DNA of 64,000 bases from Lachnospiraceae bacterium AB2028 (GTDB taxonomy: Bacteria; Bacillota; Clostridia; Lachnospirales; Lachnospiraceae): assembly GCA_000621425.1 (NCBI GenBank), contig JHYJ01000015.1, positions 1-64,000 of the forward strand, in the 5' to 3' direction. Each line of letters begins with the position of its first letter. Position 1 is the first letter of the stretch. Position numbers and translations under genes: made by a program. The notes under the pieces were generated by a model, which was not told where the DNA came from, searched no databases, and saw only the letters and a list, made by a program, of their open reading frames with translations. Positions 1 to 64,000 of this stretch are shown one piece after another.

Positions 1-99
1 GTTGGTGATGGTAAAGGACTTGAAAAGAACTTCTCCATCGGTGTTAGTGATAAAGCAATCATGCTTATCTTTAGCGACATCAATTCCTACAAAAATCAT
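1..99 (-). CDS. IS110-family transposase, N-terminal fragment (runs off the left edge)
   Basis: Reading leftwards from an ATG at 99, the first 33 codons give MIFVGIDVAKDKHDCFI and continue past the window edge. The GIDVAKDKHD stretch is the first acidic motif of the RuvC-like DEDD domain typical of IS110-family recombinases. A GGAGG ribosome site lies at 106-110 on the minus strand, seven bases before the ATG, which fixes the start. Only the N-terminus is visible, so it is not known whether the gene is intact. It is divergent from the lipoprotein gene at 358. Confidence 0.82.
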   Translation of the reverse strand, partial: MIFVGIDVAKDKHDCFITNTDGEVLFKSFTITN

Positions 100-290
100 A
101 TAGGACCTCCTTAAAATAGATTGATACTGTTTTAAGATCCACAGGGCTCTTTGCAATCGTAACCTACTTCTTGATAAACCGTCATGCGGTAACTAACTGA
201 TTAACAAATAAACAAAGAGACTGTGGTTGGAGCCTTTCGAAAACCATTAAGTGGTAGGAGACATTCACCAATCCACAGTATCTTAAAATA
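100..290 (-). ncRNA. candidate IS110 bridge-RNA region upstream of the transposase
   Basis: About 190 noncoding bases precede the transposase start. They contain a long hairpin, ACTGTGGTTGG (220-230) pairing with CCAATCCACAGT (268-279), with a smaller ACCA/TGGT stem inside. An outer pair, TTTTAAGAT (about 129-137) with ATCTTAAAA (280-288), brackets the region. In IS110-group elements the noncoding stretch between the left end and the recombinase gene encodes a structured bridge RNA that selects target and donor. Position, length and folding agree with that. The element boundary and transcription are not visible, so this is an inference. Confidence 0.35.
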
Positions 291-357
291 GCATAGTCAA
301 ACCTATAGAAAAGGTAAAGAACGACTATGACTTTATATAATAGTAGGAGAAAATATT

Positions 358-1080
358 ATGAAAAAAACTATCGCATTAGTATTCACGATGATCTTTGCAG
401 CAGGATGTGTGGGATGTACAGAAAAGGGCACTGATCAGGTTCAGGCTGCAGTCACAGATGGACAGAATTCGGGAGTGGTTAATCCCTGGCAGTATGATGT
501 ATCTGCCCAGGATGTTACAGACCTGACCGGTAAAGCGTTCATAGTTCCGGAAGGAGCAGAGGATGTAACTTACGCAATAATGGAAGAAAAAAAGATGGGC
601 GAGATGAACTTCACACTGGATGGGAAAAAATATACAGCCAGAATGCAGCCGGCTACAGATTTTGAGGATATCTCGGGACTGTTTTATGAATGGGATGAAA
701 ATGTAACAGACAGCGTTGCAGGTTTTGAGGCATTAAACAGAAAGAACCATGCGGATAATATAAGCAATGTCCTTTGGAATGACGGAAACATAATGTATTC
801 ACTTTACACAGCAGAGGGAGATGGTACTGACATAGTGGAGATAGCAGGCCTGATCTATAGCTCGGATGCAGAAACCTGTATTATTGCAGATTACGATATG
901 TATGGCTTCGTTGTTGACAAGCTTCCGGAGGATGAGTACTACAATCACTACAATGTAAAAGGCGACAATGATGAAATATTCGTATGCAACTACAACGGTG
1001 AAGACGAGCTTACAGCAGGCACTTATGTAGGAATGTGGCAGATAGAGGACGGCTGGACTATAGAGGTTATACCTGAATGA
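358..1080 (+). CDS. predicted lipoprotein of unknown function
   Basis: A 240-residue protein with a short basic N-terminus, a hydrophobic stretch and a lipobox FAAGC, so Cys17 is the likely lipidated residue of an exported, membrane-anchored protein. The rest is acidic (rich in D and E) with no transmembrane segment, and I do not recognise a family. The ATG follows AGGAG at about 344-348. A TATAAT at 336-341 is very close to the start, so the real promoter may lie further upstream or in the IS flank. It precedes the secreted-peptide cluster but has its own upstream region. Whether it belongs to that system is unknown. Confidence 0.75.
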   Translation: MKKTIALVFTMIFAAGCVGCTEKGTDQVQAAVTDGQNSGVVNPWQYDVSAQDVTDLTGKAFIVPEGAEDVTYAIMEEKKMGEMNFTLDGKKYTARMQPATDFEDISGLFYEWDENVTDSVAGFEALNRKNHADNISNVLWNDGNIMYSLYTAEGDGTDIVEIAGLIYSSDAETCIIADYDMYGFVVDKLPEDEYYNHYNVKGDNDEIFVCNYNGEDELTAGTYVGMWQIEDGWTIEVIPE

Positions 1081-1092
1081 TAATCCTTTAAT

Positions 1093-1161
1093 ACCAAGTA
1101 AGCAAGAAAAATGACCGACTACGCAGGAATCGTTGGTTTTTTGTAAGCACATTGATATATT
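1093..1161 (+). promoter_or_regulatory. LytTR-type promoter A: two 12-bp direct repeats plus -10 box
   Basis: ACCAAGTAAGCA (1093-1104) and ACCGACTACGCA (1114-1125) start exactly 21 bp apart. A -10 box TATATT (1156-1161) follows the second repeat after 30 bp. No good -35 is seen, as expected for an activated promoter. The same layout occurs at 2134, 11201 and, on the minus strand, 14853. It would drive the leader-peptide genes at 1256-2123 with an untranslated leader of about 85 bases. Confidence 0.7.
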
Positions 1162-1255
1162 CAAACTATCAGGAACAGCAAAAGCGATGCAGCAGAATGA
1201 TTTTTGAAAGATCAGGAAACATCTGCATCCGTAGGAAAATAAGGAGGAAATAGAT

Positions 1256-1555
1256 ATGGCAGAAAATATTAAGTTAAATGATGAGGCAATGGCAAAGGCA
1301 GCAGGCGGAGAGCTTGATCCCTTCAAGGAAATAGCAAGGATTACCGGAGTGGTTCTGGTAAATCCCCTTCCCGACCACCCGGATTCTTACATCTGGGATG
1401 ACTGTCAGAAAAACGGATATGCCGTATACGAGATAGACGGACATTTTATGGCAATAGCCAAGGGAAGTCTGGAGGCTTTCAATCCCGGTGACAGTGTTTA
1501 CTACAAGCAGATACGCGGCTTCTACGGTTATGAGATTACCGGAAGGGCTGAATAA
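1256..1555 (+). CDS. double-glycine leader secreted protein 1
   Basis: A 99-residue protein starting with an acidic leader that ends in DEAMAKAAGG (Gly-Gly at residues 17-18), the type of site cut by C39 peptidase domains of ABC exporters such as the one at 2701. About 81 residues remain after cleavage, far longer than a classical small bacteriocin. The mature part has one Cys and alternating hydrophobic and charged segments suggestive of a small beta-barrel rather than a modified peptide core. The ATG has a strong AGGAGG site. It is first in a run of three leader genes (spacings 24 and 13 bp). Function is unknown. Toxin, signal or adhesive surface protein are all possible. Confidence 0.72.
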   Translation: MAENIKLNDEAMAKAAGGELDPFKEIARITGVVLVNPLPDHPDSYIWDDCQKNGYAVYEIDGHFMAIAKGSLEAFNPGDSVYYKQIRGFYGYEITGRAE

Positions 1556-1579
1556 AAAATTGCAGCGGAGGAAAAAGAT

Positions 1580-1855
1580 ATGGCAGATAATAATATGAAA
1601 CTAGATGATGAGATGATGGCAAAGGCCACGGGTGGTTCATCAGAGCCGACCAGCGATCCAAAGTTCAATATTGGAGACAGGGTAACATTTGAACTGAATT
1701 ATAATGACGGATCGATTATGATCACAGGATCAGTAAAAAGCTATCATTGGAGTTCTTTCGCCGACACTTGGCAGTACGACATCTTAGCTGATAACGACCC
1801 CTTTGGTCATCCGGAAGAGAAGAACATCTATGAAAAGCATCTTAGTCTGATATAA
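1580..1855 (+). CDS. double-glycine leader secreted protein 2
   Basis: A 91-residue protein whose leader ends in LDDEMMAKATGG (Gly-Gly at 18-19), nearly identical to the leaders of its neighbours. The predicted mature product has about 72 residues, and its pattern (GDRVTFEL, then GSVKSYHW, then WQYDILADND) resembles small SH3-like barrels. That fold is my inference, not a recognised domain hit. There is no Cys, so disulfides or lanthionines are unlikely. GGAGG lies eight bases before the ATG. It is co-transcribed with the genes at 1256 and 1869 and presumably exported by the C39 ABC protein at 2701. Confidence 0.72.
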   Translation: MADNNMKLDDEMMAKATGGSSEPTSDPKFNIGDRVTFELNYNDGSIMITGSVKSYHWSSFADTWQYDILADNDPFGHPEEKNIYEKHLSLI

Positions 1856-1868
1856 GGAGGAAAGTACG

Positions 1869-2123
1869 ATGACAGATAATAAGAATATGAAACTTGATGA
1901 TGAGCTGATGATGCAGGCAAGCGGCGGCGTGACAGGAGATGGCGTGACCAGGTTTGACGCAGAAGGTACGGTAGTTAAGTATCTGGGCGACCAGCTTTAC
2001 CAGGTATGCTTAAGTGACGGCGGCGAAGTGACTGCAACCTTTAACGAAAGGCATATCGTAGCCGAGGGCACTAAGGTAGGCCTAATCGCTATGATGGGCG
2101 GCTGGCGCATGGAAGAAATGTGA
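1869..2123 (+). CDS. double-glycine leader secreted protein 3 (paralogue of protein 4)
   Basis: An 84-residue protein with leader LDDELMMQASGG (Gly-Gly at 19-20) and a mature part of about 64 residues. It is clearly related to the protein at 11343: both have a G-T-[VI]-[VI] strand, a [VL]-x-L/S-D-[GS]-G segment, a HI-x-x-x-G-T-[KR]-VGLI segment and a C-terminal GGW-x-MEE. The order of strands resembles OB-fold proteins such as IF1, which is an impression only. AGGAGG lies close upstream of the ATG. It is last of the three-gene run and is followed by promoter C. Confidence 0.72.
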   Translation: MTDNKNMKLDDELMMQASGGVTGDGVTRFDAEGTVVKYLGDQLYQVCLSDGGEVTATFNERHIVAEGTKVGLIAMMGGWRMEEM

Positions 2124-2133
2124 TGGGTTTTCA

Positions 2134-2203
2134 ACGGAATACGCACGAAAATCAACCGAATATACACACCCCGGCAGGTCCTATATACATCCTTTAGTAT
2201 AAT
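2134..2203 (+). promoter_or_regulatory. LytTR-type promoter C: two 12-bp direct repeats plus -10 box
   Basis: ACGGAATACGCA (2134-2145) and ACCGAATATACA (2155-2166) start 21 bp apart. TATAAT (2198-2203) follows after 31 bp. The flanks also match, since both copies are preceded by TCA. This promoter faces the exporter operon. The -10 box lies only nine bases before the ATG at 2213, so the transcript would be leaderless or nearly so. Confidence 0.7.
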
Positions 2204-2212
2204 TATATAGTT

Positions 2213-2704
2213 ATGGGAGATACAGAGAACACAACCATTTTCCGCGACAAGTCCATAGAGCGTGTCTCTTCACCGGACCAGCTTAATGATTATATAAAGC
2301 TTTCAAATCCCGGTGTGTGGTTCATCCTTTGTGCTATTTTGGTGATACTGGCAGGTGCCATAGTCTTCGGGACGGTGGGACATATAGATTCTACCGTTCC
2401 CGGAGTCGGCATATCAAGGGATGGCCTGATGGTCTGCCTTATTAAAAAAGAATACGGTGACAGATTCACTGATGACATGAAGGTCAGGATAGACGGCAAG
2501 ACCTATTCAGTGGACTTGCAGACGCCGGAGCCTGTCACTGTTTGGGAAGATACAAATGCATATGCCCTGACAGTCGGTGACATGCAGCCCGGTGAGTGGG
2601 TTTATGAATTCTTGGTGGACGGTACTTTTACGGACGGAGCTTATGACATAGAGCTCGTTACGGAGAGTATCAGTCCCCTTTCTTTTCTTTTTGGTCAGCA
2701 ATGA
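2213..2704 (+). CDS. HlyD-like NHLM secretion adaptor, short form
   Basis: A 163-residue membrane protein. Its N-terminus (IFRDKSIERVSSPDQLNDYI, residues 9-28) is characteristic of NHLM bacteriocin-system secretion proteins, and one transmembrane helix follows (about 36-57). After the helix is a short beta-rich domain (GIxxxGLMVCLIKKEY and later strands) without the long coiled-coil hairpin usual in HlyD/MFP adaptors, so this is a reduced version. It should span the membrane and link to the ABC proteins that follow. The stop overlaps the start of the next gene (ATGA-type coupling). No Shine-Dalgarno site precedes the ATG. Confidence 0.78.
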   Translation: MGDTENTTIFRDKSIERVSSPDQLNDYIKLSNPGVWFILCAILVILAGAIVFGTVGHIDSTVPGVGISRDGLMVCLIKKEYGDRFTDDMKVRIDGKTYSVDLQTPEPVTVWEDTNAYALTVGDMQPGEWVYEFLVDGTFTDGAYDIELVTESISPLSFLFGQQ

Positions 2705-4887
2705 AGGATAAAAAAGGCAGGGTCAGACAACCGGTAAAGAAAGGCGTGACAAAGGTTCCTTTCATCATGCAGATGGAGGCACTTGAATGTGGTGCGGCTT
2801 CACTGGCAATGGTCCTTGCATATTATGGCAAATGGATTCCCCTTGAGCAGGTAAGAAGAGACTGCGGCGTATCAAGGGATGGTTCCAATGCCCTGAATAT
2901 CCTGAAGGCGGCCCGTAATTACGGCCTTGAGGCCTCAGGATATCGTTATGAGCCGGAGTACCTGAGGGATAACGGCACTTTCCCCTGCATAGCGCACTGG
3001 GAATTCAACCATTTCGTAGTAGTGTGCGGTTTCAGGAAAGACAAGGTCTATCTTAATGATCCTGCAAAGGGAACCGTTGTAATTTCGATGCAGGAATTCG
3101 ATGAAAAATTCACCGGCATCTGCATACAGCTTTCACCGTCGGAAAATTTTGTCCCTGAAGGCAAGCCCCGTTCCACAATCGATTTTGCGAAAAAGCGTCT
3201 GGCAGGCTGTGGAGTAGCCATAGCTTTTGTGGTGGTGACAGGAATCATTTCATCGTTGATCGGAGTGATCAACCCCGTCTTTTCCAGAATATTTATGGAC
3301 AGACTGCTGACTGGCACTGATCCGGGCTGGCACGTTCCATTCATCATAGTAATGTCGGCATTTGGCTTTATCCAGATACTGATGCAGTTCATACAGGCAA
3401 TCTATTCCAGGCGTATCGAAGGAAAAATGTCTGTATACGGCACATCTTCCTATATGTGGAAGATATTAAACCTTCCTATGGAATTCTATTCCCAGCGTTA
3501 TGCAGGCGACATTTTAGCCAGAAGAAGCGGTAATGCAGGCATATCCGGTTCCCTTATAAATACTTTGGCGCCACTTGTTCTTCAGGCAGTGATGATGGTT
3601 TTTTATCTTGTGGTCATGTTAAAAAACAGCGTGCTTTTAACGCTGATAGGTATTTCTTCAATTGTCATAAATATGTTTGTGGCAAGTTTCATCTCAAAAA
3701 GGCGAATTAATCTTTCCAGGGTGCAGATGCGTGACAGCGGAAAGCTTGCATCATGCACTACTTCCGGCATCGAGATGATAGAGACCATAAAAGCCAGCGG
3801 TGCAGAAGAAGGATATTTTCAGAAGTGGGCAGGCTATCAGGCGAGTGTAAATACCCAGCAGGTTGCTTTTGCAAGGCTCAACCAATACTTAGGAAATGTT
3901 CCGAGCATCGTGTCCCTTTTTACAGATACCCTGGTACTTATGCTGGGAGTTTATCTTACTATGGAGGGCAAATTTACTGTAGGTATGATCATGGCCTTTC
4001 AGGGATTCCTGGGCTCCTTTACCGCACCGGCTACCACATTTATTTCAGCCGGTCAGACCCTGCAGGAGCTTAAGACCGACATGGAACGGATAGAGGATGT
4101 AATGGAATATCCTGCTGATGAGAACAGTGCGATGAGGCAGCCTACAGGGGAAGTGAGCTATAAGAAACTCAAAGGCCGGGTAGAAATGAAAAATGTGACC
4201 TTCGGTTATTCCCGGCTGGCAGAGCCGCTAATAAGCGGTTTTGACTTAAAGCTTGAGCCCGGAAGCCGTGTGGCATTTGTAGGATCCAGCGGCTGTGGAA
4301 AATCTACATTATCCAAGCTTATTTCAGGCCTTTATGTTCCCTGGGAAGGGGAGATTCTTTTTGACGGCAAGCCCATAAAGGAAATAGACAGGAGTGTTTT
4401 CACAGGATCATTAGCTGTTGTGGATCAGGACATCATAATGTTTGAGGACACCATTGCATCAAATATCAGGATGTGGGACGAGACTATAGAGGATTTCGAA
4501 GTGATAGCAGCGGCAAGGGATGCGCAGATTCACAGTGACATCATCCAGCGTGAAAACGGCTATGACCACAAGATGATAGAAGGCGGAAATGATTTTTCCG
4601 GCGGACAAAGGCAGAGGATGGAGATCGCAAGGGTGCTTGCCCAGGATCCCACCATAGTAATACTGGACGAGGCCACATCGGCACTTGATGCCAAGACTGA
4701 ATATGATGTGGTAAATGCTATCCGGGACAGGGGTATCACCTGCATAGTGATAGCCCATAGGCTGAGTACTATCAGGGACTGTGACGAGATCATCGTCCTG
4801 GATAAGGGAAAAGTAGTTGAGCGAGGCAGGCATGAAGATCTTTATGCCAAAGGCGGATTATATAAAGAGCTGGTATTGAGTGAGTAG
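2701..4887 (+). CDS. NHLM-type ABC exporter with C39 peptidase domain
   Basis: A 728-residue fusion. Residues about 15-150 form a C39 peptidase: ALECGAASLAMVLAYYG holds the catalytic Cys30, then NHFVVV (His) and LNDPAKG (Asp). A six-helix ABC membrane domain follows (about 165-440). The C-terminal ATPase has Walker A GSSGCGKST, signature FSGGQRQRMEIARVL and Walker B IVILDEATSALD. It should cut leaders after Gly-Gly and export the cargo. The obvious substrates are the four leader proteins at 1256, 1580, 1869 and 11343. It overlaps the adaptor gene by four bases and is followed three bases later by the second ABC gene. Confidence 0.93.
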   Translation: MKDKKGRVRQPVKKGVTKVPFIMQMEALECGAASLAMVLAYYGKWIPLEQVRRDCGVSRDGSNALNILKAARNYGLEASGYRYEPEYLRDNGTFPCIAHWEFNHFVVVCGFRKDKVYLNDPAKGTVVISMQEFDEKFTGICIQLSPSENFVPEGKPRSTIDFAKKRLAGCGVAIAFVVVTGIISSLIGVINPVFSRIFMDRLLTGTDPGWHVPFIIVMSAFGFIQILMQFIQAIYSRRIEGKMSVYGTSSYMWKILNLPMEFYSQRYAGDILARRSGNAGISGSLINTLAPLVLQAVMMVFYLVVMLKNSVLLTLIGISSIVINMFVASFISKRRINLSRVQMRDSGKLASCTTSGIEMIETIKASGAEEGYFQKWAGYQASVNTQQVAFARLNQYLGNVPSIVSLFTDTLVLMLGVYLTMEGKFTVGMIMAFQGFLGSFTAPATTFISAGQTLQELKTDMERIEDVMEYPADENSAMRQPTGEVSYKKLKGRVEMKNVTFGYSRLAEPLISGFDLKLEPGSRVAFVGSSGCGKSTLSKLISGLYVPWEGEILFDGKPIKEIDRSVFTGSLAVVDQDIIMFEDTIASNIRMWDETIEDFEVIAAARDAQIHSDIIQRENGYDHKMIEGGNDFSGGQRQRMEIARVLAQDPTIVILDEATSALDAKTEYDVVNAIRDRGITCIVIAHRLSTIRDCDEIIVLDKGKVVERGRHEDLYAKGGLYKELVLSE

Positions 4888-4890
4888 CGT

Positions 4891-7071
4891 ATGGGATGGT
4901 TTGACGATCAGATAAGATCACGAAAACAGAATGACAGACAGGATTTTGACCATGCCTTTATGAAGATAGCGGCAGCGGTTACAGGGGATAAGTCTGCCCT
5001 CAATGCTACCGACGATGCCATGGTGCAGAGTGCGGTTAATGACATAATGCGTTACTACCATATACCGCCCAGGGAGATTCCGTCAAAGGTCCGCACCATA
5101 GAGGACCAGCTGGAGTATGTGCTTCATCCGTCGGGGGTAATGTATCGAAGGGTTGAACTTAAAAAGGGCTGGCACAAAGATGCGTACGGCGCGATGCTGG
5201 GTTTTAGGAAGTCTGATAATGCGCCGGTGGCATTGATGCCCTTCGGACTTTCGCATTACAGGTTTTGGGATCCGGCTAAAAACAGTTATGTAGTCATTAA
5301 CAAGAAGAATGCGGATGAGTTTGAAAAGGATGCATTTGCTTTCTACAGACCATTTCCGTTAAAGAAACTGGGGATCATTGATCTGCTTAAATATATTGTG
5401 GGTGTGCTTGAGCCTGCGGATTATGTGATGGTAGTACTTGCTGCGCTCATAGTAACTCTTGTGGGAATGCTGACTCCTAAGATAAGCCTTTTCCTTTTCA
5501 GTGAGGTCATAGAGGCAAAAGATATATCGCTGCTTGTTTCCACGGGAATATTCATGCTTTTTGCATCCATAGGTTCCATGATGTTCTCGTCCGCAAGGAC
5601 GCTGATACATACAAGAATCGATACCAAGATGAGCATATCGGTGGAAGCGGCTACCATGATGAGGATACTTTCACTGCCTGCAGGTTTTTTCAAGGACTAT
5701 AGTTCCGGCGAACTGTCATCCAGGTCTTCTTATGTAAATTCGCTCTGCAATACCCTGGTGTCCGTAATACTTAGTACCGGACTCAGTTCTATCTTTTCGC
5801 TGCTGTACATTACACAGATATTTGAATTTGCCCCGGGCCTGGTGGTGCCTTCCATAAGCATCACACTTATAACCGTGACATTCACTGTAGTGTCATCATT
5901 GCTGCAGATGCGTCTAAGCAAGAAGTCAATGCTGCTGGGGTCAAAGGAAAGCGGCTTAAGCTATGCAGAAGTGACAGGCATACAGAAGATAAAGCTTTCC
6001 GGCGCGGAGATGAGGGCCTTTTCCAGATGGGGCGACCTATATGCAAAGTGTGCTGAACTGGACTACAACCCGCCGCTTTTTCTCAAGATAAACGGAGTCA
6101 TCAGTTCTGCAATATCAATAGTTGGAACAATAATTATCTACAATGCTGCAATAATGTCTCATGTAAATGTTGCGGAATATTATGCCTTCAATACAGCCTA
6201 CGGAATGGTGTCCGGAGCATTCATGTCACTTTTCGGACTGGCTCTTACTGCTGCTAATATCAAGCCAATATTCGACATGGCAGAACCCATACTTAAGACA
6301 GAGCCGGAGGTTTCGGAAAATAAGGAAGTCCTGAATAAGATATCCGGTGGCATAGAGATAAACAACCTGACCTTTAAATATAAAGAAAACTCTCCTGTCA
6401 TACTTGATGATATTTCATTAAAGATAAAGCCGGGACAGTATGTGGCCATAGTGGGCAAGACGGGATGCGGTAAGTCCACGCTGGTAAGATTATTGCTCGG
6501 ATTTGAAAAGCCTACAAAAGGCGGCATCTATTATGACGGAAAGGATATAAATTCAGTAGACCTTAAATCCCTGCGTAAGCATATCGGAGTAGTAACGCAG
6601 AACGGAAAGCTTTTTCAGGGTGACGTATTTTCAAACATAGTTATCGCAGCACCACACCTGACGCTTAAGGATGCATGGGAGGCTGCGATGATTGCTGGCA
6701 TTGCTGATGATATCCGCAATATGCCAATGGGAATGAATACCCTTATATCAGAGGGAAGCGGAGGAATATCAGGCGGACAGAAGCAGAGGCTCATGATTGC
6801 CAGGGCTGTTGCACCGAAACCCAGGCTGCTTATTTTTGATGAGGCTACTTCAGCCTTGGACAATATTACTCAGAAAAAAGTATCCGAAGCCCTTGATGGG
6901 ATGAAATGCACAAGGATAGTTATAGCCCACAGGCTTTCTACCATAAAGCAGTGCGACCGCATTCTGGTTTTTGACGGCGGCCATATTGTGGAAGACGGAA
7001 CCTATGATGAACTGGTGGAAAAGAAGGGATATTTTGCAGACCTGATTGAGAGACAGAGGGTGGATATATAA
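4891..7071 (+). CDS. NHLM-type ABC transporter, second (non-peptidase) subunit
   Basis: A 726-residue ABC protein with no C39 domain. Instead it has an N-terminal extension of about 160 residues typical of the second NHLM exporter subunit, then an ABC membrane domain (helices about 175-460). The ATPase has Walker A GKTGCGKST, signature ISGGQKQRLMIARAV and Walker B LLIFDEATSALD. Paired ABC half-transporters like this are usual in NHLM systems, so it probably forms a heterodimer with the protein at 2701. The gene starts three bases after the previous stop. Confidence 0.9.
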   Translation: MGWFDDQIRSRKQNDRQDFDHAFMKIAAAVTGDKSALNATDDAMVQSAVNDIMRYYHIPPREIPSKVRTIEDQLEYVLHPSGVMYRRVELKKGWHKDAYGAMLGFRKSDNAPVALMPFGLSHYRFWDPAKNSYVVINKKNADEFEKDAFAFYRPFPLKKLGIIDLLKYIVGVLEPADYVMVVLAALIVTLVGMLTPKISLFLFSEVIEAKDISLLVSTGIFMLFASIGSMMFSSARTLIHTRIDTKMSISVEAATMMRILSLPAGFFKDYSSGELSSRSSYVNSLCNTLVSVILSTGLSSIFSLLYITQIFEFAPGLVVPSISITLITVTFTVVSSLLQMRLSKKSMLLGSKESGLSYAEVTGIQKIKLSGAEMRAFSRWGDLYAKCAELDYNPPLFLKINGVISSAISIVGTIIIYNAAIMSHVNVAEYYAFNTAYGMVSGAFMSLFGLALTAANIKPIFDMAEPILKTEPEVSENKEVLNKISGGIEINNLTFKYKENSPVILDDISLKIKPGQYVAIVGKTGCGKSTLVRLLLGFEKPTKGGIYYDGKDINSVDLKSLRKHIGVVTQNGKLFQGDVFSNIVIAAPHLTLKDAWEAAMIAGIADDIRNMPMGMNTLISEGSGGISGGQKQRLMIARAVAPKPRLLIFDEATSALDNITQKKVSEALDGMKCTRIVIAHRLSTIKQCDRILVFDGGHIVEDGTYDELVEKKGYFADLIERQRVDI

Positions 7072-7122
7072 GCTGAATCCATAGGCTGTAAGTGATTATT
7101 GCAAAAGGAGGTATGACCGGAA

Positions 7123-7422
7123 ATGGAAATTAAGTGGGACTTTAAAGGAAAAGACCTGAATGTAGGGCTCAGTGGGAAGTTAGATACCTTAAGTGCCATG
7201 GGGCTTGATGACAGATTTGCGGAGCTTCCGGAAGAAGTTATAAATATATTTTTTGATCTGAACGGCCTGGAGTATATAGCATCTGCCGGATTAAGAGTCC
7301 TTTATTGGGCACAGGAGTATACAGAGGACAAGGGCGGACGGATGGTTGTCAGGAATGTTTCGCCGGAGGTCCTGGAGATTCTGGATACGACAGGATTTAA
7401 GGATTACATCAATATTGAGTGA
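7123..7422 (+). CDS. STAS-domain anti-sigma-factor antagonist (SpoIIAA/RsbV-like)
   Basis: A 99-residue single STAS domain. The key stretch IASAGLRVL places the regulatory phosphoserine at Ser54. In this family an anti-sigma kinase phosphorylates that Ser and a PP2C phosphatase removes the phosphate. Both activities are candidates in the very next gene. AAAGGAGG lies at about 7103-7110, 12 bases before the ATG; an out-of-frame ATG at 7112 gives only a short dead end. It stands within the exporter operon, so partner switching may control export or its transcription. No sigma factor is seen nearby. Confidence 0.88.
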   Translation: MEIKWDFKGKDLNVGLSGKLDTLSAMGLDDRFAELPEEVINIFFDLNGLEYIASAGLRVLYWAQEYTEDKGGRMVVRNVSPEVLEILDTTGFKDYINIE

Positions 7423-7426
7423 GCCT

Positions 7427-9532
7427 ATGAAGAAAAGGGGTGCGTCGCTTTCTGTAAAGTTCATCGCAGGCTTTGTGGTGCTGGGGCTGATCATCAGCAT
7501 AATCAGCATCTGCTATGGCTTTGACAAATACAAGGTCAGCGTAGAGCAGAGCTATAACGATAACGGCTACCAGATAGCGCGGATAGTAAGGACCATAATA
7601 ACCGACGAAGAGATAAAGCACTATGCGGAATTCGTAAAGGGTGACGTCAATAAGGAAGCCTGTGCGAAAGAGGCTTCTACGGAAAGATATCTTGAGATAG
7701 AGGAAGAACTTTCCCAGCTAAGGGAAGCAACCGGGGCCAATGATATCTATGTGGGTTATATCGACCTGAAGGAATTGCATTCCTATCAGGGTACCAAAGA
7801 GGGATGGTATCCCCTTAGATATATGTTTGATGTGTATGAGAAACCGGAACTTAAGTACACCCTGGGTGATGCCAGTGCCATCAATCCTGAATTTATAGAA
7901 GACTGTGACGATATCATGACTACGGGTGAACGTCCGACGAACCATTTTGTATCACAGAGTGAGTACGGCTATAACACATCGGCACTGATGCCCGTGCTGA
8001 TAGACGGTGAAGTGGTAGCGATCATAGATGTTGAAATTCCTATGGCCACGCTGCAGGCAGAAATTTACGAGCATATTTCCGGTACGGTTTTTACCATTGT
8101 GGCGGTGATCGTAGTTTTCATGGCAGCATATATACTCTGGTTCCATCGCAGGGTAATAGACCCCATCAAGCGGGTTTCGTCAGAGGCTGAAGCCTTTACT
8201 TTGGAAATTGCAAAGGATTCCGAAGATATAGGGTATACCTTGTCGGATAAGCTTTTGAATATACGGACCGGGGACGAAATAGAGCTGTTAGCCAGATCCG
8301 TATATAACATGGAAAAAAATATAGACGAAGCCACTAAGGACTTAGTCAGGGTGACAAAAGAGTCTGAAAGGGAAAAGGCAGAGCTTAGCATAGCAAATAA
8401 GATACAGAAGGATATACTTCCGACAGTTTATCCTGCTTTTCCGGACAGGCATGAGTTTGATATATCTGCATCAATGACACCGGCAAGGATGGTGGGGGGC
8501 GACTTCTATGATTATTTTTTCATAGACGAGTCACATCTGGTAATGGTAATAGCGGATGTTACCGGCAAGGGAATTCCTGCGGCGCTATTTATGATCATAG
8601 CAAAGACTATGATAAAGAACAGGGCAATGTCCGGAGGACTGCCGTCAGAGATACTATTTGATGCAAACAACCAGCTGCATGAAGGCAACGACTCAAAGAT
8701 GTTCGTGACCGTATGGCTGGGAATACTTGATATAAATACGGGCGTGCTTATGTCTGCCAATGCCGGGCATGAGTATCCCATAATCATGGGACAGGATAAG
8801 GAATACAGACTGCTAAAGGATCGTCACGGACTGGTGATGGGACTCAGGCAGAATATAAAGTATACCGATACGGAGACAGTACTTTCACCGGGAGATACAG
8901 TGTTTGTTTATACCGACGGTGTGCCTGATGCGGAAAGTGCAGAAGGTAAAGCCTTTGGAATGGAGAGGCTCCTTGGTGTACTGAATTCCGGTAAGGAGAG
9001 AAATGTTCCGGATACACTGAATGCCGTCCTTGATTCTGTAAAGGCATACTCGGATATGGACTCACAGTTTGATGATATCACTATGCTCTGCGTGCGTTAT
9101 ACGGGAGATGAGAGCGGTAAGTACAAAGAACTCACACTTCCTGCGGTCATAGAGAATGCACCTGTGGCGATGGAATTCTTAGAGAAAGAATTAAAAAGAG
9201 TCCGTTGCGGAGACAAGCTGAACAGACGAATTGTTCTGGCAATGGAAGAACTCTTTGTAAATGTTGTTTCCTATGCGTATCCTGATGGAGAGGGAAATAT
9301 AAATCTGAAGTTAAGCTATCCGGCGCTTGGTACGGTTCAGATAGAAATCACTGACAGCGGAGTGATGTACAATCCATTAACGAAACCTGATCCTGATATG
9401 GAGATTCCTTTGAAAAAGAGAGGCAAGGGCGGAATGGGAATATATCTGGCCAAGAAGATAATGGATGAAATGGAATATGAGTATAAGGAAGGCTGTAATC
9501 ACCTGACAATGAGAAAGCGTTATGTGGTATAG
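7427..9532 (+). CDS. membrane SpoIIE-type PP2C phosphatase fused to an RsbW-like ATPase domain
   Basis: The ATG at 7427 gives a 701-residue protein, preferred over longer readings that overlap the STAS gene. A transmembrane helix (about 8-30) precedes an extracellular sensor region, and a second helix lies near 215-240, followed by a HAMP-like linker. The SpoIIE/PP2C domain shows GGDFYDYF, DVTGKG and DDITML with the metal-binding aspartates. The last 135 residues are a GHKL ATPase of the anti-sigma kinase class (EELFVNVVSYAY N-box, ITDSGVMYNP, GKGGMGIYL). One chain therefore carries both the kinase-like and phosphatase parts that act on a STAS protein. It starts four bases after the STAS stop. 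Confidence 0.88.
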   Translation: MKKRGASLSVKFIAGFVVLGLIISIISICYGFDKYKVSVEQSYNDNGYQIARIVRTIITDEEIKHYAEFVKGDVNKEACAKEASTERYLEIEEELSQLREATGANDIYVGYIDLKELHSYQGTKEGWYPLRYMFDVYEKPELKYTLGDASAINPEFIEDCDDIMTTGERPTNHFVSQSEYGYNTSALMPVLIDGEVVAIIDVEIPMATLQAEIYEHISGTVFTIVAVIVVFMAAYILWFHRRVIDPIKRVSSEAEAFTLEIAKDSEDIGYTLSDKLLNIRTGDEIELLARSVYNMEKNIDEATKDLVRVTKESEREKAELSIANKIQKDILPTVYPAFPDRHEFDISASMTPARMVGGDFYDYFFIDESHLVMVIADVTGKGIPAALFMIIAKTMIKNRAMSGGLPSEILFDANNQLHEGNDSKMFVTVWLGILDINTGVLMSANAGHEYPIIMGQDKEYRLLKDRHGLVMGLRQNIKYTDTETVLSPGDTVFVYTDGVPDAESAEGKAFGMERLLGVLNSGKERNVPDTLNAVLDSVKAYSDMDSQFDDITMLCVRYTGDESGKYKELTLPAVIENAPVAMEFLEKELKRVRCGDKLNRRIVLAMEELFVNVVSYAYPDGEGNINLKLSYPALGTVQIEITDSGVMYNPLTKPDPDMEIPLKKRGKGGMGIYLAKKIMDEMEYEYKEGCNHLTMRKRYVV

Positions 9533-9555
9533 CGAAAGGGGGAGGTTTGAAAGAC

Positions 9556-10158
9556 ATGCTTGAGTTTGATGACCTGCAGGGGCAGGGAATAAATGTTGAT
9601 GAAGGCATAGGCTTTACCGGAAGCAAAGAAAAATATCTTGCTGCGCTGCAGAGATTTTACAGAAGGGCAGAAAAAAATATTGAGTCAATCAGTGATGATT
9701 CATCCCGGAAAAAAGGTGATGAACTGACGATAACGGTTCACGCACTTAAGAGCAATGCCAGGATGATAGGTGCCGACAGGCTGGGTTCTATTGCAGAAGA
9801 GATGGAACTTTCCGGCAAGGCGGGAGATTATGATAAGCAGTTATCTTTAACAGATGAATTGCTTGGTGAGTATCGGAAAGTGCTGGATATCATAAAGCCT
9901 TATGGAGAGATGCAGGAGGTTCATCCCTCATCTGAAATCTCAGCAGATGAGGCAACGCGGGCCGGAAAAGCCTTGATAGATGCACTGGAGGATTATGATG
10001 ATGAGGCAGCATTGGAACAGCTGCATATACTGATGCATTACCCATTCAGGTTTACTCTTATCAATGTGCTTAAGAATGCTGAGGCTGATATTAAAGACTT
10101 TGAATATACTGAGGCTTTGCTGAAAGCAAGACGGGTAATAAGTCAGATAGAGGATTAA
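9556..10158 (+). CDS. HPt (histidine phosphotransfer) domain protein
   Basis: About 200 residues. The N-terminal half is a four-helix HPt domain with VHALKSNARMIGA, His62 being the phosphorylatable residue. The C-terminal half (from about 125) is helical and acidic and unassigned. I place the start at the ATG 10 bases after GGAGG (9541-9545); a TTG at 9547 lies too close to that ribosome site. It is the last gene of the exporter and partner-switch run. Its phosphodonor is not obvious here; the histidine kinase at 62496 is one distant candidate. Confidence 0.8.
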   Translation: MLEFDDLQGQGINVDEGIGFTGSKEKYLAALQRFYRRAEKNIESISDDSSRKKGDELTITVHALKSNARMIGADRLGSIAEEMELSGKAGDYDKQLSLTDELLGEYRKVLDIIKPYGEMQEVHPSSEISADEATRAGKALIDALEDYDDEAALEQLHILMHYPFRFTLINVLKNAEADIKDFEYTEALLKARRVISQIED

Positions 10159-10230
10159 TGATATTTCTGTATTAGGATGCACAGAAGTACAGTGATGACA
10201 GATTTGAGATGATTTTGAAATAGAAAATAT

Positions 10231-10253
10231 TTGTTATATAAGTAATATAACAA
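10231..10253. promoter_or_regulatory. inverted repeat upstream of the LytTR gene
   Basis: TTGTTATAT (10231-10239) and ATATAACAA (10245-10253) form a perfect 9-bp inverted repeat around AAGTA. It sits 21 bases before the LytTR start and could be an operator or a short hairpin in the leader. It differs from the direct-repeat sites of the LytTR promoters. A related ATATTGTTA/TAACAATAT repeat occurs at 18636-18664. Confidence 0.4.
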
Positions 10254-10274
10254 CAACTATTTAGTGAGGGGAAA

Positions 10275-10754
10275 ATGTCGGATTTAGTTGATATCAAATT
10301 GATAATTGATAAGGAGTGGCCAAAGCTTACTGTTTTTATCAAGAACAATGAACGTAATGAGGATGTAGAGGGAATCATTGCAGCTGTCCAGTCATACTCT
10401 GAAAAGAAAGTGCCGATGATAGCGGCTTACTTTAAGGGGAGCCTGGTAATGCTTCCACAGAGAAAGATACTCAGATTCTTTGTGGATAACAGAAAGGTGA
10501 TGGTTCAGACTTCTGAGCGTACTTATGAAACAAAGAAACCTTTGTATGAGATTGAGGAAGTGCTTGATAAAAAAAGATTTGTGCGTATATCCCAGTCAGA
10601 GACAATAAACATACGAAGGGTGAAGAATTTTGATTTCTCAGCGGCCGGAACTATAGGCGTGGAGCTGGAGAACGGAGAAAATACCTGGGTTGCAAGAAGA
10701 AGAATGAAAGATGTGAGAGCATTGCTTGCAGGCGGAAAAGCAGAGGAAAACTAA
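10275..10754 (+). CDS. LytTR-family DNA-binding regulator
   Basis: A 159-residue protein with no receiver domain. The C-terminal about 100 residues are a LytTR DNA-binding domain (ILRFFVDNRKVMVQT, RFVRISQSETINIRRV, then VARRRMKDV). LytTR proteins bind two 9-12 bp direct repeats one or two helical turns apart. The four direct-repeat promoters in this locus, spaced 21 bp, are its likely targets. It is followed two bases later by a DUF3021 membrane protein. Such LytTR plus membrane-inhibitor pairs (LytTR regulatory systems, for example HdrRM and BrsRM of Streptococcus mutans) control bacteriocin genes. Confidence 0.88.
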   Translation: MSDLVDIKLIIDKEWPKLTVFIKNNERNEDVEGIIAAVQSYSEKKVPMIAAYFKGSLVMLPQRKILRFFVDNRKVMVQTSERTYETKKPLYEIEEVLDKKRFVRISQSETINIRRVKNFDFSAAGTIGVELENGENTWVARRRMKDVRALLAGGKAEEN

Positions 10755-10756
10755 GT

Positions 10757-11191
10757 ATGAAAGATATTAAGGCTAAATTGGTGAATAAATGTCTGGTAGG
10801 GGCGTTGGTCGGAATGATGATCCCGCTGATCATATATCTGTTTGGTGGTTATGGCATGGAGATGCTTACAAACAGGCCTTTATTTATCGCACAGTTCATC
10901 GGTTCAGCTGTCTTGGGGACAATTGCCGTGGGTGGTACTGTTGTATATGAGATAGAGAGCTGGGGATTGAGGCGGGCGTCATTTGCGCACTATCTTGTTA
11001 CTTTGGCTGCATTTATTTTTACCAATCTGGTTTTAAGGTGGTTTGATTCAACTAAATATCTGCTGTTTGCGTTAGGGTCTTTTACAGTGGTATACCTGGC
11101 AATATGGGTAGTTGTGTGCATCGCAAGTGCTGCGGAGATAAAGAAAATGAACAGATATCTGCAGCAGATGGGTGAAGACGAGGAAAATTGA
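10757..11191 (+). CDS. DUF3021-type four-helix membrane protein, LytTR partner
   Basis: A 144-residue protein with four predicted membrane helices (about 11-31, 44-64, 75-94, 104-124) and a charged cytoplasmic tail (KKMNRYLQQMGEDEEN). Size, topology and its place two bases behind a LytTR gene match the DUF3021 family. In analogous LytTR regulatory systems the membrane partner restrains the DNA-binding protein, so I infer an inhibitory role. Promoter B begins 10 bp after its stop. Confidence 0.8.
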   Translation: MKDIKAKLVNKCLVGALVGMMIPLIIYLFGGYGMEMLTNRPLFIAQFIGSAVLGTIAVGGTVVYEIESWGLRRASFAHYLVTLAAFIFTNLVLRWFDSTKYLLFALGSFTVVYLAIWVVVCIASAAEIKKMNRYLQQMGEDEEN

Positions 11192-11200
11192 CCGGTTTTG

Positions 11201-11269
11201 ACCACTTGGACATTAAAATCGACCGACTGCGCAGGATTTATGGAAAAGGGTTTTGACGGCTGATATAGT
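11201..11269 (+). promoter_or_regulatory. LytTR-type promoter B: two 12-bp direct repeats plus -10 box
   Basis: ACCACTTGGACA (11201-11212) and ACCGACTGCGCA (11222-11233) start 21 bp apart. TATAGT (11264-11269) follows after exactly 30 bp. The downstream repeat is the better match, differing from that of promoter A at a single base. It would drive the fourth leader gene with a leader of about 65 bases. Confidence 0.68.
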
Positions 11270-11342
11270 AAAACTATCGAAACGAGGAACCGGAAAGAAT
11301 AAAAAACCGGAAAACTAAAATCTAAAAATGGAGGACAAAGAT

Positions 11343-11594
11343 ATGACAGATGTGAATAAGAAAATGGACGACAGCGTAATGGCACAGGCAAACGGCGGAA
11401 CAGGCGCGAAGCTTACACAGTATGACGACTACGGCACAATTATATCCAAGACTGATGACGGCTACCTTGTAAAGCTTGACAGCGGTGCAGAGATAACAGT
11501 GGTATACGAAGCAAAGCATATAATCCCAAATGGAACAAGAGTAGGCTTGATACTGCTTGCCGGCGGCTGGGGCATGGAAGAACTTAAAGATTGA
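11343..11594 (+). CDS. double-glycine leader secreted protein 4 (paralogue of protein 3)
   Basis: From the ATG at 11343, eight bases after GGAGG, an 83-residue protein is read with leader MDDSVMAQANGG (Gly-Gly at 18-19) and a mature part of about 64 residues. An upstream in-frame ATG at 11328 overlaps the ribosome site and is less likely. Shared features with the protein at 1869: GTIISKTDDGYLVKLDSG, then HIIPNGTRVGLI, then GGWGMEEL. The gene has its own LytTR-type promoter and stands apart from the other three, so copies may be differentially expressed. Cleavage and export by the ABC protein at 2701 are inferred. Confidence 0.72.
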   Translation: MTDVNKKMDDSVMAQANGGTGAKLTQYDDYGTIISKTDDGYLVKLDSGAEITVVYEAKHIIPNGTRVGLILLAGGWGMEELKD

Positions 11595-11696
11595 AACATA
11601 GATAATGCTGAAGAGTAACTAAATAAGGGGTGGTTGTCGGTGTAGATGATACAAAATGACAGCCATCCTGTCTTATAAAGAAATGGGGTGTATTAA

Positions 11697-12200
11697 ATGG
11701 ATAAGAAAAAGAGTTTCACCGGAAAAATGGCAAAATTCGCAGGGGTCATTGGGGTATTTACCATAGTATGTGCAGTATTATGTATCATAGGTGCTGTTAT
11801 GGGTTTTGCAATGAACGGTTTTATCAATCAGTATTATGCAGATCCGGAAAATATGAAAGCAGTAGCCGGTTCCCTTAATGCTGATATGGGAGTTTTCAGC
11901 ATACTTCCATTTGAATCCATCAAAGCAGCCGGAAATTACGGAGTATATTTTGGACTTCAGTTATTATGTGCAGCAGTTATCTGCGGTGTATATGTATATC
12001 TGTTCTTCACGCTGAAGAAGGTGCTTTCAAATATCGCTGATACCGGAGCTGCGTTCACAGAAGCTGAAGCAGGCAGCTATAAGGTAAATTTCATTGTTAT
12101 CACAGTTATCTTCGTATTGTTTGAAGGACTGGCTGCAGGTGTAGTCGTGGGAATGATCTTATGCGGACTATATAGTGTATCTGTGGCAGCAAGAAAATAA
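11697..12200 (+). CDS. four-helix membrane protein, possibly DUF2975-like
   Basis: A 167-residue integral membrane protein with hydrophobic stretches at about 14-38, 78-102, 120-142 and 143-163. The segment VLSNIADTGAAFTEAEA between the second and third helices resembles the loop of DUF2975-type membrane proteins. I regard this as a weak family call. GGGGTG near 11685 serves as ribosome site. It stands between the fourth leader gene and a strong terminator, and could be a membrane partner or self-protection protein for the secretion locus, but nothing in it shows this. Confidence 0.6.
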   Translation: MDKKKSFTGKMAKFAGVIGVFTIVCAVLCIIGAVMGFAMNGFINQYYADPENMKAVAGSLNADMGVFSILPFESIKAAGNYGVYFGLQLLCAAVICGVYVYLFFTLKKVLSNIADTGAAFTEAEAGSYKVNFIVITVIFVLFEGLAAGVVVGMILCGLYSVSVAARK

Positions 12201-12222
12201 AAATGCTATAAAGTGATAGAGT

Positions 12223-12256
12223 AAATTCCCCTGGTGAGGTACCAGGGGAATTTTTT
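12223..12256 (+). terminator. rho-independent terminator
   Basis: A 13-bp perfect stem, AAATTCCCCTGGT (12223-12235) with ACCAGGGGAATTT (12241-12253), loop GAGGT and a T run ending at 12256. It ends the plus-strand transcripts and lies between convergent genes. It may also work weakly in the other direction. Confidence 0.9.
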
Positions 12257-12268
12257 GTGTTAAGAAGA

Positions 12269-13018
12269 TTAGGTAGCCTGACCCGCTTTCTTTACAGAGA
12301 CTATTAGTACTATCGTTGCTGTAATGATCATCATTAATGCTATATGTTGGGACGATGACAGTCCGTCAGGCCAGATGCCCCTGGCTTTATCCCCCCTGAA
12401 GAATTCAAGCGCGAAACGGCATATGCCATAACTGATAAGATAAATCTCCGTGGTATGGTTGTCGTTTTTTCTTATTTTCTGTATGACCATCAGCATGATG
12501 AATATCAGAAGGTTGCAGAAACTTTCGATGATCTGTACCGGAAACAGTGTAACTCCCGGGAACTTTATGTTAGGTATCCCCCATGACGACACTATACCGT
12601 AACAGCAACCGCTCATGGCACAGCCTATCCTGCCAAAAATATGGAACAGTGGTATTGATGGTGTCATATAGTCCACTACTTTCCGTACCGGGTAATGCCT
12701 AATGCATGCAAAGAGGGCACTGCCAAGCAGTACCCCCATCATGCCACCATAGAAGACTATGCCTCCGTGCATGAGATTGTCCATAATTGCATCAAGTGAT
12801 ATGCCGTCCTCGGGTATAGAGGTTATCGTATATACCAGGCGGCTTACTACGAGCATCAGTCCGATGCACATTGCAAGGCATAACAGCATATCCGCGAAGT
12901 CGAAGCTTATCTTCTCCATACGGAAGGCGTTGAACATGCATACCGCAAATATGCCAAGCGCTCCCATAAAGTAATAGGAAGAAATCTCATATCCGAAAAT
13001 TTCTATATACGGATGAAT
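12269..13018 (-). CDS. Lgt-like prolipoprotein diacylglyceryl transferase family protein
   Basis: A membrane protein with Lgt hallmarks: HGGIVFYGGMMG, FGRIGCAMSGCCYG and ALEFFRGDKARG. The Cys-rich GCCYG form marks a paralogous branch, so it may modify something other than ordinary prolipoproteins. The first ATG in frame (12967) lacks a ribosome site and would remove the conserved N-terminus. An ATT codon at 13018, seven bases after GGGGGA, restores IHPYIEIFGYEISSYYF, as in other Lgt proteins, giving 249 residues. I infer an ATT start. It is last in a minus-strand operon under promoter D. Confidence 0.8.
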   Translation of the reverse strand: MHPYIEIFGYEISSYYFMGALGIFAVCMFNAFRMEKISFDFADMLLCLAMCIGLMLVVSRLVYTITSIPEDGISLDAIMDNLMHGGIVFYGGMMGVLLGSALFACIRHYPVRKVVDYMTPSIPLFHIFGRIGCAMSGCCYGIVSSWGIPNIKFPGVTLFPVQIIESFCNLLIFIMLMVIQKIRKNDNHTTEIYLISYGICRFALEFFRGDKARGIWPDGLSSSQHIALMMIITATIVLIVSVKKAGQAT

Positions 13019-13031
13019 GGCTCAGTCCCCC

Positions 13032-13862
13032 TTAATATAATACTTCTGAGGTTTCGCCCTGGTTTACTGTTACGGATGGGCTTACTATCTCGCTTGAGTA
13101 GGAAGAGTCTACAACTGACATGGACACATTTACAGCATCAGCAGCTGTAAATGTCAGACCGGTATCTCCGCCATAAAAACTGCCCTTCCAGGTAAGGAGT
13201 ATATTTCCGTTTTCATCTGTTTCAGATATAAGGTCAACTCCGGGTTGTGGTGTCATTATACCCTTCCAGTTTTCAGGAGTAGCATCTTCACCTACGTTAA
13301 GGTAGAACTCACCGGGCTGCCAGCCTGCATCCGCAAGCTTCTTGGAAATGACAGCCTTGACTTCAAATATGGCACTGTCACCGTCACCGCTTATCCAGGA
13401 TACGGAAGTGATGACAGGATTATCCAGCTGGGTAAGATCGATTTCGGATGTATCTTCGGTTGTTTCTGTTGCCGGATCCGAGGTCTCGTCCGTTGTATTC
13501 TCCGTAGCCGGCTCTTCCACATCGTTTGTAACATTTTCCTGAGTATCAGACTTTATGACCTCGATACTGGTTACTTTGACATGCGGATCTTCCATGAGTT
13601 TAAGACATTCCTTTTTTGTCATTTCCTCAACAGTATCATAATGACCTCCGTTGCAGTCGCATCCGTCGCAATAACCGGGTTCATCATACATGACTTTGAC
13701 CCGGTCATCATCTTTCAGCGGATCCAGCACTTCTTTCCAGTCCGTATTACTGTCGGCATAAACAACATTATTCCCGCTTACGGAAGACACTCCCAGTGCC
13801 GTCCCTCCAAGCAGACCAAACATCAGCACACCTGTCAGTGTTTTTTTGACTACATTTTTCAT
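13032..13862 (-). CDS. secreted protein with N-terminal Cys cluster, function unknown
   Basis: Taking the ATG at 13862 (GAGG nine bases before it; a GTG at 13877 overlaps the ribosome site) gives 276 residues. A Sec signal peptide ends near VVYADS, with no lipobox. Then come a Cys cluster YCDGCDCNGG (four residues of a possible metal site), a T/E-rich linker (about 108-145) that looks disordered, and a C-terminal beta-rich domain of about 130 residues. I do not recognise a family. It lies 13 bp upstream of the Lgt-like gene and 34 bp behind the HExxH membrane gene, so it is probably part of the LytTR regulon. Confidence 0.75.
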   Translation of the reverse strand: MKNVVKKTLTGVLMFGLLGGTALGVSSVSGNNVVYADSNTDWKEVLDPLKDDDRVKVMYDEPGYCDGCDCNGGHYDTVEEMTKKECLKLMEDPHVKVTSIEVIKSDTQENVTNDVEEPATENTTDETSDPATETTEDTSEIDLTQLDNPVITSVSWISGDGDSAIFEVKAVISKKLADAGWQPGEFYLNVGEDATPENWKGIMTPQPGVDLISETDENGNILLTWKGSFYGGDTGLTFTAADAVNVSMSVVDSSYSSEIVSPSVTVNQGETSEVLY

Positions 13863-13896
13863 TATTTTTTTCCTCACTTTCTTAATTACAGTATTT

Positions 13897-14754
13897 CTAA
13901 TTCAGTTTTATTCCCGGTCCGAAGACAAATATATCTATAAGTGTAAGTATTATGCCTATGGCGAAAAGTATCCAGTTGGGTTTTGAAGGAAGCTTATAGA
14001 GGAAACGGCTTTTCTTCGGCGGAAGGGTATGCATAACACCTGTAAACATAAATCCCCAGAAGAACGGCACCCACATCATATTGTAGAGCAGGCCCAGTCC
14101 GATGCTTAGATCACCGGAACCCATTGCAGGCGAGAGCACGGTAACCGCCATGCCAAGGGGATATCCTATTAAAGGCATGATAAGATGCAGCTTAAAGGCA
14201 ACACCGAGCCTTTCTTTTTTGTCCGTATGGTCTTCGATAAAATAGTGTGAAAGATAGTTGAGAAAAAAGAAAACTATCACTATTCCGCCGCCTCCGATGA
14301 TTGAAAGCACTATTCTTATAGCCGTGATCATCCCTGGGTCATCTGAAAAATGTGAAAAAACCTGTCCCCAGTCTCCGGCTCCAAAGAAGCCGCCTATCAT
14401 GAAGTAGCCAATTCCTACGGAAAGGTGAGCGCCTGTATACTGTGTAAGAAAGAGCCTGAGTGTCGGTCCCATTTTTACTTTTATAAGTATGACGGCAAGT
14501 GCTATGCCTATGATGGTATTAAGTATTGATGCACTTCCGCCGGCGACCATTATCCTGTGGAAATATGGCATACCGTCGATATTGATGCTATCAGTTATAG
14601 CATCCACTGCACCGCCGGAATAGTATGTCGGCGTGGCACCATATATAATGTATGTCAGAAGATGGAACAGCTCATGAACCGGCACTGTAAAAAAGATGGC
14701 GATCATTGCTGTGGAAATGCAGTTGATAATGGAAAAATCCTTTTTCGCTTCCAT
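13897..14754 (-). CDS. polytopic membrane protein with HExxH motif (M50-like)
   Basis: A 285-residue protein with about seven hydrophobic segments. HELFH (His27, Glu28, His31) sits in the first helix, as in intramembrane zinc metalloproteases, and AGGSASILNTIIGIALAVIL (about 71-90) resembles the second conserved region of M50 enzymes. No clear NPDG motif is seen, so activity is uncertain. GGGAGG lies shortly before the ATG. It is the first gene of the minus operon and has promoter D. Processing of a secreted or membrane product of this locus is a reasonable guess only. Confidence 0.68.
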   Translation of the reverse strand: MEAKKDFSIINCISTAMIAIFFTVPVHELFHLLTYIIYGATPTYYSGGAVDAITDSINIDGMPYFHRIMVAGGSASILNTIIGIALAVILIKVKMGPTLRLFLTQYTGAHLSVGIGYFMIGGFFGAGDWGQVFSHFSDDPGMITAIRIVLSIIGGGGIVIVFFFLNYLSHYFIEDHTDKKERLGVAFKLHLIMPLIGYPLGMAVTVLSPAMGSGDLSIGLGLLYNMMWVPFFWGFMFTGVMHTLPPKKSRFLYKLPSKPNWILFAIGIILTLIDIFVFGPGIKLN

Positions 14755-14784
14755 GATATATCCTCCCCCTGTATTTATGATAGA

Positions 14785-14853
14785 ATTATATAGTGGAAAG
14801 AAAACAGAATAGTCGCTGTGTGTATATTCTGTCGATTTTTATGTATATTCTGC
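14785..14853 (-). promoter_or_regulatory. LytTR-type promoter D: two 12-bp direct repeats plus -10 box
   Basis: On the minus strand GCAGAATATACA (14853-14842) and ACAGAATATACA (14832-14821) start 21 bp apart, and TATAAT (14790-14785) follows after exactly 30 bp. The second repeat plus flank (AAAATCGAC) matches promoter C (AAAATCAAC). It drives the HExxH, secreted and Lgt-like genes with a leader of about 25 bases. Confidence 0.68.
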
Positions 14854-14886
14854 ATTAGCATAGGAATATGGCTTTAGGGTGATTTT

Positions 14887-15135
14887 ATGGATGAAGTTAA
14901 GCTTGATATCACCGGAGTGGTGGAAAAAGACGGGAAAAAGGTATCTCATATAAGGTTTTCACGGGGTGAGGACTACGCAGAAGGTTATATCCCCGACTGT
15001 GTTTTTACCAAAGTTCAGGGATTTACGAATGAAGAGGTAGAACAGCTTACGGATTACCTGAAAGCAAATCTGACAGATCTTAAGAAAAGGGCTGCAGCCA
15101 TTAGTCCTCTTAATGCGTTTTTAGGGAAGAAATAG
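14887..15135 (+). CDS. small hypothetical protein
   Basis: An 82-residue soluble protein with an N-terminal beta-rich half (DITGVVEKDGKKVSHIRF) and a C-terminal helical half (about 50-75). I know no family for it. AGGGTGA lies about four bases before the ATG. Its stop codon abuts the patatin start directly, so the two are translationally coupled and probably work together. Confidence 0.6.
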   Translation: MDEVKLDITGVVEKDGKKVSHIRFSRGEDYAEGYIPDCVFTKVQGFTNEEVEQLTDYLKANLTDLKKRAAAISPLNAFLGKK

Positions 15136-15933
15136 ATGTCTTTAGGTATAGTTTTCAGCGGTGGCGGGACCTGCGGTGTTTATCAGATGGGCTTCTGGAA
15201 AGCACTGCGGGAATATGGTATTGATAAAAAGGTAACGGCAGTGAGCGGTTCATCTGTCGGTACCCTTAACGCGCTTCTGTATGCTAACGGAGATATTGAT
15301 CTGGCACTGGATATTTGGGAAAATCTTAAGGTTGCTGACCTTTTCCAGATGCATGACGGTATGATAGGCATGGGCATCTTTTCCCAGAATGGATATGGTA
15401 CATTTATTGATCGCCTGGAGTATAACTGGGAAAATACGAGAAAAGGTATTCCGATTTACGCTTGTGTATCATCGTTAGGAAAAAAGGGTGAAAGCCTGGA
15501 TAATGTCGATATGATAAAGCGTCTGGGTGGAAAGCCGGAGTACATCCTTTTAAATAGAAGAAAATACAAGTCTATGAAAAGGGTTGCCCTTGCGTCTACC
15601 GCCATCCCTTATGTTTATCCCCGCAGGCTTGTGGGCAGTGAAATCTGCATAGATGGTGATTTCTCTGACAAAACACCTTATAAACCTCTTATTGATATAG
15701 GCTGTGACAAGGTGATCATATTGCACTTGAATACCGTCGAAGAATCTTCACACCGTCAGGCAGAGTATGACGGGGATACTATTCCGGAAAGCGATGCAAG
15801 GCTATATCATTTATATCCCAAGGAAACCCTCGGTTTTATCATGGCTGTGTCTGAAGATATCATAAACGACCGCTTGAAACGCGGCTACGAAGAGGGGCAG
15901 GAGTTTCTGGAAAAATATCATTCCTTGTTCTGA
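15136..15933 (+). CDS. patatin-like phospholipase family protein
   Basis: A 265-residue soluble protein. The oxyanion-hole loop is SGGGTCGVYQMG (8-19). The nucleophile elbow GSSVG (38-42) puts the catalytic Ser at 40. The dyad Asp is Asp173 in CIDGDFSD. These are all the parts of a patatin Ser-Asp lipid acyl hydrolase. There is no signal peptide, so it probably acts on membrane lipids from the cytoplasm. It is coupled to the small gene before it. The natural substrate cannot be read from the sequence. Confidence 0.88.
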   Translation: MSLGIVFSGGGTCGVYQMGFWKALREYGIDKKVTAVSGSSVGTLNALLYANGDIDLALDIWENLKVADLFQMHDGMIGMGIFSQNGYGTFIDRLEYNWENTRKGIPIYACVSSLGKKGESLDNVDMIKRLGGKPEYILLNRRKYKSMKRVALASTAIPYVYPRRLVGSEICIDGDFSDKTPYKPLIDIGCDKVIILHLNTVEESSHRQAEYDGDTIPESDARLYHLYPKETLGFIMAVSEDIINDRLKRGYEEGQEFLEKYHSLF

Positions 15934-16026
15934 TCCATATCCCTCTTTATTTGACCGCCTTACGCAAAATAGAGTAAAATATAAGTTGTGCCGGTAACGG
16001 CTTAAGAGACAGTGCGAGGTGGTTTC

Positions 16027-16980
16027 GTGAAGATAGTAATACTTGAAAGAAACAGCGTGGGAGCTGATGTTTCGGTAGATGCAATAAGCGAGTTCGGTGA
16101 AGTGACGGCATATACGGACACTACGGCTGAGACAGTGGCAGAGCGCATCACGGATGCGGATATCGTAATAGCCAACAAGATGCCCTTAAATGAGTCTACG
16201 CTATCAGGCGCCGGAAATGTGAAGCTTATCTGCGAGTTCGCTACCGGTTATGACAATATAGATATTGATTATTGTAAGAAACGCGGCATAGCAGTCTGCA
16301 ATGTCAGCGGATATTCAACGGAGGCGGTGGTTCAGCACACATTCGCCCTGTTTTTTTATCTGTCAGAGAATCTTCCATATTATGATGAATATGTAAAAAG
16401 CGGTGCCTATGCAAATCAGGCAATGTTCACCCATTATGACAGGCATTTTACCGAACTGTCCGGCAAGACTTGGGGTATCGCAGGTATGGGAAGCATCGGC
16501 TCAAGGGTAGCAGAAGTGGCAACGGCATTCGGTGCCAATGTCATACACTATTCAACATCAGGATCAAAGAGCGATAAATACGAGCAGGTGGACTTTGACG
16601 AGCTGCTTTCCCGTTCGGATGTCTTATCCCTTCATTGTCCATTAAATGATAAAACAAAATATCTGATCAATTCCGATGCGCTCAGTAAGATGAAGAAATC
16701 AGCCATATTAATAAATGTAGCCAGGGGCAAGGTGGTAAACAATGCTGATCTGGCAGAGGCGCTTAAAAAAGGAACAATAGCTGCGGCAGGTCTTGATGTA
16801 ATAGAGCAGGAGCCTATCTCAAAAGACAATCCCCTGATGGAGATACAGGATTCAAGCCGTTTACTTATAACACCGCATATGGCCTGGGCAAGTACGGAAG
16901 CCCGTAACAGGTGCGTGAGCGAATGTGCTGAGAATATACGAAGCTATATGAAGGGCGAATCCCGGAACCGGATAGTTTAA
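16027..16980 (+). CDS. D-2-hydroxyacid dehydrogenase family protein
   Basis: From a GTG at 16027 after GAGGTGG, 317 residues (an upstream GTG at 16012 is less well placed). The NAD-binding motif is GIAGMGSIGSRVAEV. The catalytic set typical of the family is visible: an Arg in NVARGKVV, a Glu in LDVIEQEP and a His in TPHMAW. It reduces 2-oxoacids or oxidises D-2-hydroxyacids, for example as a glycerate or lactate dehydrogenase-like enzyme. The exact substrate is not determinable. A promoter-like TTGACC (15951-15956) and TAAAAT (15975-15980) with an 18-bp spacer precedes it. Confidence 0.87.
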   Translation: MKIVILERNSVGADVSVDAISEFGEVTAYTDTTAETVAERITDADIVIANKMPLNESTLSGAGNVKLICEFATGYDNIDIDYCKKRGIAVCNVSGYSTEAVVQHTFALFFYLSENLPYYDEYVKSGAYANQAMFTHYDRHFTELSGKTWGIAGMGSIGSRVAEVATAFGANVIHYSTSGSKSDKYEQVDFDELLSRSDVLSLHCPLNDKTKYLINSDALSKMKKSAILINVARGKVVNNADLAEALKKGTIAAAGLDVIEQEPISKDNPLMEIQDSSRLLITPHMAWASTEARNRCVSECAENIRSYMKGESRNRIV

Positions 16981-16998
16981 AAGCGCAAGATTACTGTA

Positions 16999-18588
16999 AT
17001 GAGTGACGGAATAACAACTTCTGAAAAAAAGGAAATAGCCCCTAAGCGTTTTGACAAACGCCGCGCAAAGTATCTGGGGATCATCCGTTCAGCATCAGTT
17101 CTGACGGTACTTTTTCTGCAGGTGTTTTTTATAGCGGCCCTGACATACTGGCTTAGGACAGATGCCCTCAAGATTTATTTCGCTGTTGAAATCCTGTCAG
17201 TCATAGTTGCTTTTGCACTGGTAAACCATGATGCATATAACCGGATTTTCTGGATCGTAATACTGCTGGTACTTCCGGGTTTTGGATTTATACTGTATTT
17301 CTTCTGGGGAAGTGCCAGAAAAGACTTTCTTGTTAATTCAAGGCTTAGGGAGCGTGAAAGAGAGGCTCATGCCAGGCTGCCTAAAAACAGATGGCAGCTG
17401 GAGGAATTGGCCCAGGTACATCCCAATAAGATACAGGTATCGAGATACATTGCCGGTGACGGTTTTCCGGTATACCAGAATACGAAGCAGAAATACTATC
17501 CTATCGGCACCAGTGAGCTGAAGGATGATTTCATAAATGACCTGAAGCGTGCAGAGCACAGCATCTTTATGGAATTCTTTATCGTCTATGACGGTAAATG
17601 GTGGCAGGAAGTTGAAACTGTGCTGATAGAAAAAGCCCATGAAGGTGTAGATGTACGTGTAATGGTTGATGATTTCGGCAGTATCTTTATGGATACTGTA
17701 GGCATGAAGAAGAACCTGCGTGCCGAGGGTGTGAAGTTTGAATCATTCAAACCTATACACAAGCGAATTTTTTCGATCAATTTTAACTACCGTAACCATC
17801 AGAAGATAATGGTTGTAGACGGTACTATAGGATACACGGGCGGATGCAATCTTGCTGATGAATATGTGAACCTGATACAGCGCTTTGGCGGATCTGAGTG
17901 GAAGGACAGCATGCTCCGTTTAGAGGGGGAGGCTGTCTGGTCACTTACCAATATCTTCCTAATGATGTGGGAGGACAGTTCACGGACTATAGAGTTGCAT
18001 CCGGATAATTTTAAGCCCAGGTGGGAAGTATATGACGAAGGTTTTGTGCAGCCATTCTCCGGAGGACCGCATAAGTCACCCTATAATACGGTTGAAGGTG
18101 CTTACCTCAGAATGATCTCCAAGGCCCGGGATTATGTGTATATTACAACGCCATACCTTGTGCTCGACAGCAGGATGACAGATTATCTCATAGATGCTGC
18201 AAAGAGCGGAGTGGATGTACGTATCATCACGCCGCATATTTACGACAAATGGTATGTGTATATGGTTACCGTATCAAACTACGGAAAGCTGCTGCAGAAT
18301 GGAGTGCGCATATACGAGTACCAGCCTGGGTTCATACATGAGAAGGATATTGTTGCAGATGATGAGTGTGCAATATGCGGCACAATAAATATGGACTTCA
18401 GGAGCATGCATACTCACCATGAGAATGGGGTATTTCTGTCAAGATCAGTTGTGGTGGAAGAGATAAAGGACAATATATTAGCTTCTTTGGAAAATAGCAA
18501 GGAAATAGATTATCTGACCTGGAAGCACCGTCCGTTTATACAAAAGGTATTGCAGGAGATATTTAAGATAACAAGCCCGCTACTGTAA
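16999..18588 (+). CDS. cls: cardiolipin synthase (phospholipase D superfamily)
   Basis: A 529-residue protein with two N-terminal membrane helices (about 32-55 and 60-105 region) and two PLD domains. The two HxKxxxxD motifs are NHQKIMVVDG (His267) and IHEKDIVADD (His447). It joins phosphatidylglycerol molecules into cardiolipin at the membrane. Length and layout are those of Firmicutes Cls. It lies 18 bp behind the dehydrogenase with no clear ribosome site. The C-terminus is hydrophobic/basic, as usual. Confidence 0.92.
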   Translation: MSDGITTSEKKEIAPKRFDKRRAKYLGIIRSASVLTVLFLQVFFIAALTYWLRTDALKIYFAVEILSVIVAFALVNHDAYNRIFWIVILLVLPGFGFILYFFWGSARKDFLVNSRLREREREAHARLPKNRWQLEELAQVHPNKIQVSRYIAGDGFPVYQNTKQKYYPIGTSELKDDFINDLKRAEHSIFMEFFIVYDGKWWQEVETVLIEKAHEGVDVRVMVDDFGSIFMDTVGMKKNLRAEGVKFESFKPIHKRIFSINFNYRNHQKIMVVDGTIGYTGGCNLADEYVNLIQRFGGSEWKDSMLRLEGEAVWSLTNIFLMMWEDSSRTIELHPDNFKPRWEVYDEGFVQPFSGGPHKSPYNTVEGAYLRMISKARDYVYITTPYLVLDSRMTDYLIDAAKSGVDVRIITPHIYDKWYVYMVTVSNYGKLLQNGVRIYEYQPGFIHEKDIVADDECAICGTINMDFRSMHTHHENGVFLSRSVVVEEIKDNILASLENSKEIDYLTWKHRPFIQKVLQEIFKITSPLL

Positions 18589-18620
18589 TCAGAACAATAT
18601 GAACTAAGTAGAAATGACTT

Positions 18621-18664
18621 TTGACCATATAATAAATATTGTTATAGTGATGTTGTAACAATAT
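18621..18664 (+). promoter_or_regulatory. promoter with overlapping inverted repeat
   Basis: TTGACC (18621-18626) and TATAGT (18643-18648), spacer 16 bp, form a plausible promoter for the aminotransferase gene. A perfect 9-bp inverted repeat, ATATTGTTA (18636-18644) with TAACAATAT (18656-18664), covers the -10 box and could bind a repressor. Confidence 0.5.
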
Positions 18665-18690
18665 AACAGGTTAGAAAAGAGGAGAAAACT

Positions 18691-19884
18691 ATGTTATCCC
18701 AAAAATTCAAAGAGATGTGCAACGCACCATCAGTAATACGTGAGCTTTCAGTATATGCGACGGAGCGTGGAAAAGAGATTGGCTATGAAAATGTCTTTGA
18801 CTACAGCCTCGGAAATCCTTCCGTTCCGGTGCCTGAAGATTTTAATAAAGCCATAAGGGAGCTTACAGAAGAACTGGCTTCGTCTGCTCTTCACGGCTAC
18901 AGTCCAAATCCCGGCAATCCTGAAGTAAGGACAGTGATCGCAACTTCTCTTAAAGAGCGTTTTGGGATTCCCTATGAGCAGAAACATATATTTATGACGT
19001 CTGCAGCTGCTTCAGCAATTGCACATGCCGTAAGATGCGTGACTTCGCCCGGGGATGAGGTTGTTACCTTTGCGCCGTTTTTTCCGGAATACAGGCCTTA
19101 TATAGAACAGACCGGTGCAGTATTGAAGGTAGTGCCTGCAGATACTTCATCTTTTCAGATCAATTTTGAAGAGTTTGAAAGATTCCTTAATCCGAATGTG
19201 CAGGCAGTGCTTATCAATTCTCCTAATAATCCTTCAGGTATTGTTTATTCCGCAGAAACACTGGAAAGACTCGCACAGATACTGAATGATAAACAGAATG
19301 AATATGGGCATGAGATATTCATTATTTCAGATGAGCCTTACAGGGAGATAGTTTTTGATGGCGTAAAAGCACCTTATGTTTCCAATTTTTACGATAATAC
19401 TCTCTCATGTTACAGCTATTCAAAGTCACTTTCTATTCCCGGTGAACGTATCGGCTATGTGGCAGTTAATCCAAAGGCTAAGGATGCGGACATGATAGTA
19501 CCCATGTGTGTGCAGATATCCAGAGGCATAGGACACAACTGCCCTTCTTCCATAATACAGATGGCTGCTGCAAGGTGCGTGTCCATGACCAGTGACCTGT
19601 CTGTTTATGAGAAAAATATGAATCTGATATACAATAAGCTGAAGGAATTGGGCTTTGAGGTGGTAAGGCCCGGTGGAACCTTCTACATTTTCCCTAAGGC
19701 AATGGAAGAAGATGCAAAAGTATTCTGTGAAAAGGCAAAGAAGTATGATCTCATCCTTGTGCCCGGAGATACATTCGGTGCTCCCGGGTATTTCAGGATG
19801 GCATACTGCATAGATACTGAAAAGGTTGAGCGGTCATTGCCGGCACTTGAGAAATTTGTAAAAACTGAGTACGGAGTAAATTAA
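18691..19884 (+). CDS. PLP-dependent class I/II aminotransferase
   Basis: A 397-residue fold-type I aminotransferase. The PLP lysine lies in SYSKSLSIPGERIGY. NSPNNPSG and SDEPYREIVFDG hold the usual cofactor-binding Asn, Asp and Tyr. Substrates probably include aspartate or aromatic amino acids, as in the aspartate aminotransferase subgroup of clostridia (many annotated as pyridoxal phosphate-dependent aminotransferase). GAGGAG precedes the ATG. It is followed four bases later by uppP, and the two are probably co-transcribed. Confidence 0.9.
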   Translation: MLSQKFKEMCNAPSVIRELSVYATERGKEIGYENVFDYSLGNPSVPVPEDFNKAIRELTEELASSALHGYSPNPGNPEVRTVIATSLKERFGIPYEQKHIFMTSAAASAIAHAVRCVTSPGDEVVTFAPFFPEYRPYIEQTGAVLKVVPADTSSFQINFEEFERFLNPNVQAVLINSPNNPSGIVYSAETLERLAQILNDKQNEYGHEIFIISDEPYREIVFDGVKAPYVSNFYDNTLSCYSYSKSLSIPGERIGYVAVNPKAKDADMIVPMCVQISRGIGHNCPSSIIQMAAARCVSMTSDLSVYEKNMNLIYNKLKELGFEVVRPGGTFYIFPKAMEEDAKVFCEKAKKYDLILVPGDTFGAPGYFRMAYCIDTEKVERSLPALEKFVKTEYGVN

Positions 19885-19887
19885 ACT

Positions 19888-20811
19888 ATGGAAGCAGTAA
19901 TTGAAATCTTAAAAGCAGTATTATTTGGAATAGTGGAGGGCATCACGGAATGGCTGCCCATTTCCAGCACGGGACATCTGATTCTTTTGAATGAAGTTGT
20001 AAGTTTTGACCTGCCGGGAACTGCAGAGGAACAGGCCGCATTCATGGAGTTTTATGATGTGGTGATACAGTTGGGAGCCATACTTGCCATACTTATTCTA
20101 TTCTTTAAAGAGATATGGCCGCTTGGCTTACAGAAAAAGGATGAAATAAAGATAAAGGTAGGTGACCTGGAGGATCACTACTGGTTTATTGCAGGCGACC
20201 TGGTAATAAAAAGGGACATTTTCTTTATGTGGATAAAGATAGCCGTGGCATGTGTGCCCGGTCTTCTTTATGGGCTGTTTTTAGATGATTGGGTAGAAAA
20301 TGTGACCGCAGATTTCAAGCCCCTTATCGTAGGGATAATGCTGGTGCTTGTGGGTATAGTCTTCATAATAGTAGAAATCATAAAAGGCCATGAAAAACCT
20401 GTGATCCGTAACATAAGTGAGATAACATTTATGTCGGCATTTGTGATAGGTCTCTGTCAGCTGATCGCAGGAATTCTGCCGGGAACCAGCAGGTCAGGTG
20501 CCTGCATAATCGGAGCACTTCTGCTTGGAATGTCGAGGACTGTGGCTGCGGAATACACTTTTTACCTTGCCATACCTACCATGTTCGGGGCAAGTCTCCT
20601 GAAACTCATAAAGTACCTTGGGAAAGGCCTTGATTTTGACGGCATGCAGATTGCAATAGTCATAGTTAGCTCTGTGGTTGCATTTGGAGTATCGATGTTG
20701 GCCGTGAAATTCCTGATGGGATATGTGAAACGCCACGATTTCAAGCCATTTGGAATATACAGGATATTGCTGGGAATTGCGGTAATAGTGGTGTATGCGT
20801 TTGTACAATAG
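19888..20811 (+). CDS. uppP: undecaprenyl-diphosphatase UppP (BacA)
   Basis: A 307-residue polytopic membrane enzyme that dephosphorylates undecaprenyl diphosphate to recycle the lipid carrier for cell-wall synthesis. Both family signatures are present: EGITEWLPISSTGH near the N-terminus and LPGTSRSGACIIGALLLG in the second half. It is slightly longer than usual (about 265-280) because of a loop around residues 85-110. Such enzymes can contribute to bacitracin tolerance. Confidence 0.95.
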   Translation: MEAVIEILKAVLFGIVEGITEWLPISSTGHLILLNEVVSFDLPGTAEEQAAFMEFYDVVIQLGAILAILILFFKEIWPLGLQKKDEIKIKVGDLEDHYWFIAGDLVIKRDIFFMWIKIAVACVPGLLYGLFLDDWVENVTADFKPLIVGIMLVLVGIVFIIVEIIKGHEKPVIRNISEITFMSAFVIGLCQLIAGILPGTSRSGACIIGALLLGMSRTVAAEYTFYLAIPTMFGASLLKLIKYLGKGLDFDGMQIAIVIVSSVVAFGVSMLAVKFLMGYVKRHDFKPFGIYRILLGIAVIVVYAFVQ

Positions 20812-20911
20812 TATTAATTATCATAGTATGCTATGATTATGTATTAGAGAAAAGAATACTTTGTTTTATGTAACGTGGGTTAATTGTTAAGGTGTTTATT
20901 GGGGGGAATAT

Positions 20912-23395
20912 ATGTTACATGAAATGCTGATCAATAAAGATGATGCAGATGTCTTTGGTTCATTGATTCCGCAGGATTATAAAGCTGAGTTAAAAAAAGG
21001 ACGTTTGTATGGCATTGCTACTTTTGACGATAAGATCTCTTTAGAAAATCTTGTCGGGGTAGTGCTTGTAAGAGTTAAGTATCAGTGGCAGGAAATCGTG
21101 TGGGTAGCTGTTACAGACCGTTATTCATTATCGGAGTGTGCTGCTGATCTGATCAGGATAAGAACGGAAAGTGCCAGAGAGCGCGGGTTGCTTCTCGGAT
21201 CGTTCAGTGAGTTTCCTGTGCAGGAAGTTTATCGCTTAGATTACTTTTCCTGTGCAGGTTTTTTTTATGATGTCATACCTTCCCGTGTATTTCAGATTTA
21301 CACGAAAGCTATAATGAATATTCCGGATAATTTATCTGAATCAGATGGTTCTCATTGCTTTAGGCTTAAGTACATTTCTGAAAGGCAGAAAAATCAGATA
21401 GAAGAAGATTATATCAAATCAGGATTGCCGATTCCTTTGGAATACCCTGTTGACTGGGAACAGTACGATGGGGATGCGTCAGTTTTATATGAAGATAAAG
21501 GCATAGTGAAAGGTGCTTTGTTTATATGTAAGCATGATGATTTTTATTCTATAGAGGGTATATACGGTACTGATGCTGAAGTTTTTGGGATAATGTTCAT
21601 GTACTTAAACAAGATATCTAAACAAGTCCTGGCAGAAAGGGAACTTTTACTTATACCATCTGTTACAGAGACTGTTGAAACTTCACTTAGAAACAATCCG
21701 AAAGCTTTTTCTGATGAGATTGCTCTTGTATGGATTCCCTATGAAAGCAGTAAAAAAAGAAAGAGTGATATAACCTGGGATCATTATTCGGAAATAACAG
21801 AGAGCTATCTTCTGGGCATAGATTTAATGAATGTATGCGAGAATATTGAAAATAGCGGTATCTTAGCTGATGAGATAGATGAAGTATATTATTACGCTCA
21901 GGTACGTGAAAGGGAAGCTGTTTACGAGAGGCACTGGAATAAAATCGAGGATTCATCTAAACGTATGGGACTGCCTCCCATAATCCTGATTCAGCAAAAA
22001 ATAGCACAGGAATCCTTGGCAATTTATAAATCTGGTAAGGCTGAATCTTTTAGGATGGCGGGGTACGATTTTTTCAGTAATTCAGTTACGAGCTACAGTC
22101 TACTTGATAAGGAAGAGTTTACACGGCCTCCTGTCTCTGTGGATGAAAGAAAAAAGAAGGCTGAGCTATTTGCAAGTCTTTTGAAAAAACGCGATGAAAT
22201 AAAGTCAGAGATGAAACAGTCTCCCGGTGACACTATACAGGATCATGCAAGGTATAGTGTTAATGAAAGGATAATAGAGGCTTTTGATGAAGCCCTTGAT
22301 GTTTTCTTTGCCACTGCGGGAATCAAAATCAGCACGGGAGGGAAGATATCTTTTGAAGAACAGATGGAAGTGATGAAGGAAGGCCGTAGTGTTATGGCGA
22401 CATTAACCCGGCTGACGTCCCATTATCATGCGTCTGTTGCCGAAGAGATGATAGGAGCTGTTCGTGAGACTGACGGATTTAAAAAAGAACTTGATAAGCA
22501 GGTTAAAAAAGCATTTGTAAAAGATAAAAAAGAAAATGAGGTATTTCTTAAAGGATTAAAGGAAACCCCAGGGTATAAAAAAACAAAAGATAAGATTGAA
22601 AATGTTTTAGATGAGCGAATAAAACTTTTAAATGAAAGATCGAAACTGACATCAGAGATAGAGGTTCTTTGTTGTAGGAAAGAATTTGAAGGATATAAGG
22701 ATGTATTGGATGAGATTTATTCTACAAGGCTTCGTACAATAAACTTTTATATAAGAAGCACAGATGCTTATCTGAAATATCTGTCTGAGGGTCAACCCGT
22801 CGGAGCCATGCAGGGGGTCTATATACGCGATAAGTTTAAATGTATTGTTCCATGTCCGGATCCGAATGTCAGATTTAAGGATCAGATGGGAATAATCGAC
22901 CAGCGGTTCCAGGGATTGGCACCTTGGGAAATGGATGGAGCAACAATCTTCTTAGCGTGGGAAAGAATGCAGGAACGGTTGGGGAAGACTGATAAAGACT
23001 TGAACCCAGATATTCATGTGGATATAGAAGGGTGTCGTAATATGCTTGAAACACTTGAAAAGAAGAAGAATGAGCATCCGGAGCTTTTCAGGGAAATGAT
23101 ATTAACATCGGTTTTTTCAGAACTGCCTGAGCTTGTTGAGATATTTAATGAAGCAAAGAGATTAAGAAATGCTTCGGCTGAACTTCTAAAAGACGGATTT
23201 GATAATCTTGATGAAAAATATGACATCTACATAAAGGCGGGGGCGATATATGATACGCTTTTAAGACGGGCAAGATATGTTGTGGGTGCATCCGAGATGA
23301 CAATGAAGGAGTTGATTCAGATGATGCCGGATTACCAGGCCTGTGACTATGGATATGCATTGAATGAATACAGGGAAATAGCAAAGAGGAGGTAG
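20912..23395 (+). CDS. 827-residue protein, GNAT-like N-terminal parts plus helical region, unknown
   Basis: I do not recognise this protein as a whole. Residues about 1-140 and 145-300 look like two degenerate acetyltransferase (GNAT)-type folds: a strand-rich LVGVVLVRV-like segment, an ADLIRIRTESARERG-like helix, and in the second half DKGIVKGALFI with a following LLLIPSVTETVETS strand. Clear acetyl-CoA motifs are not seen, so they may be inactive. Residues about 370-620 are lysine-rich and helical. The C-terminal 200 residues are helical. GGGGGG precedes the ATG. The next gene starts one base after its stop, at a GAGGAGG site inside this gene. Confidence 0.6.
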   Translation: MLHEMLINKDDADVFGSLIPQDYKAELKKGRLYGIATFDDKISLENLVGVVLVRVKYQWQEIVWVAVTDRYSLSECAADLIRIRTESARERGLLLGSFSEFPVQEVYRLDYFSCAGFFYDVIPSRVFQIYTKAIMNIPDNLSESDGSHCFRLKYISERQKNQIEEDYIKSGLPIPLEYPVDWEQYDGDASVLYEDKGIVKGALFICKHDDFYSIEGIYGTDAEVFGIMFMYLNKISKQVLAERELLLIPSVTETVETSLRNNPKAFSDEIALVWIPYESSKKRKSDITWDHYSEITESYLLGIDLMNVCENIENSGILADEIDEVYYYAQVREREAVYERHWNKIEDSSKRMGLPPIILIQQKIAQESLAIYKSGKAESFRMAGYDFFSNSVTSYSLLDKEEFTRPPVSVDERKKKAELFASLLKKRDEIKSEMKQSPGDTIQDHARYSVNERIIEAFDEALDVFFATAGIKISTGGKISFEEQMEVMKEGRSVMATLTRLTSHYHASVAEEMIGAVRETDGFKKELDKQVKKAFVKDKKENEVFLKGLKETPGYKKTKDKIENVLDERIKLLNERSKLTSEIEVLCCRKEFEGYKDVLDEIYSTRLRTINFYIRSTDAYLKYLSEGQPVGAMQGVYIRDKFKCIVPCPDPNVRFKDQMGIIDQRFQGLAPWEMDGATIFLAWERMQERLGKTDKDLNPDIHVDIEGCRNMLETLEKKKNEHPELFREMILTSVFSELPELVEIFNEAKRLRNASAELLKDGFDNLDEKYDIYIKAGAIYDTLLRRARYVVGASEMTMKELIQMMPDYQACDYGYALNEYREIAKRR

Positions 23396-23396
23396 T

Positions 23397-24242
23397 ATGC
23401 GTTTATCAAAGATCACAAAAAAAACGATAGATTTTTATCCGGCAATAAAAGACTTGTTTAATTCTGGGAACAATGAGCGTATTTGCATAGGGTTTCTTGA
23501 TGATTCGGATAGGGCCGTGGGAGCCGCAGTTTTTGATATGGAGAGCGGTGATGCTGTCATCAGATATTTTGGCATAGCAGACAAATACCGGAAAAAAGGG
23601 TACGGGAGATTGTTCCTGGAAGAGGTTTCGAAAGTTTTTGATGGAAATTTCGTTTCGCGCATTATGTATTGTGGGTTTAATGCCGGTGATGAAAAATCTG
23701 ACTTTGTTTCATTTTTGCAACACTGCGGTTTTGAGACAGAAAGGGGTGATACCTGCCGCAGTCTTTACGATATAAATGAAGTAATTGCGGCATATCCGTT
23801 TGGACATGGGGAATTGCCAAAAGGAAGAAAATTGATAAGAGGAGCTGCGGCAAAGGGGAAAATTAGAGACAAGATCATGTCACTTGAATACGAAATGTCA
23901 TCGAGCATGTATCTCGACACGGAGTTTATGCTTTCATCTCAGAACCGTTATGGTGGGATTATGATTGAAGGTGATGAAATAAAAGGTATGCTGGCTGTGG
24001 AGAGATTTCAGGATGGAGCCCGGTTGGAAGGGATATATATTTCAAAGGGGGCTGTGGAAGAAATGCTTTATCTTTTTGATTATGCAGTGGAGGCTATAAA
24101 GAAAGAGGATAATGCTCTCAAAACGCTTTACATAGACACCAGTGGTGAAAAGCTGATGAAGTTTGAAGAGTCGCTTATGAAACAAAAGAATATCAAATGT
24201 AAAGAGAGATTAACAGACATTATAGCGTGGAGAGAGATTTGA
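23397..24242 (+). CDS. GNAT-like acetyltransferase family protein
   Basis: A 281-residue protein. The N-terminal half has a GNAT core: AVGAAVFDMESG then FGIADKYRKKGYGRLFLEEV (about 60-82), where KKGYGRL is the acetyl-CoA pyrophosphate loop, and a later GFxxER strand. The C-terminal half (about 150-281) looks like a second, degenerate GNAT-like repeat (KGMLAVERFQ, then LEGIYI, then ALKTLYID). It is coupled at one base to the genes on both sides, so it is surely in the same operon as the giant protein, which might be its substrate. This relation is inference. Confidence 0.68.
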   Translation: MRLSKITKKTIDFYPAIKDLFNSGNNERICIGFLDDSDRAVGAAVFDMESGDAVIRYFGIADKYRKKGYGRLFLEEVSKVFDGNFVSRIMYCGFNAGDEKSDFVSFLQHCGFETERGDTCRSLYDINEVIAAYPFGHGELPKGRKLIRGAAAKGKIRDKIMSLEYEMSSSMYLDTEFMLSSQNRYGGIMIEGDEIKGMLAVERFQDGARLEGIYISKGAVEEMLYLFDYAVEAIKKEDNALKTLYIDTSGEKLMKFEESLMKQKNIKCKERLTDIIAWREI

Positions 24243-24243
24243 T

Positions 24244-27200
24244 ATGGAAAGTAAAATAGAAAAAAAAGCAAACCAGCAACAGCAACAGGATAATAATCAG
24301 ACTTCCGAGTCCTATATACAAAAGTTTGAAAAAATTTTTGGCAATGTTCCGCTGCAGGATCAGAAACAAAAAAAGGATGAGAAAAAGGATCAGGAAGCTG
24401 AGAAAAAACAGATATACAGCGAGCTGTTTTATGACTTGACGGATAATGTCAGTACTTCAGTACAGCAGAAGACTGCTCTTTGTGTGGCAAACAATAGGGA
24501 TGCAATGCTTACATACAAGGACAGTTTTGACACGCTTGAAAAAACCCTTGCAGAACTTAAGGATGATACCACGATTTCAAAGGAACAGCTTAAACTGGTA
24601 GATTATATTGATAGTTATAGGGAAACGCTTACAAATAAGCTTAGTAATATCGCCAAAATGCTCCTTGGTGATCAGAAGAAACGTGTTAAGGATGGAATAG
24701 GTGATAATCCGGAAATAAATGCTCAGGCGGTGGAAGGACTGGCTGATAAGCTGGAACAGTATAATGAGCTGCTCCGGCATTGCAGTGACGGTATCAGCTT
24801 GATAAATAATGTTTTAAAGGAAAAGCCGTCAGAATCAGTTTTAAAGTATGTCATAAATCTGATGTCATGTGACCTTGTTTCTTCAAAGACAGGAGAAAGT
24901 TTTGATGAGATGCTGTCAGGTGAGATGCTTCGTGCAAGAAGCCGCAACAGTCTGCTTAAATGTGGTCCTGTACCGGAAAGTGACAAGTTCATTATAAATT
25001 CTGAGTATTCATCGAAGGTTCTGGAGGAACTTAAGGCAAAGGAAAGATATGACGAAAAAAGCCCTGCGCCGGAGATCTTTTCAAAGTCAAAAGAATTAGA
25101 AGAAGGGAACCTTAATGATGAAGAACAGGATGTGTTAATGTCATACAAGTTACAGGCGACAAAGCTCTGTATGATCTTGCAGCATGCAAAGGATGATCAA
25201 AAAGCAGGAAACACACTGTCTGTTCAGGATAAGGTGCTCAGCATGATTACGGGCATAAAGGACAAGATGGAAGCTATGAGTACCAATGCTGTGAAAGCTC
25301 TGAGTTCATCCGGAATGAAGGCTGATGATTTCCGAGAGCAGTGTGTAACTATGGCAGAAGGTCTTACGGCTATGTATGCACATATGGGAAACGTGTATGT
25401 TGAGTTATGTAAGAGAATAAGTTTATATGGCGAAAACGGGGCAGACGATAAAATAATTGAAATGTTCTCTTATATGAGTGACTCCCTGTTCCAAGAAAAG
25501 GAAACACCGAAAAAGGCAGAAGATATTGCAACTCAGTGCATAAAAGTAACTGCAAATGCGGATATGATGCTCTCAACAGTGGCACATGAGTTTATGAGTG
25601 GTGTCACTGAGAATGATATGCAGGGATCTGAATATAAAAATAAGTTTGTGATCAATCGTGAGGAGAGTGAAGAATCGGCAAGCAGGCTCATCTCAAATGT
25701 AGAAACTCAGAAAAAAACGGATAAAACACGTGCGAAGAAAAAGAAGGAACTCAGTCATAATCAGATAAAAGAGCTTGAGGCAGAAAAGAAAAAACAGCAG
25801 GAAAGGCTTGAAGAACTTAGGGTACAAAAAGAAGCATATAAAGAAAAAGGTAAAAAAAGTGCTGATAGCAAGTTCAGAGTCAAATATACAAATGCCACAC
25901 TTGATGAATATAAGCCGTCAAGTGCTCTTGGTTCGATTTCTGAATTTACGGATTATAAAAATGAGCGTGTTGAAGGCGTAGGTAAGATGAAAGCCTTCTT
26001 TGATAAAAAGAAACTTAAGGGTGAGGAATTAAAGCAACGTATGGGCAAGCATGTCAGACGTTTTTTGTCTTCCCGGGATGGAGTGACAGATACGGATATT
26101 GCTGACTTTTCAAATGTTCTTGCGGAATCAAGCGGCGTACTTATCACGGAAAAGTTTAAATCAAAAGAACAGAACAGTAGGCTTGATCTTATAAAAAAAT
26201 TATACGGGGCAAATGATGCAACAGCAATAGCACAGCTGAGTATCCAGGCGCGCAAACTTGTTCCTGCAGCAGACGAAGATAATGAATTGAAGGCAGGACA
26301 TGCTTTTTATGAAAAGCATCCAATGGCTGCGAAGGTTATAATGCTTCACAGTCTTTTGAAGACAATTGAAAACGACAGTCTTGAAGGTGCATCTGAAGAA
26401 TATTGTGGCAGGATAAATGCACTGGCCGATAATATAAAGCTTTTATATGGTTCTATAACGGGATCTGAAGAATATGTGCGTGAACTGAAAAAGCAGAAAC
26501 TTATAAAAATAGAAGCTGATTATGAAAAGTGTCAAAATGAGCTACGCAGAATAAATGGGGAGCTGGATACTGTACAGGAAAAAGGCAAGGATAAAGATGC
26601 TGACTATAAGAAAGCAGCAGACCATAGGGTAAAAGAATTTAGAGAAGATCTGTCAATTATGTCTAAGGCTGTAGAGGGGTACCGTGTCCTGAAGGCCGGA
26701 CAAAAAAAGTCCGATGTTGATGTCCTTGGAATTAGTAAAAAAATAGAAACATCACGAGAAGAGGCGCTGAAGAAAAAACAGAACATTCGTCTCAAGGGGC
26801 CGGCTGCTGATGAGGCTATGGATCATGGTGCAGAATCATATCTGAATACCCTTCTTGACAAGGGTGCGTTGTCATCGCTTTCTGATCAGGACCGTGAAGA
26901 GATAAAGCAAATGATCAAGAAACAGATTCCGGATATGTTGCCGAAGGAAAAACAGGATATTAAGCAATTAAATGCTGATGATGTAAAGAGTCTTGTTAAA
27001 CGTATAGAAGTAAAGCTTAACGTAGTACCTTATGCGACTATATTGAATGGATGCAGAACTGCGGACAAGATTGAATACAGGAGATTTTTCCTGGATAGGT
27101 TAATGTCCGGATTATCATATGTTTCTTATGATGATTATGTTGAATATAAGGAGAAACGCAAGGAGGCTTACGATAACGTCGACGGGTATCTCGCACATTG

Positions 27201-30200
27201 TGAGTTATATGACCGTAATACATCTGCCGAAATAAAAATCATAGGCATGAAAAAGGCAAATACTCTTTTTAAGAAGGGACACATGAGGGCTCCTGAGCGT
27301 GTTGCCCGAATGGAAGGGTTAGAAGGCTTTGTGAATGATATTTTCAAATCTATTAACGAGCCTGCTCCATGCACTTTATATGAGTATAAGAAAAAATATC
27401 CCATAACTGATGGCAAGGGCGCTACAGAAAATGATATAAACAAGTATGTTGATAGTTATAAAAAATATATTGAAGATTATTTTAATGCGGCTAAAGCTAA
27501 GAAAAAGAAATTTACAAAAAAAGATTTCTTAGGAGAGAAATACGAAGGATTAGACGATGTAAAAAAACTTATTTTAAATTGCTATAGCGAATATGGTGCA
27601 GGTGTTAACCTGAAACAGATTTCTAAGGAACTCGGTAAAAATATAAATGATTTGGGTAATGCTGAATATCTTGAAAAACTTGCTCCCTGTGTTGAAAGGG
27701 CTATAAAAAGCGAGGAAGAAAGAAAAGAGCTTGCAGAAAAAATTGACCAGAAAAAAGATGAAGAAAAAATAAAAAAATATAATGATAGGCTTGCAAAGCT
27801 GCAAGGACAGGAGAAAATCTATTACCTGTTGGATTTTCTTATGGATGACTATGACTTTAAGGTTCATTTTGCCGCAGATTCTGATGATGAGTTTGATATG
27901 TTCATGAAGAAGATAGTTCCTTCATGTGAGAGAATCTATGAGGCTATGAAGGGGCATATGTATAGGGATCAGTATCTTTTGGAGAAGGAAAAGGAGATAA
28001 CTGATTATATATTGAATGCAAAAGAAACAGATGCGGCTGCGCTCTTGGAGCTTAAAAAACTTGATAAGGAAATAAACAAGACAGAAATCAACGGTACTCC
28101 ATTTGGAAAATTAGTAGATGAAAAGCTTGGCGTGGATGGTGTATCCGGGCAAGATAAAACCAAGGAACAAGTTGATGCAGAACATAAGGAAGCTTCGGCG
28201 AAGAGTTCTATGCTTACTTCTCTTTTGCTGGAAAACGGAGCGTCTGCTTTCGTTAAAAATTATGATCTTGATAAAGAACTGGATCGTATGTCAGCAAATT
28301 ATGAAACTCTCCAAAAGTCAATAGACCATTTAAGAAAAGAATGGGATACAAGAGCGGATGTCAATGTTGATGCACTTATAGCGTCTTTGCATCAGAAAGA
28401 GAGAGATTCGGTTATTCATTTAGCTGCTAAGGATTACAAGAAGGGGCTTACTGACAGACTGCGTAATACCGCAGAAGTAATTATAAACAAACAGATCGAA
28501 AACAGAAAAATGACCGAGGCGGTACAAAAGACGCATGATAAGGTGAAAACTATTACTGCTGAAAAAGAGAAAGGCAGGACGGCGTTTAACGAACTCTTTG
28601 CTCGTTCAGATGAAGAATTTTTGAAACTAAAGAATCCGGAAGATATAGATGCTGACGAGGAGTTCAAGCAAGGTCTTGAGGACGTGACAAGCCTGGCAAG
28701 TGAGTACATGACGGATGAATTCTTAGAATCTGTTTATACGTCTGTTCTAAAAAATATGATAGTAAGCGTTGACCTCGGCGACAAGAAGAGTTTTAATGAG
28801 TCGAAAAAATTTCTCAATCGCATGAGGGCGTTTTCGGCTGCGGCGAATTACCATATTGAAAAAGCTAAGGATTCAGTACATTCTGATCTTGAAAGAAGGA
28901 ATCTGAAACTGGGACTGTTCGAATATTTCGGGGAAAAACTTATGAAAGAATCTCCAAAAGAGACGGACCGTCCGGGTGAAGCGGTCGCATACTATAGCGA
29001 TATGCTGGAAGGTTTCATGCAGGAAAAGATTGATAATATAGGTATCGCCAGGTTTATTATGGATGACACCGGCGGAATAATGTCTGTTTCTTCAGAGCAG
29101 GCTATGGGCGAAAGTAAAGTAAAGCTTTCTGAAAGAAAAGAATTTGAAAAGTTTCTGCTTGATAAGGTGAGCAGTGATTCTAAAGATGTGATAAATGCTT
29201 TTTCAAAGGATGACCGGGTACTTTTTGAATATCTTCTGATGAACCGGACAGGATTGATGTCTTTGAGAAGTCTTGCGGCAAAAATATCCGGGGGAGCTGA
29301 AAATGACGAATTATCCGCAGATACGAGTAGTGTTGTAGAAGCGTATATATCAGGGCATGGAGTTTTAAGCTCGCTTGTTGATATTAATTATGTATCCCTA
29401 AAGCTTTTAGTAGAGCAGAGCACAAATCTTGATGAAGAAGTAAGTCATTCGGCTGAGCTGGTCAAGGAGTTCAAAGTTGTTCGTCAAAAGAATATGGAAG
29501 AGGGACAGAAGAACAAGACAATTCTTGACGAAAAGCAAGTACAAATTGACATGGCCGAATTAAAAGAGGTTGCTGAAGTTTATGCACAGGATATAGCCTC
29601 ACTTGATATTAAAACCACGAAGGAAAGACTGTGGCGGTATTATACTGTTATACGTACATATAGCAATACTCTGGATAAATATAAGGAAATGAGAGACAGG
29701 GGTATCATAGCTGAAGACAGCAAGGGATATGACAAGATGTTTGATACTTATGCTACCCTTCAGGAATTTTTCTCTGTAATGGATCAAAGTCCTGAAACGA
29801 TTGATAAAATGTATTTTTCCGATATTTGTGTGGATTTGGGAATATATACGAAAGAAGAGTTTTATGGTAAATTTGGCCGCAAGAGTGATAAAGCTCTAAA
29901 AAAGATATATGAAGCAAAGCTTAAGGAGGATAAGACCAACGAACTGATAGAAAGTTCGATAAATAAACACCTGACCGAACGTACAGGTTCAAAGTGGCAA
30001 TATGGTAAACAGATCAAGGATACGGAGGAAAAAGAGTATCCCGAGGATGTTGTAAACGGTATAAAGAGGATAGACAGGTGGATTGCGGCAAATTCTAAGC
30101 AGTGGCAGGGTAATACCGAATCAAATTTTGCCGTAGAGATATTATCCCATCCCATTCGTGAAAGGCTGTTTGTATACTACACAATAGAAAAAAACAGACA

Positions 30201-31860
30201 AACAGCAACCTCGGGCTTTGATGCTTCAATGGCGCTGAATAATTATGTTCCCGATTTGGATGCATTCAAAGACAAGATGGAAGTGGCATGGTGGAAAGTT
30301 CATCAGCATTTAGGTAGTTTTGTTAAACGAGCTGACTGGATAAGGAATACCGGATTAGTAGATACCTATGGAGGCCTTATGATGTCAAAGCTGGCCTTCG
30401 GTATGCGGTTATTAGATGATAGTGAGATGAAGATTGGCGAAAAACTGGAGATGATGTCTGCGGAGCGGATAAGCATGAAAGACTCTTCACTTCCTAAGTC
30501 GGTTACTTTGCGCCAGGAGTGCTACTGGAAATTTATGGAAGAGGCAAATAAGCACAGGATGCTTATCGCAGGAAAAAATGAGGAAGACCTTAAGAATGAC
30601 AAAGCAGCAATTTTGCAGAGCGAAAGGGTTTCCAGGGCGTTGAGGCTACTGGTTCGTGCAAATAAGGCAGTTGGAGTGGAATTTGAGGATGCAAAAAAGC
30701 TAATGGCCTTGCAGCACGAAGACGGTGTCAGAGAGGAGTCGGATACGGTAGGTAACGTACTTGATGGTGTTGGAATTGCATCAAGTATCGGAAATACCAT
30801 AACGAGCACTCTTGAAGAAAAACCTCATTTATGGCCATGGAATATCGGCGAGGGGGATCTGAACAGACTTAATATATCGAGCGGAGTCTTTCTTTCAATT
30901 GGCGCTTTGACCAGTCTTGTAAGTACGGTGTTGGCGGCAAAAAGTGTTTTCGAGGATGGAAAGAGTTTATCCGGCGGCATGAAAGAATATGCCAATTTTG
31001 TGGACAGTATTTCTGATTTGGCCGGGAATGCTTATGACATTATGACATATGTAGCTCCGGAGGCAGAAAAGACCATAGAAAAGTATTCGGACGGCTTAAG
31101 CGGAGGCCTGGCTATATTTAGTGGAAGTATTGAATTGGTCACGGCTGGGTATGAACATGATAAAGTTGTAGAGGTAAGTGATGATGCTCGTAAGTTTGCA
31201 AAAGAAAAAGATAAGAAACAGGGAACAAAACAAGGAACAGAACAAGGAACGCTTAATACAGAAGAAACGGTTAATGCTGTAATAAATATTCAGAGAAGAA
31301 TGAGTTCTGCAGAGATGGAGATGGCTAGCCTGAAGATTGCCGGCGGTGTTGCCTCGCTTGTCGGTGCGCTGGTACCTGTTGCAAAACCGTTTACTGACAT
31401 CATTTCTACGGCATTGGATATAGGAAGCAAGATACAGGCATTCTGGCTGAACAAGGAACAGCGGGAAAAAACCATTGATGAATTTATCAAAATGGATGAT
31501 ATGTTGAAGAAAGTGATGGAATCTGACGATGCTAAAAAATATATGATTGAAAAAAATGGCGTTATGCTGGATTCTTTGAAGGCGGAGCTCCGTAAAAGGA
31601 CGCTTAATCAGATGCATTACGCAAGCAATGAGGAATTCTTTATGGACATTACTACACAGTATGCTAAAGTTATGCATAGGCAGATATTCTTTGATGATGA
31701 TGGAAAGCAGATTTTAGTAGATAATAAAGAGGCTGTGAAGGAACGTAGTTCCTTGCGGGGACTGTTCCCTTCATTGTTGTTTAAGTATCCTGAAGGTGTA
31801 GGTCAGGTTCCGTCGCCCCCTGTTGAAGAGATGGCTCGTAACTTAATGCGTATGGTATAG
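24244..31860 (+). CDS. giant (2538-residue) coiled-coil protein with hydrophobic C-terminal segments
   Basis: One uninterrupted frame of 2538 codons, rich in Lys, Glu and Asp, mostly helical. Clear coiled-coil-like runs occur near residues 499-545 (many KE heptads) and at many later places. Near the C-terminus two Gly/Ala-rich hydrophobic segments (about 2210-2240 and 2359-2395) could enter a membrane, separated by a low-complexity KQGTKQGTEQGT linker. No signal peptide, LPxTG anchor, ATPase motif or known catalytic motif is visible. It is coupled to the GNAT gene and followed 64 bp later by a YbjN-like gene. A large effector, pore-forming or structural protein are the main options. Confidence 0.7.
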   Translation: MESKIEKKANQQQQQDNNQTSESYIQKFEKIFGNVPLQDQKQKKDEKKDQEAEKKQIYSELFYDLTDNVSTSVQQKTALCVANNRDAMLTYKDSFDTLEKTLAELKDDTTISKEQLKLVDYIDSYRETLTNKLSNIAKMLLGDQKKRVKDGIGDNPEINAQAVEGLADKLEQYNELLRHCSDGISLINNVLKEKPSESVLKYVINLMSCDLVSSKTGESFDEMLSGEMLRARSRNSLLKCGPVPESDKFIINSEYSSKVLEELKAKERYDEKSPAPEIFSKSKELEEGNLNDEEQDVLMSYKLQATKLCMILQHAKDDQKAGNTLSVQDKVLSMITGIKDKMEAMSTNAVKALSSSGMKADDFREQCVTMAEGLTAMYAHMGNVYVELCKRISLYGENGADDKIIEMFSYMSDSLFQEKETPKKAEDIATQCIKVTANADMMLSTVAHEFMSGVTENDMQGSEYKNKFVINREESEESASRLISNVETQKKTDKTRAKKKKELSHNQIKELEAEKKKQQERLEELRVQKEAYKEKGKKSADSKFRVKYTNATLDEYKPSSALGSISEFTDYKNERVEGVGKMKAFFDKKKLKGEELKQRMGKHVRRFLSSRDGVTDTDIADFSNVLAESSGVLITEKFKSKEQNSRLDLIKKLYGANDATAIAQLSIQARKLVPAADEDNELKAGHAFYEKHPMAAKVIMLHSLLKTIENDSLEGASEEYCGRINALADNIKLLYGSITGSEEYVRELKKQKLIKIEADYEKCQNELRRINGELDTVQEKGKDKDADYKKAADHRVKEFREDLSIMSKAVEGYRVLKAGQKKSDVDVLGISKKIETSREEALKKKQNIRLKGPAADEAMDHGAESYLNTLLDKGALSSLSDQDREEIKQMIKKQIPDMLPKEKQDIKQLNADDVKSLVKRIEVKLNVVPYATILNGCRTADKIEYRRFFLDRLMSGLSYVSYDDYVEYKEKRKEAYDNVDGYLAHCELYDRNTSAEIKIIGMKKANTLFKKGHMRAPERVARMEGLEGFVNDIFKSINEPAPCTLYEYKKKYPITDGKGATENDINKYVDSYKKYIEDYFNAAKAKKKKFTKKDFLGEKYEGLDDVKKLILNCYSEYGAGVNLKQISKELGKNINDLGNAEYLEKLAPCVERAIKSEEERKELAEKIDQKKDEEKIKKYNDRLAKLQGQEKIYYLLDFLMDDYDFKVHFAADSDDEFDMFMKKIVPSCERIYEAMKGHMYRDQYLLEKEKEITDYILNAKETDAAALLELKKLDKEINKTEINGTPFGKLVDEKLGVDGVSGQDKTKEQVDAEHKEASAKSSMLTSLLLENGASAFVKNYDLDKELDRMSANYETLQKSIDHLRKEWDTRADVNVDALIASLHQKERDSVIHLAAKDYKKGLTDRLRNTAEVIINKQIENRKMTEAVQKTHDKVKTITAEKEKGRTAFNELFARSDEEFLKLKNPEDIDADEEFKQGLEDVTSLASEYMTDEFLESVYTSVLKNMIVSVDLGDKKSFNESKKFLNRMRAFSAAANYHIEKAKDSVHSDLERRNLKLGLFEYFGEKLMKESPKETDRPGEAVAYYSDMLEGFMQEKIDNIGIARFIMDDTGGIMSVSSEQAMGESKVKLSERKEFEKFLLDKVSSDSKDVINAFSKDDRVLFEYLLMNRTGLMSLRSLAAKISGGAENDELSADTSSVVEAYISGHGVLSSLVDINYVSLKLLVEQSTNLDEEVSHSAELVKEFKVVRQKNMEEGQKNKTILDEKQVQIDMAELKEVAEVYAQDIASLDIKTTKERLWRYYTVIRTYSNTLDKYKEMRDRGIIAEDSKGYDKMFDTYATLQEFFSVMDQSPETIDKMYFSDICVDLGIYTKEEFYGKFGRKSDKALKKIYEAKLKEDKTNELIESSINKHLTERTGSKWQYGKQIKDTEEKEYPEDVVNGIKRIDRWIAANSKQWQGNTESNFAVEILSHPIRERLFVYYTIEKNRQTATSGFDASMALNNYVPDLDAFKDKMEVAWWKVHQHLGSFVKRADWIRNTGLVDTYGGLMMSKLAFGMRLLDDSEMKIGEKLEMMSAERISMKDSSLPKSVTLRQECYWKFMEEANKHRMLIAGKNEEDLKNDKAAILQSERVSRALRLLVRANKAVGVEFEDAKKLMALQHEDGVREESDTVGNVLDGVGIASSIGNTITSTLEEKPHLWPWNIGEGDLNRLNISSGVFLSIGALTSLVSTVLAAKSVFEDGKSLSGGMKEYANFVDSISDLAGNAYDIMTYVAPEAEKTIEKYSDGLSGGLAIFSGSIELVTAGYEHDKVVEVSDDARKFAKEKDKKQGTKQGTEQGTLNTEETVNAVINIQRRMSSAEMEMASLKIAGGVASLVGALVPVAKPFTDIISTALDIGSKIQAFWLNKEQREKTIDEFIKMDDMLKKVMESDDAKKYMIEKNGVMLDSLKAELRKRTLNQMHYASNEEFFMDITTQYAKVMHRQIFFDDDGKQILVDNKEAVKERSSLRGLFPSLLFKYPEGVGQVPSPPVEEMARNLMRMV

Positions 31861-31924
31861 GATAAACTAATAGGTAAAAAGTATTTGGTACAGCAAATAG
31901 AGAACAAGAAGGAAGGAAAAAAAC

Positions 31925-32374
31925 ATGGTTATTGAAAACGAACAGAAAAGAATAAATGCATTGAAAAGGCTTCAGGCTGAGATGAATAAATCCGGAGTAA
32001 TAAACCAGTTTATAGAAAAAGGAGAAAATGGAAGTCCTTTTGAGATACTTGCATGCGAACATGTAGGTATAAAGGGACAGTTTTATTTTCCTGTAATGGC
32101 AGCAGCGGAGAATGTTTTCTATTTCTCATGTATGATGGTTCTTAAAGATAGCGTAGGGAAAAAAGAGGCAGCTGCACTTAGGGAAAAACTCCAGGAAGTA
32201 AATATGAAACTGGTCTGTGGAATGTTTATCATTTACCCGGAGGTGGGATTGGTATATAGGCTTACTATACCTGTCTCTGAAACCCTCGAGGAGGATGATA
32301 TATTTGAGACAATCAACATAGCGGCGGCTCATGCCCTGGCTTTATCAGCCACTTTTGCACCTGATCTTACCTGA
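31925..32374 (+). CDS. small YbjN / secretion-chaperone-like protein
   Basis: A 149-residue soluble protein. The alternation of strands with a late KLVCGMFIIYPEVGLVYRLTIP segment and a terminal helix resembles YbjN-type proteins, whose fold is that of type III secretion chaperones. This is a pattern judgement and not certain. AAGGAAGG precedes the ATG. As the last gene of the giant-protein operon it could be a dedicated chaperone for the 2538-residue protein. Confidence 0.58.
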   Translation: MVIENEQKRINALKRLQAEMNKSGVINQFIEKGENGSPFEILACEHVGIKGQFYFPVMAAAENVFYFSCMMVLKDSVGKKEAAALREKLQEVNMKLVCGMFIIYPEVGLVYRLTIPVSETLEEDDIFETINIAAAHALALSATFAPDLT

Positions 32375-32400
32375 TTCTTTAAAAAAAAGCGGATTTAAAG

Positions 32401-32465
32401 TATAATATTATGGTTAAAAGGGTAAAATACTGCTTGTGTAAGTGAAAAAGCATGTATTTTACCCT
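32401..32465 (+). promoter_or_regulatory. -10 box and long inverted repeat in the leader of the hydratase gene
   Basis: TATAAT at 32401-32406 is followed by a near-perfect inverted repeat: AGGGTAAAATACTGCTT (32419-32435) against AAGCATGTATTTTACCCT (32448-32465), 17 pairs with one bulged base. It is not followed by a T run, so it is not an ordinary terminator. It may be an operator or a regulated leader hairpin for the gene at 32500. Confidence 0.5.
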
Positions 32466-32499
32466 GTAGTCGTGCACGTAGAGAAAGAGGAGAATTCAG

Positions 32500-34818
32500 A
32501 TGATCAAACTTTATGACGGTGGCGCATATCTGGTAAATGGCGAGGAGCTTGTAACTGATGAGGCGCTTCTTAAAAGCAAGACCGGAAAAGATATTACCCA
32601 AGAAGATGCTGCAAAGGGCACAATAGCCTACTCTATTTTGCAGGCTCACAATAAATCCGGAAATGATAAGAAACTCAATATCAAATTCGATAAGCTGACC
32701 AGCCATGATATCACATTTGTCGGAATAATCCAGACTGCAAGGGCATCGGGACTGACAAAGTTCCCTATTCCTTATGTGCTTACCAACTGCCATAATTCAC
32801 TCTGTGCGGTAGGCGGTACCATAAATGAAGATGACCACGTATTCGGTCTTTCCTGTGCAAAGAAATACGGCGGAGTGTATGTTCCTCCTCATATGGCTGT
32901 CATCCACCAGTTTGCAAGGGAAATGCTTGCAACAGGCGGTGGTATGATACTCGGTTCGGATTCTCACACCAGATACGGTGCGCTGGGAACAATGGCTGTA
33001 GGTGAGGGCGGACCTGAGCTTGTAAAACAGCTTCTTTCCCAGACCTATGATATAGATATGCCCGGTGTTGTAGCTGTATATCTTAAGGGTGAGCCTGCAA
33101 AGGGTGTAGGTCCCCAGGACGTGGCTATCGCGATAATCGGTGCTGTGTTCAAGAATGGCTATGTTAAGAATAAAGTAATGGAATTCGTTGGACCCGGTGT
33201 GGCAAAATTAAGCGCTGATTTCCGTATCGGTGTGGATGTAATGACCACCGAGACCACCTGTCTCTCATCCATATGGCAGACAGATGATGAGATAAAGGAT
33301 TTCTATGATATACATAAGAGACCTGGGGACTACAAGGAACTGAAGCCCGAAGGCATTGCTTATTATGACGGCGTGGTTGAAGTGGATCTGTCAAAGGTAA
33401 AGCCTATGATAGCTCTTCCTTTCCATCCGTCAAATGCATATACGATCGAGGAGCTTAATGCAAATCTTGATGACATACTTGCTGAATGTGAAGAGAGAGC
33501 AAAGGTAAGTTTCGGTGACAAGGTTGAGTTTAATCTCAGAAACAAGATAAAGAACGGAAAGCTTTTAGTTGACCAGGGTATCATCGCAGGATGTGCCGGC
33601 GGTGGATTTGAGAATATCTGCGCTGCAGCTGACATTCTTGACGGAGCAAGCATAGGTTCCGACGAGTTTAACTTAAGTGTATATCCTGCATCTGTTCCGG
33701 TATACATGGAACTGATCAGAAACGGTGCGGCAGCTAAGATCCTCTCAACAGGTGCGATTCTTAAGACTGCATTCTGCGGTCCCTGCTTTGGTGCAGGCGA
33801 TACACCTGCGAATGGAGAGCTTTCTATCCGCCACTCTACAAGAAACTTCCCCAACAGAGAAGGTTCCAAGATACAGAGCGGACAGATTGCATCGGTTGCC
33901 CTTATGGATGCAAGGTCTATTGCGGCTACCGCAGCAAACAAGGGTATCCTTACACCTGCTACGGAAGTGCCTGAGAAGATTGGCAAGTATAAATACAGTT
34001 TCGACAAGACCATTTATGACAGAAGGGTATTCGATTCCCACGGAGTAGCTGATGAAAGTGTTGAGGTTAAGTTCGGTCCTAATATCAAGGACTGGCCGGC
34101 TATGAGTCCGCTGCCTGAGAATCTGCTGCTGAAGGTTGTTTCCGAGATCCACGACCCCGTGACTACTACAGACGAGCTGATTCCTTCCGGTGAGACTTCT
34201 TCATATAGAAGTAATCCACTTGGTCTTGCTGAGTTCACACTTTCAAGGAAGGATCCTGAATATGTTGGCCGTGCAAAGGAAGTACAGAAGGCACAGAAAT
34301 CTATTGAGTCAGGAAAGACTGCAGCAGACGGATACGATGAGCTTGCGTCTGTTATATCAAAGATAGAACAGAATGTTTCCGGTGCAGATGGTATAGGTAC
34401 AGCTTCCGGTGATGGTGAGGTTACATCTACCGTAAGGAAGCTTGGTGTAGGTTCTACAATATTTGCAGTTAAGCCCGGTGATGGTTCTGCCCGTGAGCAG
34501 GCTGCTTCCTGCCAGAAGGTGCTTGGCGGATGGGCTAATATCGCAAATGAGTATGCTACCAAGAGATACCGTTCAAACCTTATCAACTGGGGTATGCTTC
34601 CCTTCGTTATTCCCGAGGGTGAGCTTCCTTTCAAGAATCTCGACTACGTATATCTCCCCGGCATCAGGGAAGAGGTTGAGAAGAAGGCAGACAGCATAAA
34701 GGCTTATGCTGTTACAGCAGACGGAGTGAAGGAATTTACTCTTGTGCTGGGCGGACTCACAGATACAGAGAGAGAGATAATTCTTGACGGATGTCTGATA
34801 AATTATAACAGGCAGTAA
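32500..34818 (+). CDS. aconitase-superfamily hydratase (YbhJ-like)
   Basis: A 772-residue protein of the aconitase superfamily, of the type annotated simply as hydratase. The 4Fe-4S ligands are Cys365 in [11 protein letters not shown] and Cys426/Cys429 in [27 protein letters not shown] is the conserved substrate and cluster loop. It would catalyse a dehydration/rehydration of a hydroxy-di- or tricarboxylic acid, but sequence differences from AcnA/AcnB leave the substrate open. GAGG precedes the ATG. The structured leader at 32419-32465 suggests its own regulation. Confidence 0.88.
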
Positions 34819-34819
34819 T

Positions 34820-34863
34820 TGTCTGAACACCGAATGGTGGTCAGCATTGTTGTCATTCAGACA
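34820..34863 (+). repeat. inverted repeat between hydratase and sugar genes
   Basis: TGTCTGAA (34820-34827) pairs perfectly with TTCAGACA (34856-34863), and CACC-GAAT-GGTG (34828-34839) forms a small inner hairpin. No T run follows, so it may mark mRNA processing or an attenuator instead of a terminator. Confidence 0.4.
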
Positions 34864-34896
34864 GCGGGTATAGGTGTCTGAGGAAGGACAGAGAAT

Positions 34897-35778
34897 ATGG
34901 CAAACAAAACCATAAAACTTGGAACTCATATAGTAAGCGAAAGCAGCACTCCGTATATGATCGCTGAAATAGGCATCAATCATAACGGTGATATTCAGGT
35001 TGCCAAAAGGCTTATGGATGCAGCTTTTGCCTGTGAATGGGACTGCGTGAAGTATCAGAAACGCACTCCTGACATCGCTGTGCCTGAAGCACAGAAACAG
35101 GTACCGAGGGATACCCCCTGGGGAACAATGGCTTACATTGATTACAAGAAACACATCGAATTTGAAAAGGCAGAATATGATGTGATAGACGGGTACTGCA
35201 AGGCAAAGCCCCTTGACTGGACTGCAAGTCCCTGGGATATGCCAAGCCTTGAATTCCTTCTTGAATATGAGGTGCCTTTTATAAAGATTCCTTCAGCACT
35301 CAACACTAATAAGGAGATAATCAAAAGGGCATGTGAATCCGGCAAGCCGGTTGTATTATCGGAAGGTATGTCAGAGCTGAACGAAATGGATACCACCATT
35401 GGATGGCTTGAGGATTTTTCAAACGGAGACTATATCATATGCCATACAAACAGCAGTTATCCCAGTCCAAACAATGAACTGAATTTAAGGCTTATCAATA
35501 CTATGCGTGAGAGGTATGACTGTTTAGTGGGATACAGCGGACATGAGGCAAACCTTGAGCCTTCGGTAATAGCTGCAGTGCTTGGCGCCTGCCTTATCGA
35601 GAGGCATGTTACTCTTTCCCATGATATGTGGGGATCGGATCAGAAAGCGTCTCTTGAGGTGCAGGCAATGGCGCTTCTGAAGAAGCGTATCACATCTGCC
35701 CTGGAGACACTGGGGGATGGTGAGAAACGCCTGTATGATACAGAATTAAAGAAGAGAAGAGAACTGAGAGGAAACTAA
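34897..35778 (+). CDS. NeuB-family nonulosonic acid synthase lacking the SAF domain
   Basis: A 293-residue NeuB-type TIM-barrel enzyme: AEIGINHNGD, DCVKYQKR, FIKIPSALNTNKEIIK, VVLSEGMS and GYSGHE are the conserved phosphoenolpyruvate and substrate motifs. The family condenses PEP with an N-acetyl hexosamine to make sialic, legionaminic or pseudaminic acid. The usual C-terminal antifreeze-like (SAF) domain of about 60 residues is absent; the protein ends right after the barrel. The SAF lid normally helps form the active site of the dimer partner, so mechanism or substrate may differ. The stop overlaps the next start by one base. Confidence 0.85.
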   Translation: MANKTIKLGTHIVSESSTPYMIAEIGINHNGDIQVAKRLMDAAFACEWDCVKYQKRTPDIAVPEAQKQVPRDTPWGTMAYIDYKKHIEFEKAEYDVIDGYCKAKPLDWTASPWDMPSLEFLLEYEVPFIKIPSALNTNKEIIKRACESGKPVVLSEGMSELNEMDTTIGWLEDFSNGDYIICHTNSSYPSPNNELNLRLINTMRERYDCLVGYSGHEANLEPSVIAAVLGACLIERHVTLSHDMWGSDQKASLEVQAMALLKKRITSALETLGDGEKRLYDTELKKRRELRGN

Positions 35779-36812
35779 TGAATTATCTGTTTACGGGACT
35801 TGGTTCCATAGGTCAGAGACATTTAAGGAATCTGTATGCGTTGAAGGGACCGGATGATCACATATACGCATACAGGGTTCTCAGAAATAACAGGGTCCTG
35901 GACAATAAGCTTAATGTCATAGGCGACGATCTGGAAGAACGTTATGGCATTGAGTATGTGCCCACACTTGATGCAGCATGGGATAAGAATATCGATGCTG
36001 TTTTTATTTGCAATCCTTCCGCATGCCATTTCGAAGTGATGAAGGCCGCGGCTGACCATAATGTGAATATCTTCTGTGAAAAGCCTGTTTCTTCTTCAAT
36101 GGAAGGAATGGATGAGCTTCTTGATGAGATAGAGAAAAAAGGCCTGGTCAACTTTGCAGGCTACCAGCAGAGATTCCATCCCTGCGTAGCGGCTGCAAGG
36201 GAACTGCTTGAAAGCCATGCCATAGGAAGAGTCACTTCTGTATTTGCAGAACTGGGTGAGGATGTTTCCGGTATGCATAAATACGAGGACTACCGTACTT
36301 CCTATACGGCAAAGAAGAGCTTGGGCGGTGGTGTGGTAATGACCCAGATCCATGAGCTGGATTATCTATATTCATTTTTCGGAATGCCGGAGAGCGTGTA
36401 CGCTGTGGGCGGAAACCTTGCCGATTTCGAGATAGATGTTGAAGATACTGCAGATATATTAATGAAAGTAGAGCATGAGGGTTATAAGATACCAATTCAT
36501 GTGCACGAAGATTTCGTTCAGCGTCCTGCTACAAGACACTGTAAGATAGTGGGTACTGACGGAATGATCCTTTTCGACCTGCTTCAAAACAGGATATCTG
36601 TTTATAACAGAGCAGGAGAACTTACCCGCGGTGAAGTATTTGACTTTGACCGCAACAACATGTTCTATGATGAGATGAAAGCATTCCTTGATTCTCTCCG
36701 CGAAAAGAAAGCTACCACCATTCCTGTCAGGGAAGGTGTTGCCAGCTTAAAGATTGCTCTGGCAGTAAAGGACTCCATGGAGACGGGAGAAATAGTGAAG
36801 CTGCAGGGTTGA
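35778..36812 (+). CDS. Gfo/Idh/MocA-family oxidoreductase
   Basis: A 344-residue protein. GLGSIGQRHLRNL at the N-terminus is the NAD(P)-binding loop and CEKPVSSSMEGMDEL is the family EKP motif. The C-terminal domain has YQQRFHP and GGGVVMTQIHELDYL, which suit a sugar substrate. It likely oxidises or reduces the nonulosonic-acid sugar or a precursor, given its overlap with the NeuB-type gene and the cytidylyltransferase that follows. Enzymes of this family occur in flagellin-glycan clusters such as ptm of Campylobacter. Confidence 0.87.
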   Translation: MNYLFTGLGSIGQRHLRNLYALKGPDDHIYAYRVLRNNRVLDNKLNVIGDDLEERYGIEYVPTLDAAWDKNIDAVFICNPSACHFEVMKAAADHNVNIFCEKPVSSSMEGMDELLDEIEKKGLVNFAGYQQRFHPCVAAARELLESHAIGRVTSVFAELGEDVSGMHKYEDYRTSYTAKKSLGGGVVMTQIHELDYLYSFFGMPESVYAVGGNLADFEIDVEDTADILMKVEHEGYKIPIHVHEDFVQRPATRHCKIVGTDGMILFDLLQNRISVYNRAGELTRGEVFDFDRNNMFYDEMKAFLDSLREKKATTIPVREGVASLKIALAVKDSMETGEIVKLQG

Positions 36813-36879
36813 AGACCATAGCTGAACTAACCTGATATTGGGATTCAGCATGTGAATATTATTTTAGAAGGTGAAACAT

Positions 36880-37677
36880 ATGAAAAAAGAGTACAATGAC
36901 CTTATTAAGAAGGACAGCGTGTATGCCATAATACCGGCCAGATCCGGCAGCAAGGGCGTTAAGAATAAGAATATAAGATGCCTTAAGGGCTATCCGCTTA
37001 TTGCTTTTACCGCTGCAGCCACAAATATGTGCGGTGAGGCTTCAAGAGTGTTCATATCTACTGACTCTGAGTATTATGCAGAGATTGGAAAGTATTACGG
37101 TGCGGAGGCTCCTTTCCTTCGCCCTGCGGAAATATCCGGTGATAATTCAACCGATATAGAGTTTATGGAACATGCCATTACCTGGCTTGCGGAAAATGAA
37201 GGAGTTCTGCCGGAATTCTTTATGCATATGAGGCCTACATATCCTTTAAGAAAGCCGGAGGTAGTAAGCGAAGCAGTAAAGAGGATGAAAGCTGATCCGT
37301 CAGCTACCAGCCTGCGTTCAGCCCATCTGGCACCTAACACTCCCTATAAGTGGTTCAATCTTAGGGAAGACGGATATTACAAGAGCGTTAAGCCCGGATT
37401 GACTCTAGATGAGGCAAACAATCCCAGACAGGCTTTTCCGGATGTTTATATTCCTGACAGTTATGTGGATGTGCTTAGGACAGAGTTTATTATAAACAAT
37501 GACCTTATGCACGGTGATAGGATGATAGGCTATGTTGTGGAGGGCGGCATTGATGTGGATGCCAAGGAGGATATGGATTTCCTTGAATATTATGTAAGTG
37601 ACCACAGCAATCCGGTGCTGGAGTACCTGCAATCAAACTATAAGACTCTTGAAGAGGCACCTATACAGAAAGGATGA
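36880..37677 (+). CDS. acylneuraminate (nonulosonate) cytidylyltransferase-like protein
   Basis: I place the start at the ATG at 36880, after AGAAGGTG, for 265 residues (a GTG at 36871 lies within the ribosome site). The nucleotide-binding motif AIIPARSGSKGVKNKNI is diagnostic of CMP-sialate synthetases, followed by STDSEYYAEIGKYYGA and FMHMRPTYPLRKPE. It activates the sugar acid with CTP to the CMP form for transfer to a surface glycan or flagellin. It sits between the oxidoreductase and the dehydrogenase genes of the cassette. Confidence 0.86.
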   Translation: MKKEYNDLIKKDSVYAIIPARSGSKGVKNKNIRCLKGYPLIAFTAAATNMCGEASRVFISTDSEYYAEIGKYYGAEAPFLRPAEISGDNSTDIEFMEHAITWLAENEGVLPEFFMHMRPTYPLRKPEVVSEAVKRMKADPSATSLRSAHLAPNTPYKWFNLREDGYYKSVKPGLTLDEANNPRQAFPDVYIPDSYVDVLRTEFIINNDLMHGDRMIGYVVEGGIDVDAKEDMDFLEYYVSDHSNPVLEYLQSNYKTLEEAPIQKG

Positions 37678-37725
37678 CCGGGTTATATTCACAAAAGTCA
37701 ATTACACAGAATGGGAGATATTGCA

Positions 37726-38568
37726 ATGAAGACTAAGTACTTAAAGCGTATGGAGATCACCGACCGTATCTGCATCATCACCGGTGGCGGCGGACTGATA
37801 GGTCTCAAGCATGCAGAGGCTGTAGTTGAAGGTGGCGGCATCCCTGTGCTGCTCGACATAGTCGGCGGCGGCATGGAAAGAAATGTTGGCGTATTAAAAG
37901 ATGAATATGGTGATGATATAAAATACGAGTGCATAATCACTGACATTACTTCCCGTGAAAAGCTCTGTGAAGTAAGGGATATGCTCATGGATAAGTATGG
38001 GCATATTGATGTGCTTATAAATAATGCTGCAAATAACCCTAAAGTTGAAGGCGGTTCCAAGAATCTCGGTGCTATGCGTTTTACCAATTTCCCTGTGGAT
38101 ATCTGGAATCAGGATATTGCAGTAGGCCTTACCGGGGCAATGCTCTGTGCCCAGGTTTTCGGCGAAGTTATGGAAAAGCAGAAAAAGGGTGTGGTGCTCA
38201 ACATCTCATCTGACTACGGCATCATAGCGCCTGACCAGAGGATATACAGAAAAGAGGGCCTTCCGGAAGAGGAACAGACAGTTAAGCCGGTGTCCTATTC
38301 TGTAGTAAAGCACGGCATCATAGGCCTTACGAAATATCTTGCAATCTACTGGGCCGATAAGGGAATCCGTGTGAATACACTCTGTCCTGCCAGCCTTTCC
38401 AACGGCCAGGATGATGAATTTGTTGCAAAGATAAGTAACCTGATCCCTATGGGTCGTATGAGTGATCCTGACGAGTATGTCTGTACCATACTGTATATGA
38501 TATCGGATGCAGCTACATATATGACTGGATCCACCGTTATATGTGACGGCGGAAGAACAAGCTGGTAG
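37726..38568 (+). CDS. short-chain dehydrogenase/reductase of the nonulosonate cassette
   Basis: From the ATG at 37726 (GGGAG eight bases before), 280 residues; an upstream in-frame ATG at 37711 lacks a ribosome site. The cofactor motif is TGGGGLIGLKHAEAV, followed by NNAANNP and the catalytic set S, Y-x-x-x-K in SYSVVKHGIIGL. It resembles PtmA-type dehydrogenases found with NeuB and cytidylyltransferase genes. Its step is probably to set the oxidation state of the sugar precursor. It is last in the cassette, followed by a strong terminator. Confidence 0.86.
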   Translation: MKTKYLKRMEITDRICIITGGGGLIGLKHAEAVVEGGGIPVLLDIVGGGMERNVGVLKDEYGDDIKYECIITDITSREKLCEVRDMLMDKYGHIDVLINNAANNPKVEGGSKNLGAMRFTNFPVDIWNQDIAVGLTGAMLCAQVFGEVMEKQKKGVVLNISSDYGIIAPDQRIYRKEGLPEEEQTVKPVSYSVVKHGIIGLTKYLAIYWADKGIRVNTLCPASLSNGQDDEFVAKISNLIPMGRMSDPDEYVCTILYMISDAATYMTGSTVICDGGRTSW

Positions 38569-38582
38569 ACATGCTAATAACT

Positions 38583-38619
38583 AAAAACCACCTTCAGCAT
38601 GGCTGATGGTGGTTTTTTT
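38583..38619 (+). terminator. rho-independent terminator of the sugar cassette
   Basis: AAAACCACC-T-TCAGC pairs with GCTGA-T-GGTGGTTTT around ATG, followed by T residues to 38619. It ends the cassette 15 bp after its last stop codon and lies before a convergent gene. Confidence 0.9.
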
Positions 38620-38648
38620 ATGAGAATTTAATTGTTCCGTAACCGGGT

Positions 38649-40580
38649 TTAGTTCTTGCTTCCGGGCGCTCCATCTCTTGCACTGTATTTCTGATTTTTA
38701 ATCTTGTACATTTCTTCATCAGCAGCCTTCAATACCGTATTAAAATCAAAATCATCATTGAGCACGGAGGTCAGGTAACCGCTGCTGGTAGCAACAGTGT
38801 AGGGCTTTTGAACTTTTTTATTGTATTCCTCAAGGTATTTATCTATGTTCCTGATGATCTCATCAGGATCACATTCACCGATAATTACGGAAAAGACTTC
38901 GTCACCGCCGAAACGGGTTGAAAGGCTGTTTTCCGGAGTAGCATTGAAAAGTGCTTTTGCTACAGCAGCGATGGAGCTGTCACCGTCGGCATGGCCGAAA
39001 TTATCATTGATATATTTCAGACCGTCCAGGTCGGACATAAGCACGGTTATAGGTTTGTTTTTGTTCTCAGGTTTCTTTCTCAGGACATTAAAGATGTTCA
39101 TAAAACCTATACGGTTATACAGTCCGGTCAAAGGATCATGACGGTACATCTCGTCCATCTTTTCAAGGAGCATGCTCTGATACTGTATATTGATATATCC
39201 GCCGATACCGATGCTAATGGCATTGGTAACTCCCATAGCATTGGAGTAGTTTGAAATCAGATAGTCCCTGAAATAGTAGCATACGAAACCGAAGGGACGG
39301 TTCATGTAGTCCAGTGCGTTGAAAATAAGGGGATACCCGCTTTCGGTAAGCTCAAGCATCCTGTCATGTATGGCAGGCTCAAGGATATCCTCGGCAATTT
39401 CTTCAGAGAGGCCTTCATAAGTGATATTCTCCGGAACATTCTGCGGATTCTCTGAATCGTAAAGCAGTATGAATTCCTTTTTGGTATTTTCTACTTGCTC
39501 GGTGAAATAATTTATATCATTGTCAAAGCATCTCTTATCCACCACACAAAGAAGTGAATCGGTCTTATATGATCTGAGGTTAGCAGAGAGCTCAGAGAGG
39601 TCCTTGCTTGTCTGCATTGCAGATGTCATCATGTGAAGGACACGGTTGTCATCATTGTGTCTTGCAAAGCTTTCCTTGAACCAGTTGCGAAGAATAATGG
39701 GATGCTCGGTATGCTCGGGACAGCCGCAGGATTCGTTGGCCATGAAGACCGGCATGATCTTTCTGTCATGGCAGACATCTTTCTGCTTAACTGTTTCAAG
39801 GATCTGCTCAGCTGTTGCATCCGCAAGCTGCAGGGTGTTGCAGGCAGCTGTAGTTATTTTGGGCGAAGTGAAATATATGCCGTCATAACCGTCAAAGCCT
39901 GTAACAATGACATCATCAGGAACTTTGTATCCCGCATCTAAAAGCATTTCCGAAACGGTTATTGCCATAACATCATTTGCACAGATGATGGCATCGGGAA
40001 GGACGTCCCTTTCAAGCAGTGCATTGGTTGCGACCCTGCAGGGATCTGCCCAGAAATCGCCATGGCTTACCATGGTATCGTCAAAGGGAATGCCGTTTTC
40101 TTCAAGTACCTTCTTGAAAACATCGATACGCCTGTCAGAGAATTCGTTATTCTTGTGTCCGGCCATCATATGGGGACGTTTTACCTTGTGGTGCTCTATT
40201 ACATGGCGGACCACAAGCTCAAATCCCTTTTCATAATCATAATTTATGCAGGTAGTTCCTTCATAGCGGCCGTCCGCAACGATGACAGGGACATTATGCT
40301 TTTTTGAAGTGCTGATGATCTTGTTGGCGATCTTGTGGCTCTTGATACGCTCGTCCATGATAACGACGGCTTCGACAGAGTCATATGGAATCAGGTCAAA
40401 GACGTACTTTTCTGTAGCAGGTCTGTCCTCTTCCCAATAGATATCGGAATTAATGGCAAAAACAAGTAAAGAGTAGCCGTTATCCTTGAGCTTCTCATTT
40501 ACTTTGACTATAAATCCGTGTATCTGTGGGTCATAGACCCTTGATGTACAAAGGGCAATAAGTTTTTTGCCGCCAGCCAT
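38649..40580 (-). CDS. LacI-type ligand-binding domain fused to GGDEF diguanylate cyclase
   Basis: A 643-residue soluble protein. Residues about 5-290 are a periplasmic-binding/LacI-type ligand domain (DAIICANDVMAI and VTGFDGYD) without the helix-turn-helix, then a linker of about 170 residues. The C-terminal GGDEF domain has DPLTGLYNRIGF, FGHADGDSSI and RFGGDEV. The active-site loop is GGDEV instead of GGDEF, and the product-inhibition RxxD site is absent. It has no membrane segment and so would sense a cytoplasmic sugar or similar ligand and adjust c-di-GMP. It is monocistronic, with a hairpin in its upstream region. Confidence 0.9.
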   Translation of the reverse strand: MAGGKKLIALCTSRVYDPQIHGFIVKVNEKLKDNGYSLLVFAINSDIYWEEDRPATEKYVFDLIPYDSVEAVVIMDERIKSHKIANKIISTSKKHNVPVIVADGRYEGTTCINYDYEKGFELVVRHVIEHHKVKRPHMMAGHKNNEFSDRRIDVFKKVLEENGIPFDDTMVSHGDFWADPCRVATNALLERDVLPDAIICANDVMAITVSEMLLDAGYKVPDDVIVTGFDGYDGIYFTSPKITTAACNTLQLADATAEQILETVKQKDVCHDRKIMPVFMANESCGCPEHTEHPIILRNWFKESFARHNDDNRVLHMMTSAMQTSKDLSELSANLRSYKTDSLLCVVDKRCFDNDINYFTEQVENTKKEFILLYDSENPQNVPENITYEGLSEEIAEDILEPAIHDRMLELTESGYPLIFNALDYMNRPFGFVCYYFRDYLISNYSNAMGVTNAISIGIGGYINIQYQSMLLEKMDEMYRHDPLTGLYNRIGFMNIFNVLRKKPENKNKPITVLMSDLDGLKYINDNFGHADGDSSIAAVAKALFNATPENSLSTRFGGDEVFSVIIGECDPDEIIRNIDKYLEEYNKKVQKPYTVATSSGYLTSVLNDDFDFNTVLKAADEEMYKIKNQKYSARDGAPGSKN

Positions 40581-40630
40581 ACTGAATTCCCCCGAGCAAC
40601 GATGAATTTAGCAATTTAATATGGTTAGAG

Positions 40631-40670
40631 ACTGTTACCTATAACTAACAGTGCGTTAGTAAAAATTATA
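40631..40670 (-). promoter_or_regulatory. -10 box with downstream inverted repeat for the GGDEF gene
   Basis: On the minus strand TATAAT (40670-40665) precedes an inverted repeat ACTGTTA/TAACAGT (40631-40637 with 40646-40652). The repeat lies just after the likely transcription start, 50-70 bp before the ATG at 40580, and could be an operator or leader hairpin. No convincing -35 was found. Confidence 0.4.
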
Positions 40671-40805
40671 CACGATAATTCCGGAAAATATTATGTATTT
40701 TATGAAAAAAAAGTGAAATATTCGTAAAGAAGGCTTATAAATTACTGAAAAAGTAGTATTATCTTATTTCGGGGATATAAATAGTTGATCGTGGGAGGCA
40801 TAACA

Positions 40806-41873
40806 GTGGTTAAAGTTACAAATCTGGCAAAAAACTACGGTGATGTGGTGGCTATAAAAGGCCTGTCTTTCGAACTTGAAAAGGGAAAGATATACGGTTT
40901 CCTGGGACCTAACGGCGCAGGAAAATCCACCACTATGAACATAATGACCGGATATATTGCTCCGTCCGCAGGTACGGTGGTGATAAACGGCCATGATATA
41001 AGGAAGGAACCGGAAAAAGCAAAGCAGAATATCGGCTATCTTCCGGAACTCCCGCCTCTTTATACTGATATGAGGGTGGGTGAATACATCACTTTTGCAC
41101 AGGAGCTTAAAAAAGTGCCACGTGACAGCAGGCCGGAGGAGTTAAAAAAGATCCTGGGCCTTACGGGCCTTGAGGAATACGAGTACCGTATGATACGAAA
41201 TCTTTCCAAGGGATATAAGCAGCGTGTGGGACTTGCCCAGGCATTGGTGGGTGATCCCGAGGTGATCATTCTGGATGAGCCTACGGTTGGTCTCGATCCT
41301 CAGCAGATTATAGAAATGCGAAATCTGATGCGCTCCTTAAGGGAAGATCATATAGTGATACTCAGTACCCATATCCTGACTGAAGTTACGGAAGTCTGCG
41401 ACGAAGTACTTATAATAAGCAACGGTGAACTGGCAGCCAGGGGTACGCCTGATGAGCTGGAAAACAAGCTGGAGAAAAAGACAAGGATCGACATAGAGGT
41501 ATTGGGAGATGCAGACAAGGTTCGCACCGCATTAAAGCGTGTGGAATCCATCGACAGTATACTTGAAGGTGATAAATCAGACAGCGGTGACAGTGTAAAG
41601 ATAACTGTTGAGACTTCGTCTGAAGAGGATATCCGCGCGGAAGTGGCTAAGGCCCTTGCGGCAGCTGCACTGCCGGTACTGTCAATGAATGTGGAAAGCA
41701 GTTCCATGGAAGATGTATTCCTTTCTGTTACCCAGCAGACAAAGGGCAGGATAGAGAATAATGATGCGGCATCTGAAACTGGGGATGAAGCCGAAACGGA
41801 TGAAAGTGGAGTGAATGACGATGATAATTCGGATGAGGAAGAGTCCGATGAAAAGAAGGGAGATGAAGAATAA
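40806..41873 (+). CDS. ABC transporter ATP-binding protein (GldA-like) with acidic tail
   Basis: From a GTG at 40806, seven bases after GGGAGG, 355 residues. Walker A GPNGAGKSTT, signature LSKGYKQRVGLAQAL and Walker B VIILDEPTVGLDP are complete. A C-terminal domain of about 80 residues (SVEEVFL-like MEDVFLSVTQQ) follows, as in GldA/ABC-2 exporters. The last 40 residues are almost all Asp, Glu, Ser and Asn, an unusual disordered tail. The stop overlaps the start of the permease gene by one base (TAATG), so they form one exporter. Confidence 0.9.
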   Translation: MVKVTNLAKNYGDVVAIKGLSFELEKGKIYGFLGPNGAGKSTTMNIMTGYIAPSAGTVVINGHDIRKEPEKAKQNIGYLPELPPLYTDMRVGEYITFAQELKKVPRDSRPEELKKILGLTGLEEYEYRMIRNLSKGYKQRVGLAQALVGDPEVIILDEPTVGLDPQQIIEMRNLMRSLREDHIVILSTHILTEVTEVCDEVLIISNGELAARGTPDELENKLEKKTRIDIEVLGDADKVRTALKRVESIDSILEGDKSDSGDSVKITVETSSEEDIRAEVAKALAAAALPVLSMNVESSSMEDVFLSVTQQTKGRIENNDAASETGDEAETDESGVNDDDNSDEEESDEKKGDEE

Positions 41874-44044
41874 TGCTTGCGATATTTAAGAGAGATTTCA
41901 GATCCTATCTTCACAGCTTTATAGGACCGCTTGCCGTTACCGTGATTCTTATTTTCATGATGATATTTTTTGCGGTTAACAATATGATATACGGATACTC
42001 CGTGATAAATGGTGCCCTTTACGGCGCGTGCCTGTATGGTATTACATTTTCGATGCCGATCCTCTGCATGAGGACCTTTGCTGAAGAAAGACGCAGCAAG
42101 ACTGACCAGATGATACTTACTGCACCTGTGTCCATCGCCGGCATAGTAATAGGTAAATTTCTGGCACTTGTAGCCGTATTGGCTGTACCTGCCGCTCTGG
42201 CTTGCTTTCTTCCACTTGTGCTTGGCAAATACGGTGATGTTCCCTATAAATGGTCATACACCTGCGTATTGGCCTTTATTCTCTACGGCATGATGATAAT
42301 TTCGCTGTGCATGTTCATGTCATCGTTAGTGGAAAACCCGATAATCGCCGCAGTTTTTTCATTGATCGTAAGTTTTTTGGGAATCCTGTTGCCCGGGGCA
42401 TATACCCACATTCCTGTTGAATGGCTGAGAAACTTCCTTGATTCTACCTACAACTTTACGGACAGGCTGGCGGATCTTATGATGGGAACCCTTGACTGGA
42501 CGGCTGTGATATATTTTGTTTCACTTACACTTCTCTTCTTGTTCTTATGTACTCAGGTGATCGAGAAAAGAAGATATAGCCTGAAAAAAGGAATGTACAG
42601 TGCAGGTATATATTCGGGAAGCCTTATCATCATTTGTGTTGCGGCTGTTATTGCTATAAATGTTTCATCTGTTGAGTTTCCGGAGACAGTGAAAAACATC
42701 GATGTCAGCGGAACCGGAATGTACTCTCTTTCAAAGGACAGTAAGGACATACTGAACAACATGACTGATGATGTGGCAATCTATTTTCTTGCAAAGGAAA
42801 ATGATACCGCGGGAGAAAAAGATGTTGATGTGGAGCGGATGCTCAAGCTCTATGACGGAACCGGCAAACATGTGAGTTTCAGCTATGTTGATCCGACTAT
42901 AAATCCTGACTTTGCAAAACAATATACGGATAACGACCTGTCATACAATAGCGTAATCGTTGTGGATAAGGCAAACGGCAGGAGCAGGACTGTTGATTAT
43001 TATGATATGGCAATAATGGGATATGACTCGAACTACCAGCCTTATATTTCAGGCTATGACGTAGAGGGCCAGGTGACTGGAGCTATTCAGTACGTAATGC
43101 TTTCGTCGGATCAGATGTTCAATGCATACTGTGTCATAGGACATGATGAATTAGGATTTGATTCAAGCTACGACAGGGTATTTGCAAATCATAGTTTGAA
43201 TCTGCACGACATAGACCTTAAGACTGTTTCAGAGATTCCCGGAGACTGCGACCTGCTGATAATAAATACCCCTGAGTCAGACTATATGTCAGAGGAGGTT
43301 GATCTGATAAAGGATTATCTGGATAGGGGAGGCGACATAGTGATCATGACATTATATGCGGCACCGAACATGAATAATTTCAATGAGTTGCTTTCATACT
43401 ACGGTGTGGAGAAGAAACCGGGACTTGTTGTAGAGGCAGACGAGTCCATGTATTTTTATCAGTTTCAGGTACCGGTTTACCTTTATCCGGAACTTTGTAA
43501 TGATGGTATAACAGAAAATGTTGCAGACGGTGCCGGTGAACACGTTATGTCACCTTTCTCTCAGGCTCTTGTTTACCCGGAAATACCTGACGGTAATATT
43601 TCCTATTCGCCTCTGCTCCGTACTTCTGAATCTGCCTACATAAAGACAGATTATCAGACTGCAGAGAGTCTTGATAAGGCGGCAGGAGATGAGGAAGGAC
43701 AGTTTGTGATAGCACTTCGTGCGGAGAAGTTCTTTGAAGATGGAAGTGTTTCAAAGGCGGCAATATATACTGGCGTATTTATGGATCCTTACGGAATATA
43801 CGGAATGTTCTCGGAGGCTACAGATTATTACACCGGCGGAATGAACCAGAAACTGTTCGGAAATACGTTGGGACAGATTGCTGAGCTTGAAAATGACATT
43901 GTGACTATTCCGCCCCATGACTCTGTATCAATGATATATCTTACACCTGAACAGGCGCGGAACATACTGCTTACGCAGGTAATCGTGATCGCTGTGATAT
44001 TCTTCGGTGGATTGGGTATCTGGATATATAGAAGAAGAGGCTGA
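41873..44044 (+). CDS. ABC-2 permease fused to GldG-like extracytoplasmic domain
   Basis: A 723-residue protein. Residues about 1-230 are a six-helix ABC-2 permease (GVTFSMPILCMRTFAEERRSKT-like region conserved in GldF). A further helix near 240 leads into an extracellular GldG/DUF4350-type domain (about 265-690; ITSL-like DLLIINTPESDYMSEE and DRGGDIVIM), and there is a last helix at the C-terminus. GldF-GldG fusions like this form an exporter with the GldA-like ATPase. The transported substance in non-gliding Firmicutes is unknown. Confidence 0.85.
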   Translation: MLAIFKRDFRSYLHSFIGPLAVTVILIFMMIFFAVNNMIYGYSVINGALYGACLYGITFSMPILCMRTFAEERRSKTDQMILTAPVSIAGIVIGKFLALVAVLAVPAALACFLPLVLGKYGDVPYKWSYTCVLAFILYGMMIISLCMFMSSLVENPIIAAVFSLIVSFLGILLPGAYTHIPVEWLRNFLDSTYNFTDRLADLMMGTLDWTAVIYFVSLTLLFLFLCTQVIEKRRYSLKKGMYSAGIYSGSLIIICVAAVIAINVSSVEFPETVKNIDVSGTGMYSLSKDSKDILNNMTDDVAIYFLAKENDTAGEKDVDVERMLKLYDGTGKHVSFSYVDPTINPDFAKQYTDNDLSYNSVIVVDKANGRSRTVDYYDMAIMGYDSNYQPYISGYDVEGQVTGAIQYVMLSSDQMFNAYCVIGHDELGFDSSYDRVFANHSLNLHDIDLKTVSEIPGDCDLLIINTPESDYMSEEVDLIKDYLDRGGDIVIMTLYAAPNMNNFNELLSYYGVEKKPGLVVEADESMYFYQFQVPVYLYPELCNDGITENVADGAGEHVMSPFSQALVYPEIPDGNISYSPLLRTSESAYIKTDYQTAESLDKAAGDEEGQFVIALRAEKFFEDGSVSKAAIYTGVFMDPYGIYGMFSEATDYYTGGMNQKLFGNTLGQIAELENDIVTIPPHDSVSMIYLTPEQARNILLTQVIVIAVIFFGGLGIWIYRRRG

Positions 44045-44119
44045 AGCATTCGCCTTGTTCAAACAATCCAAATGATGGATAATTGAGATTGTCAATAATT
44101 ATGCTAAGGAGCTAAATAC

Positions 44120-45322
44120 ATGAACATTGCAAGCAAGGCCTATTGCAGGGTATTCCAATTTGGATTTAAGGTGGCAATTCCATTTCTGCCCTACAGAAAT
44201 CCTGATGTGCTGAATAAGGCTGTTCAGGTACCTGATTACCTGAAAAAGAAGGGTAAATCGTCTGTGCTGTTCGTTACAGATAGTGTTATTAGAGGACTTG
44301 GGATCACTAAGCATCTCGAAGAACTCATTAAAGAGAGCGGAATAAAGCTGACAGTATATGACAAGGTAACACCAAATCCTACTGTCAAACAAGTGGAGGA
44401 AGCCAGAGGCCTTTATATTGAAAACAATTGTGATGCCCTGATAGGTTTCGGCGGTGGTTCTTCCATGGATTGCGCAAAGGCTGTAGGTGCGCTTATAGCA
44501 AGGCCGGATGCTGACTTGGAAAAGCTGGGCGGTATGCTTAGGGTATGGGCGAAGACTCCCCTTACCATAGCTGTTCCTACTACTGCCGGTACAGGCAGCG
44601 AGACCACGGTTGCGGCCATTGTGCAGGATACGGATACAGGGCATAAGTACGCACTTATGGATTTTCCCCTTATACCCGATGCTGCGCTGCTTGATCCTGA
44701 GAATACAAGGACGGTTCCACCTGCCATAACCGCAGGAACCGGAGCTGATGTAATAGTTCATGCAGTTGAGGCCTATATCGGCAATTCCACTACAAAGCTT
44801 ACCAGACGGGAGGCTTTGCGTGCTGTCAGGCTTTCTTTTAAATATCTTAAGCGGGCGTATAAAAACGGCAATGACATGAAAGCAAGGCGTGCTATGGCTC
44901 GGGCATCATATCTTGCGGGTGCGGCATTTACAGTTTCATATGTGGGCTATGCCCATGCCGTATCTCATTCGCTGAGCGGAGAATACAACGTGCCCCATGG
45001 CCAGACCTGCGGCATATTGCTACCCTATGTGCTTGATGCCTATGGACCTAAGATAAATCCCCAGCTTCATGCACTGGCTATTGCGGCCGGTGTGGCAGAC
45101 AAGGAAATGAGTGATGCGGAGGCGGCTGCTAATTTCAAAGCTGCACTCAGGACACTCTGGCGTGAGATAGGAATACCGGAGACAGTAGCTGAGCTTAAAA
45201 AAGAAGATATTTACAAACTGGCAAAGAAGGCGGCAAAGGAAGGCAATCCTGTATATCCTGTGCCGGTGCTTATGGATGAAAACGAATTGATGCAGCTGTA
45301 CTTTGATGTATTAGAGAAATAG
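44120..45322 (+). CDS. iron-containing alcohol dehydrogenase
   Basis: A 400-residue group III alcohol dehydrogenase. GGGSSMDCAKAVGAL binds NAD(P). Metal ligands lie in GADVIVHAVEAYI (Asp, His) and YAHAVSHSLSG and NVPHGQTCGILL (His residues). PTTAGTGSETT is the conserved glycine-rich loop. It interconverts alcohols and aldehydes, perhaps butanol, ethanol or a diol, and the substrate cannot be told. AAGGAG precedes the ATG. The following gene starts 10 bp after its stop. Confidence 0.92.
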   Translation: MNIASKAYCRVFQFGFKVAIPFLPYRNPDVLNKAVQVPDYLKKKGKSSVLFVTDSVIRGLGITKHLEELIKESGIKLTVYDKVTPNPTVKQVEEARGLYIENNCDALIGFGGGSSMDCAKAVGALIARPDADLEKLGGMLRVWAKTPLTIAVPTTAGTGSETTVAAIVQDTDTGHKYALMDFPLIPDAALLDPENTRTVPPAITAGTGADVIVHAVEAYIGNSTTKLTRREALRAVRLSFKYLKRAYKNGNDMKARRAMARASYLAGAAFTVSYVGYAHAVSHSLSGEYNVPHGQTCGILLPYVLDAYGPKINPQLHALAIAAGVADKEMSDAEAAANFKAALRTLWREIGIPETVAELKKEDIYKLAKKAAKEGNPVYPVPVLMDENELMQLYFDVLEK

Positions 45323-45331
45323 GAAGAACAT

Positions 45332-46081
45332 ATGGCTGAGAATGAAGAAAAAAACATTGATCCCGGTATGAATGAATCTTCCGGGCAGGTAATAGAGGAT
45401 GCTTCGGAAGAGAAAAACTATGTGATCATAGATGATGTGGCCGGGAAGAAACGTCTTAATGATAAGCCTGTTGAAGTGGCCGAGGATGATGCTGAGGCTG
45501 GCAAGGCTGAGCTGGCTACTGACGTCAAGAAAGACGAAGTGATAACCGACAGGAGCGGAGCATCTATCGGTGTTGTTTTTATTACAGTCACGGCAGCGGC
45601 AATTATGCTGGCGCTTATGTTTTTCCTTTCATTTAAGGGAATGGATCCTGCGGCAAAAAGTGCAGTGAAGTTTACAAAGACTGTCTGGAACGGAAAGTTT
45701 GAAAAGGCAGAAGATATGGTGATCGAAGCTACCGAGTCCCTGACGGAGCCGGGAGCTGATGCGGAAGACCAGCTGTCTGAAATATATTCCGGTGTATATG
45801 GAAAATTAAAAAAAGTAACTGTTTCCAAGCCTGCTTATTTTGACAACGAGCAGGGTGAAAGCTGTGCGGAACTGTATGTTATCGTTATCAATGATTCCGG
45901 AAAGGCATACAGGACCGGATATGTCCTGACTGAGAAGGATGAAGGGTGGCTTATCAACATGGAAGCTACTGGTGCAGACGGCTTTACGAGAATAAAGTCT
46001 GACGGTTCTACGGATGCGGATGAAGATGGTGCATCAGAATCGGATGCTGCTTATGACGGGGAGGTGGAAGAGGATGAGTAA
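45332..46081 (+). CDS. single-pass membrane protein with extracytoplasmic NTF2-like domain
   Basis: A 249-residue protein with an acidic cytoplasmic N-terminus (about 1-85), one membrane helix (about 86-108) and an outside domain. The domain pattern DPAAKSAVKFTKTVWNGKFEKAEDM resembles DUF4878/DUF5105-type NTF2-like lipoprotein domains. The final 25 residues are acidic. The gene overlaps the next by eight bases, so it is probably coupled to the lipoprotein at 46074. Confidence 0.65.
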   Translation: MAENEEKNIDPGMNESSGQVIEDASEEKNYVIIDDVAGKKRLNDKPVEVAEDDAEAGKAELATDVKKDEVITDRSGASIGVVFITVTAAAIMLALMFFLSFKGMDPAAKSAVKFTKTVWNGKFEKAEDMVIEATESLTEPGADAEDQLSEIYSGVYGKLKKVTVSKPAYFDNEQGESCAELYVIVINDSGKAYRTGYVLTEKDEGWLINMEATGADGFTRIKSDGSTDADEDGASESDAAYDGEVEEDE

Positions 46082-47882
46082 GTTAAAGATCATGCTTCTT
46101 GTCATAATGGTAGCCGGGCTTGCAATGCTTACCGGTTGCGAGGGCCGCTTAGAGTCGGACCTACAGGTAAATGACGATCTGAGCGGAACCCGTGTCTATA
46201 CCCTGACAGCAAAAAAATCAGATCTGCGGACCGGATTTTTTGATGACGGCAGCAAGGTGATAAATGAAATAAAGAATGGTACGCCTAAGGAGCTGAGCTT
46301 TAGGGATCGCTCTTCGGGAGACCAGGCGGTGTTAGAATTCACGCTGGACTTTACCGATCTTGACGACTACGAAGAAAAGATAGATGCACTGATAGTAGCC
46401 GGAGGTGATCTTGCGCCTGCGGATGCTGTAGTTTATGAGATGCCTGAGTCGCCTTTTGCTTCGGGTATGCTGTATCAGGAAAATTTCAAAATGGATGCGC
46501 CTATGAAATGGCTTGAAAATCTCCTGATCGAAAAGACAGCCTTAAGCGAATCGAACCGTAAGGATATATTCGGCGAGAAGGTTTCCAGCTATGACATAAA
46601 GGGCATAAGCGGAAGCGGCATGACAATAGATATAAACGACATAGAGTACTATTCCCTTGACGAGATAGACATATATACTATTGCAAACGGAGACGGGACT
46701 TTTGATCGTAAAATAGAAGTCCGCATCCCTAACGAGGCTATGGAGAAAAACCGCGTTCCCATCACCAAGTTTTTGGAAGCGAACGAGGGCGGCAAGATCT
46801 TCGGGGAATGGAAGACATCAGGAACGAAGACCGTTTACTGTCTTAGTGCAGAGAAACTGACCGCTGAAGAATTGGACGGATTCATGCGTGGATTCTATGG
46901 CAAGGATTCAGGAACATATTTTGAGTATTCTGTTACTAGTGCATGGAAATACAGAAGTAATTATAATGAACTTGCTAAAAACGCTGCCGGCTTTTTCTAC
47001 AGCATGGGTGGGGTAAAGGAAACTGTCGACCTGAGCCTTTATACCGGCGGAAATTCGGAGACATTAAAGTCTACATATTTTGTGTTCCGTTCAAACAGTG
47101 CGGTGGGTAAGCTTACTCTGGATAATGGATATAGCATGGATGTCAGCTCAATCGGTGACAATAAATTCAGTGCAAACGGCTATTCTGAATTTTTTTCACA
47201 GGATGCACCTGTTTACAGCCTGGAATACGCCTACAGCAACGGAATACACGCGGACAGTGCTGATGTTGAGCTGAGCGTGAAGCGCAACGGCGATGTTAAG
47301 CGTACTGTTACTGTCCATTTTACGGCAGAGATTTCAGAAGATGAGATAAGTGATGTCAAAAAAGAGGTAGAGAGCTATCTGGAAGGCATCCTTCCGGAGG
47401 ATGACAGCCGGGCATCAATAAAGCTTAAGAGCATAAAGGCTGATGATACAGGCTTCAGCATAGAAGTTGTGTCTGAGAGCAAGGGCGGAGATAAAGTCGG
47501 CGAGGATGAACTCTGGCAGGGGGCTTTTGGAGCTAACAATGAAATTTATGTTACTTCAAGCACTCAGGCCATACTTCCGTTGGCTGCGACCGTTTGCATG
47601 AATGAGAGTTTTGACCTGAACAGTTTTTCTGACGGAACTATAGACCGGGTGACCTACACGGTTAAGGGTGTTATCCCGGAAGGCGGAGAGCAGTATGTCA
47701 TGACATACAGTGATTTTGACTCAACACAGCCCATAAATGTGTTTATAACAGGTAAAAGCAGCGGGATTTCCGTTATCGCCGGCGATGTGCTGGGTGTGTT
47801 CACGCTCATAGTACTGGCATTTGCAGTCTGGGCAGTTACGAGCTTTATTCTGGGGCTACCGTACAGACGGACCCACAGATGA
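46074..47882 (+). CDS. large lipoprotein with C-terminal membrane helix, possibly LppM/DUF3153-like
   Basis: From the ATG at 46074, after GGAAGAGG inside the previous gene, 602 residues (a longer frame from 46014 is less likely). The lipobox LTGC gives Cys22. The N-terminal domain (RLESDLQVNDDLSGTRVYTL) resembles LppM/DUF3153 domains, which often begin right after the lipidated Cys. Middle regions are beta-rich repeats of the same general type. A C-terminal helix (about 570-592) with a basic end anchors it a second time. The function is unknown, and it probably pairs with the membrane protein before it. Confidence 0.66.
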   Translation: MSKLKIMLLVIMVAGLAMLTGCEGRLESDLQVNDDLSGTRVYTLTAKKSDLRTGFFDDGSKVINEIKNGTPKELSFRDRSSGDQAVLEFTLDFTDLDDYEEKIDALIVAGGDLAPADAVVYEMPESPFASGMLYQENFKMDAPMKWLENLLIEKTALSESNRKDIFGEKVSSYDIKGISGSGMTIDINDIEYYSLDEIDIYTIANGDGTFDRKIEVRIPNEAMEKNRVPITKFLEANEGGKIFGEWKTSGTKTVYCLSAEKLTAEELDGFMRGFYGKDSGTYFEYSVTSAWKYRSNYNELAKNAAGFFYSMGGVKETVDLSLYTGGNSETLKSTYFVFRSNSAVGKLTLDNGYSMDVSSIGDNKFSANGYSEFFSQDAPVYSLEYAYSNGIHADSADVELSVKRNGDVKRTVTVHFTAEISEDEISDVKKEVESYLEGILPEDDSRASIKLKSIKADDTGFSIEVVSESKGGDKVGEDELWQGAFGANNEIYVTSSTQAILPLAATVCMNESFDLNSFSDGTIDRVTYTVKGVIPEGGEQYVMTYSDFDSTQPINVFITGKSSGISVIAGDVLGVFTLIVLAFAVWAVTSFILGLPYRRTHR

Positions 47883-47889
47883 TATTTAT

Positions 47890-47958
47890 GCTATTTTAGG
47901 GGCTTTGTTGCATTGAACAAGCCCCACGCATGTGATAAAATAGGATTGTAACTGTCAC
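47890..47958. repeat. large imperfect inverted repeat
   Basis: GGGGCTTTGTT pairs with AACAAGCCCC (47899-47925, one bulged base), and the flanks CTATTTTA and TAAAATAG extend the stem with an internal bulge. There is no T run after the inner stem. It may act as terminator of the lipoprotein gene or as a leader structure for the gene at 47984. Confidence 0.45.
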
Positions 47959-47983
47959 ATATCGTGTTTGCTTTTTTAATGGC

Positions 47984-49606
47984 ATGAAAAAAGGTGGGGT
48001 ATCAAAAAAACATAACGGAGATGTGATAAACGGCAGGCCTGCAAGGCGGGTTAGAAATGCCGTTCGTTTTATCTTGTCTGTGGCTGTGGTTTTTTGCGTG
48101 TTCTTCATATCTACCGCATCCATTGAGTCTGATGCGGCATCAGTAACCACCAAGGGTGTAGTCACAAATAATCTTCATGACAATAATTATTCCGGCACGT
48201 CAACCGTTGCTGATTCTGCAATGGTCAATAATAATGACGGAACATTCAGCCGTGTGGAAAATATGGGTGATATAGTACTGGTAGAAAAGTACAACACTTC
48301 CGGCACCCTGCTTGAGCAGCGTTTCCTTAATATGGAACTTCCTATTTACGGTGGCTGTTTTTCCGGGGCTAATTATAATTATGTGCTTTTCGGTTATGAC
48401 AATACTAACAACGATCCCACTAAGGAAGTGATCCGTGTTGTAAAGTACACTAAGTCATGGTCAAGGGTAGGATCTGCTTCACTTTATGGATGCAATACCA
48501 GGACACCTTTCTATGGCAGCAATTCAGACCTGACAGAGTATGGCAATACAGTGTATGTAAAGGCAGGACATCAGACCTACAATGGCGGTCAGGCCAGCAT
48601 CACTTTTTCATTTGACTCTTCTACCTTCAAGGTTGCAGATATCATTTGTGCTGATTACAATGTGACCGCCGGATGCTTTTCCAATACGGCAGCAACTTAC
48701 ATTGATGCATCTGACGGAAATATCGTTACTGTTGACCACAGCATGACATCACCCTATTCAATGGTAATGTCAAAGTACTCAACGCCTGCGGGTAAGAGCG
48801 GTTTTACACAGTATGCATACAGTACTGATGTGCCTTTGCTGGAAAAAGCAACAGCTACTCTCGGCGGTCTGGAGTCATCTGCACAGTACTATCTTGCTGT
48901 AGGTTCCATGTCTACCACAGACGGATCTTCACCTAATCAAAATGTGTTTATTTCAGCTGTTCCAAAGGGAAATTTCGGAAAGAATACAGAGATAGCGTAT
49001 CTGACAGGATATGCTTACGGTGATGAAAATTCAGTTATGACACCATATTTGGTAAAGGTTGACAACGACCATTTTGTGGTGATCTGGGAAGCTAAAAAAG
49101 GATACAGTGAGACTGAAACCATAAATTATGCCTACGTAGACGGTGCAGGAAATATGCGCGGAGAGGTAAAGCACATGACAGGATGTCTGTCTGACTGCTA
49201 CCCTATAGTTGTAGGTTCGAATATATACTGGTATACCACAAACGGTTCAAAGATGACCATCTATTCACTGCCGGCTGTTTCGAATGATAAGCGCACGGAT
49301 TCTGTTGCTGAGGCCCAGGTGTATAACGGAGTTGACTATTCAAGAGTTTATGATTATTCATTCTATGTAAGTCATTATGCAGATGTGAGAGTTTTGTACC
49401 AGACGGATCCTAAGGGGGCGTTGGCACATTTCGTTAATAACGGAATGGCAGAAGGAAGACAGGGCTGCGAAAACTTCAATGTATTTGTTTATAAGGCAAA
49501 CTATGCGGACGTAAGAAATGCATACGGTAATGATCTGAAACAGTATTATCTGCATTTTATGAATTATGGTTACGCCGAGGGTAGAAAAGCACAGAAGAAA
49601 TGGTGA
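47984..49606 (+). CDS. secreted surface protein with beta-rich body and C-terminal repeats
   Basis: A 540-residue protein with a long basic N-terminus, a signal helix (about 28-46) and cleavage near SDAASV. The body (about 60-440) is beta-rich with regularly spaced aromatic and Gly/Thr/Asn-rich strands, perhaps a beta-propeller. Two C-terminal repeats of about 45 residues share FYVSHYADVR/VYKANYADVR and HFVNNGMAEGR/HFMNYGYAEGR, a motif common in secreted cell-wall and hydrolase-associated proteins of clostridia. No ribosome site is obvious at the start. Function, perhaps cell-surface binding, is inferred only. Confidence 0.7.
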   Translation: MKKGGVSKKHNGDVINGRPARRVRNAVRFILSVAVVFCVFFISTASIESDAASVTTKGVVTNNLHDNNYSGTSTVADSAMVNNNDGTFSRVENMGDIVLVEKYNTSGTLLEQRFLNMELPIYGGCFSGANYNYVLFGYDNTNNDPTKEVIRVVKYTKSWSRVGSASLYGCNTRTPFYGSNSDLTEYGNTVYVKAGHQTYNGGQASITFSFDSSTFKVADIICADYNVTAGCFSNTAATYIDASDGNIVTVDHSMTSPYSMVMSKYSTPAGKSGFTQYAYSTDVPLLEKATATLGGLESSAQYYLAVGSMSTTDGSSPNQNVFISAVPKGNFGKNTEIAYLTGYAYGDENSVMTPYLVKVDNDHFVVIWEAKKGYSETETINYAYVDGAGNMRGEVKHMTGCLSDCYPIVVGSNIYWYTTNGSKMTIYSLPAVSNDKRTDSVAEAQVYNGVDYSRVYDYSFYVSHYADVRVLYQTDPKGALAHFVNNGMAEGRQGCENFNVFVYKANYADVRNAYGNDLKQYYLHFMNYGYAEGRKAQKKW

Positions 49607-49645
49607 GATTAAATTTATAGAAAATTTATTTGGGGGTACGGTATT

Positions 49646-50470
49646 ATGAATGATCAAAACGGAACAATCGCAAAAGTAAAACAGATGGTTCGTGACGCCA
49701 ACAATATCGTGGTTCTGCTTGGTATAGGAACTGTTATTGAAAGCGGCGGAGAGAATATCTGGTCATCCAGGGAGTGTTACCGCCTGGAAGAAAAGTACCA
49801 CAAATCACCCGATGAAATGATGTCGGTTGAGTATTACAGTGCGAGAAGGGATAAGTTTTTCGAGTTTTATAAAAATGAGATAATCGCTGATATTTTAGAG
49901 CCGGCTTCACTTTATGATGAGCTGGTAATACTGCAGAAGCAGGGCAAGGTCAGCAAGTTCATCACACAGAACTATTACAATCTGGAATGCAAGGCCGGAC
50001 TTGAAGACGTAATTGAGCTCCACGGAAACATAAAGCATAACATTTGCCCTCACTGCGGCAAGAAGTTCGATGTGGAGTATATGCAGAAGGCAAAGGGCGT
50101 TCCCACCTGTGATGAGTGCAAGTGCGCAATCCGTCCTGGAGTCCTTCTCTTTGGTGAGAAGATACTGAACGGTCCTATGACCGAGGCAGTAAATGCCTGC
50201 GAGAAAGCAGACCTGATCTTAGTGATCGGAACGAATATGTATGACAACATGGTACGGTTCTGTACCGGTGATTATAAGGGCGAGAGGCCGCCCCTGGTGC
50301 TTATCACCAAGGAGGAGCACTATACCGACAGGTATGCAGACCTGGTAATTCATGACAAGGTATGCGATGTGCTTCCACAGATCATTTCAAAGGATCTGCC
50401 TGAAAAGAAGAGGGTAAAGGAAGAAGAAATTATAGTTAAGTCTTCTAAGAAGGCAACAAAGAAGAAATAA
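49646..50470 (+). CDS. divergent SIR2-family (sirtuin-like) protein
   Basis: A 274-residue protein with the Sir2 layout. The catalytic-site His126 is in ELHGN, and a zinc ribbon is formed by CPHC (134, 137) and CDEC (155, 158). Late NAD-site segments VIGTNMYDNMVRF and PLVLITKEE are recognisable. The nucleotide motif is LLGIGTVIESG instead of GAGxS, and the QNID motif is QNYY, so the Asp that helps bind nicotinamide is missing. It may deacylate proteins, ADP-ribosylate, or be an NAD-binding pseudoenzyme. GGGGG precedes the ATG, and a lysine-rich tail ends the protein. Confidence 0.78.
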   Translation: MNDQNGTIAKVKQMVRDANNIVVLLGIGTVIESGGENIWSSRECYRLEEKYHKSPDEMMSVEYYSARRDKFFEFYKNEIIADILEPASLYDELVILQKQGKVSKFITQNYYNLECKAGLEDVIELHGNIKHNICPHCGKKFDVEYMQKAKGVPTCDECKCAIRPGVLLFGEKILNGPMTEAVNACEKADLILVIGTNMYDNMVRFCTGDYKGERPPLVLITKEEHYTDRYADLVIHDKVCDVLPQIISKDLPEKKRVKEEEIIVKSSKKATKKK

Positions 50471-50520
50471 CTTTTCCAAAAACTAAGGCATGCCTAAGGG
50501 GTGCCGGGAGGATAGGAACT

Positions 50521-51558
50521 ATGGATGGGGTTATGGTGCCGGGAACGGCACAGATAAGAAAAATAGGTGCGCAGTGTTCATCAGAAGAGCTGATGAAAAT
50601 ATGTGCAGAGATGGCAAGCGGAGGATATGAAAAGAAGCTTTTCAGTATTCTCTCAAGAGTCTATGCTGAGAAAAAGGGTTTTCATAGGGAAGATGTTCCG
50701 GGCATAGATGAATTAGTAAGCACTATACTGGATTCGGATATGCCGGCAGAATTAAAGATGCAGACATTTACTTCCTTTGAGCTGGCTGACAGGTATGTGC
50801 CTGATATGGCGACCATTGAAAAATGGATAAATGAGTGTCCTGATAAGAGGATGAACATCGCAGGCCATTTCCTTAAATCTTATGCTGATCCTGTTTCCAT
50901 GTATCCAATGATACTTGGCAATAAGACGATCTTTAAGATATTTGTGGCAGGGGCTGATACCTATAAACTGCTTGACCTTACGGATACTGTCATCGAGAAC
51001 GAGCCGAAGGAAACTGTTACCGGACTTATCCGTGGCGTGAAGGCTAACAGAAAGCATACATCTTATAAGGAACTGGCAGAGATCAAGGCACTTACGGACA
51101 AGGTATTTGCATCCCATTCCGTATTCTATACTACAAAGCTTATATTTTGCTTGGGATACAGCGTGCCGGCATCCTGTCTTCCACCGGCAAGGGAGCTTTA
51201 TAAACTGCTCCGCATTACCATAAATTATGATGAGCGGACTACCAGGGAATTTGCATCTGTCTATAACCTGGATTTCAACTCTTCGGATGAGGCAGTATGC
51301 GGCTACTATCTGAAGAACAGAAAGACGGAAAAAGAGCATTCGCTGGTTTCCAGGTTTGCTACGCATCTGGTACGCATTGATGATGAAAGGGTGAAGGGAC
51401 GGCTGCTTCATCAGGCCTTCAAGAGAGGCGGACTCTTCAGGATGTATGCGGGGTGCATGCAGGACGGAGGAGTGAACGAAGAAAAACAGAGGCGTTTTCG
51501 CTACACGGAGGAGCAGATCGCTTGGGTGAAGACTCTTCCGGGACTTAAGGATAGTTGA
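50521..51558 (+). CDS. hypothetical helical protein
   Basis: A 345-residue soluble, mostly helical protein of no family I recognise. A GGGAGG and an AGGA lie upstream of the ATG. It is rich in paired helices and could be a HEAT-like or regulatory repeat protein, but this is not supported by a clear motif. It follows the sirtuin-like gene by 50 bp and precedes a hairpin and guaA. Confidence 0.6.
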   Translation: MDGVMVPGTAQIRKIGAQCSSEELMKICAEMASGGYEKKLFSILSRVYAEKKGFHREDVPGIDELVSTILDSDMPAELKMQTFTSFELADRYVPDMATIEKWINECPDKRMNIAGHFLKSYADPVSMYPMILGNKTIFKIFVAGADTYKLLDLTDTVIENEPKETVTGLIRGVKANRKHTSYKELAEIKALTDKVFASHSVFYTTKLIFCLGYSVPASCLPPARELYKLLRITINYDERTTREFASVYNLDFNSSDEAVCGYYLKNRKTEKEHSLVSRFATHLVRIDDERVKGRLLHQAFKRGGLFRMYAGCMQDGGVNEEKQRRFRYTEEQIAWVKTLPGLKDS

Positions 51559-51563
51559 TTTTT

Positions 51564-51590
51564 AAACCTCCTGCATAAAGCGGGAGGTTT
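51564..51590 (+). terminator. hairpin upstream of guaA, weak terminator
   Basis: AAACCTCCTGC (51564-51574) pairs with GCGGGAGGTTT (51580-51590), 11 pairs including one T-G. The following GATTCTTTAA is only a weak T run. It separates the hypothetical gene from guaA and might also be a guaA leader hairpin. Confidence 0.55.
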
Positions 51591-51645
51591 GATTCTTTAA
51601 GCAACAATAATCATTATTGTACAAAGACAGAAAGGTAATGACATC

Positions 51646-53286
51646 ATGGCAGCTAACAGCAGAGAAAAGATCATAGTCATCGATTTCGGCGGACAGTACA
51701 ACCAGTTGGTGGCACGCCGTGTCAGAGAAAACCATGTGTATTGTGAGATTTATTCTTACCGTACACCGCTTGAAGAGATTAGGGCGATGAACCCTAAGGG
51801 CATTATCCTGACAGGAGGACCTAATAGTGTGTATGAGGAAGGGGCGGCAACATGCTCCCGAGAACTCTTCGAGATGGGAATTCCGGTTCTGGGACTGTGC
51901 TACGGCGCACAGCTTATGAGCCAGGTGCTTGGCGGTAAGGTTGCAAAGGCACCGGTGCGTGAGTACGGAAAGATTGAAGTAACGGTTGATAGATCATCAG
52001 CAATATTCAGTGATGTAAGTGAGAAGACCGTCTGCTGGATGAGTCATAATGACTATATAGAAAGAGCTGCAGAAGGGTTTAAGATCACAGGACACACCAA
52101 TGACTGCCCTGTAGCGGCTGCAGAGTATACGGAAAAGAACCTGTACCTGATACAGTTCCATCCTGAGGTACTGCATACAGTGGAAGGAAAGAAGATGCTT
52201 TCCAACTTCGTATATAAAGTATGCGGATGTGCCGGTGATTGGAAGATGGATGCCTTTGCTGAAGAGCAGGTAAAAGCAATCAGGGAAAAGGTCGGCAACG
52301 GAAAGGTGCTCTGTGCCCTTTCAGGCGGTGTTGATTCTTCGGTGGCTGCAGTGCTTTTGTCCAAGGCTGTCGGCGAGCAGCTCACCTGCGTGTTTGTTGA
52401 CCATGGCCTGCTCCGTAAGAATGAGAGCGAAGAAGTAGAGTCAGTCTTCGGTCCTGGCGGAAACTACAACCTTAATTTTATAAGGGTAGATGCCAGGCAG
52501 AGATTTTATGAAAAGCTTGCCGGCGTAACAGAGCCTGAGCGCAAGCGTAAGATAATCGGCGAGGAATTCATTCGAGTATTTGAGGAAGAGGCCAAGAAGA
52601 TCGGCACGGTGGATTTCCTTGTACAGGGAACCATCTATCCTGACGTGGTTGAGTCGGGACTTGGCGGCGAGTCGGCAGTTATCAAGAGCCACCACAATGT
52701 AGGCGGACTGCCCGATTTTGTTGATTTCAAGGAAATAATCGAGCCTCTTCGTGATCTCTTCAAGGACGAGGTCAGAAAGGTGGGACTGGAGCTTGGCATT
52801 CCTGATTACCTGGTATTCAGGCAGCCTTTCCCGGGACCCGGATTAGGAATCAGAATAATCGGTGATGTAACCGGGGAGAAGGTAAGGATAGTTCAGGATG
52901 CTGACTATATCTACCGTCATGAAGTAGAAGCAGCTGCAAACGAATATGCATTCAAGGCAGCAGAAGAAGCCGGCACTCCCCTTGATAAGGCTACACCGGA
53001 CCATGCAGTGCTCAGGAGTTTCTGGCCCAGCTGGATGCCTGACCAGTACTTCGCAGCACTCACGAATCTTCGTTCCGTAGGTGTCATGGGTGACGAGAGG
53101 ACTTACGATTATGCGGTTGCCCTCCGTGCAGTAAAGACCATAGACTTCATGACTGCCGAGAGTGCAGAGATTCCGTATGCGGTACTTCAGACTGTAATGA
53201 ACAGGATCATCAATGAGGTCAAGGGTGTAAACAGAGTAATGTTTGATTTGACGAGTAAGCCACCCGGAACGATCGAGCTTGAGTGA
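51646..53286 (+). CDS. guaA: GMP synthase (glutamine-hydrolysing)
   Basis: A 546-residue protein making GMP from XMP, ATP and glutamine. The N-terminal glutaminase has GLCYGAQ (nucleophile Cys) and FHPEV (His). The PP-loop [14 protein letters not shown] is the ATP pyrophosphatase, and the C-terminal dimerisation domain ends in KPPGTIELE. All domains are complete. guaA 3-prime ends are known integration sites for genomic islands, and a decayed island starts immediately after this gene. Confidence 0.97.
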
Positions 53287-53290
53287 CATA

Positions 53291-53415
53291 AAAACCTCGG
53301 GAACCCGCATGAATACTGGGTTCCCGTTTTTTATGTCAACATTTCGTCAACAGAAATCATTTATTTAGTTCTACAGGGATATTGAACTGGCTGATCTGAT
53401 CCTTGATGTCATCTT
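53291..53415. repeat. direct repeat copy 1 (guaA terminator plus gene 3-prime end)
   Basis: About 125 bp nearly identical to 58766-58883. It contains the guaA terminator, a TGTCAACA/CGTCAACA pair 11 bp apart (53334-53341 and 53345-53352) and the last codons of the minus-strand gene at 53357. The two copies differ at a few bases. Confidence 0.85.
53298..53332 (+). terminator. rho-independent terminator of guaA
   Basis: CGGGAACCC (53298-53306) pairs perfectly with GGGTTCCCG (53318-53326), followed by TTTTTT. It lies 11 bp after the guaA stop and is part of the repeated segment. Confidence 0.92.
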
Positions 53416-54232
53416 CGAATTCTTTCCGATTCTGGGAGTCCATGTTAGTGATGTCTGCATTAAGGACTTCATTAATAATGGACATAGCAGATGCAAGTAC
53501 CCTGTCTTCGATTATAAACCTATAGTAATGATCTACACCTTGCTGATAGGTATAGGCACTTGTTTTTATGCCATACTTTGAATTGAATTCATTAAAATAG
53601 TGTAAGAATGAAGAAAAGGTCTTTTCGTTATATACAGAGGAGTCCTTTTTTTCTATAAAATCAGCATCAAAAGTAATAATGGCCTGTGCAGCCCATACTC
53701 TCTCGAATATTCCAACACATTCGAATTTTGTGCCGGAAAGAGCCAGATCATATAGGGCAGTCAGGATATTTGCATAGGTCTTTAAAGCAGGAAAATCCTT
53801 TAATGAGCGTTTGGCATAAAGTGATTTAGGGACATCATACTCGTGATATATATTATTTATTATTCTTTCTGTAACAAGTTTCTGTTCAATCTCTACTTCA
53901 ATATCGGAGGACCTGCGGAGCATCATTTCCCTGGTTTGTGAGTCGTTTATGTTCTCTGCAGCGGTTTTAATCTGCTCGCATTCATTTATCTTATCTGCCC
54001 ATTCTTTGAAAAATGCCTGAAAATCAGGGTTATTGTATTTGATCCTTAATTCTGTGGGGATCAGTTTTCCCTCAGCATCTTTCTCTCCGTCAAATGATAT
54101 ATCACCTAATTTTGATATTTCATATAAATACGGCAGCAGATCTGCGAAAGAATCAAAATGAATATCTCTTAAATATCCGGGGGCTCTCCGAGAGCCCTGC
54201 GGGGCAGGCTTGTTGTCTTTCATGTAACTCAT
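53357..54232 (-). CDS. island hypothetical protein, divergent from the relaxase gene
   Basis: A 291-residue helical, soluble protein that I cannot place in a family. Its 3-prime end lies in the repeated segment, and a broken copy of that end is found at 58816-58883. It diverges from the MobV gene with only 22 bp between the starts, so a shared control region or nic site may lie there. Another ATG nine bases into the frame (54223) is a possible start, and neither has a clear ribosome site. Confidence 0.65.
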   Translation of the reverse strand: MSYMKDNKPAPQGSRRAPGYLRDIHFDSFADLLPYLYEISKLGDISFDGEKDAEGKLIPTELRIKYNNPDFQAFFKEWADKINECEQIKTAAENINDSQTREMMLRRSSDIEVEIEQKLVTERIINNIYHEYDVPKSLYAKRSLKDFPALKTYANILTALYDLALSGTKFECVGIFERVWAAQAIITFDADFIEKKDSSVYNEKTFSSFLHYFNEFNSKYGIKTSAYTYQQGVDHYYRFIIEDRVLASAMSIINEVLNADITNMDSQNRKEFEDDIKDQISQFNIPVELNK

Positions 54233-54254
54233 ACTCGATCACGAAAGGAGCATT

Positions 54255-55316
54255 ATGATCTCGTATACATTACACTTATCCAACAAGAAGCATGCTCTTA
54301 CTACCACAAAAAAAGTGGCAGCTGCGAGCAAGCATAATCTCCGCCAGTACGAAAGTCCGGAATATTGTCGGGACAATATTTACGTATTTATCGGCGGAGA
54401 TAATATTCTTGATGATCTGAAAGAAGCATATCATCAAGAATTTGACGCTTGCCTTGAAGAATATAACAAAGGCAAGCGTGCAGATCGAAAGATCAATGAT
54501 TATCTGAAATATGTTTCCGAAAGCGGGAAGAATGATGTGGCAGCTGAAATTGTCATACAGCTTGGTGATGCAGAATTCTGGCATGACAAATCGCTGGAGA
54601 TGAAGAAGCAGATGCTTCCAATCTTCGAAGATCAGCTGAAGCATCTTCAGGAACTTGTACCCGATTTTAGGATCGTATCAGCGGTCGTTCACCTGGATGA
54701 GCATTCACCACATGCTCATGTTATCGGACTTCCGATAGGCCGGGGATATAAGCGCGGTATGCAGAAGCAGGTGGCAAAAACGAGAGTATTTACGCAGGAA
54801 ATTCTTACCGAGCTTCAAGACAAAATGCATAAGTACGCTGAGCAGGAAATGAATGAACACCCGGAAATCTTTGAGGGCGAGGGCCTTAAGGAAATTGAGG
54901 AAGGCAGAAACAGTGACTGGTCAAAAGAGTTCTTTGTAAGAAAGAAGGCCGAAACCCTGGAATCATTGAATGAACAATATGCAGAAACGACAAATGCTGT
55001 TGAAGCGAATGAAACGGTTTTGGAGGAATTGAATAAGCAGACCGAGGAAACAATTCAGACGATGGTAGAAACGGAAGCTCAGAAGGAATTCATGAGGTAC
55101 GCATTTCTCAAAGAACCCAAAACACCAATCGGAAAACTTGTCGCTGGAGCATGGCGGAAGTTTAAGGAATGGTGGGATATGCACAAACGCAAGGCGGTTG
55201 AAGTAAAGACCAGAGAAAGCGTCTTGGGCAGACTGTCAGATTTAAAGAAAGAGACTGCTGAACGGCCAAGGAATCAGGTGATATCTAAGAAGCACAGAGG
55301 ATCGGAATTGGATTAA
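54255..55316 (+). CDS. MobV-family (Mob/Pre) relaxase
   Basis: A 353-residue relaxase. HLDEHSPHAH (His146-His156) is the three-His metal motif of MobV proteins, and KHNLRQYES near the N-terminus is motif I. It would nick at oriT and pilot the strand during mobilisation. The coiled-coil C-terminal half (about 235-300) is typical. AAAGGAG precedes the ATG. It is shorter than plasmid Pre proteins. No other transfer gene is seen, so it relies on helper elements. The gene contains an unusual cluster of inverted repeats at 54361-54479. Confidence 0.88.
   Translation: MISYTLHLSNKKHALTTTKKVAAASKHNLRQYESPEYCRDNIYVFIGGDNILDDLKEAYHQEFDACLEEYNKGKRADRKINDYLKYVSESGKNDVAAEIVIQLGDAEFWHDKSLEMKKQMLPIFEDQLKHLQELVPDFRIVSAVVHLDEHSPHAHVIGLPIGRGYKRGMQKQVAKTRVFTQEILTELQDKMHKYAEQEMNEHPEIFEGEGLKEIEEGRNSDWSKEFFVRKKAETLESLNEQYAETTNAVEANETVLEELNKQTEETIQTMVETEAQKEFMRYAFLKEPKTPIGKLVAGAWRKFKEWWDMHKRKAVEVKTRESVLGRLSDLKKETAERPRNQVISKKHRGSELD
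54361..54479. repeat. cluster of perfect inverted repeats inside the relaxase gene
   Basis: Three perfect repeats: AATATTGTC-GG-GACAATATT (54361-54380); ATTCTTGATGAT (54405-54416) with ATCATCAAGAAT (54430-54441), 12 bp; ACGCTTGCCTT (54445-54455) with AAGGCAAGCGT (54469-54479), 11 bp. The last two both have 13-base loops. Shorter ones follow at 54605-54618, 54621-54632, 54636-54650 and 54697-54719. Confidence 0.8.
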
Positions 55317-55336
55317 GCCACTTCTTTGATTGACAG

Positions 55337-55363
55337 TAACGGGGGCGTGCCACGCTCCCGTTA
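55337..55363 (+). terminator. hairpin after the relaxase gene
   Basis: TAACGGGGGCGT pairs with ACGCTCCCGTTA (12 pairs with one G-T) around a short loop. Only ATATG follows, so the T run is missing. It probably ends or stabilises the relaxase mRNA. The rest of the gap to 55643 contains no gene I can support; it holds the palindrome at 55487-55504. Confidence 0.55.
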
Positions 55364-55486
55364 TATGTCATAAGTTATCAAACTGCTCCTGTAATCCAAG
55401 ATAGAACAGATCAAGCTGATTCGGGAACATATCCATCCAGATATTATAATTACTCTCTGCATGTTCTAAAGATGGGAGAAGTCTTA

Positions 55487-55504
55487 AAAACCAAATATGG
55501 TTTT
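55487..55504. promoter_or_regulatory. distal operator-like palindrome upstream of fic
   Basis: AAAACCA-AATA-TGGTTTT is a perfect 7-bp inverted repeat with the same half-site as the operator at 55644-55675, about 160 bp upstream of it. A second site for the same repressor is likely. Confidence 0.5.
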
Positions 55505-55643
55505 ATTTGTTTTTTCTATCTTAGACAACAAAATACTGTATGTTGTTGTCTGATGAAGAAATAGATCTAGATATAGTGAATGGTAAGAATTCAGTATAAA
55601 AATAGACTTCTAAATGTGCTATATTTTGGATTATGAAAAATTA

Positions 55644-55687
55644 TTAAAACCAAAAATATTGACATTTGGTTTTAACAGTGCTATATT
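55644..55687 (+). promoter_or_regulatory. fic promoter with palindromic operator
   Basis: TTGACA (55659-55664), a 17-bp spacer and TATATT (55682-55687) form a near-consensus promoter. TTAAAACCAAA (55644-55654) and TTTGGTTTTAA (55665-55675), a perfect 11-bp inverted repeat, flank the -35 box, so bound protein would block polymerase. The C-terminal winged-helix-like part of the Fic protein is a candidate for autoregulation. Confidence 0.75.
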
Positions 55688-55705
55688 TATTTTGGAGGTG
55701 AGCAT

Positions 55706-56797
55706 ATGGGTAATGTGCAGGCTTATAACGCAAGTTTTTTACCTTTAAGTAATGGGAGCATTGATTATTCGTATTTTTTGGATGAATTGATAGATGCAAC
55801 TGCCAAACTTGAGGTGTATAAAGAGAAGATTGTTGATAGCAAGTTGGAAAGCAACTGGTTCATGCCGACATTACAGCAAAAAGAAGCGCTGGCTTCGTCT
55901 TTGCTAGAAGGAACGCAGGCAACACTTGATGGTGTACTTACAAATCAGGCAGAGCCAAATGATTCTGATCAGAATATTAATGAAGTTCTCAATTATTTTA
56001 ACGCATCAAAAAAAGGCATTCATATATTGGGAAGAGAAAATTTTTCAAATGAATTCTTTTGTGAACTGCATTCCATCCTGATGAATGGGAATGTGAGAAA
56101 ACCTGAAGTTATTGGAAAATACAGAACAGAACAAAACTATATAGGGAAAAATGACGGAACACATGCAATTACATATACGCCTCCGGCCCCAGAGAAGGTA
56201 CCAGAGCTAATGGATAATTTAATCTCTTATATCAATGAGCCATCTGATATTCTAAAGCCTTTAGTAAGAATATCAGTCATACATGCTCAGTTTGAGACTA
56301 TACATCCATTTATGGATGGAAATGGGCGTGTTGGAAGAATGCTTATTCCGCTGTATTTGTATTATACAAAACAAATAGAACTTCCTTGTTTTTTTATTAG
56401 TGAAGCACTTGAACATGATAAATTGAGATATTATAACCTCCTAAACAATATAAGGCAGAAAGATGATTGGAACGAGTGGATTAAATTCTTTCTCGCTACA
56501 GTTGCAAAACAATGTGATAAGTATATCAGCATTGTTACAGCAATAAACAAACTATATGATTCACATATGAGTATTGCATGTAATTTTACAAAATCGTCTA
56601 ATGTGGTGCCGGTTATTAACATGTTATATCAATATCCAATCACAACAGCTAAGCAGATTGTTGGAAAAACAAAGCTTCCACTGACGAGTGTTAACAGGCT
56701 TTTGAATATGATGGTTGACGAAAAAATTCTTATAACCGACGGAAAACAGAGAAATAAAAAATATATATATTATGGATTATTAGATATTATTCGCTAA
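55706..56797 (+). CDS. Fic-family protein with N-terminal inhibitory motif
   Basis: A 363-residue Fic protein. The complete active motif HPFMDGNGRVGR (His200) predicts AMP transfer from ATP to a hydroxyl group of a target protein. SSLLEG (Ser64, Glu68) in the N-terminal helical part matches the inhibitory (S/T)xxxE(G/N) motif of class II Fic proteins, whose Glu blocks ATP binding. The C-terminal about 70 residues look like a winged helix (TTAKQIVGKTKLPLTSVNRLL). GGAGG precedes the ATG. It has its own strong promoter and operator. It may act as a toxin-like or stress regulator carried by the island. Confidence 0.92.
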   Translation: MGNVQAYNASFLPLSNGSIDYSYFLDELIDATAKLEVYKEKIVDSKLESNWFMPTLQQKEALASSLLEGTQATLDGVLTNQAEPNDSDQNINEVLNYFNASKKGIHILGRENFSNEFFCELHSILMNGNVRKPEVIGKYRTEQNYIGKNDGTHAITYTPPAPEKVPELMDNLISYINEPSDILKPLVRISVIHAQFETIHPFMDGNGRVGRMLIPLYLYYTKQIELPCFFISEALEHDKLRYYNLLNNIRQKDDWNEWIKFFLATVAKQCDKYISIVTAINKLYDSHMSIACNFTKSSNVVPVINMLYQYPITTAKQIVGKTKLPLTSVNRLLNMMVDEKILITDGKQRNKKYIYYGLLDIIR

Positions 56798-56864
56798 GAA
56801 TAATTTGCTGATAAAATCTTCTTGAAAGGTGGGGTGATGTGATTTGATTGCGATAAAAAAGAAA

Positions 56865-56992
56865 AACGTATAACTGTTGGAGCAGCTATACGTTCTCTCA
56901 GCGAAAGATTCTGTAGAATCTCTCTAAACAGGTAAGAATTATTCTACCACAATCTTTCTATGAGAGCAATAAAAAATAGAATATTTTTATTG
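56865..56992. repeat. array of three hairpins between fic and the toxin gene
   Basis: AACGTATA (56865-56872) pairs with TATACGTT (56887-56894). Next, a long interrupted hairpin: CTCTCA, AAAGATT, GTAGAAT (56895-56919) pair in order with ATTCTAC, AATCTTT, TGAGAG (56941-56966). Last, CAATAAAAAATA (56967-56978) pairs with TATTTTTATTG (56982-56992). The order and abutment suggest a structured RNA or small MITE-like element. The 292-bp gap holds no gene I can support. Confidence 0.6.
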
Positions 56993-57089
56993 TTTAGCCC
57001 GCGAATATGCTGGCAGAAAGATGAGGTACAAATGATTAACGAAATTATCGTAGTTCCTTGTCTGTCGATTATGACAGGAGGGAACTATT

Positions 57090-57581
57090 ATGGGCACAAC
57101 TAAAACAGGAAGAACCTTAAATACACATGGGGCAAGGGGCTCTGCGAGCCAGTATGCCGTAGTTCATTCAAATGAAGGTGATTATACAAAGCCTGGAAAG
57201 AATCAACATATAAGGTTGAAGGCGGGGGGACACGGTCAGGCAGGAATGAATGAACTTGATAAATATGGCATAGAATACCATGTTGTAAAAACATATCCAA
57301 ATGGCGTCAGAGTAGGATATGTTCCTAACCATAAAGAAAAACGTAAGAAAACAGGTACAGGACAATCGTGGTTCCCTAAAGAATGGACAAGTAAAGATAT
57401 TAAACGTGCCGGTGAACATGTTGCTAATTTAAAGCACAACAAAAGTGCATCGGTTAAAGATGGGAAACCGGTTTTTGGAATGTGGAAAGGTGTTCGAGTT
57501 GGTGTGATTCGAACAAATGGCATTATTGCTACTATTTTTCCAGATTCAAATCAACCTACAAAGAAACGAGGTAAAAAGTAA
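57090..57581 (+). CDS. stand-alone EndoU-type nuclease toxin
   Basis: A 163-residue protein resembling the C-terminal toxin domain of contact-dependent or polymorphic toxins of the EndoU class: GGHGQAGMNEL, KTYPNGVRVGYVP, GTGQSWFPKEWT and GVRVGVIRTNG-IIATIFPD. EndoU domains are metal-independent RNases using His and Lys. The usual large secretion and repeat region is absent, so this is an orphan toxin cassette. GGAGGG precedes the ATG. The next gene starts one base before this stop, the usual toxin-immunity layout. Confidence 0.78.
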   Translation: MGTTKTGRTLNTHGARGSASQYAVVHSNEGDYTKPGKNQHIRLKAGGHGQAGMNELDKYGIEYHVVKTYPNGVRVGYVPNHKEKRKKTGTGQSWFPKEWTSKDIKRAGEHVANLKHNKSASVKDGKPVFGMWKGVRVGVIRTNGIIATIFPDSNQPTKKRGKK

Positions 57582-57928
57582 TGGATATTATAAGGTTTAG
57601 AGAAGTTATAAAACAGCGCGAAGAAACTGATGATGAATGGACATTTGGAGTTGAGCAGTGTTGGAAAAAAGAGATTGAAATTCTTGCTGAAGACATTCCT
57701 TCTACAATCAATTTTCTAAAAAATGACTGTACAGCAGAAGAGTACTCGTGGATTAGCGAAGTAATTGATGATGTAGTGGAGAAAGTTCGCAGCAAAGAAC
57801 TTGTTCAGTGTTATAAAGATCTCATGGTAAAGTTCCCGGAGGAATGCGTCAAGTATAATATTGCAGGAAGCATCGAAAGTGCAGAGGCGATACTTACATG
57901 GGAGGATGAAAATGAAAAAAAAGGTTGA
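57581..57928 (+). CDS. probable immunity protein for the EndoU-type toxin
   Basis: A 115-residue acidic, helical protein (many Glu and Asp), small and soluble, immediately coupled to the toxin gene. Such placement, size and acidity are typical of polymorphic-toxin immunity proteins. I cannot name its family. Its 3-prime end overlaps the next gene, which starts at 57912. Confidence 0.7.
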   Translation: MDIIRFREVIKQREETDDEWTFGVEQCWKKEIEILAEDIPSTINFLKNDCTAEEYSWISEVIDDVVEKVRSKELVQCYKDLMVKFPEECVKYNIAGSIESAEAILTWEDENEKKG

Positions 57929-58589
57929 AAATTTAGTAGATGAAGGATTCAGAATCGGCCTTGTCGAAACAGCCTTTTTTGATGGTAAATTTGAAATCCC
58001 TCATATAGATGCACCAAAAGAGATAATTATTCCAAAAGGAATGATTCCATTTTCTATCAGAGAACGCAGTACAGATAAAAGAGATTTCGTATGTTTTTAT
58101 GAACACGATAAAAACTTCAGAGAAATTCTTACTGATACTGAGGATTTTGTAGATGATTTGAAAAGGTATCCCGGAGTCATATCGCCAGACTGTTCATTGT
58201 ATATCGATGCTCCATTATGTGTACAAATAGCAGATATTTATCTTAATAGGGCTGTAGGCTACTATCTTTCACAGCAGGGGATATATGTGATTCCTAATAT
58301 AAGATGGGGTGACGAACGTACATACACAGATGCATTGTTGGGAGAAAAGGTTGCCTTTCAGGGTGTTGATAAGCATAGCATTGTATCTGTTGGTACTTAT
58401 GGGCAGATACAGACAGCTGAATCTAAGAGGTATTTCAGGGAAGGTCTTATAGCAATGTTGGACGAATTAGAACCACAAGTGGTTTTAGTCTATGGTAGTA
58501 TGCCAAATCAAATATTTGGAGGCCTGTCTGATAGGACCCAGTTTGTGCAGTTTCCTGATTGGACAACAAGAATGAAAACCACAAAATAG
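57912..58589 (+). CDS. DUF4417 domain-containing protein
   Basis: I choose the ATG at 57912, six bases after GGAGG, giving 225 residues; a longer frame from 57861 overlaps the preceding gene more. Features: VCFYEHDKNFREIL, SPDCSLYIDAP, NRAVGYYLSQQGIYVIPNIRWGDE and VVLVYGSMP match DUF4417, found on phages and mobile elements and of unknown function. It is coupled to the probable immunity gene and could be part of the toxin cassette or a separate mobile gene. Confidence 0.8.
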   Translation: MKKKVENLVDEGFRIGLVETAFFDGKFEIPHIDAPKEIIIPKGMIPFSIRERSTDKRDFVCFYEHDKNFREILTDTEDFVDDLKRYPGVISPDCSLYIDAPLCVQIADIYLNRAVGYYLSQQGIYVIPNIRWGDERTYTDALLGEKVAFQGVDKHSIVSVGTYGQIQTAESKRYFREGLIAMLDELEPQVVLVYGSMPNQIFGGLSDRTQFVQFPDWTTRMKTTK

Positions 58590-58606
58590 TTGTGCCACTT
58601 AACCGG

Positions 58607-58640
58607 TTTGATAACACTCCCGTGATAACAATTTGATAAC
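58607..58640. repeat. triple GATAAC repeat, possible integrase arm sites
   Basis: TTTGATAAC (58607-58615), GTGATAAC (58622-58629) and TTTGATAAC (58632-58640) are closely spaced direct repeats in the noncoding stretch between the DUF4417 gene and repeat copy 2. A CCCTAAC/GTTAGGG inverted repeat lies at 58707-58744. Together they look like an att-type region, but no integrase is present. Confidence 0.45.
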
Positions 58641-58765
58641 GTTAGCTGATACAGTCCGTGTGATATGGACAGCTGAAACCAAATGGAATCAAATCGTGAC
58701 AGAGAACCCTAACAAAAATGTTTAAGACACAGGTTTAGTTAGGGAGCTGGAATAGTAAAAAAACT

Positions 58766-58883
58766 ACGGGGACCCGCATGGATACAGGGTTCCCGTTTTT
58801 TATGTCAACATTTCGTCAACAGAAATCATTTTTTCGTTCTACAGGGATATTGAACTGGCTGATCTGATCCTTGATGTCGTCTT
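58766..58883. repeat. direct repeat copy 2 (truncated)
   Basis: About 118 bp matching 53291-53415, including an imperfect copy of the guaA terminator, TGTCAACA/CGTCAACA (58803-58810 and 58814-58821) and the 3-prime end of the minus-strand island gene. Similarity ends sharply at about 58883, a recombination junction. The copy differs at several scattered bases, so it is not recent or came from a related element. Confidence 0.85.
58816..58883 (-). pseudogene. 3-prime fragment of the island hypothetical gene
   Basis: On the minus strand it reads DDIKDQISQFNIPVERKNDFC then stop, against DDIKDQISQFNIPVELNK in the intact gene at 53357. The upstream part is lost at the junction near 58883. It is a remnant from duplication or from a second element. 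Confidence 0.75.
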
Positions 58884-59099
58884 GCAAAGAATTATGTTGG
58901 TAAGAAAAAACCTATGTTCGAAAATGGCCAGATTGCAAACGCAAATGATTTGATAGCGGCTGGATTAAAAACTCAGGGATTGCCTAATGATAAAGATTCT
59001 GTTGCGAATTTGTCTGTAGAAGATGCATATTCGGAACTTGGAGTTGCTCTTGCCGCAGGTGATGACGCTGACGATGAGGAGAACGAGGATGACGAATAG
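58882..59099 (+). pseudogene. C-terminal fragment of an unidentified (phage-like) gene
   Basis: A frame entering from the junction reads AKNYVGKKKPMFENGQIANA and ends with an acidic tail rich in Asp and Glu. An ATG at 58914 gives 61 residues but has no ribosome site. It looks like the end of a larger gene cut at the recombination point, perhaps of a phage or mobile element. A terminator follows at 59144. Confidence 0.5.
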
Positions 59100-59143
59100 T
59101 AACTGTCAAAGGTTTTAGAAATATTATAATATCGGTTTATCAG

Positions 59144-59185
59144 ACGGTGGCGATTGATCTTAACAGATTTATCCCACCGTTTTTA
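59144..59185 (+). terminator. rho-independent terminator
   Basis: ACGGTGG (59144-59150) pairs with CCACCGT (59174-59180), with a long loop and TTTTTATTT after it. It ends the fragment gene before it. Confidence 0.75.
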
Positions 59186-59226
59186 TTTGCCGAAAGCACG
59201 GCAAAAATGAAAGGAGATTTTCAAAA

Positions 59227-59378
59227 ATGGAGAAAAAAATGACAAGGAAGAAAGGGAACTGCAGAAACTTAACGAGGCAAAGGCAAACCTTGCCAGAGTG
59301 AAGAGAGAGCAGAGGGTACAGTTAAGGAAGGAGTGTGCATTTTTTGCCTGTGTTCCCTACCAGGCAGTGCTTGCGTAG
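59227..59378 (+). pseudogene. frameshifted small coiled-coil gene
   Basis: AAAGGAG and an ATG (59227) start a frame that is soon out of phase. Adding one base in the seven-A run (59233-59239) restores MEKKNDKEERELQKLNEAKA and a Lys/Glu-rich helix to the TAG at 59376. This is a probable single-base deletion in a homopolymer, so either decay or slippage. The product is unknown. Confidence 0.5.
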
Positions 59379-59411
59379 ACCTAAAATGCTATTTTACAAG
59401 CCTGGGTTAGC

Positions 59412-59439
59412 TTGAAAAAAAGCCCATAAATGCTATAAT
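59412..59439 (+). promoter_or_regulatory. promoter of the PIN-domain gene
   Basis: TTGAAA (59412-59417), a 16-bp spacer and TATAAT (59434-59439). The -10 box overlaps an in-frame ATG at 59438, which therefore cannot be the start. It supports the ATG at 59471. Confidence 0.7.
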
Positions 59440-59470
59440 GAAACCAACTAAAGGGGAAGCGAAAAGAACC

Positions 59471-59986
59471 ATGCCTGAAGATAAAAATATTGATAATATA
59501 ACAAAAGAAGAAGTTGTTTCTCACAAAATAAGGGTATATCTGGATAACTGTGCTTATAACAGACCTTATGACGATCAGTCGCAGTTTAAGATTGAGCTGG
59601 AAACTCTTGCTAAACTCAAAATCCAGCGTATGATCAAGGATCATCAGATAGAGCTTGCATCATCATATATGTCGATTTATGAGTGCGGAGAGAATCCGGA
59701 TTCCAGTCGTGCTGAACTTATAACTGCTTTCATCAACAAGCATTCATCTGCGTTTGTCAGTCTAAACAACAAGACTGCTATAGAGGAAAAGGCACATGAA
59801 ATCATGAAGACAGGAATTAAATTTAAGGATGCCTGCCATATTGCTTCTGCAATATGCGCCAGAGCCGATTATCTAGTAACAACGGATATGAGAATGTTGA
59901 AATACAAGACGGACGAGATAAAACTGATCAATCCGATAGACTTCTTCATGAACGAATCTGATGAAACAGAAAAAGGAGGCGAATAA
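59471..59986 (+). CDS. PIN-domain ribonuclease-like protein
   Basis: From the ATG at 59471 (AAGGGGAAG upstream), 171 residues. The PIN acidic residues are visible: Asp in RVYLDNCAYNRP, Glu in IYECGEN, Asp in FKDACHIASA and Asp in VTTDMRML. Such proteins are Mg-dependent RNases, usually toxins of VapC-type pairs. Here the toxin-like gene comes first, and two small genes follow in the same operon. AGGAGG for the next gene lies at this gene's end. Confidence 0.82.
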   Translation: MPEDKNIDNITKEEVVSHKIRVYLDNCAYNRPYDDQSQFKIELETLAKLKIQRMIKDHQIELASSYMSIYECGENPDSSRAELITAFINKHSSAFVSLNNKTAIEEKAHEIMKTGIKFKDACHIASAICARADYLVTTDMRMLKYKTDEIKLINPIDFFMNESDETEKGGE

Positions 59987-59988
59987 CA

Positions 59989-60240
59989 ATGACTACAATG
60001 CAAGAAACTTCTGCTGTCAGCAAATTTGATTTATATAGTCGTGGGATGCATGCTCTCCATAATGTGTTAGGAACAGTCGATGCTGAGGAATTCATTTCGC
60101 TGGTCAAAAGTGACCGGTTTGATTATACAGAGTGGCAGAGACAACATTTCGACCAGAAGACACCTGAACAGATTAGTATGGAGGCTGAGGCATATGTTAC
60201 AGAACATCCTTATGCCGGTGATCCGTCTACGATAATATAG
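59989..60240 (+). CDS. small partner of the PIN protein, possible antitoxin
   Basis: An 83-residue acidic protein, coupled two bases behind the PIN gene with a strong AGGAGG. The pattern (GMHALHNVLGTVDAEEFISLV, FDYTEWQRQ) recurs in small proteins next to PIN-domain genes, as I recall. There is no clear DNA-binding motif. It may neutralise the PIN protein, in reversed order to the usual antitoxin-toxin layout. Confidence 0.62.
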   Translation: MTTMQETSAVSKFDLYSRGMHALHNVLGTVDAEEFISLVKSDRFDYTEWQRQHFDQKTPEQISMEAEAYVTEHPYAGDPSTII

Positions 60241-60243
60241 ATT

Positions 60244-60432
60244 ATGGAATCAGTTTCACAACCCTCAAAACGGACACTCGGTATTGCAAATGGAAAATAC
60301 AATATTCCTGACAATATTGATGTATGTAATGATGAAATAGCAGAGATGTTTGAAGTAAATGAACACTCCGGCTCTGTCAACAAAATGTCAACAAAAGTCT
60401 CAGAAAAATCGGAAACCAGGTGGAATGTGTAG
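60244..60432 (+). CDS. short antitoxin-like protein, truncated or extended at the island edge
   Basis: A 62-residue frame starting four bases after the previous stop. RTLGIANGKYNIPDNIDVC-NDEIAEMF resembles the C-terminal tail of antitoxins paired with PIN toxins, while a DNA-binding N-terminus is missing. The last 20 residues are read through the GTCAACA repeats, so the original end was probably earlier. No ribosome site is evident. It is either a fragment or a small genuine peptide. Confidence 0.5.
   Translation: MESVSQPSKRTLGIANGKYNIPDNIDVCNDEIAEMFEVNEHSGSVNKMSTKVSEKSETRWNV
60375..60393. repeat. third GTCAACA pair, probable right island boundary
   Basis: TGTCAACA (60375-60382) and TGTCAACA (60386-60393), 11 bp apart, match the pairs in the two long repeats. 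This is the likely right edge of the island. The gap from here to 60632 contains a terminator and no gene. Confidence 0.65.
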
Positions 60433-60514
60433 AAAAAATACACTATATATGGTGAATGAAGAATGTGGTGGACAGAAAATATAGTTGACAGTATAGAGCT
60501 CGAATAGTTTCAAG

Positions 60515-60556
60515 AACCTTGGAATGCCTTATCATTAAGCTTTTCCAAGGTTTTTA
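60515..60556 (+). terminator. rho-independent terminator
   Basis: AACCTTGGAA (60515-60524) pairs with TTCCAAGGTT (60543-60552) and is followed by a T run. It ends transcripts leaving the island before the GNAT gene. Confidence 0.85.
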
Positions 60557-60631
60557 TTTTGTAGGGTACCTTTTTGATACGTGTTTAGTTTTATTTTGAT
60601 AAAAATGTAAAGTATAAGAGAGTAATACAAA

Positions 60632-61078
60632 ATGGAAGAAGAATTTATTGTACTGGACGATTCATATCTCCGGGAAATGGCGGAGCTTTTCAGGAAGACC
60701 TTCGGAAGTGCGCCCTGGAATGACGACTGGAGCGATACGGAACAGCTGATGGAATACATTACGGAGATTTCCCATGGATACCGTGCATTGAACTACGGCA
60801 TTGTTAGGGACGGAAAGCTGTGCGCGGTCTCCATCGGCCAGGTAAAGCACTGGTGGCAGGGACTGGAATATTACCTGGACGAGCTGTTTGTGGATCCTGA
60901 CTGTCAGGGCCAGGGACTGGGCTCGCGTTTCCTGAAGCTTATAGAAGAAGATATAAAGAAGCGCGGCCTGGCCGGAATATATCTTGAGACCGACAATGAC
61001 AAGCCGGCCTATAAGTTCTATCAGGATAAGGGCTTTACCGAGCTGGCGGGCCATGTAAGTTTCTTTAAGGAAATCTGA
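60632..61078 (+). CDS. GNAT-family N-acetyltransferase
   Basis: A 148-residue acetyltransferase. LDELFVDPDCQGQGLGSRFL holds the acetyl-CoA loop (QGQGLG), and the C-terminal strand has NDKPAYKFYQDKGF. Similar proteins are annotated as aminoglycoside 6-prime-N-acetyltransferase-like, but the substrate cannot be read from sequence. The ribosome site is weak. It is monocistronic just outside the island. Confidence 0.88.
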   Translation: MEEEFIVLDDSYLREMAELFRKTFGSAPWNDDWSDTEQLMEYITEISHGYRALNYGIVRDGKLCAVSIGQVKHWWQGLEYYLDELFVDPDCQGQGLGSRFLKLIEEDIKKRGLAGIYLETDNDKPAYKFYQDKGFTELAGHVSFFKEI

Positions 61079-61183
61079 CTTCTTGTGCTGAAAAAACGAA
61101 AAAAATTATATAAAAGTCATGTTTTAATGGTAAAATATAGGCCATAGGGTGTTTTCTTTAAGTGTAGGGAATGGAGGGGTTAC

Positions 61184-62491
61184 ATGTTCTGTCAATTATT
61201 CGGAAAGTATCTTTTAGAGCAGCGGGCTATCAATGATTTCGATTATAGAACCCTGATCGATGAACAGATGAGCGTGAGGGTACGGCTTGGAACCATCGCG
61301 GTGGCTGACGGTCTGATGAGCGAGGAGCAGGTTGAAAAAGTGAACCAGCTTCAGATGACGCAGGACAAGCGTTTCGGCGACATAGCCGTGGAGCTTGGAC
61401 TTATCACTGATGAGCAGCTTGGCGCTCTCCTGAAGAAGCAGGGTGATCCATACCTTCAGTTTGTTCAGCTACTGACTGACATGACGGATATAACTGTTGC
61501 GAAGCTGGATGAGTATCTTATAGATTTCCAGAAACAGAGCGGTTTTAATGAGAAAGAGATGGAGGCCCTTAAGAAGGATGACATAGACGGGCTCCTTGAT
61601 CTGTTTGTGGTTTCATCCAAGCCCTATGTCAGCAGTATCGTGGGACTTTTCTTAAGAAACCTTACCCGTTTCGTATCCAGGGATTTTTGTATCGAAAAAG
61701 CCTACAGGGCTAAAGAATACGAGTATAAATATTTAAGCAGCCAGGAGCTTTCCGGTGACGCTTCTATCTTTGTAGCTGTTGCAGAGGCACAGGATGACGG
61801 TGCGTTCCTGCAGGTGGCATCCGCATTTTCCGGCCAGGAGATGGAGGCTGTATCCGAGGATGCATATGATTCCGTGGGCGAGTTCATTAATGTAAGCTGC
61901 GGTCTGTTTGCATCTGAGATGAGCCGCAAGGAAATGAATGTGGATATGGAGCCGCCCCTTGCATTTTCTGAGCAGAAGGCAAGCGGAGATTTTTACATAG
62001 TTCCCGTGGTGCTAGGTGACAAGCGTATTGAAATGCTGATAGCTGTAAACAGTGATTTTGTAGCAGGTGAAAGTCCTATAAAGACGGGCTCTGCCGTCCA
62101 CAGTTTCGTATCGTCCGCGGAGAAGGATGAAGGAAAGCGTATCCTTATCGTTGATGATTCCAGGATGTCGAGGCAGATGCTTCGCAACATACTTGAGAAG
62201 GCAGGCTTTAAGATCGTAGCAGAGGCTGAAAACGGAAAGACAGGTGTTGAAGCCTATAAGAAATGCAAGCCGGATGCTGTGACTCTTGACATCACTATGC
62301 CGGAAATGGACGGTATTGAGGCTCTTGAGCTGATACTTAAGGATGATCCTGATGCAAATGCTGTAATGATAACGGCAGCAGGGCAGCAGGACAAACTGAT
62401 ACAGGCACTGCGTATCGGTGCGAAACGTTTTATCAGCAAGCCTTTTAATGAAGAAGAGATCATCAAGAACATACATGAAGTGATGGAGTGA
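61184..62491 (+). CDS. MshEN-like c-di-GMP-binding, CheX-like and receiver domain protein
   Basis: A 435-residue cytoplasmic protein in three parts. Residues 34-86 contain two 24-residue motifs (RLGTIAVADGL to Q57, RFGDIAVELGL to Q86) separated by exactly five residues, the pattern of MshEN c-di-GMP-binding domains. Residues about 165-305 resemble CheX/CheC phosphatases (SVGEFINVSCGLFASEM). Residues about 315-435 are a receiver domain (LIVDDSRMSRQ, Asp369 in TLDITMPEMDG, and a terminal SKPF). It could join c-di-GMP level to chemotaxis or phosphorelay output. GGAGGGG precedes the ATG. Confidence 0.82.
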   Translation: MFCQLFGKYLLEQRAINDFDYRTLIDEQMSVRVRLGTIAVADGLMSEEQVEKVNQLQMTQDKRFGDIAVELGLITDEQLGALLKKQGDPYLQFVQLLTDMTDITVAKLDEYLIDFQKQSGFNEKEMEALKKDDIDGLLDLFVVSSKPYVSSIVGLFLRNLTRFVSRDFCIEKAYRAKEYEYKYLSSQELSGDASIFVAVAEAQDDGAFLQVASAFSGQEMEAVSEDAYDSVGEFINVSCGLFASEMSRKEMNVDMEPPLAFSEQKASGDFYIVPVVLGDKRIEMLIAVNSDFVAGESPIKTGSAVHSFVSSAEKDEGKRILIVDDSRMSRQMLRNILEKAGFKIVAEAENGKTGVEAYKKCKPDAVTLDITMPEMDGIEALELILKDDPDANAVMITAAGQQDKLIQALRIGAKRFISKPFNEEEIIKNIHEVME

Positions 62492-62495
62492 TCAT

Positions 62496-64000
62496 ATGAT
62501 ACAGAAAAAGTTTTTATGCAAGGATTTCGAAGCAGCTAAGTCTGCGGTTGCGCAGATGGCTGATATCATATCACAGACTAAACACAAGTCCGGTGTGGTC
62601 ACTATCTATGAGAAAGGCTTTTCAAGAAATGAAGTAGATTCACTGATCGGTCTTATTAAAGATTTGGGTCATCCTGAAATTAAGGTTTCAGGAATAGCAC
62701 TCACTATGGTAGCAGAGCTTATGCCGGAAGGCACAGGAGCTTTAATTAATCTTATCCTTGCAGAGGAAGCTGATATTGATGTAGTTCGTATCCCTTGTAT
62801 GCCCGGCGGGGAAAAGGAGGCAGCGGCGAAGTTAAGGAGCCGCCTTGATGCTGATCCAAATGCAAAGGCAGTAGAGCTTTTTACCAGTAACATGGAGCTT
62901 AAAACTACGGTTTTCATTGAAGAATCAATGAGAGGGCATGAGGATGTGATCCTTTTCGGTACCAGCACCATAAGGAATTTTACCAATAAGGTATCCGTGG
63001 AAATGGGCGAGGATGGTCCGGAAGTTTCCCAGGCCGGCCAGGAGATGGATGCTGACGAATTTATCATTGGGGAAGAGGTTCTTCCGGACGGTTTTGTTGC
63101 AACTGTTTTTTCGGGAGAAAACCTTAAGGCTGATGTTGAATACGCTTTAGGCTGGAATCCCATCGGCCGAAAGCTTCCTTTCGAGCTGGGGACAAATCCC
63201 CTTAAGGGAGAGACTGTCGTAAACGAGATCAAGTCCCTGCCGGCTGTTGATATATACAGGGAATATCTGGGCGTATATCCGGACGAATATCTTATAAGCA
63301 ATATCTGTGAGTTTCCCTTAGTGGTTGAGCGTGACGGAATAAATATGTGCATGGTTCCGCTTGAATGCGGGGAAAAGGGTGAACTCTATTTCATGATGAC
63401 GCTCCATCAGGGCGAAGCATTAAGATTTACTTTCGCGTCACATGATGAGGTCCTTCGTGCCAGCCGTGAATCTTTAGATAAGATGGAGGCTTTTCAGCCG
63501 GAAGCATTGTTCCTGACGCTGTGCGGAAACCGTGTGAACTTCCTGAAAGAAGATGCACATTTGGAGTGGGACGGTTTCGGAAAAGTAGTCCCTGATTATG
63601 CACTTATGCATGGCGCAGGGGAGCTGTATTACTATAATGGCAAGGGCGGTATACTTAACAGCGCCCATCTTGCCATAGGCCTGAGGGAAGGAGAGAGCAG
63701 GGCAGAGCAGAAAGTTTATGAGCATCCTACGGTGGAGAGCCTTCGCCGGGGGCGTACGCTTTCGCTTTCTGACAGAATGTCCACCTTCTTAGGCAAGATC
63801 ACATCTGAGCTTGTTGATACTGCTACCCAGGCCCAGGATGCGAATAACGCAAAGTCAGCTTTCCTTTCTCATATGTCACATGAGATACGCACTCCTATCA
63901 ATGCCATTCTCGGCATGGACGAGATGATACTCAAGGAGAGCAAGGAAGATAATGTTATAGAATATGCGGACAGCATTCATTCTGCAGGAAACAACCTTCT
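62496..64000 (+). CDS. FIST-domain sensor histidine kinase (partial, runs off right edge)
   Basis: About 501 codons are visible. Residues about 25-370 form FIST N and C domains (RGHEDVILFGTST, LGWNPIGRKLP, VYPDEYLISNICEFPLVV), which bind small ligands such as amino acids. A HisKA domain begins near 450 with SHMSHEIRTPINAILG, His462 being the phosphorylated residue. No membrane segment is seen, so sensing is cytoplasmic. It starts four bases behind the MshEN/CheX/receiver gene with GGAG seven bases before the ATG, so the two probably form a signalling pair. The receiver at 61184 is a natural phosphate acceptor. Confidence 0.88.
   Translation, partial: MIQKKFLCKDFEAAKSAVAQMADIISQTKHKSGVVTIYEKGFSRNEVDSLIGLIKDLGHPEIKVSGIALTMVAELMPEGTGALINLILAEEADIDVVRIPCMPGGEKEAAAKLRSRLDADPNAKAVELFTSNMELKTTVFIEESMRGHEDVILFGTSTIRNFTNKVSVEMGEDGPEVSQAGQEMDADEFIIGEEVLPDGFVATVFSGENLKADVEYALGWNPIGRKLPFELGTNPLKGETVVNEIKSLPAVDIYREYLGVYPDEYLISNICEFPLVVERDGINMCMVPLECGEKGELYFMMTLHQGEALRFTFASHDEVLRASRESLDKMEAFQPEALFLTLCGNRVNFLKEDAHLEWDGFGKVVPDYALMHGAGELYYYNGKGGILNSAHLAIGLREGESRAEQKVYEHPTVESLRRGRTLSLSDRMSTFLGKITSELVDTATQAQDANNAKSAFLSHMSHEIRTPINAILGMDEMILKESKEDNVIEYADSIHSAGNNL

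Follow-up and report, generated by a model that had tools for sequence, protein, structure and literature searches.

Paired direct-repeat promoters at a peptide export locus of a Lachnospiraceae bacterium point to a candidate LytTR-controlled regulon

Do the promoters of an exporter operon, of nearby leader-peptide genes and of a minus-strand HExxH/Lgt-like operon answer to one regulator, and if so, to which? The question is raised by a locus in the window, by which we mean the whole stretch of 64,000 nucleotides that was analysed. A preliminary description of this DNA had noted a strict architecture shared by four promoters, proposed a candidate regulon, and named a LytTR protein as its reader.

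Architecture of four promoters in the window

On direct re-reading, the architecture was found as described at all four promoters: two 12-mers at 21 bp are followed by a -10 box 30-31 bp beyond the second repeat (Table 1). The distal repeats at 1093 and 11201 are far more degenerate than the proximal ones. The units are better described as 9-mers of the type found in LytTR Regulatory Systems (LRS; HdrRM, BrsRM and relatives, Zou et al. 2018, PMC6193735), carrying an RCA extension.

Table 1 Promoters and genes of the locus (promoter scores from the relatives-only model).
Feature	Position	Strand	Details
DR promoter 1	1093..1161	+	30.6 bits; repeats ACCAAGTAAGCA (1093-1104) and ACCGACTACGCA (1114-1125); -35-like TTGGTT (1133-1138); -10 TATATT (1156-1161), 30 bp past repeat 2
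DR promoter 2	2134..2203	+	37.3 bits; repeats ACGGAATACGCA (2134-2145) and ACCGAATATACA (2155-2166); no good -35; -10 TATAAT (2198-2203), 31 bp past repeat 2
DR promoter 3	11201..11269	+	30.7 bits; repeats ACCACTTGGACA (11201-11212) and ACCGACTGCGCA (11222-11233); -10 TATAGT (11264-11269), 30 bp past repeat 2
DR promoter 4	14785..14853	-	25.7 bits; repeats GCAGAATATACA (14853-14842) and ACAGAATATACA (14832-14821); -10 TATAAT (14790-14785), 30 bp past repeat 2
Three GG-leader peptide genes	1256-1555, 1580-1855, 1869-2123	+	Behind promoter 1; leader profile matches
Short HlyD-like gene	2213-2704	+	Exporter set 2213..7071
C39 peptidase/ABC gene, TIGR03796	2701-4887	+	928.9 bits, cut-off 853.3
ABC gene, TIGR03797	4891-7071	+	733.4 bits, cut-off 709.4
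STAS, SpoIIE phosphatase/HATPase and Hpt genes	7123..10158	+	
LytTR regulator, type A, 159 aa	10275..10754	+	PF04397, 73.0 bits
DUF3021 membrane protein	10757..11191	+	PF11457, 78.5 bits; candidate inhibitor of the LytTR regulator
Fourth GG-leader peptide gene	11328..11594	+	Behind promoter 3; leader profile match
Operon behind promoter 4	12269..14754	-	
HExxH membrane protein	14754-13897	-	First in promoter 4 operon
Secreted protein	13877-13032	-	Promoter 4 operon
Lgt-like protein	12967-12269	-	Promoter 4 operon

The STAS/SpoIIE/Hpt genes probably share the exporter transcript, and every terminator-like site on the plus strand from 2213 to 11191 falls within an ORF. LytTR is the sole Pfam domain of the window regulator, in which no receiver domain was found, and a PDB sequence search with this protein returned one weak relative, 3d6w. 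The DUF3021 gene begins 3 bp past the LytTR gene. No repeat lies directly upstream of this pair, and the 117-bp gap before the LytTR gene holds a weak promoter-like match, which we count against the LRS reading. The pair probably uses the exporter promoter at 2134.

Taken alone, the four window sites make a modest case: when each was withheld and the remaining three supplied the matrix, the withheld sites ranked 4th (1093), 2nd (2134), 12th (11201) and 4th (14853) in the 64 kb. When 54 distinct sites, all of them from relatives, were used to train a 33-column model, it returned the four promoters as the exact top four of the window, at 25.7-37.3 bits; this training is not fully independent, since the relatives' sites were first found by matrices seeded from window half-sites. 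With the four promoters and the C8 sites set aside, the best remaining score in 180.6 kb of this genome was 9.2 bits, and 10 first-order Markov resamples peaked at 9.5 bits. When a wider set of loci of this genome, chosen for their half-sites, was scored with the same model, one on C9 (L202) reached 11.6 bits, without a good -10. A repeat search that used no motif found repeats matching at 11/12 or 12/12 positions with period 21 upstream of the exporter gene in four related loci (L125, L128, L131, L133). The repeat returned by that search at L125 is the divergent site there.

The distinctive feature is the paired architecture. Half-site pairs 21 bp apart were seen in 60 distinct contexts, and no other spacing within 12-60 gave more than two; a strong -10 stands at 29-31 bp in 43 of 64 sites versus 1.9% of random positions. 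Lone half-sites are uninformative: in this genome, matches with at most one mismatch number 500 versus 348 for the reversed control, and exact ACCGAATARACA gave 0 versus 2 control matches. In 35 genomes of the genus, the exact half-site showed no enrichment (25 versus 37 control), a result that we count against the LRS reading.

Recurrence of the paired site in this genome and in relatives

The own-genome pair scan covered about 339 kb counting overlaps, plus selected HExxH-family and leader-peptide loci. On C8, a paired site precedes a second LytTR/DUF3021 operon (11683, minus strand), which has the same LytTR/DUF3021 gene order as the window and also holds response-regulator and hybrid-kinase genes. 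Leader peptides on C8, and further unlinked ones on C8 and C10, likewise stand behind paired sites. In a blind test, a C4 site located by the motif proved to precede the only other HExxH-family gene found, which is 53% identical to its window homologue. In another, a site was present at all six leader-peptide units recovered by profile search and absent from the single implausible match. This genome also encodes a second NHLM exporter (C2:42717-44849, L119), and no site was found upstream of it. Two further pairs were not counted: one on C2 (L072, spacing 20, 21.8 bits) without a good -10, and one at C8:469 on the minus strand (spacing 22) with a weak -10 and no leader ORF found behind it.

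Related rumen Lachnospiraceae carry the paired site before exporter, leader-peptide, HExxH and LytTR operons, including one site ahead of a leader plus HExxH pair (L133). The candidate regulon of the preliminary description is coherent, with the same site before the same kinds of gene in this genome and in relatives. All 71 loci L119-L189 together hold 39 pairs above 17 bits, against a shuffle mean of 4.7. The best 33-column score in 24 more distant NHLM loci (L137-L148, L150-L160, L175; some of them short) was 5.7. In still more distant NHLM loci, three pairs scored 17.7-19.6 bits and had no good -10; they are at shuffle level and were rejected.

The sites track one LytTR clade, A/B, which includes the window regulator (type A) and the C8 regulator (type B). 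Paired sites were found in 12 of 13 genomes with a clade A/B LytTR and in 1 of 9 without, a comparison uncorrected for kinship and based on unequal search effort. The exact half-site, compared by clade in 17 of 22 genomes, occurs 51 times versus 7 for the control in the 11 genomes with such a protein, and 5 versus 5 in the 6 without. Several observations count against the LRS reading. No site was seen in G044, where a type-B LytTR is present; a weak site of 14.6 bits lies at L136, in a genome that shows no clade A/B LytTR; and no site is present at three loci of the genus that belong to the type-B branch and have the reversed order, with DUF3021 first.

Candidate readers and a proposed mechanism

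We consider it very probable that the four promoters form one LRS regulon activated by a LytTR protein. A LytTR activator appears by far the best reader of the sites, given their LRS geometry, their position before LytTR/DUF3021 operons on C8 and in relatives, and their tracking of one LytTR clade. On these grounds the earlier proposal of a LytTR reader is supported, with some refinements: the kind of system, LRS, which that proposal did not name, is already described; the window pair itself has no repeat directly upstream; and the C8 pair is at least as good a candidate.

The C8 protein might be the main reader, the window pair having other targets or merely modulating. The site lies directly upstream of 9 of 12 type-B operons, and is present in four genomes (G036, G039, G040, G042) whose only clade member is type B. 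However, the same sites are present in two genomes (G041, G043) with type A as the only clade member, and one type-A gene (L209) does have a site upstream. We regard this division of labour as rather unlikely. It is improbable that the reader is a different transcription factor, with the LytTR/DUF3021 genes as mere regulon members. The genome encodes eight LytTR genes and the C8 operon offers two-component candidates, but the LRS geometry speaks against such a reader, as does the autoregulatory placement of the sites: among surveyed LytTR genes, 10 of 27 in clade A/B have a site upstream versus 1 of 29 others, and that one has another spacing (the survey had no LytTR hit at L002, L005, L006, L008 and L066). 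A promoter segment duplicated recently, or coincidence, with no common regulator, would fit the modest window-only ranks, above all that of 11201; this is hardly credible, as the spacing and the -10 distance are kept across species and unlinked loci despite differing surrounding sequence.

For the LytTR-activated regulon we infer the following mechanism. A LytTR dimer, or two monomers, would bind both repeats. These would occupy the same face of the helix, two turns from each other and immediately ahead of a poor -35, and the bound protein would bring RNA polymerase to the good -10. In the resting state, the DUF3021 membrane protein would keep the regulator inactive until a signal releases it; the freed regulator would then activate the exporter operon, the GG-leader peptides and the HExxH/Lgt-like operon. 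The exporter operon probably extends through the LytTR and DUF3021 genes, which would create positive feedback. Since the related C8 pair has the same site ahead of it, the two modules probably use one operator code. More speculatively, and in our view less likely than not, the two sister modules may form a dispersed, genome-wide programme of rumen Lachnospiraceae in which small beta-barrel proteins (apparently unmodified, one subgroup being IF-1-like) and dedicated membrane proteins are exported, as an LRS-controlled social or competitive secretome wired to STAS/SpoIIE/Hpt and hybrid-kinase inputs.

This would be a sequence-defined LRS-type regulon beyond streptococci. Because its operator model predicted unlinked targets, rumen bacteria that can be cultured now allow direct tests both of the LRS mechanism and of what a poorly known family of exported peptides does.

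Comparison with known systems

NHLM precursors have leaders of the nitrile-hydratase or Nif11 type. As in NHLM/NHLP bacteriocin export (TIGR03796, TIGR03797, TIGR03794), both ABC subunits here score above the curated cut-offs; unlike there, the HlyD-like partner has 163 aa and reaches 34.6 of 156.2 bits for TIGR03794, over positions 1-61 of 421. The leaders of the four window peptides are short GG leaders, and no NCBIfam leader family, including those of the nitrile-hydratase/Nif11 type, was matched at E 0.1. The LytTR response regulators of bacteriocin quorum sensing, such as PlnC/PlnD (PMC2714321), AgrA and ComE, have receiver domains and histidine kinases, whereas the regulator here has a LytTR domain only. 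Shared with them are the LytTR domain itself and direct repeats in pairs, set about two turns of the helix from each other ahead of bacteriocin-type operons.

The closest match in kind is with LRS. According to the account in PMC6193735, more than 4600 putative LRS were counted in 2018, those characterised being from Streptococcus mutans only; some LRS membrane proteins carry DUF3021, one of two DUFs; and the geometry is 9-mer, 12 bp, 9-mer, 10 bp, -35, 17 bp, -10. The sites here have this geometry: 12 bp separate the 9-mers, and the distance to the -35 is mostly 10 bp. Given this match and the DUF3021 proteins of some LRS, the system appears to belong to a kind already described; our literature searches found no description of the present regulon, with two sister LRS modules, an NHLM-type exporter and peptides. 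It differs from the published LRS in that the repeat extends to 12 bases (RCA) with a conserved A run in the gap, neither of which is reported in the tables consulted, in its poor -35, in having two sister modules that probably use one code, in operons where STAS/SpoIIE/Hpt or hybrid-kinase genes accompany an NHLM exporter, and in a type A without a repeat directly upstream. Repeats at the operon promoter, an LRS feature, are present on C8, and in the window only through 2134, if that transcript includes LytTR. Like the LRS of that account, the system has a LytTR regulator that lacks a receiver domain and whose gene precedes that of a membrane protein, its 9-mer direct repeats are separated by 12 bp and end about 10 bp ahead of the -35, and it is predicted to control both bacteriocin-type genes and the regulator's own operon.

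Architecture and statistics of the repeat-bearing promoters

The preliminary description had claimed that four promoters share paired direct repeats and a -10 box at fixed spacing, and on direct reading this architecture is present in the sequence at all four. Both ABC subunits of the exporter behind promoter 2 are of NHLM type by NCBIfam cut-offs, and the exporter genes are followed, in order, by STAS, SpoIIE/HATPase, Hpt, LytTR and DUF3021 genes. The first ATG of the exporter (2213) lies 9 nt past the -10 box (window 2198-2213) with no ribosome-binding site seen, so the mRNA from promoter 2 may have no leader or almost none. In the related locus L136, the ATG lies 6 nt past the -10.

Promoters, sites and leader-peptide units in the genome (C8, C10 and C13 are contigs; the window lies on C13)
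Feature	Position	Strand	Genes behind it
Promoter 1	window 1093	+	three leader-peptide genes
Promoter 2	window 2134	+	exporter genes: short HlyD-like, C39-peptidase ABC, second ABC
Promoter 3	window 11201	+	fourth leader peptide
Promoter 4	window 14853	-	HExxH membrane protein, secreted protein, Lgt-like protein
Site before C8 LytTR	C8:11683	-	second LytTR/DUF3021 pair
Site before C8 leader peptide	C8:500	+	leader peptide
Site before C8 leader peptide	C8:2472	-	leader peptide
Leader unit	C13:1256-2123		three leader peptides
Leader unit	C13:11343		
Leader unit	C8:624		
Leader unit	C8:2328		
Leader unit	C8:33467 with 33903		
Leader unit	C10:36578		

The anatomy of the site was derived from 42 partly overlapping sequences (669 kb), some of them picked for holding a half-site. 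Half-site pairs have a spacing of 21 in 60 distinct contexts, and every other spacing from 12 to 60 occurs at most twice. The rough consensus of 64 distinct spacing-21 sites is ACCGAATAGACA - TGAAAAACG - ACCGAATAGACA, with an A-run in the gap. The -35 is weak and TTG-like, beginning 10 bp past the second 9-mer, and the -10 peaks 30 bp past the 12-mer, with at least 5/6 matches to TATAAT at exactly that offset in 32 of the 64 sites. Strong -10 boxes at 29-31 bp accompany 43/64 sites versus 1.9% of random positions, a set that includes coding sequence.

Within the window, a matrix built from the other three promoters recovered the held-out one at ranks 4, 2, 12 and 4 (1093, 2134, 11201 and 14853, respectively), a moderate case against chance. 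The case from outside data is strong. A 33-column site matrix built on 54 distinct sites, from relatives only, scores the window sites at 37.3 (2134), 30.7 (11201), 30.6 (1093) and 25.7 (14853) bits; the three on C8 receive 39.8, 37.0 and 23.1 bits. Any other place in the 180.6 kb scanned reached at most 9.2 bits, and the highest score over 10 Markov resamples was 9.5 bits. The relatives' sites were picked up by window-seeded matrices, so the two site sets are not fully independent; a motif-free repeat search upstream of the exporter is independent of these matrices.

The candidate regulon in this genome and its relatives

Contig C8 carries a second LytTR/DUF3021 pair (41% and 31% identity to the window pair), behind which lie response-regulator, Hpt and hybrid-kinase genes. 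The window (1-114) and C8 (L069, 1-179) both begin within what we take to be IS110-type transposase pieces, whose orientations are compatible with C8 and C13 as neighbours; if so, the two regulatory modules form one cluster. In a wider set of loci of this genome picked for half-sites, the scores include 11.6 bits for a C9 place that lacks a good -10 and 22.9 bits for a C4 site. The latter (31412, TACAAT at 30 bp) is the new one of two full sites among 14 exact places of a further half-site pattern, the other being the known C8:2472. Behind it lies a gene 53% identical to the HExxH gene of the window; at a threshold of E 0.001, the genome yielded no HExxH-family member beyond these two. A leader-only profile has ten matches, nine of them plausible as leader peptides and spread over six transcription units (we read C8:33467 and 33903 as one unit). 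All six have a site upstream, the two newly found ones scoring 31.9 and 17.0 bits. The tenth match (E 1.7, C3), with no site upstream, sits in what is presumably a flagellar gene. A second NHLM peptidase/ABC exporter of this genome (G000, L119; C2:42717-44849; 885 bits, above the family cut-off) lacks this repeat upstream.

We fetched 66 loci encoding exporter relatives, of which 16 share at least 77% identity in an ABC subunit (L124-L136, L149, L161, L187), including the near-copies L128/L131 and L126/L129. Comparison with homologous loci, a check proposed in the preliminary description, found the architecture kept at the exporter-operon start in 8 of these 16 (L125, L126, L128, L129, L131, L132, L133, L135; STAS comes first in L126, L129 and L135) and a variant repeat of the same period before the exporter in two more (L161, L187). 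The architecture was not found before the exporter in L124, L127, L130, L134, L136 and L149, of which L124 and L149 are short contigs. Leader-peptide ORFs, searched with a regular expression in 19 loci including the window and C8, have a site within 450 bp upstream in 14/20 cases. Three of the other six are later genes behind a site-bearing one (window 1580 and 1869; L126 21614), two come after DUF3021 (L128, L131), and L130 9220 is without explanation. Further targets include the HExxH gene of L133, behind a leader peptide, and response-regulator, lipoprotein-like, small membrane-protein and large secreted-protein genes. In L268 (5564-13861), a relative's locus, a 34.2-bit site stands before the gene of a 2765-aa secreted protein that has a Cthe_2159 domain and Listeria-Bacteroides repeats.

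The exported peptides at 1869-2123 and 11343-11594 (homologues in L125, L128, L133, L161 and L187) have a core, from residue 31 on, whose predicted fold is a small beta barrel of five strands (block pLDDT 88-93). Its best Foldseek matches are IF-1/eIF1A proteins (best E 0.0017; none reaches E 0.001), and Pfam gives eIF-1a at E 0.012, under its cut-off. Another peptide type behind sites (L133 5890-6222, L263 8322-8654) combines a GG leader with a core that is Cys-rich and zinc-ribbon-like; the L133 member directly precedes the HExxH gene.

LytTR proteins as candidate readers of the site

A tree of 56 LytTR proteins places the types of the window regulator (type A, 10275..10754; 9 rows) and of the C8 regulator (type B; 15 rows) within one 27-row clade (support 96/91). 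Of the 12 LytTR genes with 63.5% or more identity to that of C8, nine have a site upstream; L040, L217 and L214 are the exceptions, the last with only 170 bp before the contig end. Over the whole tree, a site lies upstream in 10/27 clade rows (nine, and in addition L223, counted once its true start was used) versus 1/29 others (L225, spacing 20). Type-A genes lie mostly within the exporter operon. Sites occur in 12/13 genomes with a clade A/B LytTR versus 1/9 without (Fisher P 0.0002, kinship ignored), in a sample where most genomes are represented by one locus and the G055 sites come from stretches picked by exact half-sites. Counts of the exact half-site ACCGAATARACA and of its reversed control in 17 of these 22 genomes are 51 versus 7 for the 11 that have such a LytTR, and 5 versus 5 for six NHLM genomes without one. 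Within the clade, the same sites are found in type-A-only (G041, G043) and type-B-only genomes (G036, G039, G040, G042), and the two types therefore probably share one code. Weighing against a clade A/B reader are G044, where type B is present and no site was found; L136, with a weak site (14.6 bits) and no clade LytTR found in its 2.1-Mb genome; and 35 genus genomes without enrichment of the exact half-site (25 versus 37 in the control).

Proposed mechanism and relation to known LytTR systems

By analogy with published LytTR Regulatory Systems (LRS), a signal would lift the restraint of DUF3021 on LytTR, and the freed regulator would bind the repeats and activate the weak--35 promoters. Exporter, cargo and accessory membrane proteins would be produced together, and the regulator's own operon would be boosted. 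The HExxH and Lgt-like genes may, as a guess, act in maturation or self-protection. No description of this regulon was found among the best matches in the open-licence literature on LytTR/LRS, NHLM/NHLP and Butyrivibrio bacteriocins, and LytTR and NHLM are absent from the main text of a 2026 rumen-bacteriocin survey (PMC13289728). Zou et al. 2018 (PMC6193735) describe LRS as pairing a LytTR regulator with an inhibitor in the membrane, DUF3021 occurring in some inhibitors, and report binding and autoregulation as demonstrated for HdrR. The promoters of the LRS themselves carry 9-bp repeats that are in most cases separated by 12 bp and, likewise in most cases, lie 10 bp upstream of the -35 (PMC6193735). 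The window sites are identical in geometry to those described there, and the kind of system is therefore already known.
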